A stretch of DNA of 43,799 nt, taken from IMG/VR virus record IMGVR_UViG_3300046516_000409, positions 1 to 43,799 of that record; one strand, 5' to 3'. The notes beneath the pieces were generated by a model. The model made no database searches and was not told where the DNA came from. It worked only from the letters and a program-made list of their open reading frames with translations. Origin of the DNA: a virus. Every line of letters begins with the position of its first letter. The stretch's first letter is position 1. Below, piece by piece: positions 1 through 43,799 of the stretch. The position numbers and the translations under genes are program-made.

Positions 1-179
1 CCACACAAATAAAAACACGACCGGGGGTACCCCCGCTAATAGGCGGCCTAGAGTATACTATAAGCCCCAAAAATTTTTCTCAAATTTTTCACCCAATAAA
101 TAATCGTATTCGGTTGTTGACCAATAAACGGACACTCTCATGGATTTTGGGAAATGAATGAGAGTGTTCATTTCCCGGT
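1..179. other. AT-rich non-coding left end with palindromes
   Basis: This stretch holds no credible gene and is much more AT-rich than the rest of the window. It contains a perfect 14-base palindrome at 22-35 (five G, TA, five C inside C/G), a TATA-rich palindrome AGTATACT at 52-59, the self-complementary AAAAATTTTT at 69-78 and a second AAATTTTT copy at 82-89. Two overlapping hairpins follow at 132-176. Such a mixture could be a control region, an origin or a genome terminus. The sequence alone does not decide, and position 1 may simply be a contig cut. Confidence 0.5.
132..176. repeat. Two overlapping, mutually exclusive hairpins
   Basis: Hairpin A pairs ACACTCTCAT (132-141) with ATGAGAGTGT (158-167) around a 16-base loop. 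Hairpin B pairs GGGAAATGAA (149-158) with TTCATTTCCC (167-176) around an 8-base loop. Both stems are perfect 10-mers and share bases 158 and 167; the right arm of A fills the loop of B, so only one can form at a time. The pair lies just beyond the stop of the leftward gene ending at 180. Neither hairpin is followed by a clear T-run on either strand, so a simple intrinsic terminator is not supported. An attenuator-like switch or a protein-binding site is possible. Confidence 0.55.
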
Positions 180-563
180 TCAAATAGCCCCAGACAGTTT
201 TGAACTTTTCTCCCTAACTTTGACCATGAGGTCATTCAGCCCAGTGACGAGCTTCTCCAAGGCTTCCAACGTATCGTTCATTTCCCCCGCCGAGTCCCCC
301 TCCCAGGTGTCGATATGCGACCGTATCGCCTCCAGCAGGTCGATCTTGCTCTCCTGGACGCCCTCGGCGTAGGTCATATAGATCTCGAATTGTTTATCCG
401 CGACCCACACGCACAGGTTCACCCTTGGCAGGATGCGGGTTTCCCACTTCGATAGTTTGAAGCCGTGGCGGCTGTAGTCGTATGGCTTGGTGATCTGGGT
501 GAAGGGGTCGTACCCCCCGCAGTCGTCCCCTTGCATTTCCGGCGCTCTGTGTCTACCCATCAT
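180..563 (-). CDS. Hypothetical protein, leftward, 127 aa
   Basis: I do not recognise this protein. It is soluble by appearance, with an N-terminal region rich in Gly, Asp and Tyr, a central part rich in aromatic and hydrophobic residues (about 40-65), and an acidic, helical C-terminal half (about 70-120) that could form a coiled coil. The start is supported by a strong GGAGGAGGAG just upstream on the minus strand (within 567-576); the second ATG at 560 has better spacing and may be the true start. It diverges from the terminase operon, and its start codon sits in the palindrome CATATG (561-566). A regulator or an early phage gene is possible, but nothing in the sequence shows this. Confidence 0.7.
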   Translation of the reverse strand: MMGRHRAPEMQGDDCGGYDPFTQITKPYDYSRHGFKLSKWETRILPRVNLCVWVADKQFEIYMTYAEGVQESKIDLLEAIRSHIDTWEGDSAGEMNDTLEALEKLVTGLNDLMVKVREKSSKLSGAI

Positions 564-605
564 ATGCTCCTCCTCCGTATTCTACTGTCTAACCTGTTTT
601 CGCTC

Positions 606-635
606 TTGCCGGCAAGCCCATTTCCCTCATATACT
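606..635 (+). promoter_or_regulatory. Predicted sigma70-like promoter for the packaging operon
   Basis: TTGCCG at 606-611 and TATACT at 630-635 are separated by 18 bases and match the -35 and -10 consensus at 4/6 and 5/6 positions. Transcription would begin near 642 and lead into the terminase small subunit at 666. The -35 element lies inside a perfect 10-base palindrome, TTGCCGGCAA (606-615), which could be an operator. The site is in the gap between divergent genes, where a promoter is expected. It is a pattern match only. Confidence 0.45.
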
Positions 636-665
636 CCAGCACCCCCGACCGACGAGGCCCACGCC

Positions 666-1232
666 ATGCCCACCAAAAAGCAAAACCGGCGCATAGCTCG
701 CTTCGAACTAGCGCAATCCACCAGGGCGGCGCCGACGCCCCCGGAGGTCAAGCCGCCGTGGGCCAGTATCTACACCCCCGCTATCGGGGAGCGGATTTGC
801 GATCTGGTCACCAATGGCAAGACCTTGCGGCAGATTGCGCTGGAGGAGGTCTGGGCGCCCAACGCCCGGATCATGTATTATTGGCTGGAGGAGCATCCGG
901 AATTTGCGCGGGCCTTCGCGGCGGCGCGAGAGCTATACGCGGATGACATCGCCCGCGAGATCGTGACCATTGCCGACGAGGCGGCGACCGATCTCGACAT
1001 CGCCAAGCTGCCGCATCGCATCCATGCCAGGGAGTGGCTGGCGGTGAAGCGGTCCCCCCGCTTCTATGGCGACCGCCGCATGATCGACACCACCTCGCAG
1101 GTCAATATCAACAATTTGACCAAGATTGATGTCTCCCATCTGTCCTCGGACGAGATCCTCATTGCCGAGAAGGCCCTGATGAAGGCGATAGGACATTCCA
1201 GCTGCAATCCGGAGGACGACGACGATGCCTAA
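666..1232 (+). CDS. terS: Terminase small subunit
   Basis: Likely the small terminase subunit, which recognises phage DNA and starts packaging with the large subunit. The 188-residue protein has an N-terminal basic tail, then a helix-turn-helix-like segment at about residues 35-65 (a block with NGKTLRQIALE followed by a W-x-x-EHPEFARAFAAARE helix), typical of Sf6-like small terminases that repurpose a homeodomain-like fold. A longer helical segment and an acidic C-terminus (EDDDDA) follow. I chose ATG 666 because GAGG lies 8 bases upstream; longer versions from 465 or 564 read through non-protein-like sequence and the promoter. It overlaps the next gene by 8 bases and sits three small genes ahead of the large subunit, the usual place for terS. 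Confidence 0.8.
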   Translation: MPTKKQNRRIARFELAQSTRAAPTPPEVKPPWASIYTPAIGERICDLVTNGKTLRQIALEEVWAPNARIMYYWLEEHPEFARAFAAARELYADDIAREIVTIADEAATDLDIAKLPHRIHAREWLAVKRSPRFYGDRRMIDTTSQVNINNLTKIDVSHLSSDEILIAEKALMKAIGHSSCNPEDDDDA

Positions 1233-1434
1233 ACACATCCAGCCCGCCAAGACCCTGGTCGATATCACGGTCGCCGGCCCAAGCCCTTACGAAGGCCGGA
1301 TATTCCCGCTCAATGTTCAATTTCTCGAGGGCGAGTGGATGATGCAGGTCATTCCCGCCGGCCCCTCCAGGGAGGCGGCGTTTTATTTCCCGATCAAGGA
1401 TCTCAAGGTCTGGGCGCCGGCGGGGCATCTATGA
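1225..1434 (+). CDS. Small hypothetical protein, 69 aa
   Basis: Unrecognised small protein whose start overlaps the end of terS (ATG inside the last codons, shared with the TAA). It looks like a compact beta-rich fold: alternating hydrophobic strands (VDITVAGPSPYEGRIFPLN, WMMQVIP) with a conserved-looking FYFPIKDLKVW segment at the end. It overlaps the next gene by ATGA, so it is probably translationally coupled. Codon use and lack of gaps support a real gene. Position between the two terminase subunits suggests a packaging-linked or accessory role, but no function can be read from the sequence. Confidence 0.7.
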   Translation: MPKHIQPAKTLVDITVAGPSPYEGRIFPLNVQFLEGEWMMQVIPAGPSREAAFYFPIKDLKVWAPAGHL

Positions 1435-1634
1435 ATCCGATCACCCTGCTCCAGGACTGGTGGTGCGCCAGGCTCCGGAATATCGACATTCAATACCTCT
1501 GGCCGATCTGTAAGGAACAGGCCCGCGACTTCGCTGAGGCCCGTTACGTTTTTGCTATTCACGCCATTTGCGATCCGGCCTGGCTGCGGCTTCCCGCCGA
1601 AGAGATCAAGCGCATTATCGGGGAGTTGCAATGA
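1431..1634 (+). CDS. Small hypothetical protein, 67 aa
   Basis: Unrecognised. The start ATG at 1431 overlaps the previous stop as ATGA, and its own TGA overlaps the next ATG the same way, so it is one link in a coupled chain. The product is helical and amphipathic, with a WWCAR segment near the N-terminus, several Cys residues and a C-terminal helix (LPAEEIKRIIGELQ). No membrane segment or motif is clear. A longer reading from 1335 would overlap the upstream gene heavily and is less likely. Confidence 0.65.
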   Translation: MNPITLLQDWWCARLRNIDIQYLWPICKEQARDFAEARYVFAIHAICDPAWLRLPAEEIKRIIGELQ

Positions 1635-1816
1635 AGAACACTTTTGAGATCAAGCTGGGCCTCCATGTTCACGGCTCCGACGACTGGGAGCCGATGAATT
1701 ACTCCAACTATTCCTCCTGCGTTCACGCCTGGCGCGCCGTCGATCCCGACTGGGATCCCCATTTTGCCGAGTTTTCATTCGAGATCGCGGAGTTTAACGG
1801 GGTGCTGTTCGGATGA
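1631..1816 (+). CDS. Small hypothetical protein, 61 aa
   Basis: Unrecognised acidic protein rich in Trp, Tyr, Phe and Asp, with a pattern of alternating hydrophobic strands (FEIKLGLHVHG near the start, FAEFSFEIAEFNGVLFG at the end). Start 1631 overlaps the previous stop as ATGA and the stop overlaps the terL start as ATGA. It is clearly embedded in the packaging operon; a small beta protein is plausible, function unknown. Confidence 0.65.
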   Translation: MKNTFEIKLGLHVHGSDDWEPMNYSNYSSCVHAWRAVDPDWDPHFAEFSFEIAEFNGVLFG

Positions 1817-3447
1817 CGTCCATCAATCTTCAAAAGGTCAATCCGCAGGATGTCCTCGACCGCATGGACAAGGAGATGTGCGAGCGGTCCCTGCACGAGT
1901 TCGTCAAGCGGGCCTGGAAAGAGGTCGAGCCGGGCCAGCCCATGCTCGACAACTGGCACCTGCCGTTCATCTGTGAACATTTGGAGGCGATCACCGACGG
2001 CGCCCAGGTCGATGGCAAGCCCTACAACCGTCTCCTGATCAACATTCCTCCCGGCGGCATGAAATCCCTGCTGCTCAATGTGTTTTGGCCGGCCTGGGAA
2101 TGGGGGCCTGCCGCCATGCCCCACATGCGCTATCTCTGCGCGTCCCATAACATCGACCTGGTCGAGCGCGACAGCATTCGCATGCGCCGGCTGGTCACCA
2201 CCGCCTGGTATCAGAAGCACTGGGGCGACCTGGTCGAACTGACCGGCGACCAGAACTCCAAGACGGTGTTCGAAAACACCCGCTCCGGATGGCGCAGGGC
2301 GGTCGCGGCGGGAGCGGATACCGGTCACCGGGCCGACCGCGTCCTGATCGACGACGCTCTGAGCGTCAAGAACGCCAACAGCGACAGCACCCGCGAGAGC
2401 GTCAACCTGTGGTTCAGGGAATCGGTGCCGACCCGCCTCAATTCGCCGCGCAAGAGCGCCATCGTGGTGATCATGCAGCGGCTGCACGAGGCCGATCTGT
2501 CCGGAATGATCCTCGACAAGAAGCTCGGCTACGATCACATCATGATCCCGATGCGCTACGATCCGGACCGCGCCCACCCCACCATGCTCGGCTACAAAGA
2601 CCCCCGCACCATCCCCGGCGAGCTTTATTTCCCGACCCGTTTTCCCCTCGACGTGGTCGAACGCGAAGAGCGGATCATGGGGCCGTTCGCCACCGCCGGC
2701 CAAATGCAGCAGGCCCCAGTCCCGCGAGGAGGCGGCGTCATCAAGGACGCCGACTGGATCCTGTGGGACAGGCCGGAATTTCCGGCGCTCGACTTTATTA
2801 TCGCCTCCATCGACACCGCCTACGGTCTGAAGCAGGAGAACGACCCCAGCGCCATGACGGTGTGGGGGGTGTTTTCAGGCGACACCCGCAACCAGGCCAC
2901 CAGGCTGGTGGATCGCTACGGTCACCCGAAGGAAATGCCTGAAGGCGGCGCCTCCACTCACCTCGACGCCGCGCCGCGCGTCATTTTGATGTACGCCTGG
3001 ACCGAGCGCCTCAGTCTTTCCGACCTGGTCGCCAAGGTGGCCCTCCATTGCAAGAAGTTGAAGGTTGACCGCCTGCTGGTCGAGGCCAAGGCGAGCGGCA
3101 TATCGGTCGCGCAGGAGATGCGCCGTCTTTACGGACATGAGCCATGGGCGGTTCACCTGATCAATCCAGGCAACCAGGATAAACTTGCTCGGCTGTACAG
3201 TGTTCAGCCGCTGTTTGCGGAAGGCATGGTCTACGCTCCAGACAAGGAATGGGCGGAAATGGTGATCAGGCAAGTGGCTTCCTTCCCCAAGGCGCTGCAT
3301 GACGATCTTACCGACACCACATCACAGGCGATTCGCCACCTGCGCGACTGCGGATTGCTGACCCGGTCCGACGAAAGGTTGGCGGAAATGAACGAGGAAG
3401 TCCAGTATGGCCGCACCAGGCCGCTGGAGCCGCTCTATCCAGGCTGA
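1813..3447 (+). CDS. terL: Terminase large subunit (ATPase-nuclease)
   Basis: The motor that pumps DNA into the procapsid and cuts the concatemer. The 544-residue length is normal. The N-terminal ATPase shows a Walker-A-like loop IPPGGMKS (residues 78-85, Lys84) and a Walker B RVLIDDAL with Asp180-Asp181. The C-terminal RNase H-like nuclease shows three expected acidic positions: Asp334 in ASIDTAYG, Glu424 in RLLVEAKASG, and Asp498/Asp501 in HDDLTDT. The P-P-G-G-M-K-S loop differs from the commoner P-P-R-H-G-K-S form, but Lys and Ser are kept. The start overlaps the upstream stop as ATGA. Together with a P22-like portal this fits a short-tailed virus; whether packaging is headful or site-specific cannot be told here. 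Confidence 0.95.
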   Translation: MTSINLQKVNPQDVLDRMDKEMCERSLHEFVKRAWKEVEPGQPMLDNWHLPFICEHLEAITDGAQVDGKPYNRLLINIPPGGMKSLLLNVFWPAWEWGPAAMPHMRYLCASHNIDLVERDSIRMRRLVTTAWYQKHWGDLVELTGDQNSKTVFENTRSGWRRAVAAGADTGHRADRVLIDDALSVKNANSDSTRESVNLWFRESVPTRLNSPRKSAIVVIMQRLHEADLSGMILDKKLGYDHIMIPMRYDPDRAHPTMLGYKDPRTIPGELYFPTRFPLDVVEREERIMGPFATAGQMQQAPVPRGGGVIKDADWILWDRPEFPALDFIIASIDTAYGLKQENDPSAMTVWGVFSGDTRNQATRLVDRYGHPKEMPEGGASTHLDAAPRVILMYAWTERLSLSDLVAKVALHCKKLKVDRLLVEAKASGISVAQEMRRLYGHEPWAVHLINPGNQDKLARLYSVQPLFAEGMVYAPDKEWAEMVIRQVASFPKALHDDLTDTTSQAIRHLRDCGLLTRSDERLAEMNEEVQYGRTRPLEPLYPG

Positions 3448-3463
3448 AAAAGGGAGAAAAGTC

Positions 3464-3610
3464 ATGTTTTTTCGCAATAACCCCACGTCCGTGACGGAGA
3501 AGGCTCCGGAAAAGCCGATTCCAGCCCCAAAAACCCCTGAAAAACACGAAAAACACGATGAAAAGACCGAAAAACACCCCCACCGCGACATGCACGAGAG
3601 CAAAAAATGA
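3464..3610 (+). CDS. Small Lys/Glu/Pro/His-rich protein, 48 aa
   Basis: Very short low-complexity protein. After FFRNNP it is a run of KPE/EKH repeats (PEKP, PEKHEKHDEKTEKHPH) and is probably disordered. A good ribosome site (AGGGAG at 3451-3456) stands 7 bases before ATG 3464, and the TGA overlaps the next ATG as ATGA, which argues for real translation. No function is evident; it may be a linker-like or charge-binding peptide. It opens the small-gene cassette between terL and the portal. Confidence 0.6.
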   Translation: MFFRNNPTSVTEKAPEKPIPAPKTPEKHEKHDEKTEKHPHRDMHESKK

Positions 3611-4194
3611 CTAAAAAGACCGAACATGAGCACCAGGTCCATAAGTCGAGCCGCATCAAACCCTCGATTCAGGCTGCTTTGGACGAAACGCACCCCACCG
3701 GGGGCGCTGAAGTGCTCCACCATCACCCTTCCGTGGCCGGATCGCACCGCCGGCCCGGCGATTTCGACGTATTCGACCCCCAAGACCCCGGCATGCAGGG
3801 CATTCCGCTGGCCGGGCCTCCTTCTTACCTGTCGCCATCGACCGGCGACCTCCAAAGGAAGCTGGCGGAAGCTCCTCCTCTCTTAATGCCCGATCTTGAG
3901 CACGTCGCCGCCTTTGGCGAGGGCTTCACTCACATCGCCAGCGGCAATGAGGGCGTCACCGCGACCAATATTCATCCCAACCAGGTCCGCTTCATGGATT
4001 TCGGCGCCGCGCTTCTCCAATTGGAGCAGGGCCACCGCATTCAGCGCAAGGCGTGGAGCGGCAGATGGGTCGAGGCCCGCTTTCCCGACGGCGCGCCGGC
4101 GTGTCTTTACATGACGCTGGCCAACGGCGAAATGACCATCTGGACTATCTCCCAAGCTGACGTATTGGCCAGAGACTGGAGCATTGCGCCATGA
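3607..4194 (+). CDS. Protein with C-terminal DUF2829/Tad2-like domain
   Basis: The 195-residue protein has a His- and Pro-rich, probably disordered N-terminal part (1-125) and a C-terminal domain (130-195) that starts MDFGAALLQLEQGHRIQRK and ends with S-Q-A-D-V-L-A-R-D-W. This is the DUF2829 pattern: F-G-A at the start, an R-x-x-W-S/N-G step, and a final D-x-L-A-x-D-W. The family contains Tad2, the phage protein that sequesters the cyclic ADP-ribose signal of Thoeris defence. Compared with the next gene, the middle of the domain is about 30 residues shorter, so it may be degenerate, a structural partner, or tuned to another ligand. The start overlaps the previous stop and the stop overlaps the next start (ATGA both times). 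Confidence 0.75.
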   Translation: MTKKTEHEHQVHKSSRIKPSIQAALDETHPTGGAEVLHHHPSVAGSHRRPGDFDVFDPQDPGMQGIPLAGPPSYLSPSTGDLQRKLAEAPPLLMPDLEHVAAFGEGFTHIASGNEGVTATNIHPNQVRFMDFGAALLQLEQGHRIQRKAWSGRWVEARFPDGAPACLYMTLANGEMTIWTISQADVLARDWSIAP

Positions 4195-4529
4195 CCGTAG
4201 TTGAGAACGACCGTATGACGTCCATCAATCCCTACAGCATGGATTTTGGCACGGCCATCCTGCAAATGCGGGCCGGCTGCAAAGTCCAGCGCGAGGGCTG
4301 GAACGGCAAGGATATGTGGATCGCCCTGTCGGGCGTGGAGGGACCGCGCGTAGTCTACCACGAGCAGCTTTGGTCGAAGGTCGCCCGCGATTACGCCAAA
4401 ACCCAGCCCGATGGGAGAGTTACCGTCCTGCCCTGCTTCATCATGAAGACGGCGACCGGCGAAATCCTGATGGGTTGGCTGGCGAGCCAATCCGACATGC
4501 TGGCCCAGGATTGGAGAGTTGTGCCGTGA
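4191..4529 (+). CDS. tad2: DUF2829 / Thoeris anti-defence Tad2-family protein
   Basis: Full-length DUF2829 protein (112 residues, domain 17-112). Diagnostic stretches are MDFGTAILQMRAGCKVQREG, a W-N-G-K step, C-F-I-M-K-T-A-T-G-E-I, and the ending W-L-A-S-Q-S-D-M-L-A-Q-D-W. Members of this family characterised as Tad2 act as molecular sponges: they form small oligomers that bind the signalling nucleotide made by the Thoeris TIR protein and so keep the effector silent. Family membership is clear from the sequence; the anti-Thoeris activity is inferred. It lies right behind a second gene with the same domain and uses GTGA coupling to the next gene. The ATG at 4215 is an alternative start that would still include the whole domain. 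Confidence 0.82.
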   Translation: MTVVENDRMTSINPYSMDFGTAILQMRAGCKVQREGWNGKDMWIALSGVEGPRVVYHEQLWSKVARDYAKTQPDGRVTVLPCFIMKTATGEILMGWLASQSDMLAQDWRVVP

Positions 4530-4717
4530 CCCCGTTCAGGCCCGAACCCATCAAGACGACCAAGCTATGGACCGGCGTCTGCCGCGACGGCCCGTGGAAA
4601 GGCCTGCCATTGACGGCGGGATCGCGCTTCGTCTGCGCCCCCGACGGCAATGAATACTGCAATGACGGGACCGGACACTGGAACTGGGTCGAGCTACACC
4701 ACGAGGGCAAGAAATGA
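4526..4717 (+). CDS. Small hypothetical protein related to the next gene's N-terminus, 63 aa
   Basis: Short protein starting at GTG 4526 (GTGA overlap with the Tad2-like stop). The core G-V-C-x-x-G-P-x(5)-L-T-x(20-30)-W-x-W-V/L is shared with the first 60 residues of the following protein, so these are tandem paralogous domains, about 40 residues with several Cys, Gly and Trp. I do not know the family. Its TGA overlaps the next ATG. A GTG start is chosen from the overlap and because the reading frame upstream is only a shadow of the Tad2-like gene. Confidence 0.6.
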   Translation: MTPFRPEPIKTTKLWTGVCRDGPWKGLPLTAGSRFVCAPDGNEYCNDGTGHWNWVELHHEGKK

Positions 4718-5172
4718 GCAAAATCCTCAATGGCGTTTGCGTCGGCGGTCCCCTGAATGACCGGGGCCTGACCTGGGACAAGGACGTGAAAGTGCTGCTG
4801 GCGTCGAACAACGACGGCCACGCCGGCGAATACCACTATGACCACGCAGCCACCAACAAGTGGATCTGGCTTGACGAAGGCAAGGAACAAACCATGAGCA
4901 GAGCAGCCGAAGAGCAGACCATACCCCGAATTACGCCCGAAATCATCGATAAGCGCATCGTGCGGGTGAAATACTATCAATTTCCCGACTCCACCGTCAT
5001 GATCTGCGCCATCGAACTGACCAATGGCTACCATGTCATTGGCGAGGCCGGCTGCTCTTCTCCGCTCACTTTTGACGAAACCATCGCCAGGCGGATCTCC
5101 TTCGACGACGCCCGCCGCAAGATCTGGCCGCTGGAGGGCTACGTCCTCCGCAACGAACTGAAGGGGCTATGA
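4714..5172 (+). CDS. N4 Gp49/Sf6 gp66-family protein with duplicated N-terminal domain
   Basis: Two-part protein of 152 residues. Residues 1-59 repeat the small domain of the upstream gene. Residues about 75-150 match the Gp49 family (named after phage N4 Gp49 and Sf6 gene 66): hallmarks are K-Y-Y-x-F, the strand-turn T-N-G-Y-H-V-I-G, a C-S-S-P-L-T-F-D step and the ending W-P-L-E-G-Y-V-L. The family is common in phages and has no established biochemical role that I know. An internal ATG at 4894 with AAGGA upstream could start a separate 92-residue Gp49-only product, so this may be two proteins made from one frame. The stop overlaps the next start as ATGA. Confidence 0.75.
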   Translation: MSKILNGVCVGGPLNDRGLTWDKDVKVLLASNNDGHAGEYHYDHAATNKWIWLDEGKEQTMSRAAEEQTIPRITPEIIDKRIVRVKYYQFPDSTVMICAIELTNGYHVIGEAGCSSPLTFDETIARRISFDDARRKIWPLEGYVLRNELKGL

Positions 5173-5312
5173 CGCCGCTCGATATCGCCATTTCGGTTTT
5201 CATCCTGCTGCTTGTCAGCCGCCTCTCCTACAACAAGGGGCGGCGCGACGAGCGCGCCGCTCATTTCGAGGATTACGAAAATGAGTTTCATGATGAAGGC
5301 CACTGTCGATAA
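5169..5312 (+). CDS. Single-span membrane micro-protein, 47 aa
   Basis: Reads MTPLDIAISVFILLLVSRLS then a charged tail (KGRRDERAAHFEDYENEFHD). Residues about 5-18 form one hydrophobic span, and the basic residues after it suggest a cytoplasmic C-terminus. ATG 5169 overlaps the previous stop as ATGA, and the 3' end overlaps the next gene by 32 bases in another frame. Size and form are like many phage inner-membrane peptides; it could be an accessory lysis, exclusion or inhibition factor, but no specific role is shown. Confidence 0.6.
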   Translation: MTPLDIAISVFILLLVSRLSYNKGRRDERAAHFEDYENEFHDEGHCR

Positions 5313-5496
5313 TCACCCGCTGCCTGGCGGGCGACCCTCACACCTGTTTGACGTCCATGTCGAGGGCGGCGATCCGCCGGCCAAGGCCGAATACACCATC
5401 ATCGCCAACGATGAGGATGAAGCGGCCCGCGAGGGCATGAAACGGTTCCAAAAGGCCCATGACAAGACGCCGATGCCCGACATTGGCGATATTTGA
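5281..5496 (+). CDS. Small hypothetical protein, 71 aa
   Basis: Unrecognised acidic protein. A beta-like N-terminal half (HLFDVHVEGGDPPAKAEYTI) is followed by an amphipathic helix (DEDEAAREGMKRFQKAHD). GAGG lies 9 bases ahead of ATG 5281, which favours this start over 5212. It overlaps the membrane micro-protein at its start and is the last member of the terL-portal cassette; 44 bases separate it from the portal gene. Confidence 0.65.
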   Translation: MSFMMKATVDNHPLPGGRPSHLFDVHVEGGDPPAKAEYTIIANDEDEAAREGMKRFQKAHDKTPMPDIGDI

Positions 5497-5540
5497 AATA
5501 GGCGTTATAGTCCCTTCTGCTTTTCCAGAGAGGATGCGCC

Positions 5541-8075
5541 ATGCCATTGGTGCCGGGCTTGCCCCTGAACATCCGCCAGACCAATGGCGGCGCCCCGCCG
5601 GCCATTTCTCCGGGCGTCTCCATCCAGCATGACGTTCACGAGCCTCCCGGCGTCCCCGAAATGGACGACGCCGGCGCTGTCATCAAGATCGAGCATGCCG
5701 ACGGCAGCGTCACTGTCTCGCTTGATGGCAAATCGCTGGTCGATAAGCCAGAGCAGAACACAGGCTGGTTCGCCAACCTGGCCGAAAAGCTTCCGGAAGA
5801 CGATCTGAGCGGCATTGCCGACGATTTGCTGCGCGGGATCGACGAGGATCTGACCAGCCGCAACGACTGGATCGAAGAGCGCGCCCAGGGCATCAAGCTG
5901 CTCGGCCTCAAGATCGAGATCCCCAATTTGCAGTCGGCGGCGGACGGCGCCCCGGTGGACGGCATGTCAAAAGTGCGGCATCCGCTGCTGCAGGAGGCGG
6001 TGCTCCGCTTTCAAGCCAACTGCCGCTCCGAAATGCTGCCCACCGACGGGCCGATCAAGATCCGCGATGACGGCAGCAACTCCAATCTCCCTCGTGACGC
6101 ACTGGCGACCGCCCTTGAAAAAGACCTCAATCATTATCTCACTGTCACTGCGACCGAATACTATCCCGACACCGACAAGATGTTCCTTCTGCTGGGCTTT
6201 GGCGGCACGGCATTCAAGAAAGTGTACAACTGCCCGCTGCGTAATCGGCCAGTTTCTGAATCGGTTGACGCCAACGACCTCATCGTCAACGACGCCGCCA
6301 CCGACCTCGCCAACGCCAAGCGTGTTACCCATCGATCTATGATGCGGCCCTCGACGGTCAGGCGCATGCAGATAATCGGCGCCTATCGCGACATCGACCT
6401 CGATACGCCCAAGCCGCAGACGCTCGACGCTGCGCAGGAGGCGGCTAAAAACCAGCAAGGGATCCAGACCAACACCACGAGGCCCGACGACCGTGACCGC
6501 GAGATCTACGAGTGCTATTGCGAACTCGATCTCAAAGGCTACGAGCACAAGTACAAAGGCAAGATTTCGGGCCTTGAGATCCCGTACCGGGTCACCATCG
6601 ACCTCTCCAGCCGCAAAATCCTCTCGGTCGTCAGAAACTACGATGAGGACACGAAGGAGCTTCCTGAAGCTAGAGAGACATTCGTCAAATATACCTACGT
6701 ACCGGGCCTCGGCTTCTACGATATCGGACTCCTTCATATATTGGGCAATACCACCAACGCTGTTACTGCTGCTTGGCGCGAGTTGCTGGACGCTGGAATG
6801 TTTAACAACTTTCCCGGCTTTCTCATGGCTGATACGGGAGCCAGACAGAACACGAATATCTTCCGCGTACCGCCGGGCGGCGGCGTCCTCGTCAAGACGG
6901 GCGGTCTTCCCATCAATCAGGCGATTATGCCACTTCCTTACCAGCCGCCGTCTCAAGCTCTGATGGCCCTGGTCGATAACATGGTGCAGACCGGCCAGCG
7001 CAGCGGCGGCACCGCCGAACTGCCGGCCAACGAAGGCAAGGCCGAAATCCCCGTCGGCACCATCCTGGCGATGATCGAGCAGGCCCAGAAGGTGCTGAAC
7101 AACGTCCACAAGCGCATGCACTCGGCGCAATCGCAGGAATTTCGCCTGCTGATACGCTGCTTCAAGGAGAACCCCAAGGCGTTCTGGCAGCGCAACAAGA
7201 AGCCGTCCGCGCCGTGGGACGAGCAGAACTTCCGCGCCGCGCTCGATCAGGCCGACCTGACCCCGCAGGCCGATCCGAATACGTCGAGCCATGGCCAGCG
7301 CGTGATGAAGATCATGGCGCTCAAGCAGTTGCAGCAGCAAAACCCCAGTCTCTACGACCCCATCGCCATCGATACGGCGGCGCTGCAGGCGCTGGGCTGG
7401 AACAATCCGCAGCAATTCATGGCGCCGCCGAGCGCCCAGGCCGCGCCTCCCCCGCAACTCATCCAGCAGCAGGCTGAGACGGCGGCGAAGACCCTCACCT
7501 CGCAGGCGGCGATGGTCACCGCCCAGGCGCGGGCCAAGGAGGCCGGCGCCCGCGCCATGAACCTGATGGCGGAAGCCCAGACCATGGGCATGGACGAAAC
7601 CGGCCAGATCCAGCAGGACACGCCGGTCGATCAGCACCGCGCCGAATCGGAGCGCATCAAGGCCAACGCGCATGCGCAGCAGGCCGACACTCACCAATCC
7701 GTCATGCAGGCCAAGTCCCAGGCCGACCTGCTGAACGCCCAGACGCGGGCCAAGGAAATCCAATTGAAGCTGGGCGAACTGTCGATGAAGGATTCGCACC
7801 ACGACGACGAGCAGCGCCTCAAGGCGAGGCAGAGCGCCGTCGATATGGCCAAGCAGGTCATGGACACCCGTGCCGAAGACCAGCGCACCGCCGCCGAGAT
7901 CCATCACGATCACACCATACTGAGCCGCGAGCAGGAGCACGATCACGCGATCACCGAAAAGACCCACGCGCATGAGAAGGAATTGGAGGGCGTGAAGAAA
8001 GCGGCGGCTATCGCGGTCGCTAAAGCCAAACCGAAACCCAAGCCTGCAGCCGCCAAGCCAAAGGCCAAGAAATGA
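5541..8075 (+). CDS. Portal protein (P22-like)
   Basis: Forms the dodecameric ring at the packaging vertex, through which DNA enters and leaves. At 844 residues it is long, as in P22-type portals. The core runs from about 90 to 560 and contains characteristic segments such as YVPGLGFYDIGLLHILGNTT followed by N-A-V-T-A-A-W-R-E-L-L-D-A-G and the F-R-V-P-P-G-G-G step. Residues about 640-840 are an Ala/Gln/His/Glu-rich helix suited to a coiled-coil barrel, and the extreme C-terminus is a Lys/Pro/Ala tail. AGAGGA stands upstream of ATG 5541. It overlaps the next gene by ATGA. The long C-terminal helix would reach into the capsid as the P22 barrel does; that is an inference. Confidence 0.9.
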   Translation: MPLVPGLPLNIRQTNGGAPPAISPGVSIQHDVHEPPGVPEMDDAGAVIKIEHADGSVTVSLDGKSLVDKPEQNTGWFANLAEKLPEDDLSGIADDLLRGIDEDLTSRNDWIEERAQGIKLLGLKIEIPNLQSAADGAPVDGMSKVRHPLLQEAVLRFQANCRSEMLPTDGPIKIRDDGSNSNLPRDALATALEKDLNHYLTVTATEYYPDTDKMFLLLGFGGTAFKKVYNCPLRNRPVSESVDANDLIVNDAATDLANAKRVTHRSMMRPSTVRRMQIIGAYRDIDLDTPKPQTLDAAQEAAKNQQGIQTNTTRPDDRDREIYECYCELDLKGYEHKYKGKISGLEIPYRVTIDLSSRKILSVVRNYDEDTKELPEARETFVKYTYVPGLGFYDIGLLHILGNTTNAVTAAWRELLDAGMFNNFPGFLMADTGARQNTNIFRVPPGGGVLVKTGGLPINQAIMPLPYQPPSQALMALVDNMVQTGQRSGGTAELPANEGKAEIPVGTILAMIEQAQKVLNNVHKRMHSAQSQEFRLLIRCFKENPKAFWQRNKKPSAPWDEQNFRAALDQADLTPQADPNTSSHGQRVMKIMALKQLQQQNPSLYDPIAIDTAALQALGWNNPQQFMAPPSAQAAPPPQLIQQQAETAAKTLTSQAAMVTAQARAKEAGARAMNLMAEAQTMGMDETGQIQQDTPVDQHRAESERIKANAHAQQADTHQSVMQAKSQADLLNAQTRAKEIQLKLGELSMKDSHHDDEQRLKARQSAVDMAKQVMDTRAEDQRTAAEIHHDHTILSREQEHDHAITEKTHAHEKELEGVKKAAAIAVAKAKPKPKPAAAKPKAKK

Positions 8076-10288
8076 ACGAGCGCGCGAAAGCCCTTGGCTT
8101 CGATCCGTCGCAGACGTGGTTTCACGGCTCAACTAAGGATCTGCCGGCTTTCGCCGCCAAGCGCGCTCCGCGCAGCGAGCAAATGGGCCTGGAAGGCGTT
8201 CACCTTGCGCAAAATCCGGATTTTGCCTCCCATTACGCCGAAGGGCCTGGCGGCAACGTCACGCCAGTTCATGTGCGCGGCAATATTCTCGACGCCACCC
8301 AGCTTATCCCCGAAGGCGGCGAGCATCACGCCATTCTCGATAAGCTGCTGAAGGGAACAGGCCGCAAGCCATACTGGAACTCTGATGAGCAGGGGCGTCG
8401 ATTCGCCCCGCCGCTTCAGGGTCATATCGACGCCGTCAGCCCGCAAAAGGCCAAGCGCGTCATCCAGGAACACGGCTACGACGGCGTCAAATACGATGCT
8501 CGATACGGATCATTGCAGCCTGGAGGCCGCAGCGCGAGCATTTCAAACAAAAGCCCCGCAGTGGTGATGTTCGACCCATCGAATATCCGGGCCAGGACTG
8601 CACAATTCGACCCCCAGCAAGCAGGGAGCGCGGAACTAATGGCATCGAGAGGCGGTAAGGCGATCCACTCTGCGCTCCTGACGGCCAAGAGCCTTTATGA
8701 CAAGCTGCCGCATGTCGTCGGCGGCGGGGCGCCGATGGCCAAGGGCGGCGCTGCGCTGGCGCCGATTCCCCAGATCATCATGCCGGGCGATCACCCGGCC
8801 CGCATCGACACCCGGCTGGCGACCGGGGCCAAGCCGCTCGATCTGGGGCCAGGGCCGCGCACCGTCAACATGGCTGCGTTGCGGGCGACGCCGGCGCTGT
8901 TCGACAAGAACGTCGATATCCTGCGGCACTACCCGAATGTTTCGAAAAGGGCGGCGAAGCTGTCGAACCCGGATATGGCCGAGCATTTCATCAATCACGT
9001 CAAGGACAACCTGCTGTGGCTGCACGATCAGGTGCCCAACGAAACCCGGCAGCGGTCCAAATTGTGGTACGACGGCGCCAACAAGCTGGCCAAGGAGTGG
9101 GCGCAAAAATACGGCGTCTCGGAGGCGTCCGCCGCCGGCGCGCTGGCCGCGCTGTCGCCGCAGAAGGACTGGTTTCAGAACGTGTCGCTGGCCGAGCGCG
9201 TCCTGCATGCGATGAAGGGGCGCGGCAATAACGCATATCATGGTGAAACCTTTTCGCCTGAAATGGAGGGCACCTATCGCGGCCTGGACAAGCTGGCCAC
9301 CGAGAAGAACGAGCCAATCTTCCAGGCGATCAGGGGCAAGTCGCTGGGCGACATCGACGACATGAAGCACATTCCCGGCGACGAGCGCGCGGTCATGAAG
9401 GCGCTGTGGATCCGGATGCACGATCAGACCCACGGCGATCCCGGCTACAAGATCGCCACGCCGGAAGGTCATTTTGGCGAGGTCGCCCGGAACGCCGACG
9501 GATCGCCATCGAGGGCGGGCTGGGGTTCGCTGGGCGAAATCGGCAAGGCGGTGCAGGCCATCGAGAGCAATGGCGATCCGACCTTCATGAACCGCCTGAT
9601 GGGCGAGCGCCACAAGGTTCGCAATTTCTACAATAACATCCTCGATCCCAACTCCCAGCACGGCGACGTCACCATCGACACCCATGCGGTCGCCGCCGGC
9701 CTGCTGCGCGCGCTGTCGGGCAATTCGCTTGAGGTGGCGCACAATTTCAGCAACTACGCCGGCAAGGGCGTTCCCGGCGCCGGCGGCTCCAACGCCACCG
9801 GCGTGAACGGAACCTATCCGCTCTACGCCGACGCCTATCGCCAAGCCGCCAAAGAGCGCGGTATACTGCCGCGCGAAATGCAATCGATTACGTGGGAGGC
9901 GATCAGAGGATTGTTCCCCGACACCTTCAAAACTGATAAAAACAACGCCCATATCGACAGCATCTGGAACGACTACAAGAACGGAAAGAAGGGAATCGAC
10001 GATGTCCGCAAAGAAATCCACGACTTCGCGGGGGGCATCCGGCCACCGGAGTGGCACGACACCTCTGGAACGCCTGATGCACCGGTTCGGGGTGCCAGTG
10101 GACCGGGACTCGTACCTGGCCCTGGATCACGCGGGCCAGCCCCCCAAGGAATTATCGGCGGAACAGGAAATGGACCTCCCGGAGCACCTGCGCCGCAAGC
10201 ACCCCGGCAGTCGGGGCTGATCCTGCCGCCAGGTTATGCCTGCGGCGGCATGATCGACAAAGCATTGGCCGCGACACGGCCCCGGTAA
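8072..10288 (+). CDS. Large protein with ADP-ribosyltransferase-like N-terminus and phage domain
   Basis: The 738-residue protein overlaps the portal gene by ATGA. Residues about 14-176 resemble the ART domain of phage polyvalent proteins: W-F-H-G-S (His18), a central G-V-H-L-A-Q-N-P-D-F-A-S-H-Y (Tyr55) and a closing strand ending V-V-M-F-D-P-S-N-I-R. His and Tyr fit an H-Y-E-type NAD site; the third acid is not certain. Residues about 270-560 carry a second conserved phage domain with AALSPQKDWFQNVSLAE and DVTIDTHAVAAGLL. I know this pattern from phage and plasmid proteins (I believe DUF7178-like) but not its function. After about 640 it becomes Pro/Gly-rich, where another gene overlaps in a different frame, and it ends GGMIDKALAATRPR. 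Location suggests a virion protein that may be injected. Confidence 0.75.
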   Translation: MNERAKALGFDPSQTWFHGSTKDLPAFAAKRAPRSEQMGLEGVHLAQNPDFASHYAEGPGGNVTPVHVRGNILDATQLIPEGGEHHAILDKLLKGTGRKPYWNSDEQGRRFAPPLQGHIDAVSPQKAKRVIQEHGYDGVKYDARYGSLQPGGRSASISNKSPAVVMFDPSNIRARTAQFDPQQAGSAELMASRGGKAIHSALLTAKSLYDKLPHVVGGGAPMAKGGAALAPIPQIIMPGDHPARIDTRLATGAKPLDLGPGPRTVNMAALRATPALFDKNVDILRHYPNVSKRAAKLSNPDMAEHFINHVKDNLLWLHDQVPNETRQRSKLWYDGANKLAKEWAQKYGVSEASAAGALAALSPQKDWFQNVSLAERVLHAMKGRGNNAYHGETFSPEMEGTYRGLDKLATEKNEPIFQAIRGKSLGDIDDMKHIPGDERAVMKALWIRMHDQTHGDPGYKIATPEGHFGEVARNADGSPSRAGWGSLGEIGKAVQAIESNGDPTFMNRLMGERHKVRNFYNNILDPNSQHGDVTIDTHAVAAGLLRALSGNSLEVAHNFSNYAGKGVPGAGGSNATGVNGTYPLYADAYRQAAKERGILPREMQSITWEAIRGLFPDTFKTDKNNAHIDSIWNDYKNGKKGIDDVRKEIHDFAGGIRPPEWHDTSGTPDAPVRGASGPGLVPGPGSRGPAPQGIIGGTGNGPPGAPAPQAPRQSGLILPPGYACGGMIDKALAATRPR
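10002..10220 (+). CDS. Nested out-of-frame small phage protein, 72 aa
   Basis: A 72-residue frame lies entirely inside the 3' end of the large ART-containing gene, in another frame. The product looks like a real protein: LERLMHRFGVPVDRDSYLAL, then D-H-A-G-Q-P-P-K-E-L-S-A-E-Q-E-M-D-L-P-E-H-L-R, a pattern of short acidic phage proteins that often accompany head genes in alphaproteobacterial phages. AAGGGA lies 7 bases before its ATG. In the same interval the host frame turns into low-complexity Pro/Gly sequence, as expected when a second frame carries the constraint. The host frame resumes a plausible C-terminus after this gene ends. Dual coding is the best reading; a sequencing frameshift is the alternative. 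Confidence 0.6.
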   Translation: MSAKKSTTSRGASGHRSGTTPLERLMHRFGVPVDRDSYLALDHAGQPPKELSAEQEMDLPEHLRRKHPGSRG

Positions 10289-10323
10289 CCTGATACGGTG
10301 ATTTAGCTAGAAGGATGACGCCG

Positions 10324-10578
10324 ATGTGTTTCTCGCTCGCCTGGCTTGAGAATTTGCTCATTTGGGTTGTCATCGTCGGCGCCCTGATCGCCATCCTCCA
10401 GCTTTTCGTGCCTTGGGTGCTGGCCCAAGTCGGGGATCTGGGCGGCGCCGTCGGCGTCATCCTGCAAATCGTCAAAATTATCGTCTGGGCGGTGATCGTG
10501 ATCTTCGTGATCTATGTTGTGTTCGATCTGATTCAGTGCCTGATTGGCTCCGGTGGCTTGAAGCTACCCAAGTCATAA
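10324..10578 (+). CDS. Small two-span membrane protein, 84 aa
   Basis: Integral membrane protein with two hydrophobic segments, about residues 11-33 (LLIWVVIVGALIAILQLFVP) and about 45-72 (VGVILQIVKIIVWAVIVIFV and on), and a short basic end. I start it at ATG 10324 because AGAAGG (10309-10314) is 9 bases upstream; ATG 10315 directly touches that site. It sits far from the endolysin, so holin is only one option; a membrane partner of DNA entry or an accessory factor is equally possible. A weak 6-base-pair hairpin (10583-10600) lies between it and the next gene. Confidence 0.7.
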   Translation: MCFSLAWLENLLIWVVIVGALIAILQLFVPWVLAQVGDLGGAVGVILQIVKIIVWAVIVIFVIYVVFDLIQCLIGSGGLKLPKS

Positions 10579-10620
10579 CCCCACGGCTCCGGTAAGCCGT
10601 AAACCGAGAGGACCATATCG

Positions 10621-11901
10621 ATGTCCGAACAAGCCAAAACATACCGCGCCGCGATGCGGGCTAAGGCCGAGCGTTTGGGGACGGCCACGTCCGCAGGCAA
10701 AGTCGATTGCAGCGATTTCGGCCCTGTCGAGCAGGATCCAATTCACGCCGATAAGCAGGAGGGCCTGCGACCCGTCTCCAGGCGAGCGTATAAGAGCGGC
10801 GGCGCCGTCATGGGCGCGGCGGCTTTCAAGCATGGCGGGCGCGTTGCGCGCAAGGGCGGGGGCGCGGCCAACGCCAGTTCCATGTTCGGCAACGCCATCT
10901 ACAATAGCGACGTCAAGGAAGCCAACGAGAAGCGCGACGGCTACGTCAAGCGTGAAGGCGGCATGAAGAAAGGCGGCAGGACCGGCAGATTTGGCGGCGG
11001 CGGCAATGGCCCGATTGGCGGCCAGACTGCTGTCAACAATCAGGCGGCTGCGAACGCCATGCAGGCCATCGACGCCAACAATAGAGTCGGCGGCAACGTG
11101 CCGACCAACGCCTTGGGCGTTTCGGCGGGCAGTGGCAGCGGCCATATGTTCGGCATGGCGAAGGGCGGTCACCCGCACAAGGCCGAAGACGAGAAATGCG
11201 CCAAGAAGCTGGTCGCACACCACAAGGCCGACGGCGGACCGATCCCGTCGCCGGCGGACGCCGGTCCGCCTCCCGGCCCGCCCGAAGCTTCACCTTCCGG
11301 AACGGACCAGGATTCGGGCAAGCTGGATGCGCTGATCAGCGCGCTGGAGCACCAGCATAAAAAGTCGAAGAAGCACAAGGCGCCGCCGATGCCGCCTCCG
11401 GGTGCTGATGATGAGGCCGGCCCGCCCCCCGATGAGCAGGCCGGCCCGCCTCCAGGCCTCGGCGCCAAGCGCGGCGGCAAGGCCCGCAAGGAAGGCGGCG
11501 GCGTCTACGCCCCCAACATCAAGCTCGGCCCGCGCGACGGTTACGCCAAGGGCGGCAAGACCAAGGGCAGGACGAACATCAATATTGTCATTGGGCAACC
11601 TGGCGGCGCCTCTCCTCCCGATGCTGGCGGACCTCCTCCCCTGGCCGGGCCGCCGCCGGGGCCGGGGGCGGTTCCTGTGCCGCCTCCCGCGCCCCCGCCC
11701 CCGCCGATGGCTGGACCTCCAGGCATGCAGGGACCGCCGGGCGCGCCCCCGCCGATGCCGATGCCGCCTCCGGGCGGGCCGATGGGCCGCAAGCATGGCG
11801 GTCGAGCCTATCCGATTGACGATGGATCGGGCGGCGGCAAAGGCCGTCTGCAGAAGATCAGGTCTTATGGCCTGGTTCCAGCCAAAGGAGGTGGGAAGTG
11901 A
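10621..11901 (+). CDS. Low-complexity Gly/Lys/Pro-rich virion-type protein
   Basis: The first 60 residues look ordered and conserved-like (E-Q-A-K-T-Y-R-A-A-M-R-A-K-A-E-R-L, then RPVSRRAYKSGG). The rest, to residue 426, is basic Gly-rich sequence punctuated by repeats of the type K-H-G-G-R, A-K-G-G-K, K-S-G-G-A, plus Pro-rich stretches (GPPPDEQAGPPPG, a long P-P-P run near 340-390). The C-terminal G-R-L-Q-K-I-R-S-Y-G-L is again conserved-looking. Probably an intrinsically disordered nucleic-acid-binding or scaffold-like protein of the head region. The function is unknown. The next gene overlaps its stop by GTGA. Confidence 0.7.
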   Translation: MSEQAKTYRAAMRAKAERLGTATSAGKVDCSDFGPVEQDPIHADKQEGLRPVSRRAYKSGGAVMGAAAFKHGGRVARKGGGAANASSMFGNAIYNSDVKEANEKRDGYVKREGGMKKGGRTGRFGGGGNGPIGGQTAVNNQAAANAMQAIDANNRVGGNVPTNALGVSAGSGSGHMFGMAKGGHPHKAEDEKCAKKLVAHHKADGGPIPSPADAGPPPGPPEASPSGTDQDSGKLDALISALEHQHKKSKKHKAPPMPPPGADDEAGPPPDEQAGPPPGLGAKRGGKARKEGGGVYAPNIKLGPRDGYAKGGKTKGRTNINIVIGQPGGASPPDAGGPPPLAGPPPGPGAVPVPPPAPPPPPMAGPPGMQGPPGAPPPMPMPPPGGPMGRKHGGRAYPIDDGSGGGKGRLQKIRSYGLVPAKGGGK

Positions 11902-12167
11902 GCTTCGAAAAGTCTGTTGTCGATCACGCGCTTGTTGTCGCTTTGGGGATCCTCCTCCTGCTGTTCGCTTTTGCCGGCTTTGTCATTTCGGCTCGTGCTC
12001 AGTCTATCGAGATTGGGCCAGGCGGCGTTGCGGTAAGTCCTGGCCGCGAGCGCGGCTGGGGCGGGCAGTGCGAGGAACTGCGGCGCGCTTGCGAATACAA
12101 GGAAGAGCGCGGCGAGGAAGGTTACGGCAACTGCCGTCGCTATCGCCGCTTCTGCCAAGGCAGGTAA
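11898..12167 (+). CDS. Secreted or membrane-anchored Cys-rich protein, 89 aa
   Basis: Starts at GTG 11898, overlapping the previous TGA, behind a very strong AAAGGAGGTG (11884-11893, 4 bases before it). Residues about 10-34 form a signal peptide or anchor (VVALGILLLLFAFAGFVIS, then ARAQ, a good signal peptidase site). The mature part is short and basic with four cysteines: C-x6-C, then about 14 residues, then C-x5-C. Two disulfides in the periplasm are plausible. Such a protein within a head gene block is unexpected; envelope-directed roles such as superinfection exclusion are possible but not shown. Confidence 0.7.
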   Translation: MSFEKSVVDHALVVALGILLLLFAFAGFVISARAQSIEIGPGGVAVSPGRERGWGGQCEELRRACEYKEERGEEGYGNCRRYRRFCQGR

Positions 12168-12185
12168 TCAAATAGGAGAAAGTTG

Positions 12186-12875
12186 ATGGTGCTTCGTCAT
12201 GTTGTAATTCGTGGAGTGGCCGAGATCGGTGACGTGGCCGGCTCGGTCGATCCCGGCTTTGGGCGCCCTGGCTTTGGCGGTCATCCCGATCAGGGCCTTC
12301 CCGGCTACGGCCATCCCGATCAGGATTTGCCTGGCTACGGACATCCCGATCAGGGTTTGCCTGGTCACGGTCATCCCGATCACGATCTTCCCGGCAGGCG
12401 CCCGCGTCCCGATCAGGGCCTGCCCGGCTACGGTCATCCGGATCAAGGATTGCCTGGCTACGGTCATCCCGACAACAGCCTGCCCGGCTTGCCGGTTTAT
12501 CCCTCACAGGGTCCAATTCTTCCGGCCCCTCCCGGCCATCCTATTCCCGTGCCGCGCATTCCCGTGGTGCAAGCCATCGCGCTGCCTGAAGGCGAAACGC
12601 TGCCGACTGGCGCGCCCCATCGCCCCGGCAGGATTTGCGTGGTGGTTGACGGCGAAACCAAGGCGGTTGGCTGGCTGCAGGGTTCGGATGATCTTCCGGT
12701 CGCAGAGCCGAAAGGCGATGCGCCTGTGCCTGGCGGTCATTGGGTCGCGGTCGAAGCCTTCCCGCAGGCGCGACCGAAAAAGTGCCCCGATGGCGGCGAA
12801 GGCGTCGGCAAGACTGGTTTTGCCTGGGTGTTTGAGGTGAAGGCCGACTGGGGAACCCAGCCGACGCCGGTCTGA
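12186..12875 (+). CDS. Protein with tandem 10-residue His-Pro-Asp repeats
   Basis: The 229-residue protein has a short N-terminal segment (MVLRHVVIRGVAEIGDVAG), then seven tandem copies of a unit close to GYGHPDQGLP (about residues 29-101), a Pro-rich linker, and a C-terminal globular domain (about 135-229) with strands such as GRICVVVDGETKAVGW and GGHWVAVEAFP. ATG 12186 is preferred over TTG 12183; AGGAGA lies 6 bases upstream. The repeat domain should form an extended, His-rich rod that may bind metal. It ends the gene run before a strong hairpin. A surface or head-decorating protein is possible; the family is not one I can name. Confidence 0.7.
   Translation: MVLRHVVIRGVAEIGDVAGSVDPGFGRPGFGGHPDQGLPGYGHPDQDLPGYGHPDQGLPGHGHPDHDLPGRRPRPDQGLPGYGHPDQGLPGYGHPDNSLPGLPVYPSQGPILPAPPGHPIPVPRIPVVQAIALPEGETLPTGAPHRPGRICVVVDGETKAVGWLQGSDDLPVAEPKGDAPVPGGHWVAVEAFPQARPKKCPDGGEGVGKTGFAWVFEVKADWGTQPTPV
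12270..12488 (+). repeat. Seven in-frame ~30-base tandem repeats
   Basis: Units of 30 bases (33 in two) encode near-copies of GYGHPDQGLP. Bases vary mostly at third positions, with substitutions such as DQDLP, DHDLP and DNSLP, so the array is diverged and under protein-level constraint rather than freshly expanded. The array is entirely within the preceding coding region. Confidence 0.85.
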
Positions 12876-12882
12876 AAACACA

Positions 12883-12919
12883 GAGGGCCGCTTCCAGTAC
12901 ATCCGTGGAAGCGGCCCTC
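12883..12919. terminator. Strong terminator-like hairpin
   Basis: GAGGGCCGCTTCC (12883-12895) pairs perfectly with GGAAGCGGCCCTC (12907-12919) over an 11-base loop, 8 bases after the stop of the repeat protein. The rightward 3' side has no T-run, while the leftward side continues into a short T-rich TGTGTTTTC. It may end transcription, partly block it, or protect the RNA 3' end. The stem is certain; function is inferred. Confidence 0.6.
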
Positions 12920-12980
12920 ATACCCTCGGTCGTCACCTTGAGCTTGTCTTACATCAGGAACAAATCAGGTTCAAGCCCTA

Positions 12981-13193
12981 ATGCAGACTTTCAAAAGCGT
13001 TTTTGCCGAAGAACTGAAGAAGCTCCTGCGCGAGCAGATCGAAGCTCAAAAGAACGACCTCGCATACGGCGCCAGCATGACGACCTTCGAAGCCTATCGC
13101 GAGGCGGTTGGCGTCATACGCGGCCTCAACAACGCCATCGACACCGTCGATGAGGCCGAGCAGAAGGCCAACGACCGCGAGCGCGGCCTCTAA
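12981..13193 (+). CDS. Small helical hypothetical protein, 70 aa
   Basis: Almost entirely alpha-helical, highly charged protein (FAEELKKLLREQIEAQKNDL, later T-V-D-E-A-E-Q-K-A-N-D-R-E-R). It resembles short coiled-coil proteins found near head genes of tailed phages, and its pattern of a conserved Y-R-E-A-V-G-V-I-R-G-L looks selected. No family assignment. The ribosome site is weak. It is the first gene after the 12883-12919 hairpin, so it may begin a new transcript or be read through. Confidence 0.7.
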   Translation: MQTFKSVFAEELKKLLREQIEAQKNDLAYGASMTTFEAYREAVGVIRGLNNAIDTVDEAEQKANDRERGL

Positions 13194-13250
13194 ATCCTAT
13201 TGTCAGCGCACTGACAGTGTGCGAGTAATTGCGTGTCACAGGAGACGCGC

Positions 13251-13637
13251 ATGGCCTTTGCCGAAATGCAACATGAACTGGAACCTCGCCTGAAGCTTCT
13301 GGATGAGCTTGGTGATCTGTCAGGGGTCGAACTTTTCCACAATCAGTTGCTGGTCGCGGTCTACATCAGGCCCGAAAAGACCAAGAGCGGCCTGTTCCTG
13401 GCCCAGCAGACCCTCAACGAGGATCGTTTCCAGTCCAAACTGGGCCTCGTCGTCAAGAAAGGCCCCCAGGCTTTCATCAGCGGCGGCGAATGGCAGTTCC
13501 CTGACATCGAACTGCATGACTGGATCCTGTTTCGCCCCTCGGATGGCTGGAACATCACCGTCAGCGGCGTTCTGTGCCGCATCCTGACCGATACGGCTGT
13601 CAAGGGGCGCATCAGCAGCCCCGATCTCATTTGGTGA
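13251..13637 (+). CDS. GroES-like (co-chaperonin fold) phage protein
   Basis: Resembles co-chaperonin 10. The core includes V-E-L-F-H-N-Q-L-L-V-A-V, a K-T-K-S-G-L-F-L step after R-P-E (compare the K-S-x-G-G-I of GroES), and a terminal strand pair with V-K-G-R-I-S-S-P-D-L. At 128 residues it is a little longer than cellular GroES (about 97). ATG 13251 is chosen because AGGAGA (13240-13245) stands 5 bases upstream; GTG 13233 is the alternative. T4 Gp31 is the known precedent of a phage co-chaperonin needed to fold the capsid protein with host GroEL; a similar job here is inferred from the position two genes ahead of the capsid cluster. A 6-bp hairpin (13201-13216) lies upstream. Confidence 0.7.
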   Translation: MAFAEMQHELEPRLKLLDELGDLSGVELFHNQLLVAVYIRPEKTKSGLFLAQQTLNEDRFQSKLGLVVKKGPQAFISGGEWQFPDIELHDWILFRPSDGWNITVSGVLCRILTDTAVKGRISSPDLIW

Positions 13638-13642
13638 GCGAC

Positions 13643-14488
13643 ATGGCGAAAGATCCGAATAGCATCCCGGCCTTCGATCCGAACACCGATTGGGAGCATG
13701 GCGGCAAGGAAGAGCGCGATCCGCTGGTCGAACTGCGGGCGCAACTCGACCGCGAGCGCGCCGCGCGCATCGAGGCGGAACGCCGCGCCAACGAATACGC
13801 GACCACCGCACACGGCGCGCAGGTCGAAGTGGCCGACAACGAGCTTAAACTGGTGATCAGCGCCATCGAGCGGGTCAAGGAGCACACCAACGCCCTGAAG
13901 GCCGCTTACGCTGAAGCGATGCGCAATGGCGATTTTGACAACGCCGCTGAATTTCAGTCGCAGCTTGGCGACAATTCGGCCCGCCTGCTGCAGCTTGAAA
14001 ACGGCAAGGCGTCAATGGAGGCGCAGCCGGCGCCGGCGCCGCCGCAGCCGATCAAGACGATCATCGATCCCGTCGAGGAATTGGCGAGCCAGTTGACGGC
14101 GAAATCCGCCGCCTGGGTCCGCGCGCATCCGGAATGCGCCCGCGACAAGAAGCTTTACGCCAAGATGGTCGCCGCCCACAACATCACGGTCGCTCGCGAC
14201 ATCGATCCCGACACGGACGATTATTTTCGCTCGGTCGAGGCGCTCGTCTACGACAGGCCCGCAGGCCAAGATTTGGACACCGGCGCCGACGATCCGCAGG
14301 CCATGTCCGCCAAGGCGGCGCCGCAGCGTGAATCGGCCCCGCCGGCTGCGCCTGTCAGCCGTGGGTCGAGCGGCAGGAGCGCCGTGCTGACGCCGCTTGA
14401 GCGCGAATACGCCGAGATCTCTGGCATGTCCGAGCAGGAATACGCCAAGGCCAAAGAGGAAATGCGCAAAGCTGGGCGCATGCATTGA
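13643..14488 (+). CDS. Putative scaffolding protein
   Basis: 281 residues, strongly helical. Residues about 25-110 form a predicted coiled coil (LVELRAQLDRERAARIEAER and on), followed by a Pro/Ala linker, a second helical domain (about 140-200) and a short basic C-terminal end with E-Y-A-K-A-K-E-E-M-R-K-A. This architecture and its place shortly before the major capsid gene fit an internal scaffold that directs procapsid assembly, where a basic C-terminus would contact the capsid. There is no sequence signature that proves it. GTG 13634, overlapping the previous stop as GTGA, is an alternative start adding three residues. Confidence 0.6.
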   Translation: MAKDPNSIPAFDPNTDWEHGGKEERDPLVELRAQLDRERAARIEAERRANEYATTAHGAQVEVADNELKLVISAIERVKEHTNALKAAYAEAMRNGDFDNAAEFQSQLGDNSARLLQLENGKASMEAQPAPAPPQPIKTIIDPVEELASQLTAKSAAWVRAHPECARDKKLYAKMVAAHNITVARDIDPDTDDYFRSVEALVYDRPAGQDLDTGADDPQAMSAKAAPQRESAPPAAPVSRGSSGRSAVLTPLEREYAEISGMSEQEYAKAKEEMRKAGRMH

Positions 14489-14498
14489 GGAAAAGATA

Positions 14499-15080
14499 AT
14501 GGTCAACCGTCCGCCTCCGCAGCGTTTCACCACCCAAGAGCCGAGAGTTGAAGAGGCCATGCAGGCGCCTTCTTTCATTGAGCGCCCGCCGCTTCGCCAG
14601 CCGGTCGAAACCTCGATGGACCGCGCCGCCCGGCGCACCTTGGAATTGCGCGGCCACTTCACTAACGGCGTTCTCGACGAGGGCGCCGATGAATTTTACA
14701 TCAACCCCGCGATCATTCCGGAAGGGTGGTCATACGAGTGGAAGCTGTTCTCGATCCTCAACGAAGAGCAGTCGTCCTATCAGGTCACTCTGGCCCGCAC
14801 GGGCTGGGAGCCGGTGCCGTCGGATCGACATCCCGAATTGATGCCTCGCGGCACTAAGGAAAAGACTGTAATGCGGCGCGGCATGCAGCTTATGGAGCGC
14901 CCGCTCGAAATCACGCTGGAGGCCAAGCAGCTTGAGCGCGACAAGGCCCGCCGCCAGGTTCGCATCAAGGAAGAGCAGCTTACTGCGGCGCCTCCGGGCC
15001 AGTTTGGGCGCGACAACAAGGGTGAACCCTTGACCCGTCTCGGCAAGACTTACGAGGCCATGCCGGTGCCAAATAATTGA
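14499..15080 (+). CDS. Hypothetical head-region protein, 193 aa
   Basis: Starts at ATG 14499 with GAGG upstream. N-terminal part is Pro-rich and disordered-looking. The middle (about 65-120) has a conserved-looking G-A-D-E-F-Y-I-N-P-A-I-I-P-E-G-W-S-Y-E-W and a strand-rich G-W-E-P-V-P segment. The C-terminal third is a charged helix (E-A-K-Q-L-E-R-D-K-A-R-R-Q-V-R). The pattern I-P-x-G-W-x-Y-x-W-K is one I have seen in uncharacterised phage head-region proteins; no function is known to me. It is the last gene before the two terminator-like hairpins. Confidence 0.7.
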   Translation: MVNRPPPQRFTTQEPRVEEAMQAPSFIERPPLRQPVETSMDRAARRTLELRGHFTNGVLDEGADEFYINPAIIPEGWSYEWKLFSILNEEQSSYQVTLARTGWEPVPSDRHPELMPRGTKEKTVMRRGMQLMERPLEITLEAKQLERDKARRQVRIKEEQLTAAPPGQFGRDNKGEPLTRLGKTYEAMPVPNN

Positions 15081-15105
15081 CGGCGCTTGACGGCGCCGTA
15101 TTTTT
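15080..15105 (+). terminator. Intrinsic terminator 1 before capsid genes
   Basis: ACGGCGC (15080-15086) pairs with GCGCCGT (15093-15099) around TTGACG, followed by a T-run at 15101-15105. GC-rich stem plus T-run on the rightward strand is the classic rho-independent form, and the left arm begins at the last base of the preceding stop codon. Confidence 0.75.
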
Positions 15106-15126
15106 GGATGTACAAAACGTGTACTC

Positions 15127-15157
15127 GCTTCTCCCCGCTGTGAGAAGCCGTATTTTT
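15127..15157 (+). terminator. Terminator-like hairpin 2 before capsid genes
   Basis: GCTTCTC (15127-15133) pairs with GAGAAGC (15142-15148) around an 8-base loop; CCG TATTTTT follows, with T at 15153-15157. The element CCGTATTTTT is the same one that follows hairpin 1, so the two may have arisen by duplication. The T-run is 4 bases away from the stem, so this is weaker than hairpin 1. Confidence 0.55.
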
Positions 15158-15218
15158 CGGACCTCCCCTAGCCCCCGGTGTGGCATAGCAGGTCTTCCTT
15201 GAAAGAGGAGGGTGAGCT

Positions 15219-15827
15219 ATGGCCAATATCAATGCGCCTTTCGGGTTCCGGCAGGTCCAGGGTCTGGGCAGCGCCCCGACTTATGAGCACGTCGAAGTCG
15301 TCGTCAACTACAACACCGGCGCCATCTACGAAGGCGACCCCGTGGTTCCGCTTGCTGACGGCACCGTCGGCCCCGCCACGCAGACCCTGGCCGTGCTGGC
15401 TTCCGGCATCGCCGGCATCTTCAAGGGCTGCAAATATCTTTCCGTTTCGCAGAAGCGCACCGTCTGGTCAAACTACTGGCCCGGCAGCGATGTCGCGTCT
15501 GGCAATTCGGTCACCGCTCAGATCATCAATGATCCGAACGCCCATTTCATTGCGCAGTCCGACGCCACCGGCCTCGGTCTGGCCGATGTCAATGCGCTGA
15601 TCGGCATCAACATGGGCGTCCCGAATCCGGCCAACGGCTTCTCCGGAGCCTTCCTCGACACCACGACGCTCGGCACCGCGCTCGATCCGTTTATCATTGT
15701 GAGGATCCACCAGCAGCCCGCTGGCTCCCCCGGCACCTTCGTGCCGAGCGATGCGACGACCAAGCCCTATGACTGGGCCATCGTTCGCTTCAATAACGTC
15801 GTCACCCGTGGCCTCACCGGCATCTGA
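15219..15827 (+). CDS. Putative capsid decoration/stabilisation protein
   Basis: 202-residue beta-rich protein beginning MANINAPFGFRQVQ, a start style I associate with phage head proteins encoded just before the major capsid gene. It has many Gly, Ala, Thr and Asn residues, a Y-L-S-V-S-Q-K-R-T-V-W strand and a C-terminal region V-I-R-F-N-N-V-like segment. A very strong ribosome site (AAAGAGGAGG near 15200-15209) precedes ATG 15219, consistent with an abundant virion protein. A decoration role is inferred from position and expression signal, not from a proven motif. Confidence 0.65.
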   Translation: MANINAPFGFRQVQGLGSAPTYEHVEVVVNYNTGAIYEGDPVVPLADGTVGPATQTLAVLASGIAGIFKGCKYLSVSQKRTVWSNYWPGSDVASGNSVTAQIINDPNAHFIAQSDATGLGLADVNALIGINMGVPNPANGFSGAFLDTTTLGTALDPFIIVRIHQQPAGSPGTFVPSDATTKPYDWAIVRFNNVVTRGLTGI

Positions 15828-15855
15828 TCCGGCCATCACAAAGGAGTAACCCGTC

Positions 15856-16770
15856 ATGGCCGTCAATCTTAGCGCCATCAAAGACCTTCTGCTCCCCGGC
15901 CTCCGTGGGATCGAGGGCAAGTACGAGATGATCCCGTCTCAGTACGACAAGATCTTTACCAAGCACAACTCAAAGATGGCGCTGGAGCGCACGGCTGAGA
16001 TGCGCTACCTGGGCCTCGCCGCCCTCAAGACTGAAGGCGGGCAGACCCAGTTCGACAACGGCGCCGGCGAGCGTTACGTCTACAACCAGGAGCACGTCGA
16101 GATTGGCCTGGGATATGCGATGACCCGCAAGGCCATCGACGACAACCTCTACAAGACCCAGTTCCATCCCTCCAACCTCGGCCTGATCGAATCCTTCCAG
16201 CAAACGAAGGAAATCTACGGCGCCAACGTCCTGAATACGGCCCAGGCCTATAATCAGACAATCGGCGGCGACGGCAAGGCGCTCTGCGCGGTCGATCATC
16301 CCATCGACAGCGGCCTCGTCGGCAACACGCCGGCGGTGCAAGTCGATCTCGGTGAATCGACCCTGCTCAACGCCATGATCGGCGTCCGGACCAACTTCAA
16401 GGACCAGGCGGGTTTGAAAGTTTTCGCTCGCGCGCGGAAGCTTATCATCCCGCCGCAATTGGAACCGGTAGCAATTCGTCTTCTCAAGACAGAATTGCGG
16501 CCAGGCACGGCAGACAACGACGTCAATGCCATCCTCTCGACTTCGGGTGGACTGTCTGAAAGCTTCATGGTCAATGACTTCTTGACCTCGCCCTTCGCCT
16601 GGTTCCTTCTCACAAATATCGATGGTCTTTCCTTCATGGAAAGAATAAAGTTCGAAACGGATATGCAAGTCGATTTTGTGACCGATAACCTGCTCGTGAA
16701 AGGTTACGAGCGGTATTCGTTCGGTTACTACAACTGGCGAGCAGTCTACGGCAACTTCCCGACCTCGTAA
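15856..16770 (+). CDS. Major capsid protein
   Basis: 304 residues, typical for a small HK97-fold capsid subunit without a delta domain or long scaffold. Helix-rich N-terminus (LSAIKDLLLPGLRGIEGKYE) is followed by an E-loop-like region with V-E-I-G-L-G-Y-A-M-T-R-K-A-I-D-D-N-L-Y, a P-domain helix, and late strands with R-A-R-K-L-I-I-P-P-Q and F-E-T-D-M-Q-V-D-F-V-T-D-N-L-L-V-K-G-Y. The pattern resembles Mu-like and related capsid proteins in which a T-R-K-A-I-D-D-x-L helix is conserved. AAGGAG precedes the ATG. Position after scaffold and decoration genes agrees. High confidence from length, sequence feel and context. Confidence 0.85.
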   Translation: MAVNLSAIKDLLLPGLRGIEGKYEMIPSQYDKIFTKHNSKMALERTAEMRYLGLAALKTEGGQTQFDNGAGERYVYNQEHVEIGLGYAMTRKAIDDNLYKTQFHPSNLGLIESFQQTKEIYGANVLNTAQAYNQTIGGDGKALCAVDHPIDSGLVGNTPAVQVDLGESTLLNAMIGVRTNFKDQAGLKVFARARKLIIPPQLEPVAIRLLKTELRPGTADNDVNAILSTSGGLSESFMVNDFLTSPFAWFLLTNIDGLSFMERIKFETDMQVDFVTDNLLVKGYERYSFGYYNWRAVYGNFPTS

Positions 16771-16794
16771 TACTGGCTCAGAAGGAGAAAGCAC

Positions 16795-17259
16795 ATGGGT
16801 GCGACACACTTCACGGGGCCGGTTATCGTAGGCGACCCCGCTGTTTCTCAGGGTGAGCTTGAATTGTATCAAGACACCATGATTACGTTTGCGCAGACGC
16901 CTGCGTCTTCGACGCTCAACTTCCCGCTCAACATTCCGGCTGGCTCCACCATCATGGGGTTTGAAGTCGCCTTGCTGACATCGTGGGTTGGCCCCGCCAC
17001 GGCGGTGCTCACTATCGGCACCGACACCACTACGAACAAGGCCTCGCTCGTCGGCGCGACCGATCTGAAGGCGGCGGCGCCGTTCCCGGCCATGACGCAG
17101 TCGGCGGCGAACATCGCCGCCCAGCGCGGATACACGCTGCTTGGCGTTCCCGCGCCAAATCCGTCGGCGCTCAACATCCAGATCGTCACGGGCGCGGGCG
17201 CTCCGAGTGCCGGCGCCGCGCTGGTGTCCGTCCACTACATCCAAAATCCGTCACCTTGA
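16795..17259 (+). CDS. Hypothetical structural protein, 154 aa
   Basis: Beta-rich protein with strands such as IVGDPAVSQGELELYQ, STLNFPLNIPAGSTIMGFEV and ALVSVHYIQ at the end. Low charge and many Ala, Thr, Gly and Pro are typical of head or tail surface proteins. AGAAGGAGA precedes ATG 16795. It directly follows the major capsid gene, so a capsid spike, decoration or head-fibre base is possible. I cannot name a family. Confidence 0.65.
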   Translation: MGATHFTGPVIVGDPAVSQGELELYQDTMITFAQTPASSTLNFPLNIPAGSTIMGFEVALLTSWVGPATAVLTIGTDTTTNKASLVGATDLKAAAPFPAMTQSAANIAAQRGYTLLGVPAPNPSALNIQIVTGAGAPSAGAALVSVHYIQNPSP

Positions 17260-17269
17260 GGGGGCTTCG

Positions 17270-17512
17270 ATGGGCAAGTTTGAGAAGGGCAAGAAGCCTG
17301 CTTTCGGCGGCGGCAACGAGGATGTTAAGGAAGAGGCTGAAGAGAAGGGCGGCAAGAAAAAGCGTGTAGGCGGGCCGGTTGGCGCGTCTGCTCACTCGCA
17401 CGGTGGTCGAGCGGCTCGCAAGAGCGGCGGCGCCTGCGAGAGCCACCTGTTCTCGTCAGCCGCTGCGGGTACGCATGCGCCTGGGCGGAAGCTGATGTCG
17501 AAGAAGGATTGA
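17270..17512 (+). CDS. Small basic Gly/Lys-rich protein, 80 aa
   Basis: Basic, disordered protein. After MGKFEKGKKPAFGGG it has an acidic patch and then the motif S-H-G-G-R-A-A-R-K-S-G-G-A-C, close to segments in the 426-residue low-complexity protein at 10621-11901. ATG 17270 is preceded by GAGGGGG. It may be a DNA-binding internal head peptide; the shared motif suggests both proteins use the same partner. Function unknown. Confidence 0.65.
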   Translation: MGKFEKGKKPAFGGGNEDVKEEAEEKGGKKKRVGGPVGASAHSHGGRAARKSGGACESHLFSSAAAGTHAPGRKLMSKKD

Positions 17513-17516
17513 CGCC

Positions 17517-18182
17517 ATGCGGCCAGTCACCGTCTCCGCTGCGCCTCTGGCCGCCGCCAATACGACGGCTGTTTGCGCGTCACAAGTGCCGCCGGCGGCT
17601 CCCGGCGGCGCTCTGGTCCTGACTTCATATCCGGTCGTCCTTGACCAGGCGCGCCAGCTTGCTTTCACCTCGACCGGCAGCAATGTCGCCACCACATTCA
17701 CGATCAACGGCACCGACGCCTTTGGCGCCGCCCAGAGCGAAACTCTCGTCGGCGGCAATAACAGCACGGTCGTCACCACCAAAAACTACAAGACAGTCAC
17801 CTCGATCACCAGTTCAGTGACGAGCGCGGGAAGTGTGATTGTCGGCACCAATTCCAGCCCGGCGATCACGTCCTCGGCGTGGGTGCGCTTCGACGATTCC
17901 GGCGATCCGGGGGTTGCGATCCAGATCAATTCGGCTGGGGCCACCAATATTTCGATCCAGCAGACCCTCGACGATCCCAACAGCCCGACCAATCCGGTTG
18001 CGCCCGCCAACGTGAGTTGGGCGCCGCATCCCGACGCCACTTTGGTCGCCGCCGCCATGGCCACTGGCGCGGTGTTGCAGGGCAACTACGCCTTCAAACC
18101 AGTCTTCGCGCGCCTCCTGCTCAACAGCGGCGCCGGAACGGCGACGGCAACTTTCTGTCAAGCTGGCGGGGCTGATTACTGA
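17517..18182 (+). CDS. Hypothetical virion structural protein, 221 aa
   Basis: Beta-sandwich-like, Ser/Thr/Ala/Asn-rich protein with low charge (for example S-T-G-S-N-V-A-T-T-F-T-I-N-G-T-D and S-G-D-P-G-V-A-I-Q-I-N-S-A-G). Trp and Phe occur at strand ends. It is encoded between the capsid gene and the connector gene, so a head-surface or head-tail joining protein is expected. No motif identifies it. Its stop overlaps the next start as TGATG. Confidence 0.65.
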   Translation: MRPVTVSAAPLAAANTTAVCASQVPPAAPGGALVLTSYPVVLDQARQLAFTSTGSNVATTFTINGTDAFGAAQSETLVGGNNSTVVTTKNYKTVTSITSSVTSAGSVIVGTNSSPAITSSAWVRFDDSGDPGVAIQINSAGATNISIQQTLDDPNSPTNPVAPANVSWAPHPDATLVAAAMATGAVLQGNYAFKPVFARLLLNSGAGTATATFCQAGGADY

Positions 18183-18568
18183 TGCCTCCCCCCGGCCTAT
18201 CAAACGGCCACAACAAGCTGGCCTCCCATCCTGGACTAGCCAAGCCTGGAGGCCTCGGCGGCAGTATCGGTTTGGGGCCGCTCGACGCACCGCTGCTCCG
18301 CGATCAAACCCTGACCGTCAACCTTCCTGTTTCCATAGACGAGAAGATCGGCCAGGCGCGGAACTGGGGTGATATTGCCGACAAGTTCACCATCGTCTCG
18401 ATTGAGCCGCCCGTCGCCGGCGGCTATTTCAGCATCAATAAAGCAGGCGAGCTTCACGTCACGCGCCTCGGCGTTTTGCACCTCCGCAGGCGCGAGTATC
18501 GCTTGACGGTCGAAGCTGATAATGTCGTCGGGTCAGGGCGCGCGGTCATCACGATCAAGGTGGTGTAG
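18182..18568 (+). CDS. Small protein with cadherin-like Ig-fold domain
   Basis: 128 residues. The N-terminal 45 are Gly/Pro/Leu-rich and flexible. The rest looks like one cadherin-type repeat: F-S-I-N-K-A-G-E-L-H-V, then Y-R-L-T-V-E-A-D-N-V-V-G-S-G-R-A-V-I-T-I-K-V, which parallels the usual F-x-I-d-x-x-G-x-l...Y-x-L-x-V-x-A-x-D order. Ig-like domains are common on phage surfaces, where they bind carbohydrates weakly. The start overlaps the previous stop (TGATG). Confidence 0.65.
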   Translation: MPPPGLSNGHNKLASHPGLAKPGGLGGSIGLGPLDAPLLRDQTLTVNLPVSIDEKIGQARNWGDIADKFTIVSIEPPVAGGYFSINKAGELHVTRLGVLHLRRREYRLTVEADNVVGSGRAVITIKVV

Positions 18569-18591
18569 CTGCCCCATCGTAGGGGGTTCGC

Positions 18592-19275
18592 ATGACTTAC
18601 AGCGACAAGTTCAACTTCGCCCTGGGACTTAGCGACGTCACCCTCTATGCGTTCGGTCTGTGCGGCATCAGGCGCACCGCGATTCTCCAGGAGCATATGG
18701 CCGACGCCTATATCGCGGCCAATCTCCTCCTGGCCGACTGGTCAACCAAGGGCGTTAATCTCTGGCAGGTTTCCCAGATCTCGATCATCCTGGGCCAGGA
18801 TGTCGGGATCTACGATGTGCCGAACGAGGCCATCGTCATGCTCGACACCTTCGTGACGGTCGATGGCAGGGATCGCATCATGATGCCGGTCAGCCGCACC
18901 GAATATGCGAGCTACCCCAACAAGAACCAGCAGGGCGTCCCAAGCGTGTTCTGGATGGACCGCCAGCTTCCAGGGCGCGGCGGCATTCACATCTGGCCGG
19001 TGCCGGATCGCGACGGTTACGTCCTGACCTACCACTATCTGACGCAGTCGATGTCCTCGAATTTCACCAACGATCAGCAGCCTCCCGTCCCGCCAGAGTG
19101 GCTTTACGCCTTCGCTACCGGCCTGGCCGAGAAGCTGGCGATGTCCTGGGCGCCAGAGCGCCTGGCCTTTCTTTCGCCCATTGCCGAAAAGGCCTATGAT
19201 ACCGCCTCGCGCAGCGGCGTCGAAACCGCCCAGCAATACATCAGCCCGCAGATCGGCGGCTACTTCAGGAATTGA
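18592..19275 (+). CDS. Head-tail adaptor (P22 gp4-like)
   Basis: 227-residue protein with the style of P22-type tail accessory factors that bind under the portal: an N-terminal helical part (residues about 10-55, with N-L-L-L-A-D-W-S-T-K-G-V-N-L-W), a strand pair V-G-I-Y-D-V-P-N-E-A-I-V-M-L-D-T-F-V, a second Trp/Pro-rich part with H-I-W-P-V-P-D-R-D-G-Y, and a helical C-terminal part with E-W-L-Y-A-F-A-T-G-L-A. The motif order agrees with phage gp4-family connector proteins. AGGGGG precedes ATG 18592. Confidence in connector role is fair; a second adaptor-like gene lies at 28156. Confidence 0.7.
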   Translation: MTYSDKFNFALGLSDVTLYAFGLCGIRRTAILQEHMADAYIAANLLLADWSTKGVNLWQVSQISIILGQDVGIYDVPNEAIVMLDTFVTVDGRDRIMMPVSRTEYASYPNKNQQGVPSVFWMDRQLPGRGGIHIWPVPDRDGYVLTYHYLTQSMSSNFTNDQQPPVPPEWLYAFATGLAEKLAMSWAPERLAFLSPIAEKAYDTASRSGVETAQQYISPQIGGYFRN

Positions 19276-19285
19276 GGAGTGAGCC

Positions 19286-19834
19286 GTGGGCTACGCATCG
19301 AAGCTCGGTCGAGCCAGGATCAATTCCCGCAATCCGCAGGCGGCGGCGATCTGCGACCGATGCGGCTTCGTCTATAATCACGTCGATCTTCAATTCCAGT
19401 TCGACTGGGCCGGCGCGACGACAGTCAACAAGCAGATCTTGGTCTGCAACAATTGCCTCGATACGCCACAGCAGCAGCTTCGCGCCATCGTCATTCCCGC
19501 CGATCCGATGCCGATCAGCAACCCGCGCCCGCAGGAATATCGCGTAGCGGAGGCGAACGTGCGCGTGACGACCAATCGCTACGTGCCAGACGGCAAGACC
19601 GGCATTCCGGTTCCGGATCTCAATCCGCCGCCCACGGCGAGCGGTCAGCCTACCCAGCCCGCAGGGACGACGCGCACCACGCAAGTTAACGACACCCGCG
19701 TCACCCAGCAAACCGGCGCACCCAACGGCACTCTGAACCAGCAGCCCGGCACCGATCCGAATGCGCCTGGCAACGATGATCCGGGTCTGCCTTACCGCAA
19801 CGTGGATGTTCCAAACACGGGGCCGCTCAAATAA
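19286..19834 (+). CDS. Zinc-ribbon-containing hypothetical protein, 182 aa
   Basis: N-terminal 65 residues carry a four-cysteine ribbon: C-D-R-C-G-F and, about 33 residues later, V-C-N-N-C-L-D. The first residues (GYASKLGRARINSRNPQAAA) are basic. The remaining 110 residues are Pro/Thr/Gln/Asn-rich and disordered. I have seen this layout as an uncharacterised protein in alphaproteobacterial phages. Start is GTG 19286 behind GAGGAG. A zinc-bound structural or DNA-contacting role at the connector is plausible; nothing more can be said. Confidence 0.7.
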   Translation: MGYASKLGRARINSRNPQAAAICDRCGFVYNHVDLQFQFDWAGATTVNKQILVCNNCLDTPQQQLRAIVIPADPMPISNPRPQEYRVAEANVRVTTNRYVPDGKTGIPVPDLNPPPTASGQPTQPAGTTRTTQVNDTRVTQQTGAPNGTLNQQPGTDPNAPGNDDPGLPYRNVDVPNTGPLK

Positions 19835-22131
19835 TGGCAAACATCCAGATCCCCAATCTCCCCGTCGCCGTTGCGCTGTCAGGCGACGAATCGCTCGAAA
19901 TCGTGCAGGCCGGCGTTTCGGTGCGCGCCACCACCAAGCAGATGGCGCAACTGGCTGCGGTGGGAGAAGAAGGCCCGCCTGGGCCTCCTGGGCCTGTTGG
20001 CCCTGAAGGTCCAGCCAGTACGGTTCCGGGTCCGCAAGGCCCGCCAGGCACTGCCGGCAATCCTGGCGGCGCCGCCAATCAGATCCAGTACAACAACGGC
20101 GCGGGCGGCTTCGCCGGCTTCACGATGGGCGGCGACGGCACTCTGGTCGCCTCGACCGGCGCCATCACGATCACCAAGACCAATGGCGTGAATTTTGGCC
20201 CTTACGCCACGGCGACGACGCTCCCCCAGTTCAGCAGCACTGTCGCGGGCATTGTTCCGGCGTCAGGCGGCGGATCGATCAAATTCTTGTGCGCGGATCA
20301 GACTTGGGCGATTCCTCCAGGCACTGGCGGCGGTGGAACAGTCACGACCCCCGGCGGCCTCAACGGCCAGCTTCAGTATAACAATGCAGGCGCTTTCGGC
20401 GGCATATCTACGAACGGCACGGGCGTTCCGCTCGGCACGACTGGTTCAACCGGCGTCAGCCACATTACCGATGTCACCGTGACTGGAGTTGGATCCGGCA
20501 CGGGAGCAAGCGTAACTCTCAATAAAACAGTGGGAAACACCAGCGCCATTTATGCCGAGACTGGCGGCGCCCTGCGCTGGCAATTGAGCCTTGGCGACAA
20601 TGTGGCGGAAAGCGGCAGCAACGCAGGATCTAATTTTTCTCTTGCCCGCTTCACCGATGCGGGCGCGTGGGTGGACAACCCGATCAGCGTCACTCGCTCC
20701 AATGGCGATACGACGCTGGCCCACAATGTCATAGCGGGTGGAAACGCCACCGTTAACGGTGGCGTCGTTTCGGTGAATGGCGCGAACGCTGCTGTGTGGT
20801 TGAACAAGCCAGCCAGCGGAAGTGCATGCGTCCTTACTGGGGCTACGAATGGCAAGGGACGCTGGCAAGTGGTGGCTGGCGACGCCACAGCCGAAAGCGG
20901 AGGCAACGTCGGGTCTGATTTTGGCGTTTATCGTTTCAACGACGCCGGGGCGTATCTCGACACCTCGCTCACCATCAGTCGTTCCAGCGGCGTCGCTACA
21001 TTCTCACAGCAAGTTTACGCTACTGGATTTAGAGTTGGCGCGGGTACGGCTATCTTCGGTGATTCCATAGAACTCGGCAGGCCGGGGCAGAATGCGGCGG
21101 CTTTCATCGACTTCCACTCCAGTGCGAGCGCCACCGATTATGACGCCCGCCTTATTGCCACCGGAGGCTCTGGGGCGAATGGCGCCGCCACTCTTGGTCT
21201 GGTTGCTGCCGTCACAAACTTAAATGGAGTCCTGAACGTAGGTGGGACATCAAATATTAACAATTTGAACTGCAATACGATTAAAACCAACACCTCTGAT
21301 TTAATGTGGGTCACTGGTGTTCAACCAAATACACTTACTTTGTCCGATGCGTCATTCAATGGTGGTCAGTTCCGTGATTTTCACATCCGTGGCGTTGATT
21401 CTGGCTACACGGTGGAAGTTCCACTAAATGCCATATACCTCACGGCTCAAACTGTCCAATGCACTAACACCTTAACTGCTGGCGGCACTATTACTGGCGG
21501 AAATCTCACGACAAATGGCACAGTGCAAGGAGCTTACGTAACTTCAACTGGCACGGTGAACGGGCAAACTGTTCAGGGAACTTATCTGTATTCGGCTGGA
21601 AATGTTAATTGCGCTGGAAACATGACAGCCAACGGCTCGGTTGACGGCGTTCAAGGCATCGTCGGTCGTCAGGGAGCAGGCGGCGCGGCTGGACAGAATG
21701 TGTGCCAGTTCTGGGATGGCGCCCACATGAACCAGTATGTCGGCGGCACTTTCGTCGGCTATGTCCAATATATTTCCGACTACCGCGTCAAGGAGAACGT
21801 CGCGCCGCTGATGTCGGTGTGGGACCGCGTCAAGAACCTGAACCCGATCAGATATAGCCTCAAGGATTTCTCGCCAGAAGGTTTCAGGAACACGGTAGAC
21901 GAGGCCGTGCCGCTGGTCATAGGCGATGAAAAGGAACGCTGGGGCTTTCTTGCGCACGAGCTTCAGGCGGTGCTGATCGAAGACGCGGCGAGCGGCGTCA
22001 AGGACATCCCTAATCACATTCAGACGCCCAACCCGTGGACAGTGATCGCGGCGTTGACCAAGACGCTGCAGGAAGCCATGGCGCGCATCGAAGACCAGGA
22101 CGCCCGCATCAAAATCCTGGAGGGGGCATGA
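19834..22131 (+). CDS. Tail fibre A with collagen-like segment and S74 chaperone
   Basis: 765-residue fibre. N-terminal anchor (1-45, I-Q-I-P-N-L-P-V-A-V-A-L-S-G-D-E-S-L) shared with the next two genes; short collagen-like G-x-y stretch (about 48-80: EGPPGPPGPVGPEGP); beta-rich shaft with two copies of an approximately 70-residue repeat (20507-20995); then an AT-rich module (about 21230-21660); and a C-terminal S74 intramolecular chaperone. S74 proteins trimerise the fibre and cleave themselves with a Ser-Lys dyad, here Ser648 and Lys653 in SDYRVKEN. A C-terminal helix forms the coiled coil. Cleavage before Ser648 would release about 118 residues. Likely receptor-binding. Confidence 0.88.
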   Translation: MANIQIPNLPVAVALSGDESLEIVQAGVSVRATTKQMAQLAAVGEEGPPGPPGPVGPEGPASTVPGPQGPPGTAGNPGGAANQIQYNNGAGGFAGFTMGGDGTLVASTGAITITKTNGVNFGPYATATTLPQFSSTVAGIVPASGGGSIKFLCADQTWAIPPGTGGGGTVTTPGGLNGQLQYNNAGAFGGISTNGTGVPLGTTGSTGVSHITDVTVTGVGSGTGASVTLNKTVGNTSAIYAETGGALRWQLSLGDNVAESGSNAGSNFSLARFTDAGAWVDNPISVTRSNGDTTLAHNVIAGGNATVNGGVVSVNGANAAVWLNKPASGSACVLTGATNGKGRWQVVAGDATAESGGNVGSDFGVYRFNDAGAYLDTSLTISRSSGVATFSQQVYATGFRVGAGTAIFGDSIELGRPGQNAAAFIDFHSSASATDYDARLIATGGSGANGAATLGLVAAVTNLNGVLNVGGTSNINNLNCNTIKTNTSDLMWVTGVQPNTLTLSDASFNGGQFRDFHIRGVDSGYTVEVPLNAIYLTAQTVQCTNTLTAGGTITGGNLTTNGTVQGAYVTSTGTVNGQTVQGTYLYSAGNVNCAGNMTANGSVDGVQGIVGRQGAGGAAGQNVCQFWDGAHMNQYVGGTFVGYVQYISDYRVKENVAPLMSVWDRVKNLNPIRYSLKDFSPEGFRNTVDEAVPLVIGDEKERWGFLAHELQAVLIEDAASGVKDIPNHIQTPNPWTVIAALTKTLQEAMARIEDQDARIKILEGA
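20507..20995 (+). repeat. Two shaft repeats in fibre A
   Basis: Two diverged copies (about 20507-20715 and 20788-20995) encode units with L-N-K, then R-W-Q, G-D-x-x-A-E-S-G-x-N-x-G-S-x-F and R-F-x-D-A-G-A-x-x-D. The same unit occurs five times in fibre C. Units are about 70 residues apart by varied linkers. Confidence 0.8.
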
Positions 22132-22835
22132 GCGCCGCAGACATTCTCAACCTCCCTGTCGCCATTGGCCTTTCGGGCGAGGAGTATATCGAGGTCGTCC
22201 AGGGCGGAACGCTCCATCGCGCCACGGTGAAGCACTTCAGCAAGCGGCTGCTGGAGGGCGAGATCCCCAATGGCGTCCTCGTGCTGGATGGCAAGGAGGG
22301 GCCGCCGGGAGGCGCGGGTCCGCCTGGTCCGCCGGGGCCTGATGGTCCGCCTGGCCCGCCGGGGCCACGGGGAGGGCAGGGTGAGCCTGGCCCGTTCGGG
22401 CCGACCTTCACGCCGATGTCTGGCGCTGTCATCCGCTCGTGGTCCGTCTACGACAACAATACGCACTTGTTCAAGGAACGCTACATTCTGGGGGCCGACT
22501 TCCAGAAGAAGAACTTCTACCCGCAACTGATGCTCGCGCCCGCCGTGTCGGCGCTCGGCAACCGGCTGCGGCTGCGGGCCAAGGTCTGGTGTGTGGGCGC
22601 CGCCCACGATTGCGCGATCAACGGCGGCATGTTCGTGAACGGCGAGAAGGCGGTGAGCGTCGCGCGCGCCTTTGCCGATTCGCCGCTGCTGTTCGACTAT
22701 GAGTGCATCCCGACTGTTCTGACGCCGCAGATGTTCTCCTTCTGTATCGGCCCGTCAGACGTCGGCGTCGATTGCATTGTCAACGTGGGCCGACTGGTTC
22801 AGAGTTGCCTCGTCATCGAGGAGATCCAGGCGTGA
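22128..22835 (+). CDS. Tail fibre B: collagen-like short fibre
   Basis: 235 residues. The N-terminal anchor (1-45) matches fibres A and C (I-L-N-L-P-V-A-I-G-L-S-G-E-E-Y-I-E-V-V-Q). It is followed by a clean run of collagen G-P-P triplets (about 56-95) and a C-terminal globular domain (about 98-235) that looks like a beta-sandwich receptor-binding head, with W-S-V-Y-D-N-N-T-H-L-F and V-N-V-G-R-L-V-Q-S-C-L-V-I near the end. There is no S74 domain. Start ATG 22128 overlaps fibre A's stop as ATGA, with GGAGG just upstream; the next gene overlaps its stop as GTGA. Confidence 0.8.
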   Translation: MSAADILNLPVAIGLSGEEYIEVVQGGTLHRATVKHFSKRLLEGEIPNGVLVLDGKEGPPGGAGPPGPPGPDGPPGPPGPRGGQGEPGPFGPTFTPMSGAVIRSWSVYDNNTHLFKERYILGADFQKKNFYPQLMLAPAVSALGNRLRLRAKVWCVGAAHDCAINGGMFVNGEKAVSVARAFADSPLLFDYECIPTVLTPQMFSFCIGPSDVGVDCIVNVGRLVQSCLVIEEIQA

Positions 22836-25800
22836 GCAATGTCCAGATCCCGAACCTGCCCGCCGCCGGCGCCCTGACTGGCACAGAGCAATTGGAGCTT
22901 GTGCAGGCTGGCGTCTCGGTGCGCGCTACGATTGCGCAAATTGTCACTGATGCGCAAGTTCCGACAGGATCTGACACCTTGCCAGGGATGGACGGCGGGG
23001 CCTCGGCGGGCGTCGAGGTGACCTACTCGCGCGGCGATCACATCCACCCGACCGACACCACGCGCTACGCCGCGTCGAATCCGGCGAATTATGTGACGGC
23101 GGCTGCGCTGGGGCCTTACGCCCTGATCGACAGCCAGGCGTTCACGGGGACGCCCTCGATGCCGACAGGCACGATTGGCGTGACGCAGGCGGCGGTGGAT
23201 AGTTCGACTAAGCTGGCGACCACCGCCTTCGTCAAGGCCCAGGGTTACCAGGTGGCGTCCGCGCTCGGCACGATGTCCACCCAGAACGCCAATAGTGTGG
23301 CGATCACCGGCGGCGCCATCAACGGGACGACCGTCGGGGCCACCACGCCCAGCACTGGCGCCTTCACTAATTTGTCGGCGTCGGGGACGGTGTCCGGAGC
23401 GGGGTTCACCGCGCTGCTCGCGCCCTATGCGCTGACGGCGAATGTTCCTGTTGCTTCCTCGACCAACCCCTCGATGGACGGGACGGTGGCGATTGGCGTA
23501 GGGACGACGTGGGCGCGCGCCGATCACGTCCACCCTTCCGATACCTCGCGCTATGCGGCGTCGAACCCAGCCGGCTATCAGACGGCGGCGCAAGTCACAG
23601 CTTCCCTGGGGCCTTACGCCCTGATCAATTCTCAGGTGTTCACGGGGACGCCCTCGCTGCCGACCGGCACGATTGGCGTGACGCAGGCGCCTGGCGATAG
23701 CTCGACCAAATTGGCGACCACGGCCTTCGTCGGGGCGGCGACCACCGCCTTGGGCCTCGGCACGATGGCGGCGCAGAACGCCAACAGTGTCGCGATCACT
23801 GGCGGCGCCATCAACAACACGGCGATTGGCGCGACGACGCGCAGCAGCGGCGCTTTCACCACGCTGGCGGCCAACGGCGCGGCGACCTTCACAGGCTCAT
23901 TGACGGCCTCGCCCGCCAGCGCCAATGTGGTCATGTCGCCCACCGGCACCGGTACGGTCACCATCAATCCGGCGACGCTCGGCTCCATCGACAATATGAC
24001 GGTGGGCGCAACCACGCCCAGCACCGGCAAGTTCACCACGCTGTCCGCGACGTCGATCAACAGCACCCCGATTGGCCCCACGACGCCCAGCACGGGCGCC
24101 TTCACCACTTTGAGCGCCAATGGCGCGGCGACGTTCACAGGCTCGCTGACGGCCTCGCCAGCCAGCGCCAACGTCACGTTTTCACCGACCGGCACCGGCA
24201 CGGTTACGATCAATCCGGCGACGCTCGGCCATGTCGATAACACGGCAGTGGGCGCGACCACGCCCAGCACGGGCGCCTTCACCAACCTGTCGGCCACTGG
24301 CACGGTGTCGGGCGCCGGTTTCACTACGCTGCTGAATCCCTATGCGTTGGTCAATTCTCAGGTGTTCACCGGGACGCCATCGTTGCCGACCGGCACCATT
24401 GGCGTGACGCAGGCGACGGCCACCAACAATACGACGTTGGCGACCACCGCCTTTGTCAAGGCGCAGGCCTACCTGACGGCCAACCAAACCATCACCCATA
24501 CAGGCGACGCCACTGGCTCTGGCACCACCAGCATTCCGATGACGGTCGTCCAGCTTCAAGGCAGGCCGCTCGCCGCCACCGCGCCCGCCACCGGCAACCT
24601 GATGGGCTGGAATGGATCGACGTGGGGTCCGGTCGCGGCTGGCGCGGCTGCGGCAGGCGGCACCAATGGTCAGATCCAGTACAACAATGGCGGCGTCCTC
24701 GGCGGCTTGACGCTCAACGGCACCGGCAATCCAGTCGGCACGACCAGCCCCACCTTGGCTGGCACGGTAACAATCAACGGCGGCGCGCTTGGCGCCGTCG
24801 CGGGCAATTCGATCATCGTTTTCTCGCCAAACGCGACCGACACCAATGGCGAGGCGCTGCGTACTGAAATCCAGCGCGCGTCGGCAGGATCTGACTGGAC
24901 GACGGCCAAGTGGCAGATTTACCGTCAAGTAGACGGCACCAAGATGGGCTATTTTGAGCTTGGCAACGGAAGCTCCAAGCCGATTGCTTTCGGCAATGGC
25001 GTCACTGAGTTTGCTAATTTTGACAACAACAAAAACCTGACACTCTTCGGCAATGTGGCGGCGACTGAAGTTTCTTACACCAATGGTGTGAATCCAGCGG
25101 TTGTTCTGAGTAAAAGCGCGTCAGGTGGCACGTCTCGCATTATCGGCTCAACGGTGGGTAGCCCCAGATGGCAGATGATGTTTGGCGATGCTACCGCCGA
25201 AGGTGGTAGCAATGCCGGGTCTAATTTTGGGTTGCAAAGATACACTGATGCTGGGGTTTTTATCGACACGCCGTTTCAGGTAGTTCGCTCGACAGGTTGG
25301 GCGTATTTCACTCAGGTGTTGAACGCTCAAGCGGGCATCATCGTAAATTATCCGAATCCGGCCATATACCTTGGCAAAACCGCCAGTGGACAAGGCAACT
25401 CCATTTACGGGCAGACCGCCGGTGCCAACCGCTGGCAGGAACAATTAGGAGACACTGCTGCGGAAAGCACTGGCAACGCTGGGTCTAACTACTCCGTGTC
25501 CAGCTATACCGATGCGGGTGCGTATTTGGGCACTCCGTTTACCATCCTCCGCGCTGGTGGTTATGCATACCACAACGGCAATGGCGCAACGGCCATTTCA
25601 TCAACCTTCGAGACTGCGCCTTATGGTCACATGGCGATCAGGCTTAACAAAGCTGGATCGGGTAAGACCGCCGTCATAACCGGTCACAACAATGGCTTGT
25701 CGCGCTGGGCCGTGGAGTTTGGCAATACTACGGCAGAAAGCGGCAGCAACGCTGGATCTGATTTTGACATTCAGCGGTCGAGTGATACGGGCGCGTACCT

Positions 25801-27352
25801 CGACACGCCGTTTGCAATTTCTCGCGCCACAGGGCAAACGTCACTTACGGCCTCGCCAATAGTCGCTCCAGCGTCCAATGACGCCACTTTGTTTCTAAAT
25901 AAACCAACCGCCGCTTACGCCGCTGCTATCGTTGGGCAAAAGGGTGGGTTGAGCCGCTGGAATGTGACGCTGGGAACGGCTGAAGCGGAGGGCGGCAGCA
26001 ACGCTGGGTCCAATTTCTATATTAATCGCTACAACGACGCAGGAGTGTATCTCACCTCCCCGCTGTCGATCAGTCGCGCAAACGGCGGGGTGTCGGTAAA
26101 TGATGGCAGCTTAACTATAAATGGCACGGCGGGACAATGGCCCGGACTTAATATCAACAAAATAGCCAGCGGTCTGTCAAATGTCATAAGTGCATCAACC
26201 AATGGCGTTGGGCGGTGGCAAATCGCGCTGGGCAACCAGACTGCCGAAAGCGCCAACAGCGGCAGCGATTTCAGTATTGCCCGGTTCAACGACGCCGGGA
26301 CGTTCGTTGATACGCCATTTGTTATTGGTCGCGGAACCGGCATGTCTTTCGTGACCACGATTCGTGCGGGCAACGGCTTGCAGGCCAGCGGCGGTGACGC
26401 GGGCGGATTTCAGTTAAGAGTGGCAAACAATGCTTACGGCGCTGGTTTTTACAACGATGGCGCTAATAATTGCTATCTGATGTCAACTAACACTAACGAT
26501 GCATACGGAGTTTGGAGCGGGAATCGTCCATTTTATTGGAATATGTCAAGTGGCGCCGTGACGATTGCTGGCAATGGTGCTTACACCACCATAAACGGCG
26601 GCTGCACCATAACTGGACAACTGAACGTCAATAGTAATTTCTATGCTACTGGTGTTTGCCAAGGTAGCGGAATTTTTTCATCAAACGGTCAAATGACCAA
26701 TATGTCTGGTGGGGCTGAAAACTACATAAATGTTTGCGATGCCGCTCAAAATGGCGGTCAGTACAGAAATCTCACCATTCGCGGTCTTGATGGTGGCGGC
26801 ACATCAGAAGTCACTATGGGAAGTGTGACTATGAGGTGTACCACTATAATAAACAATGCTGGTGCGTGTGACATTCTTGGCGGTTTTTATGGCCGTCAAG
26901 GCCCGTTTGGCGCCCAAGGCGGCATCAACACAACTTTCTGGAACGGCGCCAACGTAGAGTGGCGCATTGGCGGCACCTTCGTCGGCTACGTTCAGTTCAT
27001 TTCCGACTATCGCGTCAAGCAGAATGTGGCGGCGCTGCCGTCGATGTGGGACCGCATCAAGGCGCTGAAGCCGATCAGCTACGAATTGCAGGACTACACG
27101 CCGCCGGAAGGTACGCGCAATGCGGAAGGCGGCAGAGATGACCCAGAGCAGTTGATTGTTGCAGACGGCAAGGAGCGGTGGGGGTTTGTCGCGCACGAGC
27201 TTCAGGAGATATTGACTGAAGACGCGGCGACCGGCGTCAAGGATGCGCCGGATATGTTGCAGGCGCCCAACCCGTGGACGGTAATCGCGGCGCTGACCAA
27301 GGCGCTGCAAGAGGCAATGACGCGCATCGAGGCGCTGGAGGCAAGAGCATGA
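22832..27352 (+). CDS. Tail fibre C: giant fibre with repeats and S74 chaperone
   Basis: 1506 residues from GTG 22832 (GTGA overlap with fibre B; the longer open frame from 22703 only shadows that gene). The N-terminal anchor (1-45) is again S-N-V-Q-I-P-N-L-P-A-A-G-A-L-T-G. Residues about 90-540 hold phage-fibre repeats (Y-A-L-x-x-S-Q-x-F-T-G-T-P-S-x-P-T-G-T-I three times; T-P-S-T-G-A-F-T several times). About 755-1170 hold five copies of the shaft repeat also seen in fibre A. The end is an S74 chaperone with Ser1391 and Lys1396 in SDYRVKQN and a final helix. It is likely the main host-range fibre; cleavage before Ser1391 would leave a mature fibre of about 1390 residues. Confidence 0.88.
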   Translation: MSNVQIPNLPAAGALTGTEQLELVQAGVSVRATIAQIVTDAQVPTGSDTLPGMDGGASAGVEVTYSRGDHIHPTDTTRYAASNPANYVTAAALGPYALIDSQAFTGTPSMPTGTIGVTQAAVDSSTKLATTAFVKAQGYQVASALGTMSTQNANSVAITGGAINGTTVGATTPSTGAFTNLSASGTVSGAGFTALLAPYALTANVPVASSTNPSMDGTVAIGVGTTWARADHVHPSDTSRYAASNPAGYQTAAQVTASLGPYALINSQVFTGTPSLPTGTIGVTQAPGDSSTKLATTAFVGAATTALGLGTMAAQNANSVAITGGAINNTAIGATTRSSGAFTTLAANGAATFTGSLTASPASANVVMSPTGTGTVTINPATLGSIDNMTVGATTPSTGKFTTLSATSINSTPIGPTTPSTGAFTTLSANGAATFTGSLTASPASANVTFSPTGTGTVTINPATLGHVDNTAVGATTPSTGAFTNLSATGTVSGAGFTTLLNPYALVNSQVFTGTPSLPTGTIGVTQATATNNTTLATTAFVKAQAYLTANQTITHTGDATGSGTTSIPMTVVQLQGRPLAATAPATGNLMGWNGSTWGPVAAGAAAAGGTNGQIQYNNGGVLGGLTLNGTGNPVGTTSPTLAGTVTINGGALGAVAGNSIIVFSPNATDTNGEALRTEIQRASAGSDWTTAKWQIYRQVDGTKMGYFELGNGSSKPIAFGNGVTEFANFDNNKNLTLFGNVAATEVSYTNGVNPAVVLSKSASGGTSRIIGSTVGSPRWQMMFGDATAEGGSNAGSNFGLQRYTDAGVFIDTPFQVVRSTGWAYFTQVLNAQAGIIVNYPNPAIYLGKTASGQGNSIYGQTAGANRWQEQLGDTAAESTGNAGSNYSVSSYTDAGAYLGTPFTILRAGGYAYHNGNGATAISSTFETAPYGHMAIRLNKAGSGKTAVITGHNNGLSRWAVEFGNTTAESGSNAGSDFDIQRSSDTGAYLDTPFAISRATGQTSLTASPIVAPASNDATLFLNKPTAAYAAAIVGQKGGLSRWNVTLGTAEAEGGSNAGSNFYINRYNDAGVYLTSPLSISRANGGVSVNDGSLTINGTAGQWPGLNINKIASGLSNVISASTNGVGRWQIALGNQTAESANSGSDFSIARFNDAGTFVDTPFVIGRGTGMSFVTTIRAGNGLQASGGDAGGFQLRVANNAYGAGFYNDGANNCYLMSTNTNDAYGVWSGNRPFYWNMSSGAVTIAGNGAYTTINGGCTITGQLNVNSNFYATGVCQGSGIFSSNGQMTNMSGGAENYINVCDAAQNGGQYRNLTIRGLDGGGTSEVTMGSVTMRCTTIINNAGACDILGGFYGRQGPFGAQGGINTTFWNGANVEWRIGGTFVGYVQFISDYRVKQNVAALPSMWDRIKALKPISYELQDYTPPEGTRNAEGGRDDPEQLIVADGKERWGFVAHELQEILTEDAATGVKDAPDMLQAPNPWTVIAALTKALQEAMTRIEALEARA
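23109..24460 (+). repeat. Proximal repeats in fibre C
   Basis: Three near-identical DNA segments (around 23109-23245, 23607-23740 and 24336-24460) encode Y-A-L-[I/V]-[D/N]-S-Q-[A/V]-F-T-G-T-P-S-[M/L]-P-T-G-T-I-G-V-T-Q-A and T-K/T-L-A-T-T-A-F-V. Between them the segment coding A-T-T-P-S-T-G-[A/K]-F-T recurs (near 23340, 24008, 24082, 24262). The high DNA identity suggests recent duplication or gene conversion. Confidence 0.8.
25092..26345 (+). repeat. Five shaft repeats in fibre C
   Basis: Units start near 25092, 25355, 25635, 25884 and 26143. Each encodes L-x-K-x-x-x-G, a central R-W-x-x-x-[F/L]-G and E-[G/S]-x-N-[A/S]-G-S-[N/D]-[F/Y], then D-[A/T]-G-x-[F/Y]-[L/V/I]-x-[T/S]-P. Wording of the codons varies strongly, so the duplications are old. 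The stretch is more AT-rich than the neighbouring genes. Confidence 0.8.
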
Positions 27353-27954
27353 CAATCGACCGCGAGTTTTTCTTCGACACCGTCCGTGACGAGCTATTCA
27401 GCGGCGGGATGGCGCAGTCTCAGGTGGACGGCATGAACAATCTGCTCAACATCTGGGAGGCCGACTATGCCGCCGCCAACCCGCGCGACGGCAAGATGTG
27501 GCTGTCCTATGGGCTGGCGACCGTCTACCACGAGAGCGCGCAGACCATGCAGCCCATCGAGGAATACGGCAAGGGCGAGGGCCACAGCTACGCCGACCCG
27601 GATGGTCCCTACGGCCAGTCCTATTACGGGCGCGGCCACGTCCAGTTGACGTGGCTCGAAAACTACGAGAAGGGCGAGGCCGTCTTCAAGGAGAAGTTCG
27701 ACCGCAATGTGCCGATGGTCAAATACCCGCACCGCATGCTGGAGGAGGAAACCTCGGCGGTGATCCTTTATGAAGGCATGATCGATGGCTGGTTTACCGG
27801 CGTCGGCCTGCCCGACTTCTTCAGCGCCGAAGAGGGCGAGGAAGACCCATACAACGCCCGCAAGATTATCAACGGCCTCGACAAGGCTTCGACCATCGAG
27901 GGCTATTATTGGACATTCAAAGGCGCCATTCGAGATGCGGAAAGCAGTGTTTAA
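27349..27954 (+). CDS. Endolysin, GH19 chitinase/lysozyme-like
   Basis: Hydrolyses the glycan backbone of peptidoglycan to free progeny. 201 residues, the size of single-domain GH19 endolysins. The catalytic Glu is Glu62 in A-T-V-Y-H-E-S-A, and the GH19 substrate strand Y-Y-G-R-G-H-V-Q-L-T-W-L-E-N-Y (92-106) is almost canonical. No signal peptide or wall-binding domain, so export needs a holin. It starts as ATGA on the fibre C stop and overlaps the next small gene by 20 bases. Glycan cleavage of the lysozyme type is inferred for phage GH19 members. Confidence 0.88.
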   Translation: MTIDREFFFDTVRDELFSGGMAQSQVDGMNNLLNIWEADYAAANPRDGKMWLSYGLATVYHESAQTMQPIEEYGKGEGHSYADPDGPYGQSYYGRGHVQLTWLENYEKGEAVFKEKFDRNVPMVKYPHRMLEEETSAVILYEGMIDGWFTGVGLPDFFSAEEGEEDPYNARKIINGLDKASTIEGYYWTFKGAIRDAESSV

Positions 27955-28159
27955 TGGATCGGTCATTGTTGCCGTCCTGACTGCCGCAGCCAACGGCTCC
28001 ATCGAGTGGCCGGGGGTTCTCGTCACGCCTGAACATATCGTGCAAATCCAGAAGGTGCTGTTCGCCGCCCTAAGCATTTGGGCGGTCGCATTGCCATTCA
28101 TCTTGAAGGCGAGCAATGCTATTGATGATGCCGCCGTTAAAAAGGAACCGCCGTCATGA
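27935..28159 (+). CDS. Candidate holin, 74 aa
   Basis: Starts inside the last codons of the endolysin (overlap 20 bases). It has two hydrophobic segments, about residues 5-19 (VFNGSVIVAVLTAAA) and about 41-58 (VLFAALSIWAVALPFILKA), and a charged C-terminal tail (A-V-K-K-E-P-P-S), in line with small class II-like holins. Position directly behind the endolysin supports the call. The first segment is only moderately hydrophobic, so it may be a single-span protein. Its stop overlaps the next start as ATGA. Confidence 0.55.
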   Translation: MRKAVFNGSVIVAVLTAAANGSIEWPGVLVTPEHIVQIQKVLFAALSIWAVALPFILKASNAIDDAAVKKEPPS

Positions 28160-28932
28160 CGGGGATCAGCGAACCGCTCACCTACAATGGCTACATCTCT
28201 GCCATTGCGACCCTTGCCGTCGTTCCAACGCAAGGAGACAGCGGCGGCGTGATGCATTTCACTGAGCCAAATTTCGACAGCGTCGTCCCGCAGATGCTGA
28301 ATTACGCGGAGCTTCGCATCCAGCGCGACCTCAATCATCTGGCGTCGCAGAAAATGCGCTCCTACGCGCTGGCGGATGGCTCCTGGGAATTGGACATCCC
28401 CTTCGATGATCTCGTCACCGTCCAAAACATCACTCTCGCGGGGGTGACCGACACAACCGTTTTCTCCGCGCTGACGCCGGTGTCGAAAGAGTTTTGGCAG
28501 ACCGTCTACATTGATCCCGACTATACCGCTGTCCCTAAATATTTCACGCCTGTCGGCGGCGAGTTGAATCCGGCGGGCGCCACATATCACATTTACTCCA
28601 TCATGCCGAAGCCAGACCAGGCATATAAAGCCTATGTCACAGGCACCGCGCGCATGCCCTCGCTGTACATGAAAAAGAACTCCGAGCCTAGCACTGGGAC
28701 GACCTTCATTTCGAGCCAGATGCCTGATCTTTTGCTGATGGCGAGCATGGTGTTCTTGAGCGCGTATCAGCGCAATTTCAGTTCGGCTGGCTCCGATCCG
28801 CAGATGCCGATCAATTACGAGACGCAGTACCAGACCCTGCTGAAAGGCGCGATGGTGGAGGAAATGCGGCGCCGCTTCATGATGGTGCCGGGGTCGAGCG
28901 AGGCTCCTTCGCCTGCGAATATGAAGGGCTGA
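28156..28932 (+). CDS. Phage adaptor-like tail protein
   Basis: 258 residues, of a type often found just before the nozzle gene in short-tailed alphaproteobacterial phages. The helix A-E-L-R-I-Q-R-D-L-N-H-L-A-S-Q-K, a central F-W-Q-T-V-Y-I-D-P strand region, a Y-x-F-like segment followed by S-I-M-P-K-P-D-Q-A-Y, and a helical end with F-I-S-S-Q-M-P-D-L-L-L-M-A-S-M-V-F-L-S-A-Y and Q-Y-Q-T-L-L-K-G-A are recognisable. A role as a ring between connector and nozzle is inferred from this gene order. A second, gp4-like adaptor is at 18592. Confidence 0.65.
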   Translation: MTGISEPLTYNGYISAIATLAVVPTQGDSGGVMHFTEPNFDSVVPQMLNYAELRIQRDLNHLASQKMRSYALADGSWELDIPFDDLVTVQNITLAGVTDTTVFSALTPVSKEFWQTVYIDPDYTAVPKYFTPVGGELNPAGATYHIYSIMPKPDQAYKAYVTGTARMPSLYMKKNSEPSTGTTFISSQMPDLLLMASMVFLSAYQRNFSSAGSDPQMPINYETQYQTLLKGAMVEEMRRRFMMVPGSSEAPSPANMKG

Positions 28933-28935
28933 CCC

Positions 28936-31122
28936 ATGCCGCACCAAGTCCTTAAAGTCCAACCCGGCGTCAACACCAACGAGACGCCCGTCCTGAACAT
29001 GGCTGGCATTTCGGAGTGCGACAAGATCCGCTTCAGGCAAGATCCTGCGGGCCTTGGGTTGGTCGAAAAGCTGGGCGGCTGGACGCGCTTCTACACCGGC
29101 GTTTTCGATTACGCCGTGCGCCATCTCTTCGTGTGGCAGGAAATCGACACCGATAAGTTCGTGGCTGTCGGGATGGCGGGCACAGGCGGCGTCGAGCTTT
29201 TGCGGGCGCAGGATGAGCTTAATCCGATCACCGGTCTGCCCACAGGTTTCTCGACCTCGACGCCCAGCGGCGCCCTGCCTCTCACGCCGCTGTTCAGACA
29301 GACGGACGCTCCGAACACCACGATCCTGGTTTCCACTGTGGCCGGCAGTCCGTTCGTCACCGTGACTGATCCGTCGCTCGACCAGATCCACACTACGGAT
29401 TCGGTCTATTTCGCCACGCATGTCGCCGTTGGCGGCCTCGTTCTGTTCGGGCAGTATGCGGTCTACGCGACGTCGTCTTTCACCAGCTACACGATTGTCG
29501 CGCGCACGGTGCTCGGCGCGCCGCAGGCGGCGGCTACGACTGCGGGTTCGACAACCGCACTTCCGCCGCTCTTCACCACGGCGACCAACAGCTATGAAAT
29601 CACTGTCACGCTGCCGAAACACGGCTACGTGGTTGGCGACGTCTTCCCGCTGCTGATCGCCACTGCCGTCGCCAACATCCTGCTTTCGCCGCGCGAGTAC
29701 GAGATCCAGCGGATCACCGACGTAGATCATTTCGTCATCCTGGCGAACGAGATTGCGACGTCAGGCGCGTCGGCCTATCCGAACGGCAGCAACTTCCGCT
29801 TGATCTATAATATCGGCGGCGCCCCCAGCAATATCATCAGCGGCTACGGCGCGGGCGGCTACGGCAGTCACCCCAGTGATGGCGGCTATGGTCTGAACAG
29901 CGGCGGCGCTCCGACAGCGCCAGGAACGCCGGCTTCGGCCACGGATTGGAACTTTGACAACTGGGGCAGCATCCTGCTCGCCTGCCCCAAGAACGCCATC
30001 GTTGATGGCATTCCGGTGTCTGGCATCTACCAGTGGGAGGATGAAACGGGCGCCAAGGTGCTCGCGGTGATCGCGGAGGCGCCGCCCTGCAATGACGGCT
30101 TTTTCGTCGGCATGCCACAGCGCCAGATCATCGCCTGGGGTTCCAGCTTCACCGGCATTCCAGACCCGCTGCTCGTCCGCTGGTGCGACGTCAACGATTA
30201 CTCGACGTGGGCGGCGACGATCACCAACCAGGCTGGCTCATACCGCATCCCGAAAGGCTCCAAGATCGTCGGCGCTCTCCAGGCGGCGCAGCAAGGCCTG
30301 CTCTGGACCGACATTGGCATCTGGACGATGCAGTATATCGGCCAGCCTTACATTTACAGCTTCAATGAACTCGGCACTGGCTGCGGCATGCTTGCGCAGA
30401 AGGGGGCGGCGGCGGTCAATGGCGTGGTCTACTGGATCAGCCACCGCCAATTCTTCATGCTGTCGGGAGGCGGCGTCCAGCCGGTTCCGTGCCCCGTTTG
30501 GGACATCGTTTTTCAGAGCATCGACCGCCGTTATTATGACAATATCCGGGTCGCGCCTAACTCGATGTTCAATGAGATCTCCTGGTTCTTCACTTCGGTC
30601 AATTCCCCAAACCACGAGAACGATTCCTACGTCAAATTCAACTATGTGCTGAACGCCTGGGATTATGGCACGATTGCGCGCTCGGCCTGGGTCAACCAGA
30701 GCGTCCTCGGCGCTCCGATGGGCGCGGGCGTCAGCCCGGAGGATGGACAGATCCGCCTGTTCCAGCACGAGCGGACGCCCGATGCTGACGGCCAGCCAAT
30801 GCACTCATGGTTTGCGACCGGCTATTTTGCGATGGCGGAAGGCGACAGCAAGATTTTCGTCGATGAGATATGGCCTGACATGAAGTGGGGCGCTTATGGC
30901 GTCACCAAGAATGCGACGGTTGATCTGACGTTCACGGCTAAGGATTTTCCTGGCCAAGACCCGCTGATGACGAACACTTTTGCCTTCACGGTGGGATCGA
31001 CATACGTCACGCCGCGTCTTCGCGGGCGATTGATGCAGGTGACCCTTGGGAGCAATGATCGCGGATCGTTTTGGCGCCTCGGCGGCATGCGGTATCGTGC
31101 AGCGCCAGACGGGAAATACTGA
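28936..31122 (+). CDS. Tail nozzle / P22 gp10-like stabilisation protein
   Basis: 728 residues, beta-rich, starting M-P-H-Q-V-L-K-V-Q-P-G-V-N-T-N-E-T-P. A middle block has L-L-W-T-D-I-G-I-W-T-M-Q-Y-I-G and Y-I-Y-S-F-N-E-L-G, then V-V-Y-W-I-S-H-R-Q-F-F-M-L-S-G-G-G, then N-E-I-S-W-F-F-T-S-V, the repeated-blade pattern of phage nozzle proteins (P22 gp10, packaged-DNA stabilisation, beta-propeller). It would seal the tail end under the adaptor. Length is larger than P22 gp10 (472), closer to T7-type nozzles. Probably essential for infectivity. Confidence 0.75.
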   Translation: MPHQVLKVQPGVNTNETPVLNMAGISECDKIRFRQDPAGLGLVEKLGGWTRFYTGVFDYAVRHLFVWQEIDTDKFVAVGMAGTGGVELLRAQDELNPITGLPTGFSTSTPSGALPLTPLFRQTDAPNTTILVSTVAGSPFVTVTDPSLDQIHTTDSVYFATHVAVGGLVLFGQYAVYATSSFTSYTIVARTVLGAPQAAATTAGSTTALPPLFTTATNSYEITVTLPKHGYVVGDVFPLLIATAVANILLSPREYEIQRITDVDHFVILANEIATSGASAYPNGSNFRLIYNIGGAPSNIISGYGAGGYGSHPSDGGYGLNSGGAPTAPGTPASATDWNFDNWGSILLACPKNAIVDGIPVSGIYQWEDETGAKVLAVIAEAPPCNDGFFVGMPQRQIIAWGSSFTGIPDPLLVRWCDVNDYSTWAATITNQAGSYRIPKGSKIVGALQAAQQGLLWTDIGIWTMQYIGQPYIYSFNELGTGCGMLAQKGAAAVNGVVYWISHRQFFMLSGGGVQPVPCPVWDIVFQSIDRRYYDNIRVAPNSMFNEISWFFTSVNSPNHENDSYVKFNYVLNAWDYGTIARSAWVNQSVLGAPMGAGVSPEDGQIRLFQHERTPDADGQPMHSWFATGYFAMAEGDSKIFVDEIWPDMKWGAYGVTKNATVDLTFTAKDFPGQDPLMTNTFAFTVGSTYVTPRLRGRLMQVTLGSNDRGSFWRLGGMRYRAAPDGKY

Positions 31123-31532
31123 TGACCGCATCTCTGAGCGACCTTCTCTCCGCAGCCAAAAACATCGCGCAGGCGATCAATGACGCAGCGCGGGCTTATG
31201 TCGGCGTTCAAGGTTCCCAGGTGTCGAACTCGGTGTCGGCTTCAACGCAAATTGTCCACGGCGCTGGCCGTCTCGCCAATATCAACGTGATCGTCGCAGG
31301 CACGGGCGCCGGCGTCATTTACGACACCATCGATGCGGGCAACAGCAATAATCCGAACCACCGGCTGGCCGCGATCCCGATGACCGTCGGCTCCTTTTTT
31401 ATCAACACTTCTTTCAATGATGGGCTGCTTGTCGTCCCTGGGACGGGCCAGACAGTAACTGTGACCTATTCGACCGGATCGGCGGCGGGCAACCAGTCGT
31501 CTGCTTCCGGCAACCAGGCGAGAGGACGCTGA
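31122..31532 (+). CDS. Hypothetical tail-region protein, 136 aa
   Basis: Starts ATG 31122, overlapping the nozzle stop (TGATG). An N-terminal helix (SLSDLLSAAKNIAQAINDAA) is followed by a beta-rich domain ending G-L-L-V-V-P-G-T-G-Q-T-V-T-V-T-Y. The last part (S-A-A-G-N-Q-S-S-A-S-G-N-Q) is low complexity. The layout, helix then small beta barrel, suggests a tail-tip or decoration subunit. Not identified. Confidence 0.65.
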   Translation: MTASLSDLLSAAKNIAQAINDAARAYVGVQGSQVSNSVSASTQIVHGAGRLANINVIVAGTGAGVIYDTIDAGNSNNPNHRLAAIPMTVGSFFINTSFNDGLLVVPGTGQTVTVTYSTGSAAGNQSSASGNQARGR

Positions 31533-31533
31533 T

Positions 31534-32163
31534 ATGCCACTGCTCAAATCAGGGTCCAAAGAGGCTGTTAGCCAGAATATCAAAACGGAGATGGGCGCCG
31601 GCAAACCGCAGAAACAGGCGGTCGCTATCGCCCTCGATGTCGCGAGGCGCGCGCGGGCCGATGGCGGGTTGCTGCAATCAGCCAAAGTTCACACCGGCCC
31701 GATCCACAGCGCGGTCGCGGGCCGCACCGATCACCTGCCTGTTCACGTTCCGAGCGGCAGCTATGTCATTCCTGCCGACGTCGTCAGTGGCATGGGCGAA
31801 GGCAACACCAACGCCGGCTTCAAAAACATCAAGCGGATGTTTAGCGGCCTGCCTCGTGGAGCCGGCCAGCAGCCCTACGACGCAAAAGGAGGCCCGTATG
31901 GGCGAGGAAGCAATCCTTACGACAGCGACTTGGGAAGCTTGTATGGCTCATCAATCGCTGGTCACGCCAAAGGCGGAAAAACCGGCTCAGATGTCAAAGT
32001 CGTGGTCGCGGGTGGCGAGTACACGCTCACGCCTGAAGAGGTGACGGCGGCGGGCGATGGCGACATGGATCGCGGTCACCGCGTCCTCGATGATTTCGTC
32101 AAACAAATGCGCGGCCACATCGTCAAGACGATGTCGAAGTTGCCAGGCCCGAAACAGGACTAG
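31534..32163 (+). CDS. Conserved-type phage protein with GG-motifs, 209 aa
   Basis: N-terminal 40 residues (MPLLKSGSKEAVSQNIKTEM, then G-A-G-K-P-Q-K-Q-A-V-A-I-A) are a well-spread phage pattern. Next comes R-A-R-A-D-G-G, a domain with A-V-A-G-R-T-D-H-L-P-V-H-V-P-S-G-S-Y-V-I and G-E-G-N-T-N-A-G-F, and, after H-A-K-G-G-K, a last domain with V-A-G-G-E-Y-T-L-T-P-E-E-V and K-T-M-S-K-L-P-G-P. I have seen this arrangement in many alphaproteobacterial phages; its function is unknown. It stands before the GNAT-like and ejection proteins. Confidence 0.75.
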   Translation: MPLLKSGSKEAVSQNIKTEMGAGKPQKQAVAIALDVARRARADGGLLQSAKVHTGPIHSAVAGRTDHLPVHVPSGSYVIPADVVSGMGEGNTNAGFKNIKRMFSGLPRGAGQQPYDAKGGPYGRGSNPYDSDLGSLYGSSIAGHAKGGKTGSDVKVVVAGGEYTLTPEEVTAAGDGDMDRGHRVLDDFVKQMRGHIVKTMSKLPGPKQD

Positions 32164-32167
32164 GAAA

Positions 32168-32674
32168 ATGAGCGATATACAAGTGAGATACGGCGTACCA
32201 GCCGACGTGCATAATTTCATGGACTTGACGGCCATGTGCGCGGAAGAAAACGGCCTGCTTGCGGTGAGCAGGAGGAAAGTGCTGGAAGAAGTGTGGGCCA
32301 GCTTGAACTGGGACCATGGCGTGATCGGCGTGGTCGAGGGCGACAGCGGCATGCTGGAGGCTGGCATCCTGCTCCGCGTGGATACGACGCCCTATAGCGT
32401 TGAGGAAGTTCTGTGCGAACGCGCCATTTATGTGCGGCCAGAATTTCGCCATGCCACATCGCGAAGTCTCTACCAGGCGGGGCGCGCCAGTTATTTGTGC
32501 GAGTTCGCTAAGAACGCCGCCGTGCGCCTCGAATTACCCCTACTAATCAGTATTTTGTCAACGCACCGCGCTGCTGGTAAGGTGAGACTTTACGAGCGGC
32601 ATTTCGGGACGCCGGCGGGCGCCTATTGGCTTTGGAACGCGAAGACGGGCCATAAGCAAGAAGCTGCGGAGTAG
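32168..32674 (+). CDS. GNAT-like acetyltransferase fold protein
   Basis: 168 residues from ATG 32168 (AGGAAA before it). Sequence order fits the GNAT fold: N-terminal V-R-Y-G-V-P-A-D-V-H-N-F-M-D-L, middle strands V-I-G-V-V-E-G-D-S-G-M-L-E-A-G-I-L-L, then I-Y-V-R-P-E-F-R-H-A-T-S-R-S-L-Y as the acetyl-CoA loop, and a C-terminal R-L-Y-E-R-H-F-G. The usual Q/R-x-x-G-x-G/A loop is replaced by R-H-A-T-S-R, so CoA binding is uncertain. Similar proteins occur beside ejection genes of other phages. Target unknown. Confidence 0.65.
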   Translation: MSDIQVRYGVPADVHNFMDLTAMCAEENGLLAVSRRKVLEEVWASLNWDHGVIGVVEGDSGMLEAGILLRVDTTPYSVEEVLCERAIYVRPEFRHATSRSLYQAGRASYLCEFAKNAAVRLELPLLISILSTHRAAGKVRLYERHFGTPAGAYWLWNAKTGHKQEAAE

Positions 32675-32679
32675 GCGTC

Positions 32680-35600
32680 ATGGGCGGCAAGACACAGCAG
32701 GCTTCGTCTCAGGTCACGATACCGCCGGAAGTCCTGGCGCGCTATAACGCGGTCAACGCCAATGCGCAGCAAGTGGCGCAAACGCCCTTCCAGCAGTATT
32801 CGAGCGATCCGAACGCCTTCGTCGCGCCGATGACCACGGCCCAGAACATGGGCCTCCAACAGACCGCGAACTATGCCAACGCCGCGCAGCCCGGCTTGCA
32901 GACGGCGATGGGCATGACGCAAGGCGCGATGGGGTCAGCGAATCCGTGGGATCTGAACTCCGATCAGATCAACAAATACATGAACCCGTACACTCAGAAC
33001 GTCACCAATCAAATGGGCGCTCTGATGAACCAGCAGGCCCAGACGGCGCAGTCGGGCCAACTGGGCAACGCCATCAAGACCGGCGCCTTTGGTGGCGACC
33101 GCAGCGGCATTGTGGCGGCAAACCTTCAGCAGCAGAACGCGCTGGCCTATGGCAATGCGATGGCGCCAATCCTCCAGCAGGGCTACAACACGGCGCTCCA
33201 GACGGCCCAGCAGCAGCAGGGCGTCGACCTCGGCGCGCAGCAACAGAACCTGCAACGCATGATGACTGGCGCGGGCCAGTATGGCCAGTTGGCCGGCGCG
33301 CAGCAGCAGGCGGGCCTCGCTGGCGCGCAGGCGATGATGGGCGCGGGCCAGGTGCAGCAGCAGACCCAGCAGGCGGGCCTCACCTCGCTCTACAACCAAT
33401 TCCAGCAGCAGCAGTCCTATCCCTTCCAGGTGAACCAGTTTCTGGCGAACATCGCAGAAGGCACCGGCTCATTGTCGGGCCAGACGACAAACTCCACGCA
33501 ATCGGCGCCCATGTTCTCTGATCGCCGCCTCAAGGAGAACATCAAGCATATTGGCACCGCCAAGAACGGCCTGCCGATCCATAGCTTCAACTACAAGGAT
33601 GACCCCGCCAAACTGACCCGCCTTGGCTTCATGGCCGACGAGGTCGAGAAAAAGCGTCCGGAGGCAGTGGGCCTTGCTGGCGGCTATAAGACCGTCGACT
33701 ATGATCGAGCGGCGCGCGCCAGCGGCGGTGGCGTAGTCACCGATTTCGACCAAGGGCGAGGGTTTGATCTCGGCGGCTTCGCCAGTATGTACGATCCGTC
33801 CTGGCAGTCTATCGGCCAGCGGCACATGGCGGGGCTGCAAGGCCAGCAACAGGGTGCAGGCAGCACCTTGTACGGCGGCAAAACTCGTCACGTCCCAGCG
33901 GCGTCTGGCGCCCGCTACAGCTTGCCGAATGCGCCTACCCCGCCGAAAGCGCCGGAACCTGCATTGGCGCAAATTGCGTCAACAGCCGGCCAAGTCGCAA
34001 GTCTGGGCAGTACGCTTGGCGACGCCAAAGACAAATATTTCCCCAGCAAGAGCAAGGCTCCTGCGCCTACCGCGCCCACCACTCCTACCGCGCCCACCAC
34101 TCCTACCGCGCCGACTGGTGCTCCTGCCGCAGCCGCGCCGGGCGAGCCGGGAAAAGAAGAACACATCACCGGCAATCGCGGTGGCTTTTTCATGCACCGT
34201 GGCGGCCTGGCCGGCGGCGGCGAGCCTGTCGTCGTTGCTGCGGCGCCGCCTGCTGCTGTCGCTTCGTCTCAGGGCCTCGCGGCGCCGGGCGTTGCCGATG
34301 TCGTCACGCCGACGGCTCAGTATCAGGAGGGCCTGGGCAAGGCCGTGCAGGCGCAGGAAACTGCGAACAGGATCCAGCAGGATGATCGCGATGCAGCGGC
34401 GAAGGCCGGCATGTCGTTCAAGCCCGATTGGGACAATCCTTATCTAGCGCAGGGCGATTTGATGCGCTCCATGGGCGTGTACGGAACACTGAACGGCTAC
34501 AACGACCCGACGCATGGCGGATCCGTCCTCGGATTCGAGCGCGGCGGCTACGCGACGGACGGCGGCGTAAACAGCAGCGCAGACGTGCTCAAGACCCCCG
34601 ATCCGAACGCCACGCAAGACACGACCCAGATGAACATTCCGGACAAGGAGTCGCATTTCAAACTGCCTGATCCGCCCAAAACGCAAAGCCCTGGAAAGAG
34701 CGGAGCCGGTCAGGCGCTGGGCGCCGCCAAGTCGCTTATGGGCCTCGCCTCCCTTATCCCCGGCGTTGGCGCTGTCACCGGCCCGATTGGCGCCGTGATG
34801 GGCGCGGGTGAGGCGCTGGCCGGCGCTAGCGGCGGTCTGATGGTTGCAGGCGGTCGCCGCCGGCGCCGCAGAGAAGGCGGCGATCTCGTCCTGCCCGATA
34901 CGCCTGCAGCCGCTCCCGATAACGCGGAACCTGGTTTGCTGGATAAGATCGGTGCCTTCTTCAGCCATCCGGACACCACGGCGACCGAGCGGATGTCGCC
35001 TGAAGAAGGTTTGACAGCGCCGATTCGCCCCGAAGGTTTGCACGGAACCGCAATCGCCAGCAACAATTCTCCGACCTTGACTGAGATGCCCTCGGCGCAT
35101 TCGGAGCCGCATATGCCTGCGCAGGATGAGAGCGGCTTCAACGTCGCACACCTGCCGCAGCCGCAAGCGCAAGCACCGCATGTTTTTGAAGATCCGATGC
35201 CCGTGGATGGGCATTTGCCTAAACCTGAACCCGTGGGCGGCATTGTCCCCATAGGGTCTGAGCCGAATCTGCAACCCAAGCCTGTTCCTGTGGCGCCTGT
35301 CGTCAAAACGCCGCCTACCCCGCCTCCACGTCCAGGCAGCGTCGATCTGCCGCGCACGGGCGCGCCGGTCCCGACGCCGCGACCGCCTGGCCTTGCGCCG
35401 GCGACCGACGCCAATGGCAATCCCATCGACCAGTTCTTTGGCAGCATTGGTAAAGGCCTCGGCCAGATCGGAACCGATATCGGGCATGGCCTTGATGCGT
35501 TCGGCAACTTCATAACCGGCATTCCGCAGTCGATCAGCAATGGCCTTGCGGGCGCAGGGGATGCGGCTAGGGGCGCAGTCACGGGCGTCGAACACATCAC

Positions 35601-36813
35601 TGGTGGCCTAGGGGATGCGGCCAAGGGCGCCGTGGCAGGCGTGGGAAATACGCTCCGGGACACGCACGAGGCGATCACGGGAGCGGGCCAGAACATCGGC
35701 AATTTCCTCGACCGCACAGCCGGCGCGCAGAAGGCCGGCATTCCTTATTTCGGCAACTTCAGCGACAGCGGGCCGCAGGGCATCGTCTTCCACCACACGG
35801 GCGGGCGCGGCACCCCTGACGGCGTCATCAACACGCTTGCAGGGCGCGGCCTGGCGTCGAATTACGTTATGGATCGAGACGGCACCGTCGTTCAGATCCT
35901 GCCGAACGGGCAGCGAGGCGCGCACATTCGGTCGACCGATGAGTTCAAAGATGCAGCCGCGCAAGGATTGAGCAACAAGAACACTCTTGGCATCGAGATG
36001 ATCGCCAAGGACAACAACGATCTGACGGACGCGCAGAAAGCGTCGGCGGTCAAGTTCGCCAATGCGATGCGGCAGCAGTACAATAATCCCAACATGCCCG
36101 TCTACGGCCATGGCGAATTGAACCCTGGCCACAAGCAATCCACCGAAGGCATGGGCGCTGTGGACGCCGTTCGCGCCGCCGACAACGCCAATCCCGGCCC
36201 CCAAGGCCCTTCTGTCCCCTCGCCAAGAGGTCTTGCACCCACTGTCCAAGATACCGCGCCTATGTCCGCAACTGGTCTTGCTGGAGGCCAGCAGGCGTCG
36301 GATGCGAGAACGACCTTCGCGATGGCGCAGGGCAGGCCTTGGGCAGAAGCCTATCAGCATGGCATTCAAGGCATTCTCGGAAAAGAGGAAGCTTTCCGAG
36401 ACAAAGTGTATTGGGATAAATCCGCCGGCGGCGGGGGGCATTGGGCTATTGGCTATGGCACCCACATGATCCCCGGCGCGGACGGGAAAATGCGTGACGT
36501 CGTACCGGGCGACACCATCACTCCGGAGGCCTCCTACGCCACGCTGCGCCAGCGGGTGATGACAGAGTTCGTCCCGCGCGCAAAGCAGGCTGTCGGCGCA
36601 CAGGCCTGGGGCGCTTTGCCGCCGAACGCTCAAGACGCGCTCGCGGCCACGGTGTACAACGCCGGTCACATGCCGTCGCAATTAATCGGCCCAATCAAGT
36701 CGGGAAACCTTCAGGCTATCGCGGCGGCGCTGCGCGCACTCCCTGGCGATAAGCTGCACAAAGAGCGGCGTGACCGCGAGGCTCAACTGGTCGAATCAGG
36801 AAGGGTGAGATAA
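32680..36813 (+). CDS. Giant ejection-type protein with S74-like, amidase and lysozyme domains
   Basis: 1377 residues. Order: Gln/Ala-rich helical part (1-275); S74-like segment (276-345) with S-D-R-R-L-K-E-N (Ser280, Lys285) and an L-G-F-M-A-D-E-V step; Pro/Thr linker; hydrophobic Gly/Ala stretch (about 680-725) then R-R-R-R-R-R; Pro-rich region (about 800-910); Gly-rich helices (about 930-1010); N-acetylmuramoyl-L-alanine amidase domain (about 1025-1170) with I-V-F-H-H-T-G-G (His1038/1039) and Y-G-H-G-E-L-N-P-G-H (His1144, His1151), candidate zinc ligands; GH24-type lysozyme (about 1225-1377) with K-E-E-A-F-R (Glu1236/1237), Asp1246 and G-Y-G-T-H (Thr1261). It probably opens the wall during DNA entry. 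Confidence 0.85.
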   Translation: MGGKTQQASSQVTIPPEVLARYNAVNANAQQVAQTPFQQYSSDPNAFVAPMTTAQNMGLQQTANYANAAQPGLQTAMGMTQGAMGSANPWDLNSDQINKYMNPYTQNVTNQMGALMNQQAQTAQSGQLGNAIKTGAFGGDRSGIVAANLQQQNALAYGNAMAPILQQGYNTALQTAQQQQGVDLGAQQQNLQRMMTGAGQYGQLAGAQQQAGLAGAQAMMGAGQVQQQTQQAGLTSLYNQFQQQQSYPFQVNQFLANIAEGTGSLSGQTTNSTQSAPMFSDRRLKENIKHIGTAKNGLPIHSFNYKDDPAKLTRLGFMADEVEKKRPEAVGLAGGYKTVDYDRAARASGGGVVTDFDQGRGFDLGGFASMYDPSWQSIGQRHMAGLQGQQQGAGSTLYGGKTRHVPAASGARYSLPNAPTPPKAPEPALAQIASTAGQVASLGSTLGDAKDKYFPSKSKAPAPTAPTTPTAPTTPTAPTGAPAAAAPGEPGKEEHITGNRGGFFMHRGGLAGGGEPVVVAAAPPAAVASSQGLAAPGVADVVTPTAQYQEGLGKAVQAQETANRIQQDDRDAAAKAGMSFKPDWDNPYLAQGDLMRSMGVYGTLNGYNDPTHGGSVLGFERGGYATDGGVNSSADVLKTPDPNATQDTTQMNIPDKESHFKLPDPPKTQSPGKSGAGQALGAAKSLMGLASLIPGVGAVTGPIGAVMGAGEALAGASGGLMVAGGRRRRRREGGDLVLPDTPAAAPDNAEPGLLDKIGAFFSHPDTTATERMSPEEGLTAPIRPEGLHGTAIASNNSPTLTEMPSAHSEPHMPAQDESGFNVAHLPQPQAQAPHVFEDPMPVDGHLPKPEPVGGIVPIGSEPNLQPKPVPVAPVVKTPPTPPPRPGSVDLPRTGAPVPTPRPPGLAPATDANGNPIDQFFGSIGKGLGQIGTDIGHGLDAFGNFITGIPQSISNGLAGAGDAARGAVTGVEHITGGLGDAAKGAVAGVGNTLRDTHEAITGAGQNIGNFLDRTAGAQKAGIPYFGNFSDSGPQGIVFHHTGGRGTPDGVINTLAGRGLASNYVMDRDGTVVQILPNGQRGAHIRSTDEFKDAAAQGLSNKNTLGIEMIAKDNNDLTDAQKASAVKFANAMRQQYNNPNMPVYGHGELNPGHKQSTEGMGAVDAVRAADNANPGPQGPSVPSPRGLAPTVQDTAPMSATGLAGGQQASDARTTFAMAQGRPWAEAYQHGIQGILGKEEAFRDKVYWDKSAGGGGHWAIGYGTHMIPGADGKMRDVVPGDTITPEASYATLRQRVMTEFVPRAKQAVGAQAWGALPPNAQDALAATVYNAGHMPSQLIGPIKSGNLQAIAAALRALPGDKLHKERRDREAQLVESGRVR
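34067..34102 (+). repeat. 18-base tandem repeat in Pro/Thr linker
   Basis: Two perfect 18-base copies, followed by a partial third (34103-34112), encode T-A-P-T-T-P units in the linker of the giant ejection protein. It is a likely site of length variation. Confidence 0.8.
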
Positions 36814-38480
36814 TGAGCGATCTTCCTGTTGCATTGGCTGACGGCGACGCTCCGCTTGCCCCTCCTCCCCCTCCCGTAAGCGCGCCTGACACAGCGTCAA
36901 ATCTTAGCGCCCCGGCGTTGGTGAAAACCGCCCCTAAAACTTCGGCTGCGGACGCCAAGCGCACGGCAAAAGACGTGCTGGCGCCAGCGACAAAATCTGC
37001 GCCGGCGCCTGCGCCAACGCCGAAAGACGGCGACGTCGGTTCAAGCATTAGCGATGCTGCGGGAGGCATTGGCGATTGGTTCGGCAAGAACCGCAGTTGG
37101 ATTATCCCCGCGCTGTCAGGCGTCGGCGCGATGGCTTCATCGCCGTCTCGTTATCTTAGCGCCGCGATGCTCCAGGGGCTGGGTGCCGGCGCGCAGGCGT
37201 GGTCGAAGGAACAGAAGGACCAGGCCGACCTCGGCAGAGAGCAGTCAGAGACGAAGGGTGTCGATGCCCGAACGGCTGTCAGCAGGGCGGACGAGCAGCG
37301 GCAACTGATCGAGAACAGCGGCGGCGTTTTGAAAGAAATGACGGGAGCGGACGGCCACCCGATCACCGGAGCGTGGGCTTTCGATCCGGTGGCGAAAGAC
37401 CTGAAGCTCGTGCCGTACATGGAGTTGCTGAATGGCGGGCCTTCGGCTAAGGGCCGGCGCCTCGCGACGGCTGGAGAAGTTGCGGCGTTCTCTGGCAGCA
37501 GCATAAAGGACACCCCAGCGGCGGGCGCGAATAACCCCAAGATCTATGCGCCAGGGGGTGTGCAAGCCGGAACTGGAGCGCCAGGACAGGTGATTACCGG
37601 TGCGCCTGCTGGCAGGCCTGGTGACGTCCCCATCTCTGGCGCGCCTGTGCCGGCGCCGCCCGCCAAACCTTATGATCCGTCCGTGGTGGCGCGACCGCAT
37701 TATGACAACACGCTCGATGACGACGACAAAAAGCAACTGGCGCAAGAAAACGCCTTTGCGGCCACGGGCGCCAGGAAAGCTGTTGGCGAAGCGATCTACA
37801 AAGACGCGATTGAAGGCGGGAACAATGCCGATACCGTGCTCAAGCCTTTGAAGACGATGGGTTCCGCAACGGCGACGGGTCTGGGGCTGACCGGGGCCGA
37901 AGGTCCGGGCATAGGAGAGAATTGGAAGGCGCCTTTTGTCAAGACCATGCACGAAATCGCGCACAGCCTCGGCATTTCAGATCCAAATTTTGGCGCTGGC
38001 GCGACGTCTCGCGAAATTCTGGAAAAGAGCCAAGTCTGGCTCGGCAGCATGGCGGCGAGGGAAGGCGGGCAGAAGGCCAATGCGGCGCTCCAGGCGTTCA
38101 TGGCCGCGCTGCCGAACATGGGTCTGACCAAGCCCGCGATGGCGGAACTGACGGCTGGCGTTTTTTCGCAAAACCAGCGCGAGCGTGATCGGGCGGCGCA
38201 TGCGGGCGTGTGGCGCGATTCCAAAGGTCCGGAAGGCTATGGCGGGACGTTCACGCACTTCGATGATTCGTACCGCAGGCATTACAGTCAGGAGCGGCAG
38301 GGGGCAGAGCAGCATCAGATTGCGGCGCTGCTCTTGAAAGCGCCCAAGGTCATGGAAGCCATCATGTCTGGGCGGCTGTCTCAGGATGAAGCGCAGAAGC
38401 TCATCTCCCAAACTACTGATGCAAATGGCAAGGTAGTTCCGACTGGCTACTCGCCTAGCCTGGTTCGTTATTTCTACTGA
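36813..38480 (+). CDS. Putative internal/ejection protein, 555 aa
   Basis: Starts at ATG 36813 on the previous stop (TAATG). The N-terminal 75 residues are Pro/Ala-rich and disordered. Next comes a helical, Gly/Ala-rich region (S-W-I-I-P-A-L-S-G-V-G-A-M-A, about 92-115) that may contact membranes, a charged helix (about 125-165), a Pro/Gly-rich stretch (about 215-300), and a helical C-terminal half (about 310-540) with E-N-A-F-A-A-T-G-A-R-K-A. The composition is typical of phage proteins packaged in the head and sent out with DNA. No enzymatic motif seen. Confidence 0.65.
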   Translation: MSDLPVALADGDAPLAPPPPPVSAPDTASNLSAPALVKTAPKTSAADAKRTAKDVLAPATKSAPAPAPTPKDGDVGSSISDAAGGIGDWFGKNRSWIIPALSGVGAMASSPSRYLSAAMLQGLGAGAQAWSKEQKDQADLGREQSETKGVDARTAVSRADEQRQLIENSGGVLKEMTGADGHPITGAWAFDPVAKDLKLVPYMELLNGGPSAKGRRLATAGEVAAFSGSSIKDTPAAGANNPKIYAPGGVQAGTGAPGQVITGAPAGRPGDVPISGAPVPAPPAKPYDPSVVARPHYDNTLDDDDKKQLAQENAFAATGARKAVGEAIYKDAIEGGNNADTVLKPLKTMGSATATGLGLTGAEGPGIGENWKAPFVKTMHEIAHSLGISDPNFGAGATSREILEKSQVWLGSMAAREGGQKANAALQAFMAALPNMGLTKPAMAELTAGVFSQNQRERDRAAHAGVWRDSKGPEGYGGTFTHFDDSYRRHYSQERQGAEQHQIAALLLKAPKVMEAIMSGRLSQDEAQKLISQTTDANGKVVPTGYSPSLVRYFY

Positions 38481-38491
38481 GGGCGTGAGCT

Positions 38492-40351
38492 ATGACTGAA
38501 AAGTTTGACCCCGTTCCAGTGTACAACAAAAACGAGTCCCTTTATGACAACGCGACGCCCGCGACTGGGGGAGCCGCCGCCGCCGCCACCACCGAGCCTC
38601 TCAAAGTTCCGGTGTACAATAGGGACGAACCGCTCGTTGCATCCACGCAGCCGAAGCAGCCGGAAGCGAAGCCCGACTACGCCAATATGGGCTGGTGGGA
38701 TGTCCTGGGCAGAGGCGCCAAGGCGTTGCCTGGCGACATGGGCGACGTCGCTATGGCGCTTCCACACGCCGTCGCGAACTACGGCGATACGTGGGAGGGC
38801 GTAAAGTCGCTGGGGCGCGGCGCTGCTGGCGCGACGGGCCTTTACGAGGGGGCCAGCCCACAGGATAAAGCGGCGTTCAGCGGCGCTGTGGCGCCCTATA
38901 CTTCAGCTTGGAACGCCGTCTCCAGCGGCGACACGGCAGGCCTGAAGGAACAGATTGCCGAGCACCCGGCCAACCTTGCACTGTCATATGCGCCTGTCGC
39001 CGGCGCCGCCGGCGCTGGCTTGCGCGGGCTGTCGGGTGCGGCACAAGCAGGCAGCGCCGTCTCGCGCGGTCTTGAGATCGCCGGCAACGCCGCGAGCAAG
39101 ACCGGCCAGGCGCTAAATATGTTCGACCCGGTGCAGGCTGGCATGGCGGGAGTGACCAAGTTGGGCGGCCCAGTGGCGAAAGCGACGATGGCTGGGCTGT
39201 CTGACAAGCCATACAATGCTTACACCAAGGGCTTTGAAGCCGCCAAGGAGGGCGGCCAGGCCCTCAATGATTTCAAATCGTTTGCGACTGGCGATGCAGG
39301 TCCGGTGGATCTATCAACCCGCGTTCGCAATGCCATGAAGGCGAAGAGGGACGAAGAAATCAACACATGGGCGCAGTCGAAACAAGGCGTCGCGGCACAA
39401 AACAGGGGTCCGGTGGACTTGACTGATGCGCTGGACACTATTCGAGCTAATGCTCGGAAGATGGGAGATCCATCTTTAGCTCTCGACCCAGCCGCGCATG
39501 ATGCAATGTTTAGGGCATATCAAGCTGTTCTCGCGCATGATGCGCTGCCGCCAGGGGCGCCCGGAGCGCAACTTCTGGGCATCGATAAGCTAAAGCAGCG
39601 GCTGCACGATGCTGCAGAAGCCGCGCCCAATCCTGAAGCGCGGACTGCGGTCCATAGCGTACGCGATGCAGTTCGCGATGCCTTGATAGCACATGCGCCG
39701 GAATACGAGCCTCTGATGTCTGGCTGGCAGACGATGCAGGATAATTTCAACACCCTCGAAAAGTCACTTGGGACTGGGTCTAAGACTGCAGCCACAAGTG
39801 AGATGGCCAAGTTCCTCAAGGCGCAGAAAACACCCGGCGGTCGTGATTTGATCGACCAGTTAGCGCAATATGATCGCACTATCCCGCATGCGGTGGCTGG
39901 GGCCACCTTCGCGGAAGGGAGTAAGCTGGGCAGGGCGCCGAACATTGCCGAATTGGGTATGCTGGCGCACTCGATCTACTCAGGGAACCCCGTCACGGGC
40001 CTTATTGGAGGGGCCGGTGCTTTATTTGGGAACGTGCCTCCGCTACAGCGAACAGTTCCGATTCTTGCCGGTCGCGCGGCGAGGCTTGGCGAGCCGTTGC
40101 AAACTGTGTATCAGGGCGCCCAGCAGTCTGTGCTTCCGGAAGAGCGGGGCGATAACGCCGTTCGTGAATTGACGGTTCACCCAAGGCGCGCCAGCGGCGG
40201 CGCCGTGAAAGGCCACCAGCATTTGGTCGACCGGCTATTCGCCGCGCACGAGCGCGCCAAGCGCGAAGAAAAGGCGCATACTGCGGGCATCCTGCACCAG
40301 CCAGACGAGGCGGTTGCAAAAGCTCTCCATGTCGCGCAGGCGGCTATCTAA
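38492..40351 (+). CDS. Putative internal/ejection protein with C-terminal GG-motif, 619 aa
   Basis: Repeated PVPVYNKNE- and KVPVYNRDE-type segments lie in the first 50 residues. An Ala/Gly-rich helical region (about 130-250) with N-L-A-L-S-Y-A-P-V-A-G-A-A-G-A-G may be membrane-active. A long helical region (270-460) follows, then a Gly/Leu-rich part (T-G-L-I-G-G-A-G-A-L-F-G). The C-terminus has R-R-A-S-G-G-A-V-K-G-H-Q-H-L-V-D-R-L-F and ends with charged helix. The same style of ending occurs on other virion proteins here. Probably an ejected protein; function not shown. Confidence 0.65.
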   Translation: MTEKFDPVPVYNKNESLYDNATPATGGAAAAATTEPLKVPVYNRDEPLVASTQPKQPEAKPDYANMGWWDVLGRGAKALPGDMGDVAMALPHAVANYGDTWEGVKSLGRGAAGATGLYEGASPQDKAAFSGAVAPYTSAWNAVSSGDTAGLKEQIAEHPANLALSYAPVAGAAGAGLRGLSGAAQAGSAVSRGLEIAGNAASKTGQALNMFDPVQAGMAGVTKLGGPVAKATMAGLSDKPYNAYTKGFEAAKEGGQALNDFKSFATGDAGPVDLSTRVRNAMKAKRDEEINTWAQSKQGVAAQNRGPVDLTDALDTIRANARKMGDPSLALDPAAHDAMFRAYQAVLAHDALPPGAPGAQLLGIDKLKQRLHDAAEAAPNPEARTAVHSVRDAVRDALIAHAPEYEPLMSGWQTMQDNFNTLEKSLGTGSKTAATSEMAKFLKAQKTPGGRDLIDQLAQYDRTIPHAVAGATFAEGSKLGRAPNIAELGMLAHSIYSGNPVTGLIGGAGALFGNVPPLQRTVPILAGRAARLGEPLQTVYQGAQQSVLPEERGDNAVRELTVHPRRASGGAVKGHQHLVDRLFAAHERAKREEKAHTAGILHQPDEAVAKALHVAQAAI

Positions 40352-40361
40352 GGATCTGGTC

Positions 40362-41387
40362 ATGGTTGAACTTACGCCAGGCAAAGGCCTTAACGTACCG
40401 GCTGCGGGAACGCCGAACTGGGATGTGCCGGTAAACACCGACTGGCGCTCCATCGATCAGGCCATTGCAGGAGTGCAATATGTCAACGCCGCTGCCTTTA
40501 CCGGCAACGTCTATTTGACCAATGCGTACCCAACCGGATCAACCGATCCGGCCACCTCGTTGTCCTGCCTGTGCTCCACGATTGTCATTTACGGAGCTAT
40601 TGCAGGGGCGGTTAATTTAGTGTTTCCCGATGGTCTTGTGGGCCACTGGATCATCAGGAACGCAACCAGCGGGAATTTTGCAGTAAATTGCGTCACGTCC
40701 ACTGGCACCTATAATTATATGCCTGTTCCGCAGGGCGTCTTATCTCACGTTCATAGCGACGGCCACACTTTTTACTTTGTCGGCGCGAGCGGCACCACGT
40801 CACAGCTTGCGATGATTGGTGAGATCAAAGTCTGGTCTGGCGGCTATGTGCCGCCGCAGTGGATGGCTTGCGATGGCCGCTGGCTCGATAGGTACGCTAA
40901 CGGAGGGCAGTATACGCCGCTTTATAACGTCTTTGGCTTCGCCTATGGCGGCAATGGCTCCAATGCATTCGCCATTCCCGATTTGCGAGGGCGCGTGGTG
41001 GCGGGCGCAGACAACATGGGGACGCTAGGCAGCGCCAATCGCCTGAACGGGTGGGGGATGACGGCTGTCGGCGGCGTGGCGAATCTGGCCTTGACCACCG
41101 ATCAGTTGCCATCGCACACGCATTATGACTACGGCCACGGGCACAACCTGGCCCAGAACCCGCATCATCATTTCACCAATGGCCCCGACAGCAGCGTGGG
41201 CGGACAGCCAGGCGTGGGCTACAGCGGTTCTGGCTGGCCGTGGCACGATAAACAGTCGAGCGACGAGACTGTCCCGCTGGGGGTCTACGCCGGCTACGCC
41301 AGCCTCACGAACACCGGCAACGGCAGCGCCTTCTCGATCCTGCAGCCGACGCTCGTCCTGCAACACATCATCTACACCGGCGTCTAG
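40362..41387 (+). CDS. Tail fibre/tip with phage tail-collar domain
   Basis: 341 residues from ATG 40362 (AAGGA at the end of the previous gene). The C-terminal half is a phage tail-collar domain: G-E-I-K-V-W-S-G-G-Y-V-P-P-Q-W-M-A-C-D-G, then Y-T-P-L-Y-N-V-F-G, then N-A-F-A-I-P-D-L-R-G-R-V-V-A-G. The following H-T-H-Y-D-Y-G-H-G-H-N and H-H-H-F segment is His-rich and could bind metal ions, as in collar-type fibre tips. The N-terminal half is beta-rich. It may be a second adsorption fibre or tail tip. It converges with the GcrA-like gene; the two stop codons share CTAG. Confidence 0.82.
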   Translation: MVELTPGKGLNVPAAGTPNWDVPVNTDWRSIDQAIAGVQYVNAAAFTGNVYLTNAYPTGSTDPATSLSCLCSTIVIYGAIAGAVNLVFPDGLVGHWIIRNATSGNFAVNCVTSTGTYNYMPVPQGVLSHVHSDGHTFYFVGASGTTSQLAMIGEIKVWSGGYVPPQWMACDGRWLDRYANGGQYTPLYNVFGFAYGGNGSNAFAIPDLRGRVVAGADNMGTLGSANRLNGWGMTAVGGVANLALTTDQLPSHTHYDYGHGHNLAQNPHHHFTNGPDSSVGGQPGVGYSGSGWPWHDKQSSDETVPLGVYAGYASLTNTGNGSAFSILQPTLVLQHIIYTGV

Positions 41388-41794
41388 GCGGCTCTCGTCT
41401 GGTAACAGGCGATCATGTGCTTGCGGCAGTAGATGGTTATGCCTGGCCTCTCGACCGTCTCGCAGCAGTAGGTCACGCCTTCTGGCGTGTGCGCATCTCC
41501 GAACGGATATCGGCAGGTGAAGGGCGTCAGGCCCATGATCGTCCGATCCTGGACAGGCGGCGCAATAGGCGCGGCAATTGGTTTCATTTTGGGCGTCCTC
41601 GGCGGTCTGGGTGGCCTTGGCTTTTTGGGCGCCGGCACAGCGCCCCCGGTCCGACTGACGTCGAAGCCGCGAGCGCGGAGCCTGGATATGACGCCGATGA
41701 TCGCGTTCTTGGTTTTCCCCAGCTTTGCGCCAGCCTGCGTTCCTGTCAGACCGGCCTTCCACAGGGCCAGGATCGCGATCTCGTCGGTGTTCAT
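41384..41794 (-). CDS. GcrA-like cell-cycle regulator
   Basis: 136 residues from ATG 41794. The N-terminal helix-turn-helix (D-E-I-A-I-L-A-L-W-K-A-G-L-T-G-T-Q-A-G-A, K-T-K-N-A-I-I-G-V-I-S-R-L) and the C-terminal block with C-R-Y-P-F-G-D, Y-C-C-E-T and Y-C-R-K-H-M-I-A-C-Y-Q match GcrA. GcrA binds sigma70 and acts at promoters methylated at GANTC by CcrM in alphaproteobacteria. A phage copy might redirect host transcription or time its own genes; that is inference. Family proteins start close to the helix-turn-helix, which favours ATG 41794, one base after the upstream stop. ATG 41815 and 41830 give longer versions. Linker rich in Pro/Lys/Arg. Confidence 0.78.
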   Translation of the reverse strand: MNTDEIAILALWKAGLTGTQAGAKLGKTKNAIIGVISRLRARGFDVSRTGGAVPAPKKPRPPRPPRTPKMKPIAAPIAPPVQDRTIMGLTPFTCRYPFGDAHTPEGVTYCCETVERPGITIYCRKHMIACYQTRAA

Positions 41795-41795
41795 T

Positions 41796-42026
41796 TCAAT
41801 TCGTTTGTGCGTCATCTGCCTTTTTCTCATATCTCACGCCGCAAAATGGGCAGTATGTCGGAACGATCAGCGGCATCTTGCTGCGCATGCTGGTGATGAT
41901 TTTCTCGCTCGCGATCAGCGTGGGGATCACGATCAGATGACCGTCGACGACACGGAAGGCGGTGGTCAGCCTGGCGTTGTTGTCGGCAATCATCTTGTTC
42001 ATGTCGTCGGCGCAATTGCAGGTCAT
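41796..42026 (-). CDS. Small zinc-ribbon-like protein, 76 aa
   Basis: Begins M-T-C-N-C-A-D-D-M-N-K and ends with Y-C-P-F-C-G-V-R-Y-E-K. The two Cys-x-Cys/Cys-x-x-Cys pairs, far apart, suggest a zinc-bound fold. Start ATG 42026 is preferred: GGAAGG lies 4 bases upstream and it overlaps the upstream gene's stop as ATGA. Longer readings to 42203 shadow the secreted micro-protein. It lies in the leftward early-type block. A small regulatory or structural zinc protein is likely. Confidence 0.65.
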   Translation of the reverse strand: MTCNCADDMNKMIADNNARLTTAFRVVDGHLIVIPTLIASEKIITSMRSKMPLIVPTYCPFCGVRYEKKADDAQTN

Positions 42027-42184
42027 GGCGCCTTCCATGTCGCGACGGGGCGCGGGTTGAAAAGCATCGAGGCCTCCACCGTGGCATTGTGACGGGCCTT
42101 GACGCGATGCAAGACGTAGGGTGCGGCGAGCGTCGAGGCGCTCCACATTGCTACAGCCAAGCTTAAGCTTAATTTCTTCACCAT
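42023..42184 (-). CDS. Secreted micro-protein with signal peptide, 53 aa
   Basis: Reads MVKKLSLSLAVAMWSASTLA then A-P-Y-V and a basic mature part. Two lysines, a hydrophobic core and an A-x-A-like end form a good Sec signal, cleaved about residue 20-21. The mature part is only about 33 residues. It overlaps neighbours on both sides, including ATGA with the zinc-ribbon gene. Envelope-directed action is implied; the target is unknown. Confidence 0.6.
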   Translation of the reverse strand: MVKKLSLSLAVAMWSASTLAAPYVLHRVKARHNATVEASMLFNPRPVATWKAP

Positions 42185-42261
42185 AGCGCCACCAGCATCG
42201 CAAAGGCGCACACCCCTGATACGGCGCCGATCACATACCCTTCCCAAAAGTCACCGCTCAT
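42178..42261 (-). CDS. 27-residue single-span membrane peptide
   Basis: M-S-G-D-F-W-E-G-Y-V-I-G-A-V-S-G-V-C-A-F then A-M-L-V-A-L-W. GGAGG stands 6 bases before the ATG on the minus strand, an unusually good site for so small a frame, and the peptide is almost wholly one transmembrane span. It overlaps the next gene by 7 bases and the previous by 11. Function unknown. Confidence 0.55.
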   Translation of the reverse strand: MSGDFWEGYVIGAVSGVCAFAMLVALW

Positions 42262-42628
42262 TTTGATCCTCCACTTTTTCAGTGATTCGAGCATTTTCAA
42301 TTTTCTTGTCGACGATTGCCAGGATCTCCGCGTAATTCTGCTGGATCTCGACGCGCAGCGCCCTGTAAGCGTCCGCCTTGCTAGCGTACCAGGGACCGCC
42401 GGTGCCCTGGGAATCGGTCCTGTCGGTCCTGCTGTAGCTGTGGGCGCCGGCCCTGAAGCAGCCGACGCCAACTTCCCGATTGTACTGGTTGAAAGCCCAG
42501 CCGATCTGGAGCAGTTCGCTGGGGACCAGCCTGAACAGCGTAAAATCGCGAAAGCGCATGGCGCGCGCTTCGTCCAATTGTTTGACGATGAGGTCAAACG
42601 CCGCTTTTTCGGCCTTGGTCATGGCCAT
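42251..42628 (-). CDS. Hypothetical protein, 125 aa
   Basis: Charged protein with helical ends (M-T-K-A-E-K-A-A-F-D-L-I-V-K-Q-L-D-E near the start; E-I-Q-Q-N-Y-A-E-I-L-A-I-V-D near the end) and a central loop with G-V-G-C-F-R-A-G-A-H-S-Y-S-R-T. The start overlaps the MazG-like stop by one base (TGATG). It may act with or after the MazG-like protein because of this coupling. Not identified. Confidence 0.65.
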   Translation of the reverse strand: MAMTKAEKAAFDLIVKQLDEARAMRFRDFTLFRLVPSELLQIGWAFNQYNREVGVGCFRAGAHSYSRTDRTDSQGTGGPWYASKADAYRALRVEIQQNYAEILAIVDKKIENARITEKVEDQNER

Positions 42629-43086
42629 CAGCGCAGCCTCGCTTTGAACCCCAGCTTTTTGCTGGTGGCGTTGAACTTATCGACGGTCGCCCGCTTCAAA
42701 TCGATGCCGGCTTTGATGGCGATCAGCGAAACGTAGACTTCCACGTCAGCCAGTTCTGTCGCCAGATCGGCAACGGTGGCGCGCGAGCCATCGAGGCCAA
42801 GGCGCTCGCGCTCCAATTTCTTGATGACATTGCAGGCTTCGCCCATTTCGCCGGCGGCGGCGTTGCCGAAGTAGGACAGGTCGAGCTTGTCGCTGTTCGT
42901 CCACTCAAGCTGGCGGGCGATGTTGGCCTCTTCCAGCGTGTCGTAATAGATGACAGGCTGGGCCTTTCTGGGTATGGGCTGCACCTTTTCGAGCACCCCA
43001 GTAATCAAGTTGTGGGCGACTATTTGATCCATGCAAGCTTTATGAGCAAGCAACACGCTCATGGCGTCGATTTCTTCAGGGGTCAT
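42628..43086 (-). CDS. MazG-like nucleotide pyrophosphohydrolase
   Basis: All-alpha NTP pyrophosphatase of 152 residues. It shows the MazG metal motif E-x-x-E ... E-x-x-D: Glu80 and Glu83 in A-G-E-M-G-E-A, and Glu111 and Asp114 in E-L-A-D-V-E-V-Y, 27 residues between. Such enzymes hydrolyse NTPs or dNTPs to monophosphate and PPi; phage members have been linked to removal of (p)ppGpp or unusual nucleotides, which is not proven here. The first 70 residues are an extra N-terminal region. Leftward block with GcrA-like and membrane genes. Confidence 0.8.
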   Translation of the reverse strand: MTPEEIDAMSVLLAHKACMDQIVAHNLITGVLEKVQPIPRKAQPVIYYDTLEEANIARQLEWTNSDKLDLSYFGNAAAGEMGEACNVIKKLERERLGLDGSRATVADLATELADVEVYVSLIAIKAGIDLKRATVDKFNATSKKLGFKARLR

Positions 43087-43134
43087 GTTTGGGTTCCTCG
43101 TTTTGGGCGGGGGCGGATCTAGCCGCCCCCATGA

Positions 43135-43799
43135 TCAGACGGGTTGACGAAAAGCGACGATGCGGCGGATCGACACCATGCCGTAGCCGACATTGTGCAG
43201 GTGGTTGCCCGACAGCAGCAGGATGCTGTTGGTTTTCGGGTAGACTTTGGCGACGATGCCAATGTGATGCGGCAGGACGGCGACGGCGCCAACCCTGGGC
43301 GCGCTGGGGCGGCCATAGTGGGCGTAGGAGACGGCGGCAAGCGACCCCAGGCGGGAATAGCCGGCCTCGCGCAGCCACAGACCTACGGAGGCCGCGCACC
43401 AGGGGCCATTGAAGCCGGTGAAATTGCCGCCGCCGACGTAACGCTCCGCGACCTGCAGGAGCCGCGTGTCGCCGCCCAGGGACGCCGTGGGCGTGTAGAA
43501 GCGAAATCCGAATAGGCTGAAGCCCTGATCGGGTTCAGGGGCCACTGCCGCCGCCGCGCGCGCATAAATGCGGCGCTGATAGTGATGGTGGTGACGATGC
43601 GCGACAGGGCGCCAACGATGGTACTCTCGGCGGGGTTCGCGCCAGTGAGGCTTCAGGCTTTCGAAGGATTTTTCTTGCGCCTCCATGCCGAAAATGCGCC
43701 GGATGTTGAAATTTTGACTGGACGTTTGCGGCGGCGGGTCCACACTAGCAAATGCCGGCGAGGAACACGCCACGAGTAGAGCCGTGACGGCGAGCAGCT
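43135..43799 (-). CDS. CHAP/NlpC-like wall hydrolase, exported, 5' end cut by window
   Basis: Partial: the frame stays open to the right edge, where L-L-A-V-T-A-L-L-V-A-C-S-S-P-A-F-A reads as the end of a signal peptide with a possible lipobox (L-V-A-C), so the true start lies beyond 43799. A GTG at 43773 is probably not the start. The catalytic domain, of CHAP or NlpC/P60 type (similar to the TIGR02594 pattern), shows F-N-G-P-W-C-A-A-S-V (Cys near 43397), L-P-H-H-I-G-I-V-A-K (His) and L-L-L-S-G-N-H-L-H-N. A linker with H-R-H-H-H-H-Y precedes it. Role: peptidase on peptidoglycan in the envelope. Confidence 0.78.
   Translation of the reverse strand, partial: LLAVTALLVACSSPAFASVDPPPQTSSQNFNIRRIFGMEAQEKSFESLKPHWREPRREYHRWRPVAHRHHHHYQRRIYARAAAAVAPEPDQGFSLFGFRFYTPTASLGGDTRLLQVAERYVGGGNFTGFNGPWCAASVGLWLREAGYSRLGSLAAVSYAHYGRPSAPRVGAVAVLPHHIGIVAKVYPKTNSILLLSGNHLHNVGYGMVSIRRIVAFRQPV

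Follow-up and report, generated by a model that had tools for sequence, protein, structure and literature searches.

The virus record analysed here (43,799 bases, from IMG/VR), referred to as the window in its full length and representing a 43.8 kb portion of a genome of ~69 kb, carries two adjacent Tad2-like genes (ORF1 and ORF2) in its packaging region. In the favoured reading, which is given a probability of roughly 0.6, the late operon holds an accessory anti-defence slot, in which an ancestral single gene coding for an arm and a complete Tad2 domain would have been duplicated within the phage clade of the window. The second copy (ORF2) would have lost the arm and remained a sponge of the same class as HgmTad2 and SptTad2; the first (ORF1) would have retained both its arm and its core fold, lost helix α2 and the conserved ligand-pocket loops, and most likely become a diverged auxiliary paralogue (acting as a partner, on another ligand or in targeting), not a second classical sponge.

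The features of the locus are listed in Table 1. ORF1 and ORF2 share four bases, with a GGAG motif 9 bases before the ORF2 start, and similar overlaps (ATGA or GTGA) link the small charged open reading frame before ORF1, the pair itself, the small frame behind ORF2 and the Phage_gp49_66-like gene. A preliminary description of the sequence had proposed that the pair is translationally coupled and placed between the terminase and portal genes; the overlap and the phrog and Pfam matches on both sides agree with this, and the chain of coupled frames is longer than stated there. In both Tad2-like genes, the coupling signal sits inside the conserved domain end, with GGAG preceding the next overlapping start within the codons around the C-terminal DW (positions 4170-4194 and 4510-4529). 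The two small frames gave no match in a Pfam search, and the upstream one has a homologue at the same position in the related contig L009 (67% identical). Six further IMG/VR contigs carry the pair with 100% identity, so an assembly error as its source was ruled out. A separate contig, IMGVR_UViG_3300046559_000446 (138,254 bases; loci L004 and L036-L042), carries the module twice. A host chromosome harbouring two prophages was considered and rejected, since the contig looks like two related ~69 kb genomes placed end to end; it is likely an assembly product. Behind the portal gene, positions 8072-10288 encode a large protein with a DUF7178 domain and a match to ART-PolyVal at 27.7 bits, below the cut-off of 31.2; it may be a polyvalent, injected protein. 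The relatives of terL and of the Tad2-like genes give weak hints of an alphaproteobacterial host.

Table 1. Coordinates of the Tad2-like pair and its flanking features in the window.
Feature	Position	Strand	Evidence or remark
Terminase large subunit (terL), upstream flank	1813..3447	+	phrog_38, E 1.1e-77
Small charged ORF, 48 aa	3464..3610	+	ATGA overlap with ORF1
ORF1, N-terminal disordered arm and shortened Tad2-like domain, 195 aa	3607..4194	+	PF11195, 50.4 bits
Arm of ORF1, residues 1-125, disordered	3607..3981	+	structure prediction
Tad2-like domain of ORF1, without helix α2, loops altered	3994..4185	+	profile search, model
GGAG motif resembling a ribosome-binding site (4178-4181); ATGA overlap of stop and start (4191-4194)	4178..4194	+	
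ORF2, complete Tad2-like protein, 112 aa	4191..4529	+	PF11195, 80.3 bits
Tad2-like domain of ORF2	4239..4523	+	PF11195 profile search
Small ORF, GTGA overlap with ORF2	4526..4717	+	95% identical in L009
Phage_gp49_66-like gene, ATGA overlap	4714..5172	+	PF13876, 72.9 bits
Portal protein, downstream flank	5541..8075	+	phrog_1216, E 1.6e-25; SU10_portal

Family membership was assessed with hmmscan against Pfam, using the curated cut-off of 25 bits for PF11195 (Tad2-like, formerly DUF2829). Both frames are open and match above this cut-off (ORF1 at residues 130-193, E 3.4e-13; ORF2 at residues 17-111, E 1.5e-22; scores in Table 1), so that the two neighbouring DUF2829 genes first noticed from the sequence alone were recovered by profile, and no further PF11195 match appeared when the complete record was searched in six frames. 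PADLOC and NCBIfam searches yielded nothing useful. When the AlphaFold models of both proteins were searched with Foldseek, only Tad2 structures matched at E <= 0.001. According to a review, the gcADPR pocket is formed by the β1-β2 loop, the β3-β4 loop, β4, the β4-α3 loop and α3, Tad2 dimerizes at α2 and β2, helix α1 is the tetramer interface and the cyclic dinucleotide site is the insertion between β2 and β5 (PMC12043709). The pocket was judged by this list of elements together with conservation, not by contact tables. The pattern used to gather most viral relatives was limited to the SQ.D.L..DW end, and genome relatives were gathered with the patterns MGWLASQ or V.R.GWNGK; conservation of these motifs is therefore partly built in, although that of WNGK in the viral set largely is not.

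ORF2 is complete, as initially described. Its model (pLDDT 92.1, pTM 0.77) comprises α1, β1, β2, an extra strand, α2, further strands and α3, so that its middle segment, with the extra strand and α2, is like that of SptTad2 and HgmTad2. These two proteins are also its top matches, both by fold (SptTad2 with cGG and HgmTad2, E 7.0e-9 and 1.1e-8) and, among solved Tad2 proteins searched with phmmer, by sequence (SptTad2 8.6e-14; HgmTad2/AcrIIA7 3.7e-13). All 13 positions that are invariant among 84 relatives are kept, including W37, G39, K40, W96, L97, Q100 and D102, as are the nearly invariant N38, M42, G95, A98 and S99. The conserved pocket loops, WNGK between β1 and β2 and W..SQ.D in the β4-α3 region, are thus both present, and ORF2 is, to judge by its model, probably a working Tad2 sponge.

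ORF1 consists of an arm with a mean pLDDT of about 50-60, except for a short helix at residues 79-88, and a domain (pLDDT 91-96) with the elements α1, β1, β2, β3, β4, α3 and β5 but without α2, at which place 20 or more residues are missing. Between two landmarks ORF1 has 16 residues where 84 complete relatives have 20-48, and the low arm pLDDT and this spacing bear out the initial picture of a 125-residue disordered arm fused to a shortened domain. Searches with the arms of the window and of relative L014 matched only these phage lineages, and on that basis the arm was rejected as a shared module fused to other proteins. The pocket loops are altered from WNGKDMW to WSGRW and from GWLASQ to IWTISQ, the β1-β2 loop is two residues shorter, and of the conserved pocket-loop residues only W, S, Q, D, L, D and W are kept. 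By the elements listed in the review (PMC12043709), the pocket of ORF1 is altered, a dimer element is missing and the β2-β5 insertion that forms the dinucleotide site is absent. The sponge function proposed for both genes is well supported by fold for ORF2 and less likely for ORF1 with its changed loops.

These changes bear on the proposal that the pair covers two signals, with ORF1 as a second working sponge of other specificity, for example for SPO1-type gcADPR or His-ADPR. The best PDB match of the ORF1 model is SPO1 Tad2 with gcADPR (Foldseek E about 1e-6; TM by target length up to 0.80), that of ORF2 belongs to the dual-site class, the residues kept by ORF1 lie in its C-terminal part, its segment IWTISQADVLARDW resembles TWTPSVSDILAEDW of ModTad2, and both copies are under purifying selection. 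Several crystal chains of SPO1 Tad2 resolve only 74-77 residues, so the missing α2 region may matter less than assumed. On the other hand, all solved functional Tad2 proteins keep the α2 segment in their sequence, GWLASQ is lost along with the shortened β1-β2 loop, and the lost WNGK site even varies among ORF1 orthologues (WSGR in the window, WEDG in L035). Coverage of two signals is hence an unproven and rather unlikely role of the pair as far as ORF1 is concerned.

The origin of the pair was traced through relatives that carry one gene. In contigs L009-L013 (terL 95%, portal 92% identical to the window), a single gene of 235 codons encodes an arm and a complete domain, the arm sharing 68% identity with the initial part of the ORF1 arm and the domain 83% with ORF2. 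The first ~65 residues of the ORF1 arm are conserved in L009, with a dN/dS of 0.28 between the two arms. The more distant contigs L014-L017 (terL 64%, portal 74%) have a single gene with a shorter related arm and a complete domain that is 76% identical. Tandem pairs were found in the window, L008 (portal 93.6%) and L035 (portal 94.5%). Both genes of L035 retain arm pieces, that of the second gene, MRFGTGFTRISSSNEGVEVTN, resembling VAAFGEGFTHIASGNEGVTATN of ORF1, and ORF2 retains the end of an L014-like arm (VENDRM). In a maximum-likelihood tree, the three ORF1-type domains group on a long branch (99/98) nested inside the clade that unites ORF2 with the single-gene domains (89/98, 83/87). ORF1 is thus regarded as the paralogue of ORF2, and the pattern is read as duplication of an arm-plus-domain gene and subsequent complementary loss, with moderate fork support for the duplication. 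As the second domain of L035 falls outside the ORF2 group, exchange of genes between phages may also have contributed.

The same single-gene relatives lend some appeal to a hetero-oligomer in which ORF1 provides the arm (for localisation or valency) and the pockets come from ORF2, since arm and complete domain form one polypeptide in L009 and L014, which the split pair may reconstitute. The ATGA overlap points to co-translation of the two in similar amounts, and ORF1 keeps helix α1, the named tetramer interface; it lacks α2, however, which is part of the dimer interface (both assignments from PMC12043709), and such a complex is considered quite unlikely.

Relative to L008, dN/dS is 0.08 for ORF2 and 0.19 for ORF1 (the latter from a partial comparison of the 124 available codons), which indicates that neither copy is decaying. 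The view of ORF1 as a decaying remnant of the duplication could draw on its long branch and on its lost loops and helix, but in addition to this selection, its frame is open, its core residues are kept and L035 shares the shortened form (61% identical), so that this view, already disfavoured, is very improbable. Purifying selection implies some function for ORF1, and from its sequence features classical ligand binding is probably not that function.

The two Tad2-like genes change much faster than the neighbouring portal and terL genes (ORF2 and the second gene of L035, for instance, are 64% identical at a portal identity of 94.5%), and the slot is rearranged between phages with >90% identical portals. 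In the nearest named relative, ct7L0027 (portal 65%), PF11195 finds no match at any position, and the slot holds a gene annotated as dCTP deaminase/dUTPase and unknown genes. This divergence and absence are as expected of an accessory slot, and, going by these comparisons, the locus behaves as such and not as a structural gene. Packaging had been suggested for genes placed between terL and portal, which would make ORF1 and/or ORF2 virion or assembly proteins that are injected, and Tad2-like genes do adjoin the portal gene in Ruegeria phage 45A6 and an internal virion protein gene in Koot, but the pair is not conserved with the portal/terL module as a virion structural protein should be, other Tad2 genes lie elsewhere (e.g. 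near a DNA polymerase gene), and this least likely of the readings has no support, the fast turnover and the Tad2-free slot of ct7L0027 counting against it.

In the favoured account of an accessory slot with a sponge and an auxiliary paralogue, ORF2 is predicted to oligomerize and to sequester Thoeris gcADPR-type signals and possibly CBASS cyclic dinucleotides. Late expression, as presumed here, would fit a defence triggered by a capsid protein and would be compatible with anti-Thoeris work because ThsB1 of Thoeris can sense the major head protein (PMC12043709). SptTad2 slightly activated Panoptes, showing that some Tad2 proteins can trigger a defence (PMC12657218); by analogy, and as a speculation, such triggering could be a reason why loss of dinucleotide binding in one copy would pay.

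Among 156 distinct loci outside the clade of the window, 24 contain a Phage_gp49_66 (PF13876) gene, which in 22 of these loci is adjacent to, overlapping with or fused to the Tad2-like gene (within a limit of 150 bases, with open frames taken from one stop to the next). Both domains share one open reading frame, as confirmed with Pfam, in L132:4158-5288, L165:4659-5255 and L203:4647-5276. A functional link of PF13876 to anti-defence is possible.

Should ORF1 work with or beside ORF2, the pair would show a sponge family diversifying under several signalling defences, by a route in which a gene is duplicated, one complete sponge is kept and the other copy is free to change. A bolder and doubtful extension would be a division of labour after the duplication of Tad2, with a complete sponge on one side and on the other a co-translated, armed partner with an altered pocket, forming a mixed complex or binding a different alarm signal, as a recurrent and so far undescribed paired design. 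Two testable leads follow, namely the recurring pairs of a complete and a short copy and the Tad2/gp49_66 neighbourhood, which hints at a possible function of PF13876. If the pair is simply a sponge with a diverged copy, it still provides a clean case of accessory-slot turnover between terL and portal.

Tandem Tad2 genes and their placement in late operons have precedents, and the arrangement is less singular than the preliminary description implied. A literature search found no publication on tandem Tad2-like genes as such; phage SpaA1, however, carries tandem DUF2829 genes (P60/P61) with a one-base overlap, and a third copy (P7) in the head operon, flanked by the genes for a minor head protein and the scaffold protein (PMC3398947). 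Unlike the window pair, P60/P61 lie outside the packaging operon and lack a long arm; SpaA1 itself is an unrelated phage. In 45A6, the Tad2-like gene directly follows the portal gene, and in Koot it comes after the internal virion protein. Outside the clade of the window, such pairs are uncommon (4/156 distinct loci, L050, L067, L108 and L193, a rate biased by the way the loci were collected); in the unrelated virus contigs L050, L067 and L108, a complete Tad2 adjoins a short one without WNGK and GWLASQ. The single-gene relatives L009-L013 and L014-L017 share the operon position of the window pair but have one gene instead of two.

Of the characterized proteins, HgmTad2/AcrIIA7 and SptTad2 (PDB 8kbi-8kbm, 8wjd), whose structures were solved with cyclic dinucleotide and/or cADPR bound, are closest to ORF2 by sequence and fold. 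They have the order of elements, the middle insertion and the WNGK and GWLASQ motifs in common with it at about 33% identity, whereas the window has a second, shortened copy just upstream. The likeness to the anti-CRISPR AcrIIA7 is that of a relative in sequence and modelled fold. SPO1 Tad2 (gp34.65; 8sme-8smg, 8wje) is the best fold match of ORF1, which is shorter still, lacks WNGK and the α2 segment and has the 125-residue arm in addition. ModTad2/MoTad2 from a Myroides prophage (8v3e, 9eib), solved with His-ADPR, aligns well to the C-terminal part of ORF1 but keeps WNGKGM and the middle segment. Set against these systems, the pair represents a variant, specific to its lineage, of a known anti-defence theme.

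Follow-up and report, generated by a model that had tools for sequence, protein, structure and literature searches.

Location and phage context of the gcrA-like gene

In the window, by which we mean the whole 43,799-nucleotide stretch of the IMG/VR virus record IMGVR_UViG_3300046516_000409 that was analyzed, a gcrA-like open reading frame (ORF) of 136 amino acids was located at positions 41384-41794 on the minus strand. The encoded protein matched the Pfam family GcrA (PF07750) with 46.9 bits (E 5e-12) against a curated cut-off of 26.9 bits, which is far beyond chance, and this was the only match to the family in the 43.8-kb record. The profile search confirmed the original prediction, made from the sequence alone, of a GcrA-like regulator at this position, and the cut-off was also exceeded in nine of nine related viral contigs found with the window protein. 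A further match was to the phage family phrog_16311, which has no name, and the NCBIfam GcrA equivalog NF050816 matched weakly, with 29.1 bits against the more than 280 bits asked of an equivalog. Since one profile was exceeded and the other fell so far short, the protein is best classified, on profile scores, as a member of the PF07750 family and not as an ortholog of cellular GcrA. In the control set, Sulfolobus acidocaldarius also exceeded the PF07750 cut-off, which is unexpected for an alphaproteobacterial family.

The best start of the ORF is the ATG at 41794 because the stop codon of the upstream ORF lies one base before it (TGA-A-ATG), it corresponds to Met1 of Caulobacter crescentus GcrA in the alignment, it is common to all relatives (the ATGs further upstream, at 41815 and 41830, are unusable in some), and the gene call based on codon usage was exactly 41384-41794. 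Between the window gene and its nearest variant, dN/dS was approximately 0.26 (0.08/0.32), and the gene is under purifying selection in both halves.

The window is a phage fragment with an Sf6-like TerS, TerL, an SU10-like portal protein, a match to a major head protein, and a tail collar protein. The gcrA-like gene is situated between the tail collar gene and MazG-like and CHAP-like genes, and the contig also carries the TerL, portal, and capsid genes, so that the phage location originally proposed for it holds. It forms the end of a leftward gene cluster and is convergent with the tail collar gene (40314-41387, plus strand, PF07484), which overlaps its stop codon by 4 bases. Upstream on the minus strand are the ORF that ends one base before the gcrA start, which is of unknown function and has a C-terminal CPFC motif (41796-42203), and, within the same cluster, a conserved phage ORF (42251-42628, phrog_28248), a MazG-like pyrophosphatase gene (42628-43086, weak matches to PF03819 and phrog_229), and a gene for a CHAP-like/TIGR02594 protein (43135-43773, sub-cut-off matches). 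The cluster runs past the end of the window in relatives.

The nine related IMG/VR contigs carry the gcrA-like gene in three other variants that are 77-85% identical, and a more distant relative (MazG 67% and collar protein 29% identical) has a GcrA homologue in the same place, adjoining the collar gene. Seventeen contigs with related MazG-like or TerL genes gave a PF07750 match in seven cases, six of them above the cut-off; these contigs are fragments, and a missing match says little. A 138-kb contig, IMGVR_UViG_3300046559_000446, contains two copies of TerL and two gcrA variants, which lie 69 kb apart. The spacing of the two variants suggests a genome of approximately 69 kb, and assembly probably merged two related phage genomes into this contig. 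The genome half beyond the window, as seen in the relative G003, encodes a DEAD/ResIII helicase, a PD-(D/E)XK nuclease, and a family A DNA polymerase; no integrase was found. A 334-aa reverse ORF of G003 encodes a C5-cytosine DNA methylase (PF00145, 125 bits) and not an adenine GANTC methylase.

Several other features of the window were noted. Tad2-like domains (PF11195, Thoeris anti-defence 2-like; 50 and 80 bits) occur in two adjacent plus-strand genes at 3607-4194 and 4191-4529, and this tandem pair may encode counter-defence proteins. A 738-aa protein encoded after the portal gene (8072-10288, plus strand) has a DUF7178 match and a sub-cut-off N-terminal match to ART-PolyVal (ADP-ribosyltransferase), and is possibly a polyvalent, injected enzyme. 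The gene at 12216-12875 (plus strand) contains a 30-base tandem repeat. Positions 1-15212 are more than 99.9% identical to another contig (L157, L161), to which the 3' part is approximately 88-90% identical, and this sharp mosaic reflects either recent recombination or the assembly of mixed strains.

Predicted structure of the window protein

C. crescentus GcrA has a domain for DNA binding (residues 1-45) and one for sigma2 binding (108-173), with an unstructured linker between them (46-107), and promotes open-complex formation at methylated promoters (PMC7403470); its mechanism is established (PMC7403470, PMC12340889). The same layout of an N-terminal helix-turn-helix (HTH), a linker, and a C-terminal Cys/His domain was recovered for the window protein with AlphaFold2 and Foldseek. 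The AlphaFold2 model, for which the input was 38 window and locus sequences, showed two confident domains (pLDDT about 90-96), namely, a three-helix DNA-binding domain over residues 3-41 (pLDDT ~95) and a C-terminal domain (~90), joined by a low-confidence linker. The predicted DNA-binding HTH covers residues 1-48 (41651-41794, minus strand), with helices at 3-13, 18-25, and 29-41, and is followed by a Pro/Lys/Arg-rich linker (residues 49-84; 41543-41650, minus strand) and a predicted sigma-interacting domain (residues 85-136; 41387-41542, minus strand) with the pattern C-x-Y-P-x-G-D ... Y-C ... Y-C-x-x-H.

The top Foldseek match in the PDB was 5yix_B, the GcrA sigma-interacting domain (SID) with sigma2 (probability 1.00, target TM 0.73), to which the C-terminal domain corresponds; 7ye2_G from the GcrA-RNA polymerase complex was also among the top matches, followed by NarL/DosR-type HTH domains. 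Each of these PDB matches spans one small domain, and the E-values are accordingly weak (0.1 and up); the probability and TM values are therefore the more informative measures. Among viral models (BFVD), the six best fold matches were all named GcrA cell cycle regulator and came from uncultured Caudovirales phages (E 4e-6 to 6e-4), and a profile combining cellular and phage members of the family matched full-length GcrA (7ye1_G) with 3e-54. The fold, together with the retained scaffold of the C-terminal domain, makes sigma70 binding by the window protein plausible.

Compared with C. crescentus GcrA (5yiu/5yiv for the DNA-binding domain, 5yix for SID-sigma2, and 7ye1/7ye2 for the RNA polymerase complex), the window protein is alike in domain order, the HTH and sigma scaffolds, the linker, and the predicted folds. 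It differs in its length (136 versus 173 aa), a shorter turn before the recognition helix, and the substitutions described below.

Sequence divergence and phylogenetic position

The recognition helix of the window protein is TKNAIIGVISRL, and its counterpart in cellular GcrA is TRNAVIGKVHRL; in an alignment with 80 sequences of cellular GcrA, the window protein has TKNAIIGVISRLRARGF where the cellular helix reads TRNAVIGKVHRLGLSGR. Lys39 was found in 119 and His41 in 118 of 119 cellular sequences (two sets), and all four phage variants, that of the window included, have Val and Ser at these positions. The larger cellular set was partly fetched with patterns that included NAVIGKVH, which covers most of the comparison set; the few sequences selected without it (39) agree, with Lys39 in 39/39 and His41 in 38/39. 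Positions 39 and 41 would be expected to contact DNA, as they lie within the recognition helix. The window protein keeps Asn34, Arg42, and the helix scaffold and has Lys in place of Arg33. Thirteen positions (L9, W12, G15, A31, G34, R38, L39, C94, P97, C110, Y122, C123, and H126) were invariant in 38 cellular and phage sequences.

Among viral homologues fetched by the sigma domain only (n=65), Lys39 was present in 43 and His41 in 29, and variation in the reading helix is therefore common among phage GcrA proteins. Some host genes may be present in IMG/VR proviruses, a bias towards higher rather than lower apparent conservation in the viral set.

The sigma domain of the window protein retains the Cys, His, Pro, Gly, Asp, and Tyr scaffold, with Tyr in place of the near-invariant Trp of the cellular CxWP motif (W112). 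The DNA-binding domain scored 25.9 bits against a cellular median of 104 (range 74-109) and the sigma domain 25.0 bits against a median of 88, such that each whole domain has approximately one quarter of the cellular bit score. A reading in which the sigma domain is conserved and the DNA domain lost was considered too strong and was dropped, as the scores show both to be about equally diverged.

Identity to cellular sequences was 23-35%, and the tree branch to all cellular GcrA was long, at 4.8-6.5 changes per site. When genome contigs were scanned with only the phage family, no relative emerged, the best score among 385 alphaproteobacterial genomes was 51 bits, and no close cellular relative of the window protein was found. 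The first tree linked the phage clade to phiCbK and Azospirillum-type sequences; because the phage branch is very long and AU tests rejected neither a placement with the SKNAVVGKAHRL group nor one with Caulobacteraceae (p ~0.5 for both), this link was treated as possible long-branch attraction, and the assignment of a donor or host order from the tree was abandoned. The nearest named TerL relatives include Paracoccus, Roseobacter, and Rhizobium phages, RHph_X3_2 among them. The proposal that the gene indicates an alphaproteobacterial host stands, with the PF07750 match, the depletion of GANTC described below, and the TerL relatives in agreement; judged from these sequence features, the host would be an alphaproteobacterium.

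GANTC sites and DNA methylases

The window contains 52 GANTC sites against approximately 161 expected, a threefold depletion (ratio 0.32) that is the lowest among the 16 palindromic xyNy'x' motifs, and the ratio in relatives was 0.23-0.34. This depletion might fit a phage of a CcrM-bearing host. MW202675.1, the nearest, albeit distant, named phage relative, has no PF07750 match and contains two GANTC sites in 61 kb against approximately 205 expected; this near-absence, a single comparison, could be due to restriction avoidance.

None of the 52 sites is intergenic, with 4.7% of the window being intergenic, and of 20 sites in the remainder of a relative, 4 were intergenic versus 14% for permuted motifs, which is not a clear excess. 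In a relative, one GANTC site lay close to a putative promoter of the gene cluster; the available copies are identical apart from one at 88%. A promoter scan near the gcrA-like gene gave nothing above background. A previous survey reported GcrA sites without positional bias in alphaproteobacterial phages (PMC9437464). A CcrM-family N6/N4 methylase (PF01555) was found neither in the window nor in the nine relatives. The phage itself shows no sign of GANTC-based promoters. The original prediction had linked the protein to CcrM-methylated GANTC sites and suggested mapping GANTC near phage promoters and looking for a phage GANTC methylase outside the window; the depletion of the motif, its absence from intergenic regions of the window, the lack of an intergenic excess in the relative, the lack of a PF01555 match, and the replacement of Lys39 and His41 leave this link unsupported.

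Discussion

Phage-encoded GcrA is already known, and the window protein adds a strongly diverged member. phiCbK-like phages encode GcrA, which has been hypothesized to alter the host replicative state (gp222 of phiCbK; Gill et al., 2012, PMC3556154), and GcrA-like genes were later described in Agrobacterium phage Atu_ph08 (PMC6630229), brucellaphage Y17 (PMC11836647), Sinorhizobium meliloti phiLM21-like prophages (PMC12429752), and a coral-associated virus (PMC11309003); in Rhizobium phage RHph_X2_24, one is annotated as GcrA (QWY83191). Similar to the window protein, phiCbK gp222 is a virus-encoded PF07750 protein with both domains and an altered recognition helix (RTKSAVCGKADRL); in contrast, it scores 88.5 bits against PF07750 and retains Lys39 and the CRWPYGDP motif, and tblastn with the window protein against the phage collection did not find it. 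Atu_ph08, RHph_X2_24, Y17, and the phiLM21-like elements are likewise phages or prophages of alphaproteobacteria with GcrA-like genes. However, the sequence of the RHph_X2_24 protein belongs to a different lineage, and Atu_ph08 gp5 was reported to be 90% identical to an Agrobacterium protein, whereas the window protein has no close cellular relative among those found. The best whole-protein fold matches, the GcrA-like proteins of uncultured Caudovirales in BFVD (A0A6J7XBQ7, A0A6J5NEH0, and others), share 22-31% identity with it.

More than 100 further GcrA-like loci were found in IMG/VR; pattern scans confirmed 141 loci by an alignment pattern and 84 by canonical patterns (overlapping sets), and 74 were found by the sigma domain. 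Some of the viral proteins (L257, L292, L293, L295, L298, L299, and similar loci) have a near-canonical DNA-binding domain and no recognizable sigma-interacting domain, and proteins of this kind are candidate competitors of host GcrA.

Regarding the function of the window protein, its sequence and model make it moderately probable that the protein is an activator that docks on sigma70 and acts on promoter DNA different from that of cellular GcrA. The C-terminal domain would dock on domain 2 of host sigma70, the N-terminal HTH would contact promoter DNA immediately downstream of the -35 element, and the flexible linker would join the two, which would make it easier for host RNA polymerase to open a particular set of promoters. 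Given the changes in the recognition helix at positions fixed in cellular GcrA and the lack of an intergenic GANTC excess in the phage, the DNA target would most likely be a sequence other than GANTC or be bound with weaker methyl dependence. The targets may be phage promoters or selected host promoters, reached through host RNA polymerase, since no match to a single-subunit phage RNA polymerase (PF00940) was found, a weak negative because no control matched in that search either. T4 AsiA and Thermus phage Gp39 (PMC7403470) offer a functional analogy only, as small phage proteins that redirect host RNA polymerase through sigma; they target sigma region 4, whereas GcrA-type proteins target sigma2, and the sequences are unrelated. 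Against the activator reading, both domains have diverged, and sigma docking could be altered or lost. It is conceivable, albeit doubtful, that phage GcrA homologues in general, including the window lineage, are sigma70-docking activators in which the reading helix has repeatedly been retargeted away from methylated GANTC, and which serve as one-piece sigma2 cofactors that redirect host RNA polymerase to phage promoters.

The protein may instead imitate host GcrA by binding CcrM-methylated GANTC in host promoters and driving the host S-phase programme, as was proposed for gp222 of phiCbK and phiCbK-like phages (PMC3556154). Family and architecture are the same as those of GcrA, Asn34, Arg42, and the helix scaffold are kept, with Lys for Arg33, and the depletion of GANTC in the phage would be irrelevant for targets on the host chromosome; however, the two residues fixed in cellular GcrA have become Val and Ser, the DNA-binding domain reaches 26 bits versus 74-109, and neither the phage nor its relatives provide a CcrM-family GANTC methylase, which together render this explanation unlikely. 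More unlikely still is a competitor or sigma decoy that occupies sigma2 or GcrA sites without activation and thereby partially shuts down host transcription. Both domains have diverged with their scaffolds kept, and 17 of 74 canonical-pattern phage loci have a good DNA-binding domain with little or no recognizable sigma domain, and phages therefore seem to take the halves of GcrA apart; nevertheless, the window protein has both halves, linked and both under purifying selection, and its sequence holds nothing that separates an activator from a decoy. That an ordinary host gene was recently caught by chance and has no phage-specific role is very improbable, since, despite the cellular origin of the family and the frequency of accessory host genes in phages, this reading is contradicted by the long branch and low identity to all cellular GcrA, by a place conserved in relatives whose collar proteins are as little as 29% identical, and by the low dN/dS.

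GcrA belongs to the small number of transcription factors that are reported to read DNA methylation while acting as sigma cofactors. The diverse viral versions, in which the scaffold is kept and the reading helix varied, represent a natural mutational series for the residues that specify methyl-GANTC, and the set bears on whether viruses steer host RNA polymerase with sigma2 cofactors. The gcrA-like gene also points an otherwise unassigned phage contig to an alphaproteobacterial host.
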